Source: Candidatus Hydrogenedentota bacterium | Lineage (GTDB): Bacteria > Hydrogenedentota > Hydrogenedentia > Hydrogenedentales > CAITNO01 | Direction of reading: 5' to 3' | Assembly (NCBI GenBank): GCA_029776995.1 | Contig: JAKOTZ010000121.1 | Location: 1 to 35,025, forward strand | DNA length: 35,025 nucleotides | Made by a program: the position numbers and the translations under genes | Shown here: positions 1 to 35,025 of the stretch, piece after piece | Position numbering within the stretch: the stretch's first letter is position 1 | Layout of the letters: each line of letters begins with the position of its first letter | The notes under the pieces: generated by a model | Seen by the model: only the letters and a program-made list of their open reading frames with translations | Databases searched by the model: none | What the model was told of the DNA's origin: nothing

Positions 1-4
1 CGCT

Positions 5-784
5 ATGGCCATCGACTATAACCGGATCGCACCCGGGTACGACCAGTACCGCAGACAGGGTGTCGACCTGGGGCATCCGCAGATGGCGGAAAAACTGTCT
101 GGGCGGCAACGGATTCTGGAAATCGGTGGCGGCACGGGCAATCTGACTTTAGGCCTGGCGCGGCTGGGCGTCCGGCCTGGCCTGCTGGCCGTGCTGGAAC
201 CCGCCGGGGCCATGATCCGGCAGGCCCGGATTAAGGGCGCGGCCGGATGGTGGGTTCAGGGAGCAGCTCCGCTGCTGCCCTTTGCGGATAAGAGCTTTGA
301 CGCCGTAATCAGCGCGTATGTACTGCATCACGTTCCGGAACTGGAAACCCTTTTCGCGGAAACGGCGCGCGTTCTGGCGCCCGGCGGCGTGACCATACAT
401 ATCACAGTGCCCCACGGGTATATCCGGGAGCACCCGCTGAACCGGTTCTTTCCCCGGTTCGGGGCAATCGATCTGGAGCGGTTTCCCGATGAAACGCGGC
501 TGCGGCAGTCCCTGAAAACCGCCGGGTTCAGGGAGATCTCCCTGGAAGAAGCCTCGGAATCTCCGACACCGATCGACCGGGCTTACCTGAAACGGGTAGA
601 AAACAGGTTCCTTTCGACATTCGACCTGATGAGCGAATCGGAATTCACGGCCGGCGTTGCCGCTTTACGGGAGGCGGTAGAAAAGGGAAACGGAAATACC
701 GGCCTGTGTCAGATTCGGCGGATAACGCTCGTATTTGGAACAAAGCCTGACTGGGAGGCTGAACGCCCCGGGATACAAGCATGA
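5..784 (+). CDS. Class I SAM-dependent methyltransferase
   Basis: A 259-residue cytoplasmic protein of the Methyltransf_11/UbiE-like type. The SAM-binding motif I is at residues 37-45 (ILEIGGGTG), followed by an acidic motif II (LEPAGAMI), a motif near residue 90 (FDAVISAYVLHHV) and the usual post-motif ARVLAPGG strand. The N-terminus (MAIDYNRIAPGYDQY) is typical for the family, so the gene looks complete although only four bases lie upstream and its ribosome binding site cannot be seen. The stop overlaps the next start (ATGA at 781-784), implying translational coupling with rsgA. The methyl acceptor cannot be told from sequence; small molecules, quinone precursors or rRNA are all possible. 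Confidence 0.9.
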   Translation: MAIDYNRIAPGYDQYRRQGVDLGHPQMAEKLSGRQRILEIGGGTGNLTLGLARLGVRPGLLAVLEPAGAMIRQARIKGAAGWWVQGAAPLLPFADKSFDAVISAYVLHHVPELETLFAETARVLAPGGVTIHITVPHGYIREHPLNRFFPRFGAIDLERFPDETRLRQSLKTAGFREISLEEASESPTPIDRAYLKRVENRFLSTFDLMSESEFTAGVAALREAVEKGNGNTGLCQIRRITLVFGTKPDWEAERPGIQA

Positions 785-1902
785 AACGGAAGCGGATAGA
801 CCGGAAGAAACGGAGCCTGGCGCGTCCCAGGGACTGGGAATCGCTGGCAGATACCGCTTTTTCCCGGGACCTTTCGCGCCACCGGAGAGCGCTGGCCAAA
901 CTCCCGGAAGCGTCGGTACAGCGGGCGCTGTTAGCTCTCCCGGAAAGCTTTACGCCGAACGGCATAGTGATTTCACATACCAAGAAATGGGCGTTTGTGC
1001 AGTTATACACGCCGCCCGAAGGCGCGGAAGGACATCGGGAACACCTGTGCCTGGTGGATGAACGGCTTCCGGAAGGGGAAGAATCCCTGTTGGCGCCTGG
1101 CGACGAGGTATACGTGGAACGCGAAGGGGATGAACTGGTGGTGCGGGGCATCGCGCCACGGCGGTCAAGGCTCGCCCGTCTGGCCGGTCCGCATGAGCGG
1201 GTGCGGGTTCAAGTGCTTGCGGCAAACGCGGACCTGCTCGCCATTGTAGCCTCCACGACGCACCCGCCCTTCCGCCCGGGCCTGATCGACCGTTTCCTGA
1301 TCGCCGCGATGGCAGGCGGCGTAGCGCCGGTACTGGTAGTCAATAAACTGGACCTGGCTCCGATGCCTCCTGAGGCAAAGCTCATCTATGAACCGATCGG
1401 CGTTCCAGTGATTGGAACCAGCTGCGTAACGGGAGAGGGCATTCAGGAACTCGCGTCGCACCTGCGCGGCAGGACCTGCGTGCTGGCAGGCCACAGCGGC
1501 GTGGGAAAATCGTCCCTGCTGAGCGCGCTGGACCCGAACCTTCGGGTCATCACGCAGGAAGTGACGCCGGACGGACGCGGCCGCCATACGACCACCCTGG
1601 CGCGGCTGTACGTGCTCCGCGAGGATATCCGGGTCATCGACACGCCGGGCATCCGGGCGTTGGGCCTGTGGAATATAACACCCGACGAAGTGATGTTTTA
1701 CTTTCCTGAGATCGCTGAGCACGCGGTGTCCTGCCGATTCCGGAACTGCACCCACACCCATGAGCCGTCGTGCGCGGTGAAAGCGGCTGTTTCCGAGGGA
1801 AAGATACCCGAGCTGCGGTACGCCTCCTACCGGAGGATTCTGGCAAGCCTCGCGAGCGAAGAGCAGATCACACCCGGACGGGCGCGTCCGAGGGAGTCCT
1901 GA
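781..1902 (+). CDS. rsgA: Ribosome small-subunit-dependent GTPase RsgA
   Basis: A 373-residue circularly permuted GTPase that acts in late 30S subunit maturation. The motif order is diagnostic: G4 NKLD at residues 188-191 comes before G1 GHSGVGKS at 237-244, then G3 DTPG at 287-290. The C-terminal zinc site is present as C318, C323, H325 and C331. An OB-fold-like domain lies N-terminal to the GTPase, preceded by a basic stretch (MKRKRIDRKKR). It overlaps the methyltransferase gene by four bases and is followed after one base by the antiporter gene. All expected motifs are intact, so an active enzyme is expected. Confidence 0.96.
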   Translation: MKRKRIDRKKRSLARPRDWESLADTAFSRDLSRHRRALAKLPEASVQRALLALPESFTPNGIVISHTKKWAFVQLYTPPEGAEGHREHLCLVDERLPEGEESLLAPGDEVYVEREGDELVVRGIAPRRSRLARLAGPHERVRVQVLAANADLLAIVASTTHPPFRPGLIDRFLIAAMAGGVAPVLVVNKLDLAPMPPEAKLIYEPIGVPVIGTSCVTGEGIQELASHLRGRTCVLAGHSGVGKSSLLSALDPNLRVITQEVTPDGRGRHTTTLARLYVLREDIRVIDTPGIRALGLWNITPDEVMFYFPEIAEHAVSCRFRNCTHTHEPSCAVKAAVSEGKIPELRYASYRRILASLASEEQITPGRARPRES

Positions 1903-1903
1903 A

Positions 1904-2908
1904 ATGTACCTTTATGTCCTGATGCTGATCGTTTCAATCCTGATCCTCTGGAGGGCGGCTGACTGGTTTGTGGAAGGCGCGGTGGGGTTCGCAGAATATT
2001 TCCACGTGCCGAAGATGCTGGTGGGTATCGTGTTGGTAAGCCTGTGCACGACTTCGCCGGAGCTGATGACGTCAGTGCTGGCGACCGTGCAGGGGAATCC
2101 GGAGCTTGCCCTGGGAAACGCGATCGGTTCGGTATCCGTGGATGTCGGCCTCGCGCTCGGCGTGGCAGCACTGTTAAGCGCGGTACCTCTCTCGATTGAT
2201 CCGCTGGTGTTCCGGACCAGCGCGGTATTCGTGCTCATCGCGCTCGGAACCGGTTACGTCCTGTGCCTGGACGGAACCATGAGCCGCGTGGACGGAGCCA
2301 TTCTGCTGGCCATGTACCTGGGATATCTGGCCGTGGCGTTCCGCCAGTTCCGTCAGCACCGCAAAGCCTTTGAGGTTTCGCTGAGCGAGGCGGACGCTTT
2401 GGCGGAGAAGGTCCGGCGCCTGCGTCCGCTACACATCGCGCTGCTGCTGGGCATAGGCTTCGGCGGGGTGCTGCTGGGAAGCGAGCTGCTGGTAAGGTCG
2501 GCTACGGCAATCGCCGCCGCGCTCGGGATGTCGCCGGTTATCATCGGCCTGACGATAGCCGCCGCCGGAACATCAACGCCGGAAATCGTAACCTGCATTA
2601 CCTCAGTGGTCAAACGCCAGGGACAGGTCGGGGTTGGTAACATCATCGGGGCGGATATCCTGAACGTGTGCTGGGTAGCGGGCGTGTCGGCGATTTTCAA
2701 CCCGCTGACCGCTGAACTTCCCGTGATTAATTATATGTTTCCCGGGGCGCTGGCTCTGGTGGGGGTGATGCTGCTGCTGCTACGCGGGCATTACGACCTG
2801 AGACGGTGGCACGGGGCGGTGATTCTGGGGCTATACCTGATTTTTGTAGCGGGGATGATACGCCTCGCGCTGAGCGGAACATCCACCGGCATTGGAGCAG
2901 CCATATGA
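1904..2908 (+). CDS. CaCA-family sodium/calcium-type cation antiporter
   Basis: A 334-residue inner-membrane protein, hydrophobic throughout, with about ten likely membrane spans in two inverted halves. Each half carries an alpha-repeat. The first has SLCTTSPE then GNAIGSVSVDVG; the second has AAGTSTPE then GNIIGADILNV. The glutamate in both PE motifs, which binds the ion in family members such as NCX_Mj, is conserved. The usual GSN signature is altered in both repeats (GSVS and GAD), which may shift ion preference. A hydrophilic loop rich in charged residues lies between the halves near residue 150. AGGGAG eight bases upstream is the likely ribosome binding site. Probable role: calcium export in exchange for sodium or protons; the ion is not certain. 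Confidence 0.88.
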   Translation: MYLYVLMLIVSILILWRAADWFVEGAVGFAEYFHVPKMLVGIVLVSLCTTSPELMTSVLATVQGNPELALGNAIGSVSVDVGLALGVAALLSAVPLSIDPLVFRTSAVFVLIALGTGYVLCLDGTMSRVDGAILLAMYLGYLAVAFRQFRQHRKAFEVSLSEADALAEKVRRLRPLHIALLLGIGFGGVLLGSELLVRSATAIAAALGMSPVIIGLTIAAAGTSTPEIVTCITSVVKRQGQVGVGNIIGADILNVCWVAGVSAIFNPLTAELPVINYMFPGALALVGVMLLLLRGHYDLRRWHGAVILGLYLIFVAGMIRLALSGTSTGIGAAI

Positions 2909-3735
2909 AAATCCTGTTTATCGGAGACATCGTCGGCCAGCCCGGCCGTGCATGCGTATCGCGGCAGCTGCCGGCCCTGCGGGAGCGGTACCGCCCGGAT
3001 GTGGTCATCGCGAACGCGGAAAACGCGGCGGCGGGACTGGGGGTAACACCGGCCCTGATCAAGGAACTGCACAAAGCGGGCATTGACGGCTTTACCCTGG
3101 GAAACCACACGTGGCGAAGACCTGAGCTTATCAAGGGCATATCCGATCTCACGCGCGTGGTCCGGCCGGCAAATTTTCCGGAAAATAATCCGGGACAGGG
3201 CAGCATGGTCCTGACGCTGGGTGACGGGCGGAAAATCGGTATCCTGAACCTGGTGGGCAGGGTGTTCATGGAACCGGCGCGGTGCCCCTTTATGGTGGCG
3301 GACTCCGAGCTGGAATCGCTCCGGTCTGAAACGCCGGTAGTGCTGATCGATTTTCATGCCGAAGCAACCGCGGAAAAAATCGCGCTGGGCTGGCACGTGG
3401 ACGGCCGGTGTTCGGCGGTGATCGGCACGCACACCCACGTGCAAACGTCGGACGGCTGGATCATGCCAAAAGGGACCGCCTACCTTACGGACGCGGGCAT
3501 GAGCGGACCGTATTATTCCGTGATCGGGGTCCATCGGGAAAGAGTAATTGAGCGGTTCCTGACAGGGATGCCTACCAAATTCGATGTGGCCGGGGGACCC
3601 TGCGTGTTCAGCGGGGCATACCTTGAAGTGGACGACTCAACCGGCAAAGCCCTGACGATAGAAACCATTCTCATCCGGGAATCTCCCGGCGCCAACGCGG
3701 AAGGCGACGCGGCAAAGGCGGCCGAAAAGCGCTAG
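2905..3735 (+). CDS. YmdB-like metallophosphoesterase (TIGR00282 family)
   Basis: A 276-residue cytoplasmic phosphoesterase. The start at 2905 was chosen because it gives the family N-terminus MKILFIGDIVGQPGR, overlaps the antiporter stop as ATGA, and has GGAG upstream; an in-frame start at 2806 would lie deep inside the antiporter gene. Metal-binding motifs seen are GDIVG, NAENAA, GNHTW (residues 66-70), DFHAEAT, and IGTHTHVQT, and the family hallmark GTAYLTDAGMSGPYYSVIG is intact. The Bacillus subtilis relative YmdB hydrolyses 2',3'-cyclic nucleotides and influences RNA turnover and biofilm choice; whether that applies here is unknown. The last roughly 20 residues are an Ala/Glu/Lys-rich tail. 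Confidence 0.93.
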   Translation: MKILFIGDIVGQPGRACVSRQLPALRERYRPDVVIANAENAAAGLGVTPALIKELHKAGIDGFTLGNHTWRRPELIKGISDLTRVVRPANFPENNPGQGSMVLTLGDGRKIGILNLVGRVFMEPARCPFMVADSELESLRSETPVVLIDFHAEATAEKIALGWHVDGRCSAVIGTHTHVQTSDGWIMPKGTAYLTDAGMSGPYYSVIGVHRERVIERFLTGMPTKFDVAGGPCVFSGAYLEVDDSTGKALTIETILIRESPGANAEGDAAKAAEKR

Positions 3736-3746
3736 ATCCATTCGCA

Positions 3747-4403
3747 TCAGCGCAAACCGAGATGCCCTTTAACAAACAGGGTGATCTTTTGAGCGGAAGA
3801 GAGCGCCGCCTGCCGAATATCCACGTCTTTGAGCAGCGTTGAGGAAAGATCAACGGTTTTCAGGTTGGCGTATTTTACCCGGGCGCCCGTGAGGTTCGCG
3901 TTATCGAGGCGCGCCTGGTGCAAGTCCGCCATATCGAGTATGGCTTTTGCCAGGAAAGCGCCGGAAAGATCCACGCCTACCAGCAGGGCTTCGGTAAAAT
4001 CCGCGGCATACAGGTTGGCTTCCCTAAGGGACGCGCCGGAAAAATCCAGCCCCCGAAGGTTGACTTCGGGCATGGTGACTTTATCCATGACCGCCTGCTG
4101 GAACCTGGCGGATTTCAGCACAGCTCCGCTGAAATCGACACCTTCCAAGTTGGCCCGCCGAAAATCCGCCCCCGAAAGGTTGGCGCCGATAAAGGTGGCA
4201 TGGCGTAGGTCCGCTTCCGTAAAGACCACCCCCGCGAGGTTCGCGTTATTGAAATTGACGTAACTGAACGCGCCCCGGGAAAAATCCTGCCCGGAACAGT
4301 TGATCCCCGACAAATCCGGGCGCAACTCGGGATCGCTCCCGCGCCAGGCATTCCATGCCCCCAGCCCCTGCTGCAGCACCGCAACGTGCTGGGAGTAGGC
4401 CAT
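3747..4403 (-). CDS. Pentapeptide-repeat protein
   Basis: A 218-residue protein built largely of A(D/N)LXX repeats (for example ANLAGV, ADLRHA, ANLSGADF, ANLEGVDFS, ANLTGA, ANLKTVDLS), predicted to fold as a right-handed quadrilateral beta-helix. The start at 4403 is preferred: GGAAAGGGA lies just upstream and the N-terminus (GLGAWNAWRGSDPELRPDLSG) matches the WN-WR cap seen in many such proteins, whereas extension to 4532 adds unrelated-looking sequence. There is no signal peptide, so it is probably cytoplasmic. It converges with the phosphoesterase gene with 11 bases between the stops. Function cannot be assigned; some family members bind DNA gyrase, most are uncharacterised. Confidence 0.85.
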   Translation of the reverse strand: MAYSQHVAVLQQGLGAWNAWRGSDPELRPDLSGINCSGQDFSRGAFSYVNFNNANLAGVVFTEADLRHATFIGANLSGADFRRANLEGVDFSGAVLKSARFQQAVMDKVTMPEVNLRGLDFSGASLREANLYAADFTEALLVGVDLSGAFLAKAILDMADLHQARLDNANLTGARVKYANLKTVDLSSTLLKDVDIRQAALSSAQKITLFVKGHLGLR

Positions 4404-4425
4404 AAAATAATCCCTTTCCAAACCC

Positions 4426-4431
4426 ATTGTA
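4426..4431 (-). promoter_or_regulatory. Possible extended -10 element for the pentapeptide-repeat gene
   Basis: On the minus strand TACAAT is preceded by TG one base upstream (TGTTACAAT), an extended -10 form. It lies 22 bases before the ATG at 4403. No convincing -35 box is at the expected distance (TCCCCT), so this is a weak call. Confidence 0.3.
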
Positions 4432-4564
4432 ACACAAACGGCGGTTTTAGGGGAGTGCGGCCAAGCGGCGGACTGCGGAAGAACATTCCGAGGTTTGACA
4501 CCTGAAGCGTCCGCCGACAGTCCATCTGCCAAAGTGCAATACAGGATCTCTTTTCAGGAAGTGG

Positions 4565-6148
4565 ATGATTATGCGGGGAAAATGCAGATGGATCGCGCTC
4601 CTGACCATATCCGCTGCCGCGCTGTGCGCCGCCGGATGGCCGGCAGAATCTGACCTGCCGGAACTCTGGCCCTGTCCTCCGTTTACGGTGGAAGGACAAA
4701 ACATTGTCGACGCAACCGGCCGGTGCGTATCCCCGCGCGGAGTCAACGTGGGAAACAAATCCTCCGAAGACCGGCACGCCACCTGGCAAAGTCGTGAACA
4801 TTACCTCTCACTTCGCAATCAGGGCATGACAGCAGTTCGGTACCTGATATTCTGGTCCGCCGTCGAACCTGAACCCAGCCAGTACGATAACGCCTATCTG
4901 GATGCCGTGGCGCGGGCGGTCGAAGAGATCACCGCGAGCGGCCTGTTCGTCATCCTGGACATGCATCAGGACCTGTTCAGCGCGGCGATTCCCGGAGGCA
5001 ACGGGGCTCCCCGCTGGGCTGTCGCGCGGCAGGATCTCCCCCACTGGACTCCCGACGGCGTGTGGAGCCTGGCCTATTTCACCAGCCCGCGCCTGCACGC
5101 GGCCTGGGACGCATTCTGGTCGAATGAACCCGGTCCGGACGGCGTGGGGCTTCAGGACCATTTCGCCCGTGCATGGCAGCACGTGGCGGCCCGTTTCAGG
5201 AACATGCCGGGGGTTATCGGGTACGATCTGCTGAATGAACCCATGGCCGGCTCCGTGATGACCGGTATTGGCACACTGGCCCTGGCTACGCTGAGCCAAA
5301 TGAGCTTCCAGGAACTGGGGCTTGCCCTGCCGGACCTGATAGAACAGTCGATGAAACTGGGGTACCTGCCCCGGGAAGCGCTGTCCATGCTGGAATCCCC
5401 GGACGCTTACCGGACGCTGTTCGCGTCGATCGAGCCGGCCATACATCACTTCGAGCAGACCTCTGTCGCCGGTCTGTATGAACGGGTAATCGCCGGGATC
5501 CGTTCCGTGGACCCAGACCGGATAATTTTTCTGGAGCCCACGGCGCTGGTCAATGCCGGGGCGGTATCAGGGCTCCCTCTCCCCTCCCCCCCGCTGTCCG
5601 GCCCGGTGGCATACCTACCGCACTGGTACGACCTGGTGCTGGACACGGCGATCGCGTGCGAAGCAAGCAAAAAACGCCTGGGCATGGCTATGGATTCGAG
5701 GGTACAGGAGGCGGAACGGATGGGACTTCCCCTGCTGATCGGAGAATGGGGCGCATTCTACAACAGCCCGTCATGCCGCGATGCCGGCAACATGATGGCG
5801 GAACTGCTGGCCCGAAACACGGTGGGTGATTTTTACTGGGATTACCACCGGAATATGGAGGAAAGCCCGTACCGTTCCGCGTTGTTCCGTCCCGCGCCGA
5901 TTGCGGTGAACGGCCGCGGGGTACGTGTGGAACTGGATTTTGGTCAGGGAACCTTCCGGATAACGTGGCAGGAAGAACAGGCGGACCGGCCCGCGAGCCT
6001 GATTTATGTTCCGGCGGAATGGGCGCCCGCGGATATTCTGGTGGATGGCAGGCGCTTGACAGGCGAATTGGCACAGCTGCCTTACCTGAAGATAGAAGCC
6101 GATCCGGACCGTGCAACCCGGGAAGTGCTGATACGCCGAAAAAAATAG
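4565..6148 (+). CDS. Secreted GH5 glycosidase, endoglycoceramidase-like
   Basis: A 527-residue protein with an N-terminal signal peptide (hydrophobic stretch IALLTISAAALCAAG). The body is a TIM-barrel of glycoside hydrolase family 5: VRYLIFWSAVEPE, then ILDMHQDLFS, then YDLLNEP with the acid/base candidate E225, and LIGEWGAF with the nucleophile candidate E394. The MHQDLFS and YDLLNEP forms are characteristic of the endoglycoceramidase-like branch, which cleaves the sugar-lipid bond of glycosphingolipids. After about residue 435 a beta-rich C-terminal domain follows, as is common in this branch. A second in-frame ATG is at 4571 and cannot be excluded; AGGAAG sits upstream. The true substrate may be another beta-glucoside. 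The 161-base gap to the divergent upstream gene holds no clear promoter for this gene. Confidence 0.85.
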   Translation: MIMRGKCRWIALLTISAAALCAAGWPAESDLPELWPCPPFTVEGQNIVDATGRCVSPRGVNVGNKSSEDRHATWQSREHYLSLRNQGMTAVRYLIFWSAVEPEPSQYDNAYLDAVARAVEEITASGLFVILDMHQDLFSAAIPGGNGAPRWAVARQDLPHWTPDGVWSLAYFTSPRLHAAWDAFWSNEPGPDGVGLQDHFARAWQHVAARFRNMPGVIGYDLLNEPMAGSVMTGIGTLALATLSQMSFQELGLALPDLIEQSMKLGYLPREALSMLESPDAYRTLFASIEPAIHHFEQTSVAGLYERVIAGIRSVDPDRIIFLEPTALVNAGAVSGLPLPSPPLSGPVAYLPHWYDLVLDTAIACEASKKRLGMAMDSRVQEAERMGLPLLIGEWGAFYNSPSCRDAGNMMAELLARNTVGDFYWDYHRNMEESPYRSALFRPAPIAVNGRGVRVELDFGQGTFRITWQEEQADRPASLIYVPAEWAPADILVDGRRLTGELAQLPYLKIEADPDRATREVLIRRKK

Positions 6149-6157
6149 CGTAAACCG

Positions 6158-7129
6158 TCAGGTAGCCAGCAGGCGGACCACCCGCAACAGATTGGGGTCA
6201 AAACGGTTTGGCTCACCCCATGAATCACTTAGCGGCCTCAGGATGAGCGACTGATTCTGGATGGCAACCATTTTTCCGGATTCACCGTCCATGAGCGCTA
6301 CGACGGCCCGCGCGCCCATGGTTGACGCGAGAATGCGATCAAAGGCGGAAGGCGCGCCACCCCGCTGGAGATGGCCGATCACGGTTACACGGCAGTCTTT
6401 GAAATCGCTGCGATCCATGACCTGACGGGCCACATCGAACGCTCCCCCGACTTCGTCCCCTTCGGCCACCACCACAATCATGGAGCGTTTCCCCCGGTCC
6501 CGGCAAGCCTGCATCTCCGAAATCAGCTGATCGACGGTACAATTTTCTTCAGGAACCATCACGGCTTCGGCGCCCCCCGCGATGGCGCTCATAATCGCGA
6601 TAAATCCGCTGTGGCGCCCCATGACTTCCACGAAGAAGACGCGGTCATGCGCGTCGGCGGTGTCGTGGATGCGGTCGATCGCCTCGACGGCGATATTCAG
6701 GGCCGTGTCGAAGCCGATGGTAAACTGGGTGCCGCCGATATCGTTATCGATTGTTCCGGGCAGGCCGATCACGGATATGCCGTGCTCCTCCTGCAGGCAC
6801 GCGGCCCCGCGGTAGGAGCCGTCGCCGCCGATCACCACAAGCCCCTCGATTCCCAGCCGGCGCAGGTTATCCACGGCCTGCTGTCGACCTTCTGGTGTCA
6901 TAAAGGCTTTTGACCGAGCGGTTTTGAGGATGGTGCCGCCGCGGTTGACAATGCCGCTGACATCCCGGGCGGACAGCGGACGGATGGCGCCGTCGATCAT
7001 GCCCTGGTATCCGCGTTCGACGCCAAACACTTCGAGTTGATTGGCGATGGCGGTCCGGACCACGGCGCGGATGGCCGCATTCATGCCCGGAGCATCCCCG
7101 CCACTGGTCAGCACAGCGATTTTTTTCAT
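6158..7129 (-). CDS. pfkA: ATP-dependent 6-phosphofructokinase
   Basis: A 323-residue cytoplasmic glycolytic enzyme converting fructose 6-phosphate to fructose 1,6-bisphosphate. Motifs include KKIAVLTSGGDAPGMNAAIR at the N-terminus, GGDGSYRGA, GLPGTIDNDI and EVMGRHSGF. The glycines in GGDGS and PGTIDND are those of ATP-using enzymes; pyrophosphate-dependent forms carry Asp and Lys at these places. The ATG at 7129 is preferred over the GTG at 7138 because the GGGAG ribosome binding site at 7138-7142 would overlap the GTG. It is the last gene of a minus-strand group, 17 bases after the LysM protein gene. Its length is normal for bacterial PfkA. Confidence 0.95.
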   Translation of the reverse strand: MKKIAVLTSGGDAPGMNAAIRAVVRTAIANQLEVFGVERGYQGMIDGAIRPLSARDVSGIVNRGGTILKTARSKAFMTPEGRQQAVDNLRRLGIEGLVVIGGDGSYRGAACLQEEHGISVIGLPGTIDNDIGGTQFTIGFDTALNIAVEAIDRIHDTADAHDRVFFVEVMGRHSGFIAIMSAIAGGAEAVMVPEENCTVDQLISEMQACRDRGKRSMIVVVAEGDEVGGAFDVARQVMDRSDFKDCRVTVIGHLQRGGAPSAFDRILASTMGARAVVALMDGESGKMVAIQNQSLILRPLSDSWGEPNRFDPNLLRVVRLLAT

Positions 7130-7137
7130 GGCATACA

Positions 7138-7142
7138 CTCCC
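7138..7142 (-). promoter_or_regulatory. Ribosome binding site deciding the pfkA start
   Basis: GGGAG on the minus strand lies eight bases before the ATG at 7129. It overlaps the alternative in-frame GTG at 7138, which argues against the longer form. Confidence 0.6.
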
Positions 7143-7146
7143 GGAT

Positions 7147-9549
7147 TCAGCGTTTTCCTTTCCGGATAATAATTTTGTCGCCAATATTGATCCGGCTTTT
7201 AGAAGTCATGTTGTTCCATTTCAGCAGGTCATCCAGCGAAACGCCGTATTTTTTTGCAATCATGTAGGGGTTTTCGCCTTTGGCCACAACGTGGATAATT
7301 TCTTCCCCAGGGGAATCGGCAGGCTCAGTCGGTGACTCTTTATCCGGTTCCTGACGCACCTTCTCCGGTTCCGGTGCTGTTTTCCCCTTTCGGATAAGAA
7401 TTTTGTCACCGATATTGATCCGGCTTTTAGGGGTCATGCGGTTCCATTTCAGCAGGTCATCCAGCGAAACGCCGTATTTATTCGCTATGACTGATGGGTT
7501 TTCGCCTTTGGCCACAATATGGACAATTTCCCCTTCCGCAGACGGGGTGGAGCCGGGCTGCGTTTCTTTACTCGGCTCCTGAAGCGCGCGCCCGGAGGCT
7601 GTAGTTGCTTTGGCGGAGTCGGGCGCAGACTCTTGGTCGTCCTTTTGCGTCTGTTGCGCAGGCGCGGCGGCCTGAGCAGAAACAGGCTGCGGCGGAACAG
7701 GAGTCCCGGACCGGCCATCCAACCGAGTCACAGCCGCCGCGGATGTGCCTCGGGCGTAAATTTCCAGACATTTCGCGTAATGCTGCGCCAGCGACGCGAG
7801 GGCGGCCGCCTCGATTTTTCTTCCCGCAGCGGCGAGATTCTCAGCATTCTGAACCAGTTTTTTGAGATCGTTGAGTACCTGTTCAGCTTTGACTGCCCCT
7901 CCCTGAGCGCCGGGTTGTGTCGCGGTCAGGTACATGGTCTGCATGCGTTCGGTCTCGGCGATCATGTCGGTCACAGGTTCAAGGAAAAGCTCTCCACGGC
8001 CTTCTTCGACCACCGCCAAAGCCCGCGCCAAAGACAGAAATCCCCGGGAAAGCACTCCTGCAGATACAGGATCAACCTCCCCCACCGCGACAGCCGTTTC
8101 AAACCGGGATATCTGCCGCAACAAATCGATATAGCGCGCCCGCGCTCCCTCTCCCGCCGGACTTTTTCGCACGGATTCAAGCAGCGCGCGGGTATCTCCG
8201 GACAGTAACGATCCGGCCGGTTCAGGCATGGACAGCATCGCAGAAATGATCTCCTCGGCGCGGCTGGCCGCCGCCCGGGCCAGGATATTCCCTCCCGTTC
8301 CGCGAACAATTAAAGGAGTTCCCGCCAGTTGAAGGTTCAGGTTTCCCTCCACGGGATTTCCCGTGTCCGGCAGGGCATTTCCGAAATGATCCATCACCGC
8401 AACGGAAACCGCCCCTTCGAGCGGTAAGGTCACAGGGACCGGATCACCCGACTGTCCGGGCCGCCAGAAAACCAGCACCCAGTCTGCTTGGTTTCGGAAA
8501 AGCAGGGCGGAAACGCCTTCCGCCAGGTTCAGGCGCCCGACATAGTCCACCCCGCTGAACAGCGCGCCAAAGACATTAAACAGCGCCGCGGCCGGGGTAA
8601 AACCCGTTTGAGGGGCATAAACAGCCGCCGCGGGAAGATGCACACTGGAAACGCCGGCCGCCATCATTTCTAGGATGTCCCACAGCAGAGCGTCGGTTGG
8701 TCGGTCCGCTATCCAGGCCGCGTCCGTAAGATCCACGGCAACGGGAAGAGTCGTCCAGGCCAGCCTAGCGCGTTCTTCGGGTAAAGGCGGAGCCGGCAAC
8801 CGAAGCACCATCCCCGAGGCCAGCGGCGCCGCCGGACCGTTTATGCTCCCCAGCGCATCCTCCACGGAATCAGCAACAGCCCAAAGCGGCAAGTCAGATT
8901 TGTCCCGAATTTTCTGGAAAAGGGCGGTTGAGGCCGCCGGCAACTGAATACCCACCCATGTATCAGACACCCTGAGTCTACCCGATTCAGCTGTCAGCGC
9001 CGCAGCGGCCTCGTCAGACAGGTCCAGCCATGCCTTCAGTCCCACTCGGGCAAGACCGGCTTCCGCCTGACGCAAATCCGCATTGGACAGTGACACGCGC
9101 ACGGATCTCGCGCCAACCGTTTTCAGGGCATGTTCCAAACCGGCCGGCCACGCGCCGGCTGCCACGGAAATGCCCAGGACCGACCTGGATATCTTTGTCG
9201 GCCGATCGACCCGACATAATCCAACTTTTTTGGTAAAGGACCCTCCGTTCACCGCCACAGTCACCGTGACCGCGTAAAATCCGCGCTCGGCCGGAGCGCC
9301 TTTGAGGGCGTACCACCGTTCCACGCCGGGCGGGAGCCGGAGATCGCCCAGGTCCATGTCCCACGCCTGCCCACCGTCATCTACAAGCGAAACGCTGACC
9401 CGGACGTCTGCGGGCTCCGGAACCTTCAGGCTGAGAATGAGGGGGTCATCCAGGTAAACACATGGAACCGGCTGGTCAGGCGCGACAATAATCTCGGGCC
9501 CCTCCGCGGCCGCGGTTAACACCAGTAAAAGACAACCGATGAAGCGCAT
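7147..9549 (-). CDS. Large secreted protein with two C-terminal LysM domains
   Basis: An 800-residue protein not recognised as a whole. It starts with a short signal peptide (MRFIGCLLLVLTAAAEG), followed by a beta-rich region to about residue 130. Residues about 130-430 alternate strands and helices (LGISVAAGAWP, VRVSLSNADL, LKAWLDLSDE, VAVDLTDAAWI) in a way that resembles a TIM-barrel glycosidase-like fold, but I see no clear catalytic pair. A helical region follows, then a Pro/Gln/Ala-rich linker. Two LysM domains end the protein, at about 672-722 and 749-800, each with the KYGVSLDDLLKWN core. LysM domains bind peptidoglycan or other N-acetylglucosamine polymers, so it is probably anchored to the wall in the periplasm. 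It follows the hydrolase gene by six bases and precedes pfkA by 17. Confidence 0.72.
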   Translation of the reverse strand: MRFIGCLLLVLTAAAEGPEIIVAPDQPVPCVYLDDPLILSLKVPEPADVRVSVSLVDDGGQAWDMDLGDLRLPPGVERWYALKGAPAERGFYAVTVTVAVNGGSFTKKVGLCRVDRPTKISRSVLGISVAAGAWPAGLEHALKTVGARSVRVSLSNADLRQAEAGLARVGLKAWLDLSDEAAAALTAESGRLRVSDTWVGIQLPAASTALFQKIRDKSDLPLWAVADSVEDALGSINGPAAPLASGMVLRLPAPPLPEERARLAWTTLPVAVDLTDAAWIADRPTDALLWDILEMMAAGVSSVHLPAAAVYAPQTGFTPAAALFNVFGALFSGVDYVGRLNLAEGVSALLFRNQADWVLVFWRPGQSGDPVPVTLPLEGAVSVAVMDHFGNALPDTGNPVEGNLNLQLAGTPLIVRGTGGNILARAAASRAEEIISAMLSMPEPAGSLLSGDTRALLESVRKSPAGEGARARYIDLLRQISRFETAVAVGEVDPVSAGVLSRGFLSLARALAVVEEGRGELFLEPVTDMIAETERMQTMYLTATQPGAQGGAVKAEQVLNDLKKLVQNAENLAAAGRKIEAAALASLAQHYAKCLEIYARGTSAAAVTRLDGRSGTPVPPQPVSAQAAAPAQQTQKDDQESAPDSAKATTASGRALQEPSKETQPGSTPSAEGEIVHIVAKGENPSVIANKYGVSLDDLLKWNRMTPKSRINIGDKILIRKGKTAPEPEKVRQEPDKESPTEPADSPGEEIIHVVAKGENPYMIAKKYGVSLDDLLKWNNMTSKSRINIGDKIIIRKGKR
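7150..7305 (-). repeat. LysM repeat copy 2
   Basis: Encodes residues 749-800 of the LysM protein. It is nearly the same as copy 1 at the DNA level over long stretches, so the two arose by a fairly recent internal duplication or are kept alike by recombination. Confidence 0.75.
7384..7536 (-). repeat. LysM repeat copy 1
   Basis: Encodes residues 672-722 of the LysM protein. It shares the core KYGVSLDDLLKWN and the ending SRINIGDK with copy 2; a 26-residue Pro/Glu/Lys-rich linker separates them. Confidence 0.75.
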
Positions 9550-9555
9550 GACAGG

Positions 9556-10167
9556 TTATCCCCGAACAAAGGGGTTGGTTTTCCGCTCTTCGGCCACGGT
9601 AGTGGCCGGCCCATGCCCACAGTATAAAACGGTTTCATCCGGCAGGGTATAAACCTGCGTATGGATGGAGTGGGCCAGCTGGTCGAAATCCCCGCCGGGC
9701 AAATCGGTTCTTCCGATGGATCCCGCAAAGATGACATCGCCTACCCACGCGGCCCCCGCGCCGCAGAGAATAATATGACCGGGGGAATGGCCCGGGGCAT
9801 GCCGAACCTCGAGGGTGGTGTTCCCAAACGCAACCGTGTCGCCGGGTTTCAGAAGCACATCCGGATCCGGAGACGCGGGAAACGGGACACCGAACATCAT
9901 GCCCTGCTGGGGGAGGGAGCGCAACAGGAACAGATCATCCTCGTGGCACGCCAGGGGCGCGCCGGTTTCTTTTATAAGTTCAGCATTTCCCCCGCAATGA
10001 TCGCAGTGGCAGTGCGTATTCACAATAAGTTTCACGGTATAGTTCTGAAGGTAACGCAACAGGGCCGGGGCGGCTTCCCCGGGATCTATAACAATGACCT
10101 CCCCTTCGTCGGAAAGGACATAACAGCTCATCATAAAAGGCGTCAACTGAAAAATTTTGATGTCCAT
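9556..10167 (-). CDS. Metallo-beta-lactamase-fold hydrolase, glyoxalase II-like
   Basis: A 203-residue cytoplasmic protein. It has the zinc-binding motif HCHCDH (H52, H54, D56, H57), further ligand candidates in HAPGHSPGH and the late GHGP, and the strand-turn VIDPGEA that opens the fold. It matches the small single-domain hydroxyacylglutathione-hydrolase-like group, whose members cleave thioesters or related small molecules. The start at 10167 is chosen because AAGGAG lies eight bases upstream; an ATG at 10173 is only two bases from that site and a longer form to 10263 has no support. It heads a minus-strand group with the LysM protein and pfkA. The exact substrate is unknown. Confidence 0.88.
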   Translation of the reverse strand: MDIKIFQLTPFMMSCYVLSDEGEVIVIDPGEAAPALLRYLQNYTVKLIVNTHCHCDHCGGNAELIKETGAPLACHEDDLFLLRSLPQQGMMFGVPFPASPDPDVLLKPGDTVAFGNTTLEVRHAPGHSPGHIILCGAGAAWVGDVIFAGSIGRTDLPGGDFDQLAHSIHTQVYTLPDETVLYCGHGPATTVAEERKTNPFVRG

Positions 10168-10175
10168 GGGCATAA

Positions 10176-10181
10176 CTCCTT
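10176..10181 (-). promoter_or_regulatory. Ribosome binding site deciding the hydrolase start
   Basis: AAGGAG on the minus strand is eight bases from the ATG at 10167 and only two bases from the ATG at 10173, so the former is the better start. Confidence 0.65.
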
Positions 10182-10265
10182 GAGAAAAAGACCGCAACGG
10201 GCCGAATTCCAGGCCGGTATGCAGTATAAATGGATCGGGGCACGGGAAAAAAGAACGATCCAAGA

Positions 10266-10295
10266 TTGAGGCACGTTAACCCGGGGTTGTATGCT
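10266..10295 (+). promoter_or_regulatory. Possible sigma70-type promoter for the Gfo/Idh-DUF1080 pair
   Basis: TTGAGG at 10266-10271 and TATGCT at 10290-10295 are separated by 18 bases. Each box matches consensus at four of six positions. Transcription would begin near 10302, about 28 bases before the ATG. The same TATGCT -10 is found before the ThuA-like gene. Confidence 0.4.
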
Positions 10296-10329
10296 TTTGT
10301 TGAACCTTTCAGCAAGCGGAGAAAACGCC

Positions 10330-11688
10330 ATGAAACGCAGGGAATTTTTACAGCGGGCAACCGCGGTGGCTCCCATGATTGTTTCGGCCAGGGTGCTGGG
10401 GCTGGACGGACCGCCTCCCAGCGAACAGGTCCGGGTGGGGCTGATCGGCCTGGGCAGCCGCTGCCGGGAAATCGCCAAGACTGCGGTCGGCATCCCCGGA
10501 ATGCGCATCGAGGCCGTGTGCGACTGTTTTGAGCCGCGCGTCAGCGCCGCAATGAAATCCATGGGGGAAGAACGGGGCTGGCGCCCGTACGTGGATTTCC
10601 GGAAAATGATCGAGCAGGAAAAACTGGACGGGGTGATGGTGGAAACAACCACCCACGCGCGGGCATGGGTTACCTGCCACGCCATGGCGATGGGAATGGA
10701 TGTCTATATTGAAAAACCGATGTGCCTGACCATATCCGAAGGGCGGCATATGGTCAGGCTGGCCCGGAAACACAACCGGGTAACCCAGGTGGGCACGCAG
10801 CAGCGGTCCATGCCGCTGAACAACTGGGTCAGCGACCTGGTGAAAAGCGGCGCACTGGGCAAGATCCGGGAAGTGCTGGTCCCGAATTATGTAGGTCCGC
10901 TGGAATGGGACAACCGCCCGGGCGAACCCATGCCGGAAGGCGGCCCCGAGGGCTGGTGGGACGTGTGGACGAACCAGGCCCCGATGCGTCCCTATCACAG
11001 TGAACTGCAAATGGGCTGGGCGAAATGGGTAGATTATGACGGCGGAGGCATCTCGTTCGGCGTAAGCGGCTGGGGAACCCACAGTTACGACCAGGTCAAC
11101 CGAGCACTGGGCACTGACGAGACCGGCCCGGTAAAAGTAATTCTGGAAGAAGCTGTCTCCGACCAGCCGGCAGGGAAATACGAACGCACGCCCGATCCAA
11201 AGGAAACTGGACTGGTTTATTATCCCATGGCCCAGGCGGCACATGGTCCCCGGGCGCGGGTCACGTTTATTTTCGCGGATGGGACGCCCATGAAATGCCA
11301 CCTGGACGGCGATTTTGGGCCAGGTTTGGGTGGCATTTTCCGGTTTGATGCCGGATATCTGGACATCAACCGGGATAAAATAGACTCAGATATCCCGGAG
11401 GTGCTTGACCATCCGGATAAGCCGGCGCCGCTGAGTGTTCCGGAGACGCAGCCGCACATTGAAAACTGGATGCAATGCATTAAAAACCGACAAAAATGCA
11501 CTGCGGATATCGAGTACGGCCTTCGGGCGACCACGCTGTGTGAACTGGTGAATATTGTCCGCCGTGTAGGCCGGGTCAATGAAGAACTGGAATGGGATCC
11601 CGTGGCAGAACGCTTCAGGAACTGTGAAGAAGGGAACGCGCTGCTCTCCCGTCCACGCCGCACGGGTTACGAGCTTCCGGACGCTTAA
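10330..11688 (+). CDS. Tat-exported Gfo/Idh/MocA family oxidoreductase
   Basis: A 452-residue NAD(P)-dependent sugar oxidoreductase. The start at 10330 gives a twin-arginine signal (MKRREFLQRATAVAPMIVSA), so the protein is probably exported folded with its cofactor. The Rossmann nucleotide site is VGLIGLGSRCRE, and the catalytic EKP motif is at residues 128-130 (YIEKPM). The C-terminal half is the usual alpha/beta substrate domain with an extended insert (WWDVWTNQAPMRPYHSELQ, GGGISFGVSGWGTHSYDQV) seen in relatives from Planctomycetes-like genomes. It is followed 22 bases later by the DUF1080 gene. Members oxidise or reduce sugar hydroxyls, often at C3 of glycosides; the substrate here is unknown. 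Confidence 0.9.
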   Translation: MKRREFLQRATAVAPMIVSARVLGLDGPPPSEQVRVGLIGLGSRCREIAKTAVGIPGMRIEAVCDCFEPRVSAAMKSMGEERGWRPYVDFRKMIEQEKLDGVMVETTTHARAWVTCHAMAMGMDVYIEKPMCLTISEGRHMVRLARKHNRVTQVGTQQRSMPLNNWVSDLVKSGALGKIREVLVPNYVGPLEWDNRPGEPMPEGGPEGWWDVWTNQAPMRPYHSELQMGWAKWVDYDGGGISFGVSGWGTHSYDQVNRALGTDETGPVKVILEEAVSDQPAGKYERTPDPKETGLVYYPMAQAAHGPRARVTFIFADGTPMKCHLDGDFGPGLGGIFRFDAGYLDINRDKIDSDIPEVLDHPDKPAPLSVPETQPHIENWMQCIKNRQKCTADIEYGLRATTLCELVNIVRRVGRVNEELEWDPVAERFRNCEEGNALLSRPRRTGYELPDA

Positions 11689-11710
11689 AAATACAAACAA
11701 GGGAAAACCG

Positions 11711-12460
11711 ATGAAAAAGAATGTTCTGTATTTTCTTTGTTTTTCGTTTTTTGTATCTGTTTTTATTTTTTATTCGCCGTTTGGGTTCTCGGATGATGGA
11801 ACTGGATTCCGCAGCATGTTCAACGGCCGGGATCTGACAGGATGGGATGGGAAGCCCGGCGAGTGGTGGGTGGAAGACGGGGCAATCACCTCACAGAGCA
11901 CGGATGAAAACCCCTGTATAAAACACCACTACCTGTTCTGGACCGAGGCGGAACCCGGGGACTTTATCCTGCGTTTTGAATTTAAGCTGGTGGGGGGCAA
12001 TTCAGGCGTGCAATTCCGTAGTGAGCGGCGGGAAGATTATGACATCTGGGGATACCAGGCGGATATGGAAGACGGCGAACAGTGGACCGGATGCCTCTTC
12101 CAGCATGACCGGGGAGGGGTAGTCATGCGGGGGTTCGACGCGGTAATCCGCGAGGACGGGAGCCGGGAAGAAAAGGCCATTGGCGATCCCGCTGATCTGC
12201 TGAAACAGGTACGAAAACACGAGTGGAACCGGTATGAAGTCACGGCCATTGGAAACCGGATCACCCTGAAAATCAATGACGTGGTCATGTGCTCGGTGGA
12301 AGACCATGACCGCACCTACAGCCGGTCCAAAGGTGTAATCGCCCTTCAGATGCATCCCGGCCCGCCCATGAAGGTCCAATTCCGGAACCTCCGGATTAAA
12401 ATTCTGGACGCCGCGCCGCAGACGCCCAAGGAATCCCCCGGGCAGCAGACTGGAAAATAG
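11711..12460 (+). CDS. Secreted DUF1080 (3-keto-disaccharide hydrolase) protein
   Basis: A 249-residue protein whose N-terminus is a signal peptide (MKKNVLYFLCFSFFVSVFIF, cleavage likely near GFS-DDG). The rest is one PF06439 concanavalin-like beta-sandwich: FRSMFNGRDLTGWDG at the start, GDFILRFEFKLVGGNSGVQF in the middle, and KVQFRNLRIK at the end, all hallmarks of the family. PF06439 is named for hydrolysis of 3-keto-disaccharides. AAGGGA lies just upstream of the ATG. The pairing with a Gfo/Idh oxidoreductase fits a two-step scheme: oxidation of a glycoside at C3, then cleavage of the keto-glycoside outside the cytoplasm. The signal peptide coding region is much richer in A and T than its surroundings. 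Confidence 0.9.
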   Translation: MKKNVLYFLCFSFFVSVFIFYSPFGFSDDGTGFRSMFNGRDLTGWDGKPGEWWVEDGAITSQSTDENPCIKHHYLFWTEAEPGDFILRFEFKLVGGNSGVQFRSERREDYDIWGYQADMEDGEQWTGCLFQHDRGGVVMRGFDAVIREDGSREEKAIGDPADLLKQVRKHEWNRYEVTAIGNRITLKINDVVMCSVEDHDRTYSRSKGVIALQMHPGPPMKVQFRNLRIKILDAAPQTPKESPGQQTGK

Positions 12461-12479
12461 GACCTTACGGCACAGGCGG

Positions 12480-13691
12480 TCAGGGTTTAACCTCGATCGC
12501 TTCCGGTTCCAGCTCGAGGTGAAGGTCAATGGGCGTGGTGTCGGCCATCATCTCATCCCATGTGACAGCGGTTTGATGATAGGCGGCCATGCGCCCGAGG
12601 ATACAGGTCAGGTTGCTTTCCACAGATACGTCCATGTTCTGGATGGCTTTTCCCGCCGCCACGGTATCGCAGAAGTTTTTGATGTTGGTAACCGCGCCTT
12701 CCTGGTAGATGTTGGTGGTCAGCCCGCCGGGCCATTCTTCCTTCAGGCTGGCAACGCGGACCGGTCCGCCGTAATGGGTATCCACGGTGCCCTCGGATCC
12801 GTACACGCGGGCACAGAGGTCGGCATCGAACCGAACGGCGCACTGCAGGCCGCTGAAATCGACCCGCACGCCGTCGGGATACTCGAAAGCCACGATAAAG
12901 TGGTCCCAGCAGTCACCCACGTCCACACGGCCTTTGCGTCCGCCGGTGCCCATGGCGCGCAGGGGATGGGCATTCAGGATCCAGTTGGTAACGTCGATCA
13001 CGTGAATATGCTGTTCGACGATGATGTCCCCGGAAAGCGCCTTGTCAAATACCCAGTTCCGGAGGCGTTCTCCGGGAGAACCCGGGGGGGCCTGCCGCTG
13101 AAGGCGCTCACAATGGTAAAAAGTCTTGCCGAACACCGGGAAACCGATATGCCCGTTTCGGACACGCTGAATGGCTTCCTGGTAAAGGGGATCAACCCGG
13201 GCCTGAAAATCAACCCAGCAGCAACGGTCGGGGTGCTCTTTCGCGAGCCGCACCGCCCTGAGGCATCCCGCCACGTCAACAGCGACAGGTTTGGCCATGT
13301 AGACATGTTTTCCGGCGTTGAGGGCCGCTTCAGCCTGATCCACGTGGAAACAGGGCGGTGACTCGATGGCGACGGCGTCAATATCATCCAGGGCCACCAG
13401 TTCCCGATAGCCGTCCAGGCCGACAAAACGCCTATTTTCGGGCACATCGAGGTCTTTTCCAGTCTGATACGTCCGAAACCGGAAAGGATCATGGATGGCG
13501 GTAACTTTACAGGGGGCAAATTCCTGGAAAAGCCGGCCGATCCACCGCCCCCTTCCGCCGCAGCCGATGAGGCCGAGGGAAACTTTTGCGTTGGCGTCAT
13601 AGGTGAACGCCGCGCGCGGCGCGACAATCGTAAACGCGGCCAGCGATGCCGCTGTTCTCATGAAATCCCGGCGTCCCGGCGTGTTTTTCAT
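12480..13691 (-). CDS. Second Tat-exported Gfo/Idh/MocA family oxidoreductase
   Basis: A 403-residue protein with a twin-arginine-type signal (GRRDFMRTAASLAAFTIVAP), a Rossmann motif GLIGCGGRGRW and a catalytic motif written AKP (VYMAKPVAVD) where most relatives have EKP; the lysine is kept. The substrate domain contains WVDFQARVDPLYQEAI and HIHVIDVTNWILN, typical of exported family members. AAGGGAG lies seven bases before the ATG. It is the last gene of a minus-strand operon behind the sugar isomerase-like gene (48 bases away) and converges with the DUF1080 gene with 19 bases between stops. Together with the first oxidoreductase it could form an oxidising and reducing pair; that is inference. 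Confidence 0.9.
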   Translation of the reverse strand: MKNTPGRRDFMRTAASLAAFTIVAPRAAFTYDANAKVSLGLIGCGGRGRWIGRLFQEFAPCKVTAIHDPFRFRTYQTGKDLDVPENRRFVGLDGYRELVALDDIDAVAIESPPCFHVDQAEAALNAGKHVYMAKPVAVDVAGCLRAVRLAKEHPDRCCWVDFQARVDPLYQEAIQRVRNGHIGFPVFGKTFYHCERLQRQAPPGSPGERLRNWVFDKALSGDIIVEQHIHVIDVTNWILNAHPLRAMGTGGRKGRVDVGDCWDHFIVAFEYPDGVRVDFSGLQCAVRFDADLCARVYGSEGTVDTHYGGPVRVASLKEEWPGGLTTNIYQEGAVTNIKNFCDTVAAGKAIQNMDVSVESNLTCILGRMAAYHQTAVTWDEMMADTTPIDLHLELEPEAIEVKP

Positions 13692-13739
13692 AAGGTTTCT
13701 CCCTTTTGGTGTCAGCTGTTTGCCTGCATTTCCCAGGCG

Positions 13740-14612
13740 TTACGCGAGGGCGTTGAACGCGGCTTTGGCCCGTTCAAGGTTAGTGCGAAAATCGGATACT
13801 GTATCCCCTGACGGGGAAGCGGTTTCAAGGATAATCCAGCCGTTATAGCCGATGTCTGCAATAGCCTTAACAGCGGCGGCGAGATCCACCTTACCTTCGG
13901 TCAGCATCTTGCCTCCGTCCTTGAAATGGATCTGCGCGATGCGGCTGCCGAGGGAACGGATTTCAGCGGGCACGTCATAGCCGTTGTAGGTGGAGTTTCC
14001 GATGTCATAGTAGATGCGGACCGAGTCATCGCCGACCATATCCAAGAGCCGCAGGTTATCTGCTCCGGACAGGGTATTTTCAATGGCCAGGGTAACACCC
14101 GCGTCTTTGGCCCGGGAAGCGGCGCCGCGAATCCGCTCCGCGGCGACTTTCATGGCGTCCTCTTTAAGTTTTCGACCTTTACGCAGGTCCCCTTTCCCGA
14201 AGAACGCGAGCAGCATTACCGGCGCGTTCAGGTCTTTGGCGGCATCGATGGTCTGCTCGAGCCACGCGGGACCGCGTTCGTCTTCAGCCAGGGGCGCGTT
14301 ATTCAGCAACCCCATGGCCACGGAGGAGACAACGAGACCCGTACGGGCCATGGCTTCTTTGTATTTCTCCCGCAGGGCCGGATCGGCGATGGCGAGGATA
14401 TCCGCCGGGTCACCGGCAGATATTTCCACACCGTTCAGTCCGATTTTCAGGGCGAGGTCCAGGGCTTCCGGATCCAGGGCTTTACCCATGGACCAGTCAC
14501 ACGCGCCAAACCGAATCCGGCGGTCATCCCCCCATCCTTTCCGGATCCAGACGGCCGCGCCACAGGCAGCGGCAACCTGCCCGATAAAGGTTCTGCGAGA
14601 TATGTTATTCAT
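13740..14612 (-). CDS. Tat-exported sugar phosphate isomerase/epimerase-like TIM barrel
   Basis: A 290-residue protein of the xylose-isomerase-like (AP_endonuc_2) fold, with a twin-arginine signal at its N-terminus (SRRTFIGQVAAACGAAVW). The barrel shows strands such as NGVEISAG, VTLAIENT, YYDIGNS and IAQIHFKDGG; the Glu, Asp, His and late Glu (WIILETA) are likely metal ligands. Relatives isomerise sugars or, in C-glycoside deglycosidases, eliminate an aglycone from 3-keto-sugars. The ATG at 14612 is supported by AAGGAG seven bases upstream. It overlaps the histidine kinase stop by four bases (ATGA), so the two are probably translationally coupled. Export implies a non-phosphorylated substrate. 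Confidence 0.87.
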   Translation of the reverse strand: MNNISRRTFIGQVAAACGAAVWIRKGWGDDRRIRFGACDWSMGKALDPEALDLALKIGLNGVEISAGDPADILAIADPALREKYKEAMARTGLVVSSVAMGLLNNAPLAEDERGPAWLEQTIDAAKDLNAPVMLLAFFGKGDLRKGRKLKEDAMKVAAERIRGAASRAKDAGVTLAIENTLSGADNLRLLDMVGDDSVRIYYDIGNSTYNGYDVPAEIRSLGSRIAQIHFKDGGKMLTEGKVDLAAAVKAIADIGYNGWIILETASPSGDTVSDFRTNLERAKAAFNALA

Positions 14613-17476
14613 TTTTTCTCTCCTTTTTGGTCCCGCTGATCGCTGATTTTCAGGCATTCAAAGACTTTGTCGATGAGCTGAGCGGCCCGGAACGGTTTTT
14701 GCAGGAAGTGGGCCGGCGGATCGAAATCCGGCAGGCCGGCAATAAAGCGGTCACTGAACCCGCTGAAGAACAGGGCGGGAATTCCAGGACGAATGAGACG
14801 CATCTCCCGCAACACCTCTTCGCCGTTCATGCCGGGCATCGTGTAATCGAGAATGACCAGTGCATACTGTTCAGGATTTTCCCGGAAACGTTCCAGCGCC
14901 TGAGGGCCGTCCTCGGCCAGAATAACCTGGAACCCGTGCCGGGTCAGCATGCGTTCAGCGATAAGCCGGGGACCATCTTCATCGTCCACGACAAGAACAG
15001 TGCCGCGGGATAAACTGGGCGCCGGAACCTGGAGCGAAGTTTTGGATACGGGAGCCTCCTCTTCCTCCAGAGCATCGGCATCCGCGGCAACGGGAAAGGC
15101 GAGCATGAAACGGGTCCCTTCGCCTGGCCTGGACCAGACGTTTATAAGCCCCTGGTGAGCGCGCATGATCCCGATGACGGCCCCGAGACCGAGTCCCCGC
15201 CCGGCAAATTTGGTGGTAAAGAAGGGATCAAAAATTTTGGCCAGGGTATTGTCATCCATGCCGCATCCATTATCGATCACTTCCAGGATGACGAAATTTC
15301 CGGGGCGGGCATCCGCAGCGACGCGCCACCGGGGAAATTCCCCATCATCGATCCACCGCTGGCTGGTTCGGAGGATCACTTTACCGTCCCGCCGGTTCAT
15401 GGCTTCCGCGGCGTTGGTCAGAAGGTTCATCACGACCTGGCGCAACCGTATTGGATCGCCCCGCACGGGAGATAAGGACCGAGCCAGTTCCATGGAAAGC
15501 GATGCCCTACGCGCCAGAGTGATTTCCATGAGTTTTGTGATTTCCCGCACAAGCCGGTTGAGGTCAATTGCCCGGAAATTCATGGGCGATTTTCCGGCGT
15601 AGGCCAGGAGCTGGGCGCACAGGTCCGCGGCGGTACGGGCACCTTTTTCCACTTCCTGCAACCGTTCGTGAACCGGAGAATTCGGCGGCACCTCCTGCAG
15701 TAGCATGTCAACATTGCCGAGAATAACCGTCAGAAGGTTATTGAAATCGTGGGCAACCCCCCCCGCCAGCAACCCGATGCTCTCGAGTTTGTGGGCCTCC
15801 TGGAACTGGATTTCGAGTTCGCGGCGCTCGGCCTCCGCCCGGATCCGGTCGGAAATATCCCGCACCAGGGCCAGCATATAATCGCCGTCCGCAACCCGCA
15901 CCGCGGAGAAACGGAACTCGACCGGCAGGAGCGTACCGTCCTTTTTTCGCTGGTGCGCCTGAGCCGTGAACACGGTCCCCTGATCCCGAAGCCTCTGCAT
16001 AACCATACGATACGTTTCGGGGTTGTACTGCGGGTCAATATCGGCAACGGTCAGAGACAGCAGTTCCTCGCGGGTGTAGCCGAGCGACCTGCAGGCCTGC
16101 TGGTTAACATCGATAATTCTGCCGTCATAATCGGTCAGGAAAAAGGCATCCGCGACGTTTTCCACCAGGGTTCTGAAGCGCTGCTCGCTCTCAAGCAGGG
16201 CTTTTTCGGCCATTTTCCGTTCAGTAATGTCCTGGATCAGGCCGTCATAGGCCACGAGCGCGCCATCGGCATCGAAGTGACAGACGGGGGTGTTTCGGAC
16301 CCACCTCAGCGAGCCGTCTTTCCGGTAGATGCGGTGCTCGATGGGGTCGGCTTTCCCCTCCCGCAGGAGCGCTTCAATCTGGGCGCGGACCCGATCGCGG
16401 TCCTCCGGATGCACCATGTTAATCCAGAGCCAGGGATCCCGCTGAAAATCTTCGAGCATATACCCGGTAATTTTTTCACAGAGGGGGCTGTGGATGGTCT
16501 GGGCCGGATGGCCGTCAATGACCCGAACGGTATAAATATAGTCCGTGATGCTTTCGGTAAGCCTCCGGTACCGTTTTTCGCGCTCCCGGATTTCGTTTCG
16601 GGCCTGGATACGGTCAAGCAGCGTCCTGAGCAGGGTCGCGATGCCCTCAGCAACGGCGCGGGCGTCAGGCGGTATTTCGGGATGGTGCAGGCTCGCCAGC
16701 AACAGCAGGGCAACCGGCCGGCCGTTGTGAATAACGGGAAGATAGACGGCTGATTTTATGCCTTCCCGCATATACGCAATGTACCGGGGATGTTCGAGGT
16801 CCGACTGGTTAAGCATAGCCAGCGCGCCGCGCCGGAGGATTTCCATCTCGGAAGAACGATAATTGATCAGGCTGAGTTCGGCCAGGAAGGCGCGTGAGAA
16901 TTCCCGGGCGACCAGCGGGACCAGTCCACCTTCTTCATCCGGCACCAGCGCGCATACGCAGTCAAATCCGGTGCGCCGGACCAGGATATCAGACAATTCC
17001 CCAAAGGCCTGTTCAAGGGTTTCCACTGCACCGAGCGCCGAAGCAATATCTCGCTGGATTCTCAACAGCTCAACAGAACGGCGTTCAGCCGTATTTTCCT
17101 GCACGAACAGCCGGATATATTCCTCGCCGGTATCGAGGCGTCCGCCCATGCATCCGTCGGCAATAAGCCACTTGAATTTTCCCGACAAAGTGCGTACGGG
17201 GTATTCGTGGCCTTTGATTGCCCCCCTTTCCCGAATGAGCGCGCGAATCTCGCCCGTGGGCCGGATGTACTGCACGGTGGACTGAATGGATTTTCCGATG
17301 AGGGCTTCCGGGGAATCGAAGAACGATCCCAGCTCAAGAATCTGCCAGAGCGCTTCGTTGAAGTAGAGAATCTCCCCGTCAAAGGTGTAATAGATCGCCC
17401 CGATTCCCATGAAATCAAGGGCTTCCTGACACGATTGCGCCACTTCCTGGCGGGTTAACGCTTTAGGTTCGGCCAA
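14609..17476 (-). CDS. Hybrid sensor histidine kinase (PAS-GAF-PAS-PAS-HisKA-HATPase-REC)
   Basis: A 955-residue soluble-looking kinase with no evident membrane span. In order: a divergent PAS domain (about 15-135), GAF (150-295), two PAS/PAC units (310-425 and 433-560, with RKDGSLRWVRN and QRKKDGTLLPVEF), HisKA with phosphoacceptor H576 (GGVAHDFNNLL), an ATPase domain (NLLTNAAEA, DNGCGMD, FDPFFTTK, GRGLGLGAV) and a C-terminal receiver domain with D877 (LVILDYTMPGMNG). The start is TTG at 17476, with GGGAG ten bases upstream and a promoter just beyond. It heads an operon with the isomerase-like and oxidoreductase genes, suggesting it senses a related signal. No separate response regulator is in the window, so the output is unknown. 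Confidence 0.93.
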   Translation of the reverse strand: MAEPKALTRQEVAQSCQEALDFMGIGAIYYTFDGEILYFNEALWQILELGSFFDSPEALIGKSIQSTVQYIRPTGEIRALIRERGAIKGHEYPVRTLSGKFKWLIADGCMGGRLDTGEEYIRLFVQENTAERRSVELLRIQRDIASALGAVETLEQAFGELSDILVRRTGFDCVCALVPDEEGGLVPLVAREFSRAFLAELSLINYRSSEMEILRRGALAMLNQSDLEHPRYIAYMREGIKSAVYLPVIHNGRPVALLLLASLHHPEIPPDARAVAEGIATLLRTLLDRIQARNEIREREKRYRRLTESITDYIYTVRVIDGHPAQTIHSPLCEKITGYMLEDFQRDPWLWINMVHPEDRDRVRAQIEALLREGKADPIEHRIYRKDGSLRWVRNTPVCHFDADGALVAYDGLIQDITERKMAEKALLESEQRFRTLVENVADAFFLTDYDGRIIDVNQQACRSLGYTREELLSLTVADIDPQYNPETYRMVMQRLRDQGTVFTAQAHQRKKDGTLLPVEFRFSAVRVADGDYMLALVRDISDRIRAEAERRELEIQFQEAHKLESIGLLAGGVAHDFNNLLTVILGNVDMLLQEVPPNSPVHERLQEVEKGARTAADLCAQLLAYAGKSPMNFRAIDLNRLVREITKLMEITLARRASLSMELARSLSPVRGDPIRLRQVVMNLLTNAAEAMNRRDGKVILRTSQRWIDDGEFPRWRVAADARPGNFVILEVIDNGCGMDDNTLAKIFDPFFTTKFAGRGLGLGAVIGIMRAHQGLINVWSRPGEGTRFMLAFPVAADADALEEEEAPVSKTSLQVPAPSLSRGTVLVVDDEDGPRLIAERMLTRHGFQVILAEDGPQALERFRENPEQYALVILDYTMPGMNGEEVLREMRLIRPGIPALFFSGFSDRFIAGLPDFDPPAHFLQKPFRAAQLIDKVFECLKISDQRDQKGEKK
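14620..14625 (-). promoter_or_regulatory. Ribosome binding site inside the kinase gene for the isomerase-like gene
   Basis: AAGGAG on the minus strand lies seven bases before the ATG at 14612, within the last codons of the histidine kinase. It fixes the start and supports coupling. Confidence 0.65.
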
Positions 17477-17499
17477 GGAAAATAATCTCCCTATAAATG

Positions 17500-17528
17500 A
17501 GTATAATGGTTGCCAGATGCCGTTGCAA
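17500..17528 (-). promoter_or_regulatory. Sigma70-type promoter for the histidine kinase operon
   Basis: On the minus strand TTGCAA (17523-17528) and TATACT (17500-17505) are spaced by exactly 17 bases; the -10 matches at five of six positions. Transcription would start near 17493, giving a leader of about 17 bases before the TTG start at 17476. Confidence 0.55.
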
Positions 17529-17538
17529 GTGGTATGCT
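17510..17538 (+). promoter_or_regulatory. Sigma70-type promoter for the ThuA-like gene
   Basis: TTGCCA (17510-17515, five of six matches) and TATGCT (17533-17538, four of six) are spaced by 17 bases. It overlaps the opposing kinase promoter almost entirely, so the two cannot easily be occupied at once. Confidence 0.45.
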
Positions 17539-17581
17539 GATACAGTTGCCGGCAACAGCGTCCCGGCGAGGAGAATCGTAT

Positions 17582-18379
17582 ATGAAAATTCGGGTTGCCT
17601 TATTGGCGTTACTCGTGTCAGTCCTCCCGTGCGTGAGCGGCGTGGCTGGAGATGACACCGTCGGGAATCCGTCCGCGGCGGCAGCGCAGAAAGTCCGGGT
17701 TCTGGTGGTAACGGGAGGCCACGGATATGATGAGGAACCCTTTGAAGGGCTTTTCCGGAGCATGCCATCCGTGGAAGCCACGTTCAAACCGGTCAACCGC
17801 GCGTTCCGGGACCCGGACAAATGGCAGTGGGACGTGATGGTGCTGTACCACATGCCTCCGACGATATCCGAGCAGGACCAGGCCGCGCTGCTTTCACTGC
17901 TGGACCGTGGTGTTGGGGTGGTGGGCCTGCACCACGCGATTGCCGCATGGAACAAATGGCCGGAATACTGGAAAATCATCGGTGCCCGGTATTTCCTGGA
18001 AGACGCGGAAGAAGACGGGAAACCGTGGCCGCGATCGACCTATCAGCATGATGCCGATATTATTTACCGTCCGGTAAAACCGGAACACCCGGTCACGGCC
18101 GGCCTTGACGCGTTTACCCTGCATGACGAGACCTATAAAGGTTACCGCATGGAACCGGACGTAGAGGTCATCCTGGAGGCGGAACACGAAGCGGCTCAGC
18201 GCGAGGCGGGATGGGTCCATCAGTACAGAAAGTCCCGGGTGTGCTATATCCAACCCGGGCACGGTCCGTCCTGTTTCGGCGACGCGAATTACCGGAAACT
18301 GGTGGAGCAGGCGATCCTGTGGGCAGCGGGACGGACCGGCAGTAATCCGAAAGAGGAGGCTCGTACCGGGGAGAAGTAA
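17582..18379 (+). CDS. Secreted ThuA-domain protein
   Basis: A 265-residue protein. The start at 17582 gives a clear signal peptide (MKIRVALLALLVSVLPCVSG) and has AGGAG eight bases upstream; a longer form to 17510 would cross the promoter. The class I glutamine-amidotransferase-like ThuA fold shows VRVLVVTGGHGYD, the LLDRGVGVVGLHHA turn, TLHDETYKGY and YIQPGHGP. In Sinorhizobium meliloti ThuA works with the Gfo/Idh protein ThuB in trehalose use through 3-keto intermediates. Export here and the nearby oxidoreductases suggest a related role outside the cytoplasm. No cysteine nucleophile of a true amidotransferase is apparent. It is transcribed divergently from the kinase operon. Confidence 0.9.
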   Translation: MKIRVALLALLVSVLPCVSGVAGDDTVGNPSAAAAQKVRVLVVTGGHGYDEEPFEGLFRSMPSVEATFKPVNRAFRDPDKWQWDVMVLYHMPPTISEQDQAALLSLLDRGVGVVGLHHAIAAWNKWPEYWKIIGARYFLEDAEEDGKPWPRSTYQHDADIIYRPVKPEHPVTAGLDAFTLHDETYKGYRMEPDVEVILEAEHEAAQREAGWVHQYRKSRVCYIQPGHGPSCFGDANYRKLVEQAILWAAGRTGSNPKEEARTGEK

Positions 18380-18451
18380 GGCATGAGATAAAACTGTTTA
18401 CAAACAGCCTTATAAGTCTATTGTTATCATTATGCGTTATCAGTATTTACA

Positions 18452-18480
18452 TTGACAAACGCGGGAAAATCTGGTAGAGT
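18452..18480 (+). promoter_or_regulatory. Sigma70-type promoter for the secretion/pilus operon
   Basis: A perfect TTGACA (18452-18457) and TAGAGT (18475-18480, four of six) are spaced by 17 bases. Transcription would start near 18487, about 30 bases before the first ATPase gene, whose GGAG ribosome binding site is six bases before the ATG. The 138-base gap around it is clearly richer in A and T than the genes on either side. Confidence 0.6.
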
Positions 18481-18517
18481 ATAAGCGAACGGAAAAGACA
18501 AGGATTCGGAGATCCGG

Positions 18518-20404
18518 ATGCAGTACAGTCATTTCGGTGAATGGCTGGTAAAGAAGGGTATTATCACCCCGGCCCAGCTGGAAGAGGCCCTCCGCCGCCA
18601 ACAAAGCGGAGGCATGGGTAACCGAAAACTGGGCGAAATCCTGGTTCGGCTGGGGTACATCAGCAAGAGCCACATCACGGAAGGCCTTGCCGACCAGCTG
18701 GGGATGGAAATTGTCTCGCTTGCGGACCGGGACATTCCGCCCCGCATTCTAAGCCAGGTGCCTGGGGAAATCGCGACGCTTTACCGGGTGGTGCCGATCG
18801 CGGAGAAGGGGGACACGCTGGTGGTGGCAACGGCCGATCCCACCAACATCAACACAATAGATAATCTGCAGCGCCTTCTGGAGCGGCCGATCGAGACCGT
18901 GCTGACCATGCCGGAAGAGATCACGGAGGCGCTGGGCCGGTATTACTCGCACCGGCAGGAGACGGTGGAATCTCTGCTCTCGACGGCAAGCAGCGCGTCG
19001 ACGATGAGCACGCTGACCTCGATGTCGAACGTGAGCTCAATGGCGGACGGATCGCTGGCCAGCCTGCATTCAGTCAGTTCGCAAAGCATGGAAAGTATCG
19101 GGATGGACGAGCTGGAGGAAGCAGCCAGCGGCGTCCAGACCGCATCGGGAGGCGAAGACGCCGGGGATGAAAACAACCCGGTAGTGAAATACGTGCACCA
19201 GCTGATCATGGAGGCGTTCCGCCTCCGGGCCAGTGATATCCACGTGGAACCCGCGAAAACTACCCTGAAGATCCGGTACCGGATTGACGGCGTGATGCAG
19301 GAAATGCCCTCGCCGCCCAAACGGGCGCAGGCGTCGGTGATTTCGCGCCTGAAGATCATGGCGGGAATGGACATATCGGAGCGGCGGGTACCCCAGGACG
19401 GGCGCATCAAGATCACGCTCGGGGGCAAAATGGTGGACCTGCGGGTTAACACGCTTCCGTCGGTATACGGCGAAAGCGTGGTGATGCGTATTTTGGACAA
19501 AAGCGGCCTGATGCTGGGCCTGGGGCAGCTGGGCTTCAACGCGGAACACCAGCGCCAGTGGGAAGAACTGCTGAATTCAACCACGGGGGTGGTACTGGTT
19601 ACCGGCCCGACAGGCTCGGGCAAAACGACGACGCTTTACGCTTCGCTGCACAACCTGAACAAACCGGACGTTAAGATTATTACGGTGGAAGACCCGGTCG
19701 AGTACCAGCTGACCGGAATCAACCAGGTGCAGATCAACCATGATATCGGGTGGAACTTCGCGCGCGCGCTGCGGGCCATGTTCCGCCAGGACCCGGATAT
19801 CGTGATGGTGGGTGAAATCCGCGACCGGGAAACCGCGGAAATCGCGATCAAGGCGGCGCTGACGGGACACCTGGTCTTCTCGACGCTGCACACGAATGAT
19901 ACGGCGAGTTCTTTCACCCGCCTGATCGATATCGGGATCAAACCGTTCCTGGTGGCTTCGGGCGTACGGGCCATCCTGGCGCAGCGGCTGGTCCGGCTGA
20001 TCTGCAATTCCTGCCGGGAGCGGCACATACCGACGGAAGACGAAAAGGAACTGCTGGGCCTGAAGGTCAACTGGGACGAAGTGAAGGTGTACCATGGCCG
20101 GGGCTGTGAAATGTGCGCCGAGAAAGGATATATCGGCCGCCAGGGCGTATACGAACTGCTGCTGACCAACGATGAAATCCGGTGCCTGGTCATGAAAGGC
20201 GAAAGCGCGGGAGTAATCCGCCGGGCGGCGCGGCTGAACGGCATGATCACCATGCGCGAAGACGCGTGGCTGAAGGCCTGCCGCGGCATCACCACGCTGG
20301 AAGAAGTGATTAAGCGGACCCGGGTGGACGAGCCGCTGCATCGGGATGCCGCCATGCCCGCGGCGGTCGGTTCAGGCAACGGAAACGGACATGAAACCCA
20401 TTAG
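18518..20404 (+). CDS. PilB/GspE-family assembly ATPase (first copy)
   Basis: A 628-residue cytoplasmic hexameric ATPase that powers pilus or pseudopilus extension. An N-terminal MshEN/T2SSE_N-type domain (about 1-150, LGEILVRLGYI, ADQLGMEIVSL) is followed by an unusual Ser/Met/Thr-rich linker at about 150-200. The motor domain has Walker A GPTGSGKT at 363-370, the Walker B region DPDIVMVGEIRD at 425-436, a His box (GHLVFSTLHTNDTA) and a zinc tetracysteine (C496, C499, C530, C533). It is first in the operon, directly behind a promoter. PilB and GspE cannot be separated by sequence alone; the following pilT favours a PilB-like role. A 117-base gap with hairpin sequence separates it from pilT. 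Confidence 0.92.
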   Translation: MQYSHFGEWLVKKGIITPAQLEEALRRQQSGGMGNRKLGEILVRLGYISKSHITEGLADQLGMEIVSLADRDIPPRILSQVPGEIATLYRVVPIAEKGDTLVVATADPTNINTIDNLQRLLERPIETVLTMPEEITEALGRYYSHRQETVESLLSTASSASTMSTLTSMSNVSSMADGSLASLHSVSSQSMESIGMDELEEAASGVQTASGGEDAGDENNPVVKYVHQLIMEAFRLRASDIHVEPAKTTLKIRYRIDGVMQEMPSPPKRAQASVISRLKIMAGMDISERRVPQDGRIKITLGGKMVDLRVNTLPSVYGESVVMRILDKSGLMLGLGQLGFNAEHQRQWEELLNSTTGVVLVTGPTGSGKTTTLYASLHNLNKPDVKIITVEDPVEYQLTGINQVQINHDIGWNFARALRAMFRQDPDIVMVGEIRDRETAEIAIKAALTGHLVFSTLHTNDTASSFTRLIDIGIKPFLVASGVRAILAQRLVRLICNSCRERHIPTEDEKELLGLKVNWDEVKVYHGRGCEMCAEKGYIGRQGVYELLLTNDEIRCLVMKGESAGVIRRAARLNGMITMREDAWLKACRGITTLEEVIKRTRVDEPLHRDAAMPAAVGSGNGNGHETH

Positions 20405-20416
20405 CCCTGCCGGAGA

Positions 20417-20457
20417 GGGATGAAATCCCCACTGGACAGGCTGCTGTCCGGTTGGGG
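20417..20457 (+). other. Alternative RNA hairpins between the first ATPase and pilT
   Basis: The RNA could form a small hairpin, GGGAT-GAA-ATCCC (20417-20429), or a larger one, CCCC plus ACTGGACAG (20427-20439) with CTGTCCGGT plus GGGG (20444-20457), loop GCTG and one bulged T. The two share bases 20427-20429 and exclude each other. There is no U-tract, so this is not a standard terminator. Confidence 0.4.
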
Positions 20458-20521
20458 CGTGATGATACAGTTGACGCAAAACACGAAATAATGGAAGACG
20501 GTAATACAGAGGAAGACCTAT

Positions 20522-21631
20522 ATGCCATATGAGATGGTAAGCCTGCTGCGGATGCTGGTGGACCGGGACGGGTCGGACCTTCACCTCGCGGTGGACAACC
20601 CCCCGGTAGGCCGCGTGCACGGCCATTTGCAGTATTTTGGAGAAAACCCGCTGACACCGGAAGACACCGAACGGCTGATGAAGAGCATCGCGTCGGTGGA
20701 CAACCAGCAGGAACTGCAGGAGGTCGGAGGTTCCGACTTCGGTTTCGCGTTTGAGGACGTGGCACGGTTCCGGGTATCGATCTTTAAACAGCGCGGTTAC
20801 GTGGGGCTGGTACTCCGCCTGATTCCGCGCAAAATCCTGACGTTTGAGGAAATCGGGCTGCCGCAGTCACTGAAAGAAGTAATCACCCAGCCGCGCGGGC
20901 TGATCCTGGTAACGGGACCCACGGGATCGGGCAAATCGACCTCCCTGGCGACGATGATCGACTGGATCAACGAGAATTTTGACCATCACATCATCACCAT
21001 TGAAGACCCGATCGAATACTACCACCGGCACAAAAAGAGCATCATCACCCAGCGCGAAGTGGGCGTGGACGTGCCAAGTTTCGCGGAGGCGCTCCGGCGG
21101 GCGCTGCGGCAGGACCCGGACGTGATCCTGGTGGGCGAAATGCGCGACCTTGAAACGATCGAAGCGGCCGTGACCGCGGCTGAAACGGGCCACCTGGTGT
21201 TCGGCACGCTGCACACGACCGGCGCGGTGCGTACCATCGACCGGATCGTGGACGCCTTCCCGACGAACCAGCAGGAACAGATCCGGACCCAGCTGGCGGG
21301 CAACCTGAAGGCGGTAATATCGCAGACCCTGATTCCGCGGAAAAGCGGATTCGGACGCGTGGCGGCTTTCGAAATCATGATCACCACGCCGGCCATCCAG
21401 AACCTGATCCGCGAGAACAAATCATACCGCATCACGTCGGCCATCCAGACCGGCCACAAGTACGGCATGAACCTGCTCGACGAGCACCTGCTGGCGCTGT
21501 ACCGGAAGGGCATCTGCCGGTACGAGGACGTATTGGCCAAAGCCCAGAACGCGGAAGAATTCGAACAGCAGTGCAAGGCGCTGGGGCTTCCGACCGGAGA
21601 GGGCGCGGAAGCGCGGCGCGCGGGCGCGTAA
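20522..21631 (+). CDS. pilT: Type IV pilus retraction ATPase PilT
   Basis: A 369-residue cytoplasmic ATPase of the PilT/PilU group. It has the short PilT N-domain ([18 protein letters not shown]), Walker A GPTGSGKS at 132-139, the Walker B region [12 protein letters not shown], the His box [13 protein letters not shown] and the PilT C-terminal motif AIQNLIRE in place of the common AIRNLIRE. It lacks the tetracysteine zinc site found in the two flanking GspE/PilB ATPases, as expected. PilT disassembles the pilus, pulling subunits back into the membrane. Its position inside a pseudopilin operon suggests the fibre made here can be retracted. It is followed 20 bases later by the second GspE-like gene. 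Confidence 0.93.
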
Positions 21632-21651
21632 CGTAAAGGAATCGAACACTT

Positions 21652-23418
21652 ATGCGAGGCACAGCCGCATCAGCAACCTCCCAGCGCCGAACCAAGCCGC
21701 TGGGCGAAGTGCTGATTGAGGCGGGGATTTTGACACCCATCCAGCTGGACGAGGCGCTGCAGCGGCAGCGCCTTACGGGGGATATGCTGGGCCGGACGCT
21801 GGTTTCCCTCGGATTCTGCACGGAGCAGGACATCATCGACGCGCTGGCCGTGCAGCAGGGCATGGAACGCGTCGACCTTAACAAGATCAAGATCCCGGAA
21901 GAGGTGCTGAAGTCCATCTCGGGGGACGTGGCGCGGTTTTACAACGTCATTCCGATCCGGCTGAAAGACGGCGAACTGACCGTGGCGATGGCGGATCCGC
22001 TGAACCTGCAGACGCTGGACGACCTCCGCCAGATCACGGGCCTGCGGGTCCGGGGCGCGGTAAGCAATCCCGAGGACGTCTCGGCAGCCTGGAAGAAGAA
22101 TTACGCCTACGAGAGCGAGTCCGTGGGGCAAATGCTCGAGGAGCTCAAGGAACGGGTTGGGACCGAAGAGCTTACCCTCGAGGACATGGGCATCCAGAAG
22201 ATTATCGAGGACACCGAAAATCTGGTGGAGCTCGCCCAGCAGCCCGAAGTAATTAAGATTGTCAACCTGATCCTGCTGATGGCGGTGCAGCGCCGGGCGT
22301 CAGACATTCACTTCGAGATCTACGAGGAAGATTTCCGGGTACGGATCCGCATCGACGGGGTGCTTCACGAGGTGGTGCGTCCGCCGAAAGCGGCGCACCT
22401 GGCGATCGTGTCGCGCATCAAGGTGATCTGCAATATGGACATCGGGGAGCGGCGGCTCCCGCAGGACGCCCGGATCGAAATGAAGATCGGCGACAGCATC
22501 ATCGACGTGCGCGTGGCGACGCTGCCGACGCTGTTCGGGGAAAACGTGGTGATGCGTATCCTGGACCGGACGGCGGTCCGGATCGACCTCGCCCAGCTGG
22601 GCCTGAGCGAAGACACGTACAAAAAAGTAGTCAACACAATTCAGAAACCGAACGGGATTATCCTGGTGACGGGCCCGACGGGATCCGGTAAAACGACCAC
22701 CCTCTACGCGTGCCTGAACATCCTGAACGAACCGGGGGTTAAGATCATCACGACGGAAGACCCGGTAGAGCTTCAGATTGAACGGCTGATCCAGTGCCAG
22801 GTGCACGAGGAGATCGGGCTGACCTTCGCCGCGTGCCTGCGCGCGATTCTGCGCCAGGACCCGGATATCGTGATGGTAGGTGAAATCCGCGACCTGGAAA
22901 CGGCGCAGATCGCGGTGGAGGCGTCGCTGACGGGCCACCTGGTGCTGAGCACGCTGCACACCAACAGCGCGCCGGAAACCATCACGCGACTGCTGGACAT
23001 GGACGTGGAGCCGTTCCTGATCACGGCGTCGCTGGAGGCCGTGCTGGCGCAGCGGTTGGTGCGCACGCTCTGCCGCCACTGCCGGGAACGGTACCGCCCG
23101 ACGGAGGATGAAATGGCGCGTCTTGGGGTACCTCCGGCGTGGCGGCGGGACCCGAATTTTGGACTGTTCCGTCCGAAAGGCTGCGCGGCGTGCGACTACG
23201 TGGGGTACATGGGCCGAATCGGATTGTACGAGTTCCTGGCGGTGGATGAGCGGATCCGGGAGATGATCCTGGACCGGGCCATGGCGTTTGAAATCCGGCG
23301 GTACGCCCGCAAACACCAGGGCATGCGGGTGCTGCGCGAGGAAGGGATTATCAAGTGCGTGAAAGGGATCACCAGCGCGCAGGAGGTGATCGACCACACG
23401 GACCTTTACGAGGATTAA
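21652..23418 (+). CDS. PilB/GspE-family assembly ATPase (second copy)
   Basis: A 588-residue paralogue of the first ATPase. It has an MshEN-type N-domain (LGEVLIEAGILT, GRTLVSLGFC, ALAVQQGMERVDL), no Ser-rich linker, Walker A GPTGSGKT at 341-348, the Walker B region DPDIVMVGEIRDLETA, a His box (GHLVLSTLHTNSA) and a zinc tetracysteine (LCRHC and GCAAC). The motor is clearly the same family as the gene at 18518 but diverged, so the two are probably not a recent duplication. It is 13 bases before the platform-protein gene, which makes it the best candidate for the partner ATPase of that protein. It energises assembly from the cytoplasmic face of the inner membrane. Confidence 0.92.
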   Translation: MRGTAASATSQRRTKPLGEVLIEAGILTPIQLDEALQRQRLTGDMLGRTLVSLGFCTEQDIIDALAVQQGMERVDLNKIKIPEEVLKSISGDVARFYNVIPIRLKDGELTVAMADPLNLQTLDDLRQITGLRVRGAVSNPEDVSAAWKKNYAYESESVGQMLEELKERVGTEELTLEDMGIQKIIEDTENLVELAQQPEVIKIVNLILLMAVQRRASDIHFEIYEEDFRVRIRIDGVLHEVVRPPKAAHLAIVSRIKVICNMDIGERRLPQDARIEMKIGDSIIDVRVATLPTLFGENVVMRILDRTAVRIDLAQLGLSEDTYKKVVNTIQKPNGIILVTGPTGSGKTTTLYACLNILNEPGVKIITTEDPVELQIERLIQCQVHEEIGLTFAACLRAILRQDPDIVMVGEIRDLETAQIAVEASLTGHLVLSTLHTNSAPETITRLLDMDVEPFLITASLEAVLAQRLVRTLCRHCRERYRPTEDEMARLGVPPAWRRDPNFGLFRPKGCAACDYVGYMGRIGLYEFLAVDERIREMILDRAMAFEIRRYARKHQGMRVLREEGIIKCVKGITSAQEVIDHTDLYED

Positions 23419-23431
23419 AAGGAGTCAGGCC

Positions 23432-24682
23432 ATGCCGAAATACGCGTATTTCGCGCTGAACAAAGAAGGCAAACAGGTGTTCGGCATCATCACGGCCGAC
23501 AGCCAGGCGTTGGCCATCAACGACATCCGGTCGCTGGGGCTGTTCCCGACGAATATCCGGGAGGCCACGCGGGCGGACGAGCGGCGGGCCGCGCGGAAAA
23601 AGCGGGGCCTGGACGAGCTGTATTTCGGCGGGGTCAAGACCAAACAGCTGGTGGTGATGACGCGCCAGCTCTCGACGCTGATCGACGCCGGCCTTCCGCT
23701 GCTGCGGAGCCTGAACGTGCTGATCACCCAGCTGAAGCCCTGCAAACTGCGCGATATCCTGCGGGAAATCGCGTCGGACATCCAGTCGGGTTCGACCTTC
23801 GCGGAGGCGCTGGCGAAACATCCCAAGCAGTTTGACCGGCTGTTCGTGAACATGATCCGCGCGGGCGAGGTGGGCGGCCTGCTGGAAATCGTGCTGCAGC
23901 GCCTGGCGACGTACATGGAGCGCCGCGAAGCCCTGAAACGCCGGGTACGCAGCGCGCTGATCTACCCGATCGCGGTTATCCTGATCGCGACGGGCATCGT
24001 GATGTTCCTGCTGTTCAAAGTGGTGCCGGTATTCGCGGACATCTTCAAGGAATTCGGCGGAGAGCTTCCGGCGCCGACCCGTTTCCTGATCGCGGCGGGG
24101 GACTTCGTGATTTACAAATGGTGGCTGATGATCTCGTCGGTGTGCTGGTTCATCATCGGCCTGAAGGTGGCGTTCAAATTCAAAATCGTCAAGCGGGTGT
24201 TTGACCGGGTGATCCTCAAGGTGCCGCTGGTGGGCGACCTGGTGGTCAAAGTGGCGGTAGCGCGGTTCTCCCGGACGCTGGGCACGCTGATCACCTCGGG
24301 CGTGCCGATCCTCCAGGCGCTGAAGATCACGCGCGAGACGATCGGCAACGAGGTGATCCAGAACGCGATCGACATGGTATACGACAGCGTGAAAGAAGGC
24401 GACACGATCGCCGCGCCGCTGGACAAAAGCAAGGTGTTCCCGTCGATGGTGGTGAACATGATCGACGTGGGCGAAGAGACGGGCAGCCTGGACGCCATGC
24501 TGAACAAGGTGGCGGACATCTATGACGCAGAGGTGGAGGCGGCCGTGGAAGGCATGCTGTCCCTGCTGGAACCGATGATTATCGTGGTGCTGGGCGGCAT
24601 CATCGGGTTCATCGTGGTATCGCTGTACCTGCCGATTTTCACGCTGGGCGACCAAATCAACAACCCGGGCGGAGGAAAATAA
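23432..24682 (+). CDS. Inner-membrane platform protein PilC/GspF
   Basis: A 416-residue membrane protein with two copies of the T2SSF domain. The first contains MTRQLSTLIDAGLPLLRSL and SGSTFAEALAKHPKQFD; the second contains RFSRTLGTLITSGVPILQAL and GDTIAAPLDKSKVFPSMV. Three main membrane spans are visible: ALIYPIAVILIATGIVMFLL, a second around WWLMISSVCWFIIGL, and a C-terminal one (MIIVVLGGIIGFIVVSLYLP). The protein is the membrane turntable on which the ATPase acts to add subunits. A ribosome binding site (AAGGAG) precedes the ATG. Its length is standard for the family. A 115-base gap with paired sequences follows before the major pseudopilin gene. Confidence 0.95.
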   Translation: MPKYAYFALNKEGKQVFGIITADSQALAINDIRSLGLFPTNIREATRADERRAARKKRGLDELYFGGVKTKQLVVMTRQLSTLIDAGLPLLRSLNVLITQLKPCKLRDILREIASDIQSGSTFAEALAKHPKQFDRLFVNMIRAGEVGGLLEIVLQRLATYMERREALKRRVRSALIYPIAVILIATGIVMFLLFKVVPVFADIFKEFGGELPAPTRFLIAAGDFVIYKWWLMISSVCWFIIGLKVAFKFKIVKRVFDRVILKVPLVGDLVVKVAVARFSRTLGTLITSGVPILQALKITRETIGNEVIQNAIDMVYDSVKEGDTIAAPLDKSKVFPSMVVNMIDVGEETGSLDAMLNKVADIYDAEVEAAVEGMLSLLEPMIIVVLGGIIGFIVVSLYLPIFTLGDQINNPGGGK

Positions 24683-24687
24683 GGTAC

Positions 24688-24747
24688 AATTCAGTTGACA
24701 GGCACACGCGGACACGCAGGATCCGGCACGGGACGCCGGCCTGAATT
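24688..24747 (+). other. Nested inverted repeat upstream of the major pseudopilin gene
   Basis: AATTCAG (24688-24694) pairs perfectly with CTGAATT (24741-24747). Inside it CCGGC (24723-24727) pairs with GCCGG (24735-24739). A third small hairpin, GCGG-AAAA-CCGC (24764-24775), sits just before the AAGGAG ribosome binding site at 24783-24788. The leader could affect transcription read-through, processing or translation of the gene at 24798. Confidence 0.4.
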
Positions 24748-24797
24748 CATAAGGCAACATAACGCGGAAAACCGCAAGAAAGAAGGAGCAACGCGGA

Positions 24798-25760
24798 ATG
24801 AACAGGCATCGCAGAGCAAAGCGGGGCTTTACCCTGGTGGAACTGCTGGTGGTGATGGCCATCATATCAATTCTGGCGGCCATCGTGGTTCCCAACGTGC
24901 AGCGGTACATCGTGCGCGCGCGGGTGGCCCGGGCGGTATCGGAAATCAACGGCGCGGAACTGGCCATGACGGCCCTGCTGACCGACGCGGGAAAATCAAA
25001 CCTGAACCAACTGTTTAACCCGGATGCGGTTCGGGGATACCTGCAGCAGCAGCTGCAGCAGCAGCTGCAGCAGCAGACCAGGCTGAACCTGCTGGATGAA
25101 TCGCAGCGGGGCACGTCGGACTTTTTCAACGCGGCGGTCGCTCTGTACACCACTGTGGCATATGACCTGCTCAACTACGGCCGGAATGTACTGCGCGGAG
25201 ATGGAGACCTGGATTATCAGGCAACGTGGACGCCGGATGTAAATCTGACCCCTGCCAAACCTCTGATTGACCGGGACGTGCTGGCCAAGCTGGGCGACCA
25301 GTACATGGCCCTGGGCAATGACCCCTGGGGAAATGACTACCGGTTCTTTCCGGGACCGTGGCGGGTTCACACGAATCTGACTGGCACCCAGCAGTTTCCC
25401 CGGGCGCCGATCGTATTCCGGAAATTCACAGTGGAGCAGTCGTCAAGCGGCAGCCAGCGCGGCGCAAGGAATGACGGGTATGTCCTGAATGATGCCGCCC
25501 TGCTGAACGCGTTCGGTGACATCATTGAAAGCCCGGAAACCTGGCCGACGAACGTGGGCTACCCCGCTGAAACCGGCAAAGCGGTATACATCTGGTCGTA
25601 CGGCGCCAACCTGCGGAACGGACAAATGATCTACCAGCGCGCGTACGATATGACCGCTCCCCGTTCCTGGTATAACGCTGAGGAAGAGGGCGATATCGGC
25701 GGCGGCGACGACATCAACAACTGGGACCCGGGCGCGAGCTGGCAGCGGTTCTACAACTGA
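24798..25760 (+). CDS. Major pseudopilin, GspG-like, enlarged
   Basis: A 320-residue class III signal protein, about twice the usual GspG length. The short basic leader MNRHRRAKRG is cut by prepilin peptidase before FTLVELLVV, with Glu at mature position 5; the hydrophobic helix continues to about residue 38. A GspG-type turn, DPWGNDYRF, is at residues 175-183, the region that holds the calcium loop in GspG. Near residues 82-93 a Gln-rich insert encoded by three exact 12-bp copies gives (LQQQ)x3. AAGGAG is nine bases before the ATG. As first pseudopilin of the set it is the likely main subunit of the fibre, assembled by the ATPases and platform protein upstream. Confidence 0.87.
   Translation: MNRHRRAKRGFTLVELLVVMAIISILAAIVVPNVQRYIVRARVARAVSEINGAELAMTALLTDAGKSNLNQLFNPDAVRGYLQQQLQQQLQQQTRLNLLDESQRGTSDFFNAAVALYTTVAYDLLNYGRNVLRGDGDLDYQATWTPDVNLTPAKPLIDRDVLAKLGDQYMALGNDPWGNDYRFFPGPWRVHTNLTGTQQFPRAPIVFRKFTVEQSSSGSQRGARNDGYVLNDAALLNAFGDIIESPETWPTNVGYPAETGKAVYIWSYGANLRNGQMIYQRAYDMTAPRSWYNAEEEGDIGGGDDINNWDPGASWQRFYN
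25041..25076 (+). repeat. Exact 12-bp tandem repeat x3 in the GspG-like gene
   Basis: CTGCAGCAGCAG occurs three times head to tail, encoding LQQQ three times. Length changes of one unit would keep the frame. Confidence 0.95.
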
Positions 25761-25780
25761 TGACGGGAATCGGACATGAC

Positions 25781-25811
25781 GGGGGAAAGGCGGACCGGCC
25801 GCCTTTCTCCC
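25781..25811 (+). terminator. Strong hairpin between the GspG-like and GspH-like genes
   Basis: GGGGGAAAGGCGG (25781-25793) pairs with CCGCCTTTCTCCC (25799-25811) over 13 pairs, one of them G-U, around the loop ACCGG. Only three T residues follow (25812-25814), so termination would be partial at best. The position after the major pseudopilin gene suits a read-through attenuator or an mRNA-stabilising 3' structure. Confidence 0.5.
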
Positions 25812-25829
25812 TTTCGGATACTGAGCGGC

Positions 25830-26792
25830 ATGGAATCACCGCGTAAAACAACATCCTCCCGACTGGGGTTCACCCTGGTGGAAGTGCTGGTGGTGCTGGC
25901 GATCGTGGCCATCCTGGGAGCGCTGGCCCTGCCGGCCGCGCGGACGTTCTTCCAGGGGGAACAGGAGCGGGGCGCGCGGGAGCTGTACTCGCTGATCCGC
26001 GCGGCGCGGGTGTACGCCGCCACGTATCGGGTCAACACGGCCGTGGTGTACGACGTGGCGGACAATGTCGTCAACACGGCCGTGGTGTACGACGTGGCGG
26101 ACAATGTCCCGGACACGCTGATCCTGCAGGATCCGAACAATCCGACGGGCAACACCGTTCAGGTTCTGCGGGGCGCGATGATGGTGTACGAACTGCCCGC
26201 CAGCCGGGACCAATACGCGGGATACCACGTCCCGGTTCCTGGCTGGGAAGGATTCCAGCCGTTCATGCGGGGATACTGTGTGCTGCTGCAGGCGCCGCCG
26301 AACCATTTTTCCGCCCCGCCGGAATCAGAAGTGGGGTTTTACGCGTACAGAGATCCAAATCCGGACGACAATATTGATGATTTGAAGCTACTCTACAACT
26401 TGCCGACGCGCCTTGGGCTGCGGAACGAGGTGGATGTGATCATTGATCCGGTCATAATCGGAGGAAACGCGGATCTGTCGGTCTTCTCAACACAGCCGAG
26501 GGAAGACCAGTACGACACCTTCCCCGGCCACTGTTTTGACCCGACGGGAAAGCTGCTGCCCCCCGATGGGAGTTCGGGGGAACAGATGGAACGGTACCGG
26601 ATCTTTTTCGCGCCGATGCCGGACCGGCCGCTGTCGGAGCGGATTACCAGCCTTCGGGCGGACGCGGACCCGGATAACCCCGCCCAGGTAAGCCTTTGGC
26701 TGCAGGGCGGCCTGTCCGACGCGTTCACCATGATCGGCGTGCCGATTGAGATCTACCGGTCGACAGGCCGGGTTGAGATGGGAAAACTGTGA
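25830..26792 (+). CDS. Minor pseudopilin, GspH-like, enlarged
   Basis: A 320-residue class III signal protein, roughly twice the usual GspH size. The leader ends RLG before FTLVEVLVVLAIVAILGAL; Glu at mature position 5 is kept. The helix continues into GARELYSLIRAARVYAATYR, typical of GspH. Directly after it, VNTAVVYDVADNV is present twice in tandem, duplicating what should be the first beta-strand of the globular domain. The start at 25830 is chosen because the in-frame ATG at 25776 would put the strong hairpin at 25781-25811 inside the gene and give an over-long leader; no good ribosome binding site separates the two. The stop overlaps the next start (TGATG). Confidence 0.82.
   Translation: MESPRKTTSSRLGFTLVEVLVVLAIVAILGALALPAARTFFQGEQERGARELYSLIRAARVYAATYRVNTAVVYDVADNVVNTAVVYDVADNVPDTLILQDPNNPTGNTVQVLRGAMMVYELPASRDQYAGYHVPVPGWEGFQPFMRGYCVLLQAPPNHFSAPPESEVGFYAYRDPNPDDNIDDLKLLYNLPTRLGLRNEVDVIIDPVIIGGNADLSVFSTQPREDQYDTFPGHCFDPTGKLLPPDGSSGEQMERYRIFFAPMPDRPLSERITSLRADADPDNPAQVSLWLQGGLSDAFTMIGVPIEIYRSTGRVEMGKL
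26031..26108 (+). repeat. Exact 39-bp tandem duplication in the GspH-like gene
   Basis: Two identical copies, 26031-26069 and 26070-26108, each encode VNTAVVYDVADNV. The copies show no differences, so the event is recent, maintained, or an assembly error. Confidence 0.95.
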
Positions 26793-27211
26793 TGGAATAC
26801 CGCGGAAGACATCGCAGAGGCGGAAAGGGCAGGCGCGCGGGCTTTACCCTGCTGGAAGTGGTGGTGGCGCTGGCGATTCTCGCCGGGGGCATCGTGGCGG
26901 TTATGGCCCTGTTCCCGACGGCGCTGTACCGGCAGCAGCAGGCATCGGAACGTTCAACCATCGCGTCGCTGGCCCGGGCGAAGCTGAGCGAGGCGCGGGT
27001 TTTCGGGCCCACGTCGGCGGCAACCGGCTGGCTGGAACAAAACGCCTATCACCTGATCGAACAGGGGGCGCGGGCCTACACGGTATATGATTCGTGGCGC
27101 GCGAACGTCACGGCAGCGGCAGGTATGCCGGGGCTTTACCGGGTCACCTTCGTGGTGCGGCTGAACAGCGGCCAGACCGAGGAATTCGTCACGTATGTCA
27201 CGGAACGGTAA
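26792..27211 (+). CDS. Minor pseudopilin, GspI-like
   Basis: A 139-residue protein of normal size for GspI. The basic leader (RRGGKGRRAG) precedes FTLLEVVVALAILAGGIV with Glu at mature position 5, and the helix runs on through ALYRQQQASERSTIASLARAK, the usual GspI pattern. A beta-rich C-terminal part (YRVTFVVRLNSGQTEEFVTY) follows. The ATG at 26792 overlaps the upstream stop as TGATG, and its own 3' end overlaps the next gene by 17 bases, so the pseudopilin genes are tightly coupled. In type II systems GspI is the core of the tip complex that recruits GspJ and GspK; that order is preserved here. Confidence 0.87.
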   Translation: MEYRGRHRRGGKGRRAGFTLLEVVVALAILAGGIVAVMALFPTALYRQQQASERSTIASLARAKLSEARVFGPTSAATGWLEQNAYHLIEQGARAYTVYDSWRANVTAAAGMPGLYRVTFVVRLNSGQTEEFVTYVTER

Positions 27212-28733
27212 CACCCGCCCGCCGGCCGCGGGCCGCCTGGGATTCACCGCGATCGAACTGCTGGTGGCCATCGCGATCTTCATCACGCTGATGGCGGGGG
27301 TGACGGGGCTGTTCACGGGCATCATCCGGACCGTGCAGGGCAGCCACGCGACCATGGACGCCATGGAAAACATCCGGGCCAGCATGGCGGTGTTCGAGGC
27401 GGACCTGAAACAGTCCTTCGCGCGGTCCGACCTGGAAGACAGTTACGCGTTTTACGGGGAACCGACCGGGTTCGTGTACATCGGCGCGGACCGGACGGGC
27501 AAACTGAGCCGGGTAACTTATGTTCTCCACGTGGATCCGGAACAGACGGAATCAGACCGGCTGCAGACCCAGATCCTGCCGCTTTCGCAGCTGCGCGACG
27601 CGATCGCCCATTACCTGATGATCGACCGGGACGGGGACGGCTACACGGATTTCCAGTTCCGGGGAGTCCCGGACCAACCTCTGCGGATAGACTGGGCTGA
27701 CCCGACATCGGTATCCGCCGCGGAAGGCGCCCTGGGCGATCCGATCGTCCAGCAGCTGGTCAGCCTTTTCCCTGTACTTGGCAATGGCGTCCCAACCGGC
27801 AGTAACGCGTCGGATTTTCAGGTGGAGGTGTCATTTGACGGGCGGCGGGGCATTCTGCTGCGGTATGAAGAGCCGGGTAAAAATTCGCTGGACGATCTGG
27901 ACATAGGGCTTAATGGGGATGATCTTAGGGATCGGATACCCATGGCGGTCTACCTGGATTACGCGGGAGACTCCAATTTCGTGGCGCGGCCGATCCCGGC
28001 GAAAGACATCCCCCCGCTCCGCCGGGCGTTGCGGGCGTCCCTGTGGCTGCAGCGGATGCGGGGCGGCTTTGACGCGCCGTTCCTGCTCCCCACCGCCCCG
28101 AAAGACGCCCAGGGCATGCCCCCGGTTCCCGCTTTCTGGGCGGAAGACGGCGCCGCCAACGGAAAAACCCTGAAGGACTACGTGGTAATCCGGAACGTGC
28201 TGGTGACCGCCTGGCTGTGCGAGCCCAGCACGCTGAACTGGATCATGGGCAACGAATTCAACGGCACGCCGGTACCTGTCCCGGCGCTGGACCTGGGCTC
28301 CTTTTTCTATTACGGCGACGAATACGACGTGAGCGCGCCCTGCTTCAACGCGCTGTGGAACGTGCCGTTCCTTTCGCGGGGACTGGACCCGCGGATCGCG
28401 TCGGCGGATAACCCGAAATATTCCTGGCTGGCCTGGCAGCTGATCGCAGGCAATGACGCGCAGGGAAACCTGGTATATCCCGGAACGCTGCTGGCCAGCC
28501 GGTACTGGCTGTACCGGTACCCGCCGGAAAACTGGAGCACACTGGTTCCGCCGCTGCACCCGATCATCACGGAAAGCGGGCCGGGCAATCCGCTGGACGC
28601 GCGCCTGCCGGCATGGATCACGCCGGGACTCTGGTTTGTGGCAGACGCGCCGGGACCGCAGGGCCAGCCCTTCTGCCGGTGGGTGTCGCAGCGTATTGAT
28701 CTGCCGGTGGGCTACATGCGAGGTAGTTTCTGA
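27195..28733 (+). CDS. Minor pseudopilin, GspJ-like, strongly enlarged
   Basis: A 512-residue protein, more than twice usual GspJ length. The leader ends RLG before FTAIELLVAIAIFITLMAGV, with Glu at mature position 5. The early part (MENIRASMAVFEADLKQSF) resembles GspJ, in which a run like this follows the helix and leads to RS-type strands. An Asp-rich motif, MIDRDGDGYTDFQF, is a calcium-loop-like sequence shared in style with the next gene. The long C-terminal part is rich in Trp, Tyr and Pro (FFYYGDEYDVSAPCFN, RYWLYRYPPENW) and I do not recognise a known domain in it. It starts within the GspI-like gene and ends one base before the GspK-like start. Confidence 0.82.
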   Translation: MSRNGNTRPPAAGRLGFTAIELLVAIAIFITLMAGVTGLFTGIIRTVQGSHATMDAMENIRASMAVFEADLKQSFARSDLEDSYAFYGEPTGFVYIGADRTGKLSRVTYVLHVDPEQTESDRLQTQILPLSQLRDAIAHYLMIDRDGDGYTDFQFRGVPDQPLRIDWADPTSVSAAEGALGDPIVQQLVSLFPVLGNGVPTGSNASDFQVEVSFDGRRGILLRYEEPGKNSLDDLDIGLNGDDLRDRIPMAVYLDYAGDSNFVARPIPAKDIPPLRRALRASLWLQRMRGGFDAPFLLPTAPKDAQGMPPVPAFWAEDGAANGKTLKDYVVIRNVLVTAWLCEPSTLNWIMGNEFNGTPVPVPALDLGSFFYYGDEYDVSAPCFNALWNVPFLSRGLDPRIASADNPKYSWLAWQLIAGNDAQGNLVYPGTLLASRYWLYRYPPENWSTLVPPLHPIITESGPGNPLDARLPAWITPGLWFVADAPGPQGQPFCRWVSQRIDLPVGYMRGSF

Positions 28734-28734
28734 G

Positions 28735-31700
28735 ATGACAGGAAATTCCAGAAATCAGCAGCGGGGCTGGACGGGACAGCGCGGGGCGGCGCTGGTGGTG
28801 GTGCTGGCCATCCTGGCCGTCCTGCTGGCCATCGGACTGAGTTACTTCGCCGTCACCCGGATCGAATCCCAGATCGCCACCAACGTGGTCGGCAGCGTCC
28901 GGGCGGAACAGCTGCTGGACGGCGCGTTCGCCATCGCCCAGTACCAGCTCAATACCGACCTGAACCTGCACCCCAACGTGACCAGTAACGATTTTTCCTG
29001 GAGCAGCCTGTTCAACGGCACCGCGTTCATCGGCAAACAATGGGCGTTCCGGGATGGAAGGCCCATTTTCGACCTGACCGACGTAGAACAGGCCCTGCGC
29101 GCGCAGCGTCCCGACCTGTTCGCCAACAGCCTGGTTTACGTGAAGTTTCCGGACGGTTACCGGGAACTGCTGTTCCGGGGGCCGCGCACCCTGCCGTGGC
29201 TGTGGATTCCCCGGGCCAGCGGAAACTTAATTTTATTGTACGAGCCCGAGACGGCCGTTCAGCTGTGCAACCGGGAAGGGACGGTCATCAGCGATTCGGC
29301 CGCCAACTCGGCGCTGGGTTCAGCCGGGCTGCCGTGGCAGTTCAGCCGCCAGTGGCAGGGCGCGCCCTGGGTGCTGCCCGCTTTCTACGGAACCAGCCCG
29401 GCGTCCTCCAATACCGGTATTTACGGGAGCACGTGGGTACAGCTCCCCACTGACCTTCCTGATTCCCGGTTTCGCTACCCCCTGGAGCATATTCACCAGT
29501 GGGCGGAGGTGGACACCGACGGAGACGGATACCGGGACGCTGTTTGGCTTCCGATCCCGAAAGAGCTGGACCTGAGCCGGGACGGCGTGGACAATGATCT
29601 GGACGGTGTCGCCGATCCCATTGATTCTTCCAATGTGGACGCCCAGGGACTACCTCAACGGCTTTTTGAGCCCGGCAACCTTGTCTATCGGGTACGGCCG
29701 AGCGACGGCGGCGTCATCACGGACCTGGAACTGGAAAATCCCGCGGACATCCAGCCGAACGGCCCGTTCCGGCTGACGGTTCCGCTGCCGGGCGCCACCA
29801 CCATCATCGATATCAACAATGACGGCGTCATTACGGACGCGGACCGGCTGCCCAGCGGCGATTTCGCCTATCTGCGGATTCCGGACGCCATACCCGTTAC
29901 TGTCAACGACGGTTTCGGCAGCCGCACCGTGCTGCTGACGCTGGACGACGTGGACCGGCTGGACAACGACTACGACCGCCACGCGAACGGGTTCCAGCTG
30001 TACGCCTGCACGGATCCGAACGCGCTCAGCCGTTCCGGAATGAAGCCGCTGAACCCGGCTCTCTTTTACGGGCAGAATAATACCTGGCCGGAAGCCAGCA
30101 CCTACAGCCTGGGCGGTGTGTGGGTCGGCTACGCGGGCGAGCCGGTCAGCACCGTCATTGGGCGGGTAGCCATACGAATTACGGATGAGGCGTCGAAAGT
30201 CAACCTGAACACCGCGGGCGGATTCCGGTACGGATATGAGTCGGATGCCCTGTTGGTCCGATCGCTGGGTCAGGGAACCAGTCCCTCTGAATATGAATTC
30301 CGGATGATCCCGAGTATGGGGGTTGTCCTGTCCCTGCGGCTTTGGGGCTGGCGCGCCGGCGCGGGAAATCAGAACACCCCGGGCGGGCAGATCGATACCG
30401 TGCCGCCAACTTTGGACCTGAATAATCTGCCAACCAACCAGTGGGACTGGGACCTGGCGTTTCCCGGATACGGCCGCGTAGACGACAACACCAACGCGCT
30501 GATCCTGGCGTTCAACCGGCGGGACGACAACGGCGACGGGATTTTCGACACGGGCATCGGGCTGAATCCGTCGCCGGAATACCGCCACCCGGCCCTGCAG
30601 GATCACCTGATTTCCGGGATTCAGCCTGAATCCAGCATTCCCCCCCAGGCCCGAAACCGAAAACCGGACATGCTGGCGTCCGCCGGACTGTTGGGCATGC
30701 TGGAGGGGATCGACGAACCCGAAGAATTCCAGTTCAGCGCCCCGTTTAGGCATTTGTTTGGGGAACAGAACGGAGCAGACGACAACAAAAACGGTGTGGC
30801 GGATGAGCGCGGCAAACTGGGCGACAAAATATTCAACGACGTGACCGAGGTGGAAAAACTCGACCAGTTCGACGAGGAACGGTATGAAGTAATAAAGCAA
30901 AATACCACGGCACAGTCGGATTCCCGCAACGTGTTTTATCTGAGCACCCCGCGGGGCAATCTGGCGTTCAATAAGGTGGACCCGAATTACGCCACGCCGC
31001 TCCAGCTGGCCACTACGTTCCTGCTGGCCGAGAATCTGGGACCCCAGTTCGCGTACGACCCGGGGGCAAGCCCGGGCGCCAAATTTGCCGCGGGCCTCCG
31101 CCGGGGAGACGCCACGCTGACGGGCTACCTGTTCGGAAGCGGCTACACCCAGAGCGCGGGGGCTTACGTCCTCGCGAACGCGGCGTGGCAGACGCTGGAA
31201 GAGGACCCCTTCCTGCGCGCGCTGCAGCTGGCGGTGAATCTGGCGGACAACCGGGACCGGGACAGCCGGGCGTCGCGGATCACCCTGCCTAAAGAAGACC
31301 AGGGCCGCGTGCCCAGTGAACGGGAACGGACCGCGCCGGAAGAAACCCTGCCGCTGGATCTGATCAATGACTTCAAGGTGAACTCACTGGGCACGGATCC
31401 GAACAGCCGGCGCCTGGACAATACGGACCCATGGTGGGAAGCCGAGACGGGTAACAAACGCAGAATCAGTTACACGGTGGCGGGCGCGGACGCCATCCGC
31501 ATCAACGAGGTAATGGCGCGTCCGGTCCGGCGGATCGAAGCGGAAACCAACCGTACCGACAACCCGACAATAAACACCAATCCCTCGCCCTATCCGGGCA
31601 TGCCTTCCTTCGACGTCGCCTCGGTGGGCGGCACGCTGAGCAGCGCGTCCAATTACCTGGGCGACCGGACCGTGGTCAACCTGCCCGCCAACCAGGTGTA

Positions 31701-34700
31701 TGAGATAGCCATCCGCGCATCGGACTGGACCCTGCCGCCGGGCCGGTATTACCTGATGGTCAACGTAACCGATGAAAACGGGAACATGACCGTTACCGAT
31801 TCGGGCGTGCTGGACTATTGCGTCCGAAACACGGACGCAACCGCGCCCGGCATGGCGGATGAGGCTGCGTATGATACCTATATCAACACGCTGATTCAGA
31901 ACACGCTGGCTGTTTTTGCGCCACCGTCCGGCTCACCGCTGGAAGCCGAAGTAAACCAGCTGGCGGTGGACCTGTATACCCTCATCCAGTATGATGCCGT
32001 CTGGAAAACCGTGGATGAGACGGAGTATCTTGCCACCCCAAACCGCAAGACCAATGGTGTCGGTACGCCGATGGGGTGGATTTTCCTTCCCGGAAGCCAG
32101 CCTGACAGCTGGGAAGTTCCGGATGAAACCGAACTTCCGGCTACCTATCCTGAAATCTACAACTGGATTCAGACCACCCAGGGACTTACCACTCCGGCCG
32201 AGATTCAACAATGGTTCGCGGAAAACATCTGGAATGCCGTTACCGGATTCTACTTCTCGGATAATCTTTTCGGAATACCGGGACCTGGTGTTCAAACCTA
32301 CACGGTGTCCGTACCGGATGCGTCCAGCGGGCTGGAACTGCGCGTGGCCATCCGGATCAACCCGGATGCGTCAGGAACGGTATCGCTCAATTTCTTTGAC
32401 CTGTCCCAGGAACCGGACCATGAATGGATCGAACTGGTCAACACGTCGGATGAGGCGGTCGACCTGAGCGGATGGAAACTGGAAATCGGCATCCCGGACG
32501 CGCCGGGCACCGCGATGGACCCGGTCATGGCGGATCCGAACAAATCCAAATGGACCATCCCGCCCGGCACGGTCATCGCCCCGAAAGGATACCTGCTGCT
32601 GGCCTTCACGGAACCGGAAAACGGAGACCAGTTCGCGAACGGCCCGGATGGCAACCGGTTTTATGACAACGGCCTCGGACTCAAACGCAGTGATGATCCC
32701 CCATCACTTCAAAACGTGACCGTGCCGCCCATTGGGACCAGAATGGAACCGGCGCTGGCCAATGCCATCAGCGCCAGCATTCCCGCGCTTTCAGACAACA
32801 CCTTCAGCGTGTTTCACCGCCCGAATGGCAACAGTCCGTTCATCGACAACGACGGGGACGGTTTAAGCTCCATTAATGCCGTGGCGGGTTCGCCGGCAGT
32901 GCTGGCGGTTGACCCGGATAACACGCTGGCAGAGCTGGCGACGGAACTGAATATCCGCCAGCCGCTGAGATCCGCGCTGGGAATCGTCTCCAGCGTCGCC
33001 GCCACCCCCGGATTTGCCCGGATTGTCAGCCTTCGGAACGATCAGCTGTTTTTGGTTAACAGCATTGATCCAGATGGGCCGCCGTATCCGCCGGCCGGTT
33101 CGGCTGATTCGTGGAATCTTGCCCAAATCGTTGATGAAAAAGACGTGGCCCGGGTGCTGCTGCGCGGAGGAATCCTTCCGAATTACCCGGACCAGGACGG
33201 GTACGACAACGACGGCGACGGCGGATATCTGGTAACCCGATCGACCGCATGGTATTTCGTACCGGGCATTCTGGACACCGACGGCGTAGATAACAACCTG
33301 GACGGATACGTGGACGTCTTCTGCGGGTACGGCTTCGGCAATCCGCTGCCGCCGGCCGGTTTCGGCAACGCGCCCAACCAGAAGCCGGATCCGACAGCGC
33401 CGAACCTCCCGATTTACAGCGAAGGCGTGGATGAGGGCCGGCTGGCGCTGGGTACCAATTTCCCCCGCTTCCGGTACGGTTACGGGTCGTATCCCATCAA
33501 CAGCGCGTATGATAACGTAAACAGCCTGGAATCCGGGGTGCTGCCCATGGCGGCCAATCCGAATCTGCCTCACCCGTCCGCGGTGACGATCGATTATACG
33601 CAGCTTTTCGATCCACTCAATCCGGTTCAGATCGCCAGCCGGCTGTGGTACGGCGGGGACGCGGAGTCGCGGAACCCGTATGTGGCGATTAATCCCTCCT
33701 GCGCGGTGGACGCGCTTCCGGCAACCGGGCCGCTGGACTCGCCGGACTGGATCGCCTTCGCTGAACGCCGGTGGAACCCCGGCGACTGCGTGGTCATTTC
33801 GCTGTACGCGGGGGAACCGTCCCCGGAAACGCTGGTGGACCGGGTAACCTACAACGAATACGACGTAATCAACCGGACCATCGACGACATTGCGGTATGT
33901 CCCTATCCGGAATCGCTGGCCCGGCCCACCTACTGGCCGCCCAACCACATGGCGCTGGATTTTTACCGGTCCCTGGAACGGAAGCACCCGCTGTACGCCG
34001 GAGACCTCCACGGCACCAGCAACCGCTGGGAAGCCAGCGACGGCGCCTACGACGACTGGGCGGACAGCCTCTCCTGGTTTGAGGCGGTACAGGACCGTTC
34101 GGATGAAGTCAGGCCGATCATGCAGGACCGTTCGGATGAAGTCAGGCCGATCATGGAGGCCATTGACAGCCGTTTCAACCTGACCGGCGACCCCGCGCTG
34201 ACCAACCCCCACCACAACCGGAACCTGCGGCTGTTCGGCCACGCGATGTCCGGGAGCCCGCTCCGGATGAACACGACCGCCCGGCTGTGGGAAAATCCGC
34301 CGGACCTGCTTGCCGCCGCGCAGCCGGCCCTGTACGTGGAGGAGGAACTCCAGATCAATCCGGCCCTGGCTTACGGTCCTCTGGAACCCTCGCTGACCGC
34401 GCGCCTCCCCCTGCGACAGTTCAGTTTCTACGGCATTACTGACGCCGCTTTTGTCGAACCCGATATGTTCCACGGTTCCAGCATTCCCGCGACGCTGCAG
34501 GAATTCTGGGCGGCTCCGAAATCTTCGACAGAAGCCGGGGAGACAAAAATCCGGGACTTCCCGGCCCATCTGCTGCGCCGGGCCCGGGTGAAACAGGGAC
34601 CCTACGCCGGCGCGGGCGACTGGCTGGACGTGCCGATGCTTTCCTTCCATTACTGGATGGGGCGGGTGGTGCCCCGGGACCTGGACGGTAACGGCGCGCC

Positions 34701-35025
34701 GGACCTGAACACGCCGCGGGGCATCGGCGCGGCAATTAACACGCGGTATATATCGGATTATGGCGGCCGGCCTCGGGAGGAAGCCTGGCCGCTGCTTAAC
34801 GCGGTCGATTTGCCGCTTCAGGCGGCATTCCAGCGGGAAGACGCCTCGGTGAAAGGCGTCACGCTGGCCAGCCTGACCGGTTCAGCCGCTCCCCAGCAGG
34901 CAGGACTGGATACCCTGGCGCTGACCACGGCGATGGAGCCGCTGGTGCTGACCGTCGGACAGGCGGATTTCATTCCGCTGTGGCCCAACCCGGTGGAATC
35001 GCCGGATCCGCTGAATACCGGCGCC
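28735..35025 (+). CDS. Giant GspK-like minor pseudopilin, 3' end beyond window
   Basis: Open for 2,097 codons to the window edge with no stop; ordinary GspK is about 300-350 residues. The N-terminus has the GspK form: GQRGAALVVVLAILAVLLAIGLSYF, lacking the Glu at position 5, as GspK does, then helix IESQIATNVVGSVRAEQLLDGA. The GspK core motif is at 483-495 (TDEASKVNLNTAG). From about 923 (INEVMARP) and clearly at 1229-1292 (EWIELVNTSDEAVDLSGWKL, then IPPGTVIAPKGYLLLAF) there is a lamin-tail-like domain. Asp-rich calcium-loop-like motifs recur, for example DTDGDGYRD, DINNDGVITDAD, DDNGDGIFD, DNDGDGLSS and DLDGNGAPD. An exact 11-residue duplication lies at 1786-1807. Probably a large fibre-tip or surface protein; partners and true length are unknown. 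Confidence 0.85.
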   Translation, partial: MTGNSRNQQRGWTGQRGAALVVVLAILAVLLAIGLSYFAVTRIESQIATNVVGSVRAEQLLDGAFAIAQYQLNTDLNLHPNVTSNDFSWSSLFNGTAFIGKQWAFRDGRPIFDLTDVEQALRAQRPDLFANSLVYVKFPDGYRELLFRGPRTLPWLWIPRASGNLILLYEPETAVQLCNREGTVISDSAANSALGSAGLPWQFSRQWQGAPWVLPAFYGTSPASSNTGIYGSTWVQLPTDLPDSRFRYPLEHIHQWAEVDTDGDGYRDAVWLPIPKELDLSRDGVDNDLDGVADPIDSSNVDAQGLPQRLFEPGNLVYRVRPSDGGVITDLELENPADIQPNGPFRLTVPLPGATTIIDINNDGVITDADRLPSGDFAYLRIPDAIPVTVNDGFGSRTVLLTLDDVDRLDNDYDRHANGFQLYACTDPNALSRSGMKPLNPALFYGQNNTWPEASTYSLGGVWVGYAGEPVSTVIGRVAIRITDEASKVNLNTAGGFRYGYESDALLVRSLGQGTSPSEYEFRMIPSMGVVLSLRLWGWRAGAGNQNTPGGQIDTVPPTLDLNNLPTNQWDWDLAFPGYGRVDDNTNALILAFNRRDDNGDGIFDTGIGLNPSPEYRHPALQDHLISGIQPESSIPPQARNRKPDMLASAGLLGMLEGIDEPEEFQFSAPFRHLFGEQNGADDNKNGVADERGKLGDKIFNDVTEVEKLDQFDEERYEVIKQNTTAQSDSRNVFYLSTPRGNLAFNKVDPNYATPLQLATTFLLAENLGPQFAYDPGASPGAKFAAGLRRGDATLTGYLFGSGYTQSAGAYVLANAAWQTLEEDPFLRALQLAVNLADNRDRDSRASRITLPKEDQGRVPSERERTAPEETLPLDLINDFKVNSLGTDPNSRRLDNTDPWWEAETGNKRRISYTVAGADAIRINEVMARPVRRIEAETNRTDNPTINTNPSPYPGMPSFDVASVGGTLSSASNYLGDRTVVNLPANQVYEIAIRASDWTLPPGRYYLMVNVTDENGNMTVTDSGVLDYCVRNTDATAPGMADEAAYDTYINTLIQNTLAVFAPPSGSPLEAEVNQLAVDLYTLIQYDAVWKTVDETEYLATPNRKTNGVGTPMGWIFLPGSQPDSWEVPDETELPATYPEIYNWIQTTQGLTTPAEIQQWFAENIWNAVTGFYFSDNLFGIPGPGVQTYTVSVPDASSGLELRVAIRINPDASGTVSLNFFDLSQEPDHEWIELVNTSDEAVDLSGWKLEIGIPDAPGTAMDPVMADPNKSKWTIPPGTVIAPKGYLLLAFTEPENGDQFANGPDGNRFYDNGLGLKRSDDPPSLQNVTVPPIGTRMEPALANAISASIPALSDNTFSVFHRPNGNSPFIDNDGDGLSSINAVAGSPAVLAVDPDNTLAELATELNIRQPLRSALGIVSSVAATPGFARIVSLRNDQLFLVNSIDPDGPPYPPAGSADSWNLAQIVDEKDVARVLLRGGILPNYPDQDGYDNDGDGGYLVTRSTAWYFVPGILDTDGVDNNLDGYVDVFCGYGFGNPLPPAGFGNAPNQKPDPTAPNLPIYSEGVDEGRLALGTNFPRFRYGYGSYPINSAYDNVNSLESGVLPMAANPNLPHPSAVTIDYTQLFDPLNPVQIASRLWYGGDAESRNPYVAINPSCAVDALPATGPLDSPDWIAFAERRWNPGDCVVISLYAGEPSPETLVDRVTYNEYDVINRTIDDIAVCPYPESLARPTYWPPNHMALDFYRSLERKHPLYAGDLHGTSNRWEASDGAYDDWADSLSWFEAVQDRSDEVRPIMQDRSDEVRPIMEAIDSRFNLTGDPALTNPHHNRNLRLFGHAMSGSPLRMNTTARLWENPPDLLAAAQPALYVEEELQINPALAYGPLEPSLTARLPLRQFSFYGITDAAFVEPDMFHGSSIPATLQEFWAAPKSSTEAGETKIRDFPAHLLRRARVKQGPYAGAGDWLDVPMLSFHYWMGRVVPRDLDGNGAPDLNTPRGIGAAINTRYISDYGGRPREEAWPLLNAVDLPLQAAFQREDASVKGVTLASLTGSAAPQQAGLDTLALTTAMEPLVLTVGQADFIPLWPNPVESPDPLNTGA
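32419..32610 (+). other. Lamin-tail-like domain coding region in the giant GspK-like gene
   Basis: Residues about 1229-1292 contain HEWIELVNTSDEAVDLSGWKL and TIPPGTVIAPKGYLLLAF, the two conserved strand blocks of the lamin-tail (LTD) immunoglobulin-like fold. In bacteria LTD is found on exported and surface proteins. A related opening motif, IRINEVMARP, lies earlier at 923, so the domain may be split by a roughly 300-residue insert. Confidence 0.7.
34090..34155 (+). repeat. Exact 33-bp tandem duplication in the giant GspK-like gene
   Basis: Two identical copies, 34090-34122 and 34123-34155, each encode QDRSDEVRPIM. It is the third perfect in-frame tandem repeat in this operon. Confidence 0.95.

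Follow-up and report, generated by a model that had tools for sequence, protein, structure and literature searches.

The genes at positions 10330-18379 of the window (the whole 35,025-nucleotide stretch analysed, from contig JAKOTZ010000121.1 of assembly GCA_029776995.1, a Candidatus Hydrogenedentota bacterium) comprise two conserved pairs that are normally apart, and not a five-gene unit. One, pair A, is a Gfo/Idh oxidoreductase (GFOA) with a DUF1080 (PF06439) protein; the other, pair B, is a second Gfo/Idh protein (GFOB) with a xylose-isomerase-like barrel. With a ThuA gene also present, along with one for a 955-residue sensor kinase, all five genes named in the initial annotation were found, each by Pfam matches above curated cut-offs. 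Candidates for all four steps (Gfo/Idh oxidase, lyase, hydratase and reductase) are together in this locus; elsewhere, in assemblies that are fragmented, they form two unlinked pairs. Since its four families are those of BT2156-BT2159 of Bacteroides thetaiotaomicron, the locus belongs, as a diverged example, to a type of pathway already known and is not a new kind. The recently recognised non-hydrolytic breaking of sugars, described in gut Bacteroides, is extended by it to Planctomycetota and to the uncultured Hydrogenedentota, and there are now two sharply defined gene pairs for testing.

Gene arrangement, export signals and cofactor

The arrangement is one of two convergent pairs and a separate ThuA gene. 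GFOA (10330..11688, plus strand; PF01408, PF19051), of Tat type and a probable glycoside 3-dehydrogenase resembling BT2158, is followed on the same strand by the gene for the secreted DUF1080 protein (11711..12460), which starts 22 bases past the GFOA end. On the minus strand are GFOB (12480..13691; PF01408, PF22725), also of Tat type and possibly a 3-keto-sugar reductase or dehydrogenase partner, the Tat-type TIM barrel (13740..14612; PF01261, 119.1 bits), a possible lyase, hydratase or epimerase on keto sugars, and the hybrid sensor kinase with receiver (14609..17476; PAS, GAF, HisKA, HATPase_c and Response_reg). The secreted ThuA-domain protein (17582..18379, plus strand; PF06283, 91.3 bits), its start taken as the first Met downstream of the upstream frame, is probably outside the modules. 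A single operon of the five genes was rejected on their strands and on the genome comparison, as far as the matches listed go.

The export signals that had been claimed for all five proteins are indeed there, with RRxF and a hydrophobic stretch at the N-termini of GFOA, GFOB and the barrel, and Sec-type stretches on the DUF1080 and ThuA proteins; the genome encodes TatC. Export of the enzymes is probable, given that the twin-arginine motifs are invariant across aligned orthologues and that a subset of GFOA has a lipobox-like Cys (among the matches listed, 11 of 65 GFOA, 0 of 37 GFOB and 0 of 24 barrels). These features make the operation of NAD-dependent enzymes outside the cytoplasm a directly testable question. 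Where the second Rossmann strand ends in Asp, NAD is usually the cofactor; this residue, present in 27/27 GFOA and 21/21 GFOB sequences, weakly favours NAD over NADP, to that extent going against the bound NADP originally expected in the oxidoreductases. By analogy, the puzzle of cofactor renewal may have a redox-neutral solution, for which there is precedent in GFOR and GH109, exported Gfo/Idh enzymes with bound cofactor whose redox-neutral chemistry is outside the cytoplasm, though only the N-terminal domain matches, and more weakly than with 8tdf.

Pair A and a possible joint cycle

The top NCBIfam model for GFOA is NF058561 (BT_2158_fam), matched over residues 2-241 only with 105.8 bits and so short of its equivalog cut-off of 750 bits. 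When the GFOA profile is compared with solved structures, 8tdf (5e-30) and 8tdh (2.5e-28), which we take to be dehydrogenases of the 3-keto pathway, lead the other solved relatives by 11 orders of magnitude (the next is at 8e-17), the 8tdf match covering only about half of GFOA. The RR pair, E128, K129, D65 and H251 are invariant in 27/27 sequences.

For the DUF1080 protein, the PF06439 score of 130.8 bits is to be set against a gathering threshold of 26.8, and its predicted model (pLDDT 88.8) gave VIA Z scores of 18.8-20.2 to 9fbe, 8rr2, 8tda and 8v31 in a fold search. Its relatives by fold and sequence include BT2157, at about 25% identity, as well as entries whose titles name a 3-keto-glycoside eliminase/hydratase or a 3-keto-2-hydroxy-glucal hydratase. 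H215, invariant in 18/18 orthologues, aligns with the histidine replaced by Asn in 9fbe (H275N). The H275N variant is reported to be without hydration, and H275 to be needed for that step (PMC13273386); from the alignment, H215 would be its counterpart, and the protein is probably a BT2157-like 3-keto-glycoside eliminase/hydratase.

With 8tdf and 8tdh as best solved relatives of GFOA and the DUF1080 histidine kept, pair A fits, at the level of sequence, the published 3-keto-glycoside pathway. The oxidation and elimination chemistry originally proposed is supported for GFOA and the DUF1080 protein, and is not for all five genes as one unit. GFOA adjoins a same-strand DUF1080 gene in 35 of 69 loci (16 duplicate loci having first been removed), Planctomycetota among them, with such a pair in Rhodopirellula rubra (locus L170), and the two are adjacent in 16 of the 21 genomes with both close orthologues among the matches listed.

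The reading towards which we lean, with slightly more confidence than doubt, is of two adjoining exported modules, pair A being a diverged member of the oxidation-elimination-hydration type, pair B completing the cycle and ThuA having no part. Outside the cytoplasm, GFOA with its tightly held NAD+ would oxidise a glycoside at C3; elimination of the aglycone and/or hydration of the resulting 2-hydroxy-3-keto-glycal by the DUF1080 protein would then free a 3-keto sugar. The metal-dependent barrel and GFOB would be a separate, looser pair, active on a keto sugar as lyase, hydratase or epimerase in conjunction with reduction; here they would reduce the 3-keto sugar and close the cycle, so that no net redox would be required outside the cell. 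We infer the substrate, the order of reactions, the retention of NAD and the joint working of the two pairs. The reading is weakened by the GFOA score being far below the BT_2158_fam cut-off and the half-length 8tdf match, as it is by the affinities of pair B and the sparse linkage of the pairs, described below.

Pair B, linkage across genomes and other readings

The role of pair B is uncertain. The best-scoring models for its two proteins are of inositol dehydrogenase/dehydratase and ketose epimerase type, and not of a 3-keto pathway, with inositol 2-dehydrogenase on top for GFOB (76.4 bits, cut-off 355) and myo-inosose dehydratase for the barrel (43.4 bits, cut-off 290); neither reaches the score for IolG/IolE membership. 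K134, E226, H230 and D68 are invariant in 21/21 GFOB sequences, in all of which the usual Glu of the EKP motif is Ala. The barrel, whose metal quartet E178, D203, H229 and E263 is invariant (22/22), has a predicted model (pLDDT 92.6) with VIA Z scores of 25-28 to ketose 3-epimerases and 25.4 to the 3-keto-D-glucoside 4-epimerase YcjR; BT2156-type and OGE-type barrels were not found among the fold matches listed, and the search does not separate epimerase, lyase and hydratase. In the E. coli YcjS/YcjR pathway a Gfo/Idh protein and a barrel act on 3-keto-glucosides (entry 6wn6, by its title), and it differs from the locus in involving epimerisation, not cleavage, and in having no DUF1080 protein.

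Linkage was assessed in 59 related genomes, with counts covering the close-orthologue matches listed; the tally of GFOB leaves aside paralogues at 34-38% identity (G012 and G053 among the genomes concerned) and takes in a 51% contig-edge fragment in G004. Barrel and GFOB are adjacent in 22 of the 34 genomes with both, and a distance of 12 kb or less between pair A and pair B is seen in only 2 of the 34 with both, in each case among the matches listed. The co-occurrence elsewhere that the initial annotation looked to is accordingly seen for pair A and for pair B, each by itself, and not for five genes together. Beyond the pairs, the conserved neighbours (called with a homology-weighted gene caller) are generic only, namely ABC ATPases and pilin-like proteins, so no substrate can be read from context.

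These data bear most directly on a reading, rather unlikely in our estimation, in which pair B is independent of pair A, either as an exported IolG/IolE-type pair for inositol oxidation and dehydration or as one of YcjS/YcjR type (C3 oxidation, C4 epimerisation, reduction), with only pair A cleaving 3-keto-glycosides. The inositol models, far below cut-off as they are, the epimerases of the fold search and the rarity of A-B linkage are in its favour, as is the presence of GFOB-level orthologues in only 4 of 24 GFOA-carrying genomes, mostly Planctomycetota, most of which lack pair B. However, the four families jointly match BT2156-BT2159, and A and B co-occur above expectation in the 59 relatives (34/9/7/9 among the matches listed; Fisher p 0.013, uncorrected for kinship). 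A bolder extension of the joint cycle, which we regard as unlikely, is that Hydrogenedentota and Planctomycetota run the whole oxidation-elimination-hydration-reduction route outside the cytoplasm, some of it on Tat lipoproteins anchored in the membrane. NAD(H) would stay enclosed in the oxidoreductases, and hydride would move between the glycoside that enters and the 3-keto sugar that leaves. If so, hydrolase-resistant glycans would be opened without free cofactor.

That all five genes, ThuA included, serve one extracytoplasmic 3-keto-glycoside pathway is distinctly improbable. Co-location is suggestive: with about 36 Gfo/Idh, 10 DUF1080, 16 barrel and 6 ThuA genes placed at random among an assumed 2,900, 200,000 trials gave a 6-gene stretch holding all families at a frequency of 5e-6, a post hoc estimate with approximate ThuA and DUF1080 counts, and at 9e-4 without ThuA, also post hoc and with the DUF1080 count approximate. 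Moreover, the sister genome, G001, has GFOB, barrel, kinase and ThuA in the same order (L203, L113), with an assembly gap exactly at the site expected for GFOA and DUF1080. As contig L203 ends within a LysM gene and L113 starts within GFOB, the positions of MBL, GFOA and DUF1080 fall in that gap and cannot be scored; a reading of module A as missing from this genome was therefore dropped. Nevertheless, among the matches listed ThuA is near GFOA in 0 of 27 genomes with both and near GFOB in 1 of 30, that one being the sister genome of the same genus; as a conserved partner it was discarded, and it is probably a bystander. Scarcely to be entertained is a reading in which the DUF1080 protein hydrolyses polysaccharides in the usual way or serves as a binding module (xanthanase or CBM66-like), with oxidoreductases doing unrelated sugar chemistry: the scores of CBM66 (Z 17.9) and of GH16-type folds (Z about 15) are just under those of the DUF1080 entries, and DUF1080 is tied to xanthan in Thermogutta (PMC5673643), but the eliminase/hydratase histidine of BT2157 and the adjacency to a BT2158-like dehydrogenase are conserved.

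Relation to known systems

Oxidation-elimination chemistry is already published for BT2156-BT2159, the Agrobacterium tumefaciens OGE/HYD operon, the levoglucosan operon and a Caulobacter DUF1080 protein. The first of these was reportedly presented by Nasseri et al. in 2024 as alternative glycan breakdown in B. thetaiotaomicron; BT2159 is presumably a Gfo/Idh protein, going by the name of an NCBIfam model. The families of BT2156-58 (PMC10434189, PMC12385236), together with a second Gfo/Idh, are the four found here. The DUF1080 histidine and the nearness of GFOA to the BT2158 family are further likenesses; the differences are the two convergent and usually unlinked pairs, the Tat motifs throughout, the adjacent hybrid kinase, the low identity to BT2157 and the NCBIfam score.

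The A. tumefaciens GlycDH/AtOGE/AtHYD/Gfo operon likewise has oxidation, elimination, hydration and reduction by Gfo/Idh proteins and isomerase-like barrels, but its lyase carries the same annotation as its hydratase, sugar phosphate isomerase, and the available text describes no DUF1080 protein (PMC10628242). The Bacillus smithii levoglucosan operon has the same four steps with an anhydrosugar substrate, again with no mention of DUF1080 in the accessible parts of its sources (PMC7676230, PMC10628242). For Caulobacter, PMC9007349 proposes periplasmic oxidation followed by cleavage by the DUF1080 protein CCNA_01705, the dehydrogenase however being membrane-bound LacABC and not Gfo/Idh. Searches of open-licence literature brought up no paper on this system in Hydrogenedentota.

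The sensor kinase was absent from the gene set of the initial annotation. A hydropathy scan of it gave no transmembrane segment. Its stop overlaps the barrel start (ATGA), with translational coupling to the barrel, and it adjoins the barrel in the sister genome also (locus L113, 73%).

Two conserved gene pairs

The five genes that the initial annotation placed at 10330-18379 are all real, with Pfam matches above cut-off, and a sixth, for a hybrid sensor kinase of 955 residues (14609-17476, - strand), lies between the barrel and ThuA genes. The Gfo/Idh oxidoreductase GFOA (10330-11688) and DUF1080 (11711-12460) are on the + strand, separated by a 22-base gap. A second Gfo/Idh oxidoreductase, GFOB (12480-13691), the xylose-isomerase-like barrel (PF01261; 13740-14612) and the kinase are on the - strand, where the kinase's stop codon and the barrel's start codon overlap in ATGA, while ThuA (17582-18379, + strand) is separate from the rest, divergent from the kinase and with type IV pilus genes downstream.

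From their linkage counts, the enzymes form two modules, GFOA with DUF1080 (A) and barrel with GFOB (B), rather than a single set. Among 59 genomes besides the window's own, GFOA is present in 43, GFOB in 41, the barrel in 37 and a close DUF1080 orthologue in 21, with 15 having all four enzyme genes. Spacing is at most 2.5 kb for GFOA-DUF1080 in 16 of 21 genomes and for barrel-GFOB in 22 of 34, but at most 12 kb for GFOA-GFOB in just 2 of 34 (G002 and G005); DUF1080 is near GFOB in 0/16, and ThuA near GFOB in 1/30 and near GFOA in 0/27, though with many contigs short, absent linkage may reflect fragmentation. Co-occurrence elsewhere, proposed initially as a check on a single five-gene unit, thus holds for each pair but not for the five together. 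Despite possible fragmentation, pair A occurs without B on six ~19.5-kb stretches (L047, L048, L066, L069, L071, L079), and L118, L147 and L149 carry B without A. Same-strand DUF1080 adjoins GFOA at 35 of 69 loci, Planctomycetota among them. Of 24 GFOA-bearing genomes outside Hydrogenedentota (Planctomycetota by title), 15 have a GFOB match at E <= 1e-40 and no more than 4 have one at orthologue level (at least 42% identity), another sign that module A occurs without B.

These families have many members in the window's genome, with 37 matches for Gfo/Idh, 12 for DUF1080 and 16 for the barrel. Random placement gives ~5e-6 for the five-family cluster, or 9e-4 leaving out ThuA, with gene number assumed and the cluster picked after the fact; conservation is the stronger test of non-chance. 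Further Gfo/Idh-barrel neighbours are on contigs C46 and C196 of this genome, and one Gfo/Idh-DUF1080 pair on C257. In the sister genome, the end of L203 and start of L113 break exactly at the stretch with MBL, GFOA, DUF1080 and part of GFOB. One contig, assigned to a Synechococcaceae MAG (L196), has the start of a GFOA-like protein (60% identity), by binning error or transfer.

Candidate activities of the modules

The best solved matches to GFOA in a profile search are 8tdf (5e-30) and 8tdh (2.5e-28), both presumably enzymes of the non-Koshland route for glycans described by Nasseri et al. 2024; the next is at 8e-17. GFOA does not pass the equivalog model for BT2158 of Bacteroides thetaiotaomicron (105.8 bits, cut-off 750). 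Its Rossmann Asp65, E128-K129 and H251 are invariant (27/27). The predicted DUF1080 model (pLDDT 88.8) matches 9fbe (Z 20.2, rmsd 2.3, 174 residues), 8rr2 (18.9, 2.4, 175) and 8tda (18.8, 2.4, 175), whose titles name a 3-keto-glycoside eliminase/hydratase or 3-keto-2-hydroxy-glucal hydratase. Fold alone is not decisive, because BT3469 (4jqt; function unknown) tops the matches (Z 22.6, 2.8, 182 residues) and CBM66 scores little below the three entries above (Z 17.9, 2.4, 154 residues). A conserved histidine is more telling: over 27 aligned residues 9fbe differs from 8rr2 only in having Asn for one histidine, which by structure-alignment numbering would be residue 275, and H275N is described as hydration-deficient in an extract of PMC13273386. 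The window's DUF1080 has His215 there, with His in 18/18 orthologues.

For module B, the barrel's model (pLDDT 92.6) is predicted to be a metal-dependent ketose epimerase-like barrel, with an invariant E-D-H-E quartet (22/22) that we take, by family, to be metal ligands. It shares a fold with YcjR, a 3-keto-glucoside 4-epimerase (Z 25.4, rmsd 2.5, 240 residues); this is also the fold of epimerases, and lyase, hydratase and epimerase were not distinguishable by barrel sequence. According to an extract of PMC10628242, A. tumefaciens proteins annotated as sugar phosphate isomerases work as O-glycoside eliminase or hydratase. GFOB retains the catalytic Lys, but where an EKP motif normally has Glu, it and all 20 aligned orthologues have Ala (21/21). 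The best-scoring models for GFOB and barrel are the inositol pair IolG/IolE, with weak scores. Tentatively, module B may be the reduction/hydration half of the pathway.

Export, cofactor and known systems

A strict Tat motif (RRx[FL], then aliphatic, Met or Ala) is present in 37/37 GFOB, 24/24 barrel and 53/65 GFOA sequences; 11 of the other 12 GFOA have RR in the printed start, L177 being not judgeable. Both arginines are invariant in the aligned sets (27 GFOA, 21 GFOB, 22 barrels), and the window's genome has a TatC gene. After the RR stretch, 11/65 GFOA (two weak) have a lipobox-like Cys, as against no GFOB or barrel; possible Tat lipoproteins are L054, L056, L063, L066, L067, L068, L077, L079 and L168. 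Such a signal in part of the GFOA family is hard to square with a cytoplasmic enzyme. The cofactor puzzle of exported enzymes has precedent in a route redox-neutral overall, in which enzyme-bound NAD(H) could be reduced and oxidised in turn by the glycoside that enters and the 3-keto sugar that leaves.

In extracts of the relevant papers, BT2156-58 carry the annotations sugar phosphate isomerase/epimerase, DUF1080 and Gfo/Idh (PMC10434189), glucosinolates are converted by BT2158 together with BT2156 or with BT2157 (PMC12385236), the same four steps occur in A. tumefaciens and levoglucosan operons (PMC10628242), and a periplasmic DUF1080 3'-ketolactose hydrolase is proposed in Caulobacter (PMC9007349). 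Deletions of BT2157 and BT2158 were without defect on raffinose-family sugars (PMC11501099), a result that counts against their having a wide role in Bacteroides. Compared with the known pathway, the window has a diverged, exported, two-module version in a different phylum. The interpretation as an extracytoplasmic 3-keto-glycoside pathway is partly borne out, in the genes present and the conserved Tat signals of GFOA, GFOB and barrel, but not as one set.

After ThuA is a type IV pilus/type II secretion cluster (18518-28733; PilB-, PilT- and PilC-like, pilins), the first genes of which are likewise found after pair B in L113 of the sister genome and in L132, from another family. On the forward strand, an open frame of 2191 codons (28453-35025) continues past the window end and from about codon 110 resembles a secreted protein with a leader segment, possibly one associated with pili. 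At 7147-9549 is a secreted protein of 800 residues with two C-terminal LysM repeats, its first 630 residues being without a named domain.

Follow-up and report, generated by a model that had tools for sequence, protein, structure and literature searches.

The window, the whole 35,025-nt stretch of DNA analysed here, carries on its forward strand a run of pilus genes in the order PilB-PilT-PilB-PilC-G-H-I-J, directly followed by a gene for a giant pilin-like protein. In each of the 12 genomes checked, the giant gene likewise stands directly behind this run. The first gene (18518..20404) encodes a PilB/GspE-type assembly ATPase of 628 aa, which matches T2SSE with 447 bits and also matches MshEN; its best NCBIfam model is type_IV_pilB (610 bits, below the cut-off of 676). 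It is followed by a retraction ATPase of the PilT/PilU family (20522..21631, 369 aa; TIGR01420 481 bits, cut-off 319), a second PilB/GspE-type assembly ATPase assigned by model matches (21652..23418, 588 aa), and a PilC/GspF platform protein (23432..24682, 416 aa) that scores 427 bits with the GspF model (cut-off 424) and 440 bits with the PilC model (cut-off 700). Next are a G-like prepilin of 320 aa that is the candidate major pilin (24798..25760; N_methyl and GspG N-terminus), an H-like minor prepilin of 338 aa recognized by model matches (25776..26792), an I-like minor prepilin of 140 aa with a GTG start and below-cut-off matches to the PilV, XpsI and GspI models (26789..27211), and a J-like minor prepilin of 512 aa with a GspJ N-terminus (27195..28733, 36 bits). 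These four pilins carry Glu5 (GFTLVE, GFTLVE, GFTLLE and GFTAIE, respectively).

The giant gene starts with an ATG at position 28735, one base after the stop codon of the J-like gene (TGA, 28731-28733). Reading of the frame and of the contig agrees with the initial annotation: the K-position frame continues on the forward strand through 2,097 codons (28735..35025) without a stop. Position 35025 is the contig end; the gene is therefore truncated at its 3' end, with the stop beyond the sequence, and its missing C-terminus was found nowhere else in the genome bin. The predicted mature portion of the truncated protein (residues 1-2097) is at least 227 kDa. Compared with the sister species, the DNA identity of the gene jumps abruptly from ~70% to 100% at position 31342.

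An assembly ATPase, the retraction ATPase PilT, a platform protein and prepilins are encoded together, as in type IVa pilus operons, and it is the presence of PilT that makes this operon read as one for a type IVa-like retractable pilus rather than a type II secretion system (T2SS). T2SS are not known to include PilT. No gene for GspC, D, L or M adjoins the giant gene in the operon. Elsewhere in the genome, PilM is encoded on contig C220, and PilO and a further secretin on C261. Contig C139 carries a full, separate T2SS (D to M) with an ordinary GspK of 409 aa, several of the T2SS genes having been assigned by position and by similarity. Since this complete system has a GspK of its own, the giant pilin is not the tip of the genome's T2SS. 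In 7 of the 12 relatives, a T2SS operon with an ordinary GspK lies directly upstream of the pilus operon. The initial annotation had read the giant protein as a GspK-like pseudopilin of the tip, by its place after G-H-I-J. That gene order is confirmed, but the operon is one with PilT, and a reading as an enlarged T2SS tip cap is not upheld.

GspK landmarks and inserted regions

The N-terminal part of the giant protein (28735..28968) comprises residues 1-17 as the prepilin leader, with a cleavage site predicted behind Gly17, and a long helix (residues 18-78; 6-78 in a low-confidence model). This N terminus is of the prepilin type without Glu5 (QRG/AALVVVLA), as the initial annotation had noticed. 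The NCBIfam GspK model covers residues 15-92 only, with 31.4 bits against a cut-off of 130, and a profile comparison matched the region to ordinary GspK with 96.5% probability. Among 18 giant members, the best E value with the GspK model is 2.2e-10. For the protein in the window, the NCBIfam model of Verru_Chthon cassette protein A is a weaker match than GspK.

Further landmarks were located with a profile of 18 ordinary GspK proteins from the same order. The sequence ITDEASKVNLNTA (residues 482-494; 30178..30216) aligns to ISDEYGKINLNAL of ordinary GspK at profile positions 102-117 and beats 150 of 150 shuffles; it includes the DEASKVNLNTA motif reported earlier, at residues 484-494. The accompanying statement that the first 500 residues match GspK holds for residues 15-92 and for the motif at 484, but residues ~93-475 match nothing. 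On the profile, the landmarks follow in the order helix (hmm 2-85), DE..KVNLN (102-117), GRINxNTA (223-243) and C-terminal strand (302-324). Each of them scored higher than all of 150 column-shuffled profiles, and tiles of the giants away from the landmarks gave nothing comparable with this profile. Three of the four are short (16-23 columns). The truncated gene of the window shows the first two landmarks; the C-terminal ones are known from complete relatives, where they lie at residues ~2,100-2,800. These proteins end in ...GRININTA...GLPGV..., then RF.RMANLITTRSDVFEI...VYERR, and ordinary GspK of the same order shows ISDEYGKINLN, then GRVNVNTA, then S.VFRI...AYVWR. The first three landmarks are ~100 and ~125 residues apart in ordinary GspK, but ~460-610 and ~1,790-2,190 residues apart in the giants. 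At the level of sequence, all four GspK landmarks are thus kept in order but spread apart. When the landmarks of two relatives were joined, the match to the GspK model lengthened in one of them (2-106 instead of 2-78), which lends modest support to a derivation from GspK.

The first insertion (residues ~93-475; 29011..30159) was delimited by landmark spacing and lies between the helix and the DE..KVNLN strand. It contains three DxDxDG-type motifs by count, and its length in the family is ~370-500 aa. The second insertion begins at residue 500 and continues to residue 2097 and onward (30231..35025), as the next GspK landmark appears only at ~2,100-2,800 in complete relatives. It comprises ~1,800-2,200 aa of putative surface modules at the place that the alpha-domain takes in ordinary GspK. 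That domain, T2SSK_1st, was detected in none of the 18 giants, and is present in the ordinary GspK of the same genome (62 bits). DxDxDG (calcium-type) motifs number 9, against 0.24 expected by shuffling; none were found in the ordinary GspK proteins.

Within the second insertion, residues 1212-1291 (32368..32607) match the first half of a lamin tail domain (LTD, PF00932 positions 4-69 of 109; Pfam 34.6 bits), which is found in 17 of 18 members. The AlphaFold model of residues 1170-1885, poor overall with a mean pLDDT of 47.5, matched lamin Ig-like domains only, and these made up all of the top 13 PDB matches for the lamin-tail region. The most conserved block of the protein (residues 1676-1770; 33760..34044), which has confident strands in the model, is perhaps the missing end of this domain, split from it by ~370 aa: the joined sequence matches PF00932 from 4 to 108, a gain of 2 bits that is suggestive only. 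For residues 1-1050, the AlphaFold model (mean pLDDT 48.8) gave no usable structure match, and a profile of the N-terminal alignment searched against solved structures also gave none.

Conservation and size across the order

A search for related loci with residues 1-666 as query gave no match; a profile built from the block with the highest conservation did recover them, and the named records that it matched belong to Candidatus Hydrogenedentota. The giant protein is matched in 49 of 60 related genomes (35 of 38 in the near-complete subset). The conserved late block itself is present, almost always as a single copy, in 43 of 68 genomes of the order, including 30 of 38 near-complete ones. Giant genes that are complete, with a stop codon and a normal end, come from 17 further genomes of the order; that of G002 was left out as it ends after a run of N. 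They encode 2,287-3,067 aa, all but one more than 2,500. This survey of gene length after GspJ, which the initial annotation had proposed as a check, supports its view of a GspK-like and very large protein, the length being kept in independent genomes.

That the length is an artefact, with two genes fused during assembly, was named at the outset as a possible refutation and is extremely improbable. The contig comes from a metagenome-assembled genome of Candidatus Hydrogenedentota, and the shift in identity at position 31342 would fit a join. However, a size and architecture shared with 17 other genomes are not explained by a join in one assembly, and two contigs of G001 overlap exactly over 127 bp inside the gene and together keep the frame open for more than 2,300 aa. 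With a similar length recurring in independent genomes, an assembly join was rejected as the cause of the length for the family. The gene is order-wide, it encodes a giant (~2,500-3,000 aa) GspK-type protein that is probably a pilus tip pilin, and the size is genuine.

The next gene, in those relatives in which its complete frame could be read, codes for a large secreted protein. It is 1,087-2,374 aa long, contains beta-helix or CHRD domains and has a shared ending close to EQPIK.F.RE. In the genome of the window, a homologous frame lies at the beginning of contig C177. The secreted protein might act together with the giant pilin or be its cargo.

Relation to known pilins and proposed role

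The giants share with GspK (NF037980; PDB 3CI0) the helix without Glu5, DE..K(I/V)NLN, GR(I/V)NxNTA and the C-terminal strand in the same order, the K position after G-H-I-J and, putatively, additional domain material within the pilin sheet. They differ in size (~2,500-3,000 aa versus 340-550 aa for ordinary GspK of the order), in having ~1,800-2,200 aa in place of a detectable alpha-domain T2SSK_1st, and in the PilT of their operon. Verru_Chthon cassette protein A (TIGR02600, a model of 1,296 positions) appears from its sequence to be a GspK-like pilin opened in a similar manner: for each of three segments, its N-terminus (1-69), its KVNLN region (227-261) and its C-terminus (1202-1254), some of the giants give a match. 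It is accompanied by the cassette pilins B, C and D, the models of which weakly match the pilins of the window. With ~1,300 aa, however, protein A is about half the size of the giants, and its cut-off (332 bits) was passed in none of 60 genomes, the best score being 34.5 bits. No paper on protein A was found in the open-access literature.

Modular pilins such as S. sanguinis PilB/PilC, CofB and ComZ (PMC8179133, PMC9934059, PMC6561018) carry functional modules that have been added to a pilin and are exposed at the filament tip; in ComZ, as in GspK, the insertion is inside the pilin sheet. By their composition the giants fall in this class, with a pilin module joined to the LTD, which is not particular to type IV filaments, and lamin folds as top structure matches. 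They are about three times larger than the modular pilins surveyed with the N-terminal domain IPR012902, of which the most extreme had 860 residues (PMC8179133), and they have two insertion sites. The role proposed here, that of a large adhesin or receptor which minor pilins hold at the tip, resembles that of PilY1, the tip adhesin of type IVa pili; PilY1, however, has a beta-propeller and does not belong to the pilins. A search for PilY1 matched none of the 60 genomes, nor did it match any control genome, and its outcome was therefore left out of the argument.

We suggest that the giant is probably a minor pilin that takes the K position, at the tip, in a retractable type IVa-like pilus, and that it derives from a GspK-type pilin opened at two places with ~2,200 residues of surface modules inserted. 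The prepilin peptidase would cut after Gly17, where the site is seen in the sequence. As judged from the biology of GspK, PilX and ComZ, the helix without Glu5 would then take its place beside H, I and J at the tip of the filament and prime assembly. PilB and PilC, the genes for which are present, would extend a G-type filament and PilT would retract it. The inserted modules, among them the lamin-tail Ig-like domain and the calcium-type loops, would be displayed at the tip and might bind a surface, a polymer or some other cell, and retraction by PilT would then pull on the bound target. The giant pilin would most likely serve as an adhesin or receptor at the tip, exported to the outside; an adhesin or receptor, which the initial annotation had already suggested, is plausible given the analogy with GspK, PilX and ComZ, in which the K pilin would cap the filament, the demonstration that a grafted module acts as an adhesin (PMC8179133) and the argument that a large domain in the pilin sheet hardly fits anywhere except the tip (PMC6561018). 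Several points count against this reading: a protein of ~230-300 kDa must pass a secretin to be outside, the GspK family score (31 bits) stays under its cut-off (130), three of the four landmarks are short, the C-terminal ones come from relatives, and the AlphaFold models are too low in confidence to show a GspK fold.

The GspK-like landmarks, the GspF model just over its cut-off and the large secreted protein directly downstream in the relatives would also suit a second pseudopilus, T2SS-like and kept in the envelope, with the giant at its tip and the modules of the giant recognising a cargo (e.g., the downstream beta-helix/CHRD protein) and pushing it through a secretin. We regard this as unlikely, as PilT is in the operon in 12 of 12 genomes, GspC, D, L and M are missing from the surroundings of the giant gene, and a full T2SS is already encoded elsewhere in the genome. 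The initial annotation had also raised the possibility that the giant is the exported product itself, which is unlikely because the C-terminal GspK landmarks are kept and the gene order is fixed. The same two features bear on an explanation less probable than the second pseudopilus, in which a large surface protein outside the filament uses a prepilin-type signal for export or anchoring only and the gene order is incidental. The bulk of the protein mass is indeed unrelated to pilins and the GspK family score is weak, but a fixed position after H-I-J in a conserved operon speaks for a pilin, and landmarks kept past ~2,000 inserted residues would be needless for a mere signal.

For the K-position tip pilin that we prefer, a more specific role is conceivable but doubtful. 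A single tip pilin of ~300 kDa might serve as both K-pilin and tip adhesin, replacing PilY1, and be held together with a second secreted protein of more than 1,000 aa encoded next to it; recombination would then swap modules and renew the binding part.

If the proposed role is true, modular pilins are extended from less than 1,000 to ~3,000 residues, and a pilin can retain its landmarks around ~2,200 inserted residues. The Verru_Chthon cassette would become readable as a smaller cousin of the giants, and the adjacent T2SS with its ordinary GspK provides a natural control. An uncultured phylum would gain a named candidate for gripping particles or other cells.

Composition of the pilus operon and its upstream region

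The type IVa-like pilus operon encodes two full PilB/GspE ATPases, one on each side of PilT (18518-23418), an order that is kept in 12 of 12 relatives. It is unusual for one operon to contain two assembly ATPases. The pilins G, H and J encoded at 24798-28733 are themselves large, at 320, 338 and 512 aa respectively; the G protein of the type II secretion system in the same genome has 140 aa. Upstream of the operon are genes for a GH5 cellulase-family enzyme (4565-6148) and a LysM protein (7147-9549), and a hybrid PAS/GAF histidine kinase of 955 aa (14609-17476) adjoins it.

Repeats and identity switch in the pilin genes

Within the giant K-position pilin gene, the 1,353 bp at 31342-32694 are 100% identical in DNA sequence to contig C72 of the sister-species genome G001, whereas the flanks show identities of about 70% (5' side) and about 94% (3' side). 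The switch point corresponds to residue 870. This pattern might result either from recent recombination (module exchange) or from strain mixing in the assembly.

Near-perfect, in-frame tandem duplications are found in the giant gene (33 bp, 34090-34159) and in the H gene (39 bp, 26031-26108), and in G a CTGCAGCAGCAG repeat (25041-25076) encodes the tract QQQLQQQLQQQ. One relative, UBA2224, has the giant gene broken up into separate frames, 1,247 aa and 1,142 aa long (locus L109, 4385 and 7782), probably owing to a frameshift in the assembly.

A second large secreted protein

Directly 3' of the giant pilin, relatives encode a second very large secreted protein of beta-helix/CHRD type, the C-terminal end of which is close to EQPIK.F.RE. 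It is found at L096:13120-18669, L112:12440-18325 and L094:13000-17313 in relatives carrying the giant gene, and a frame homologous to it lies on another contig of the genome studied here (C177:6-3392).
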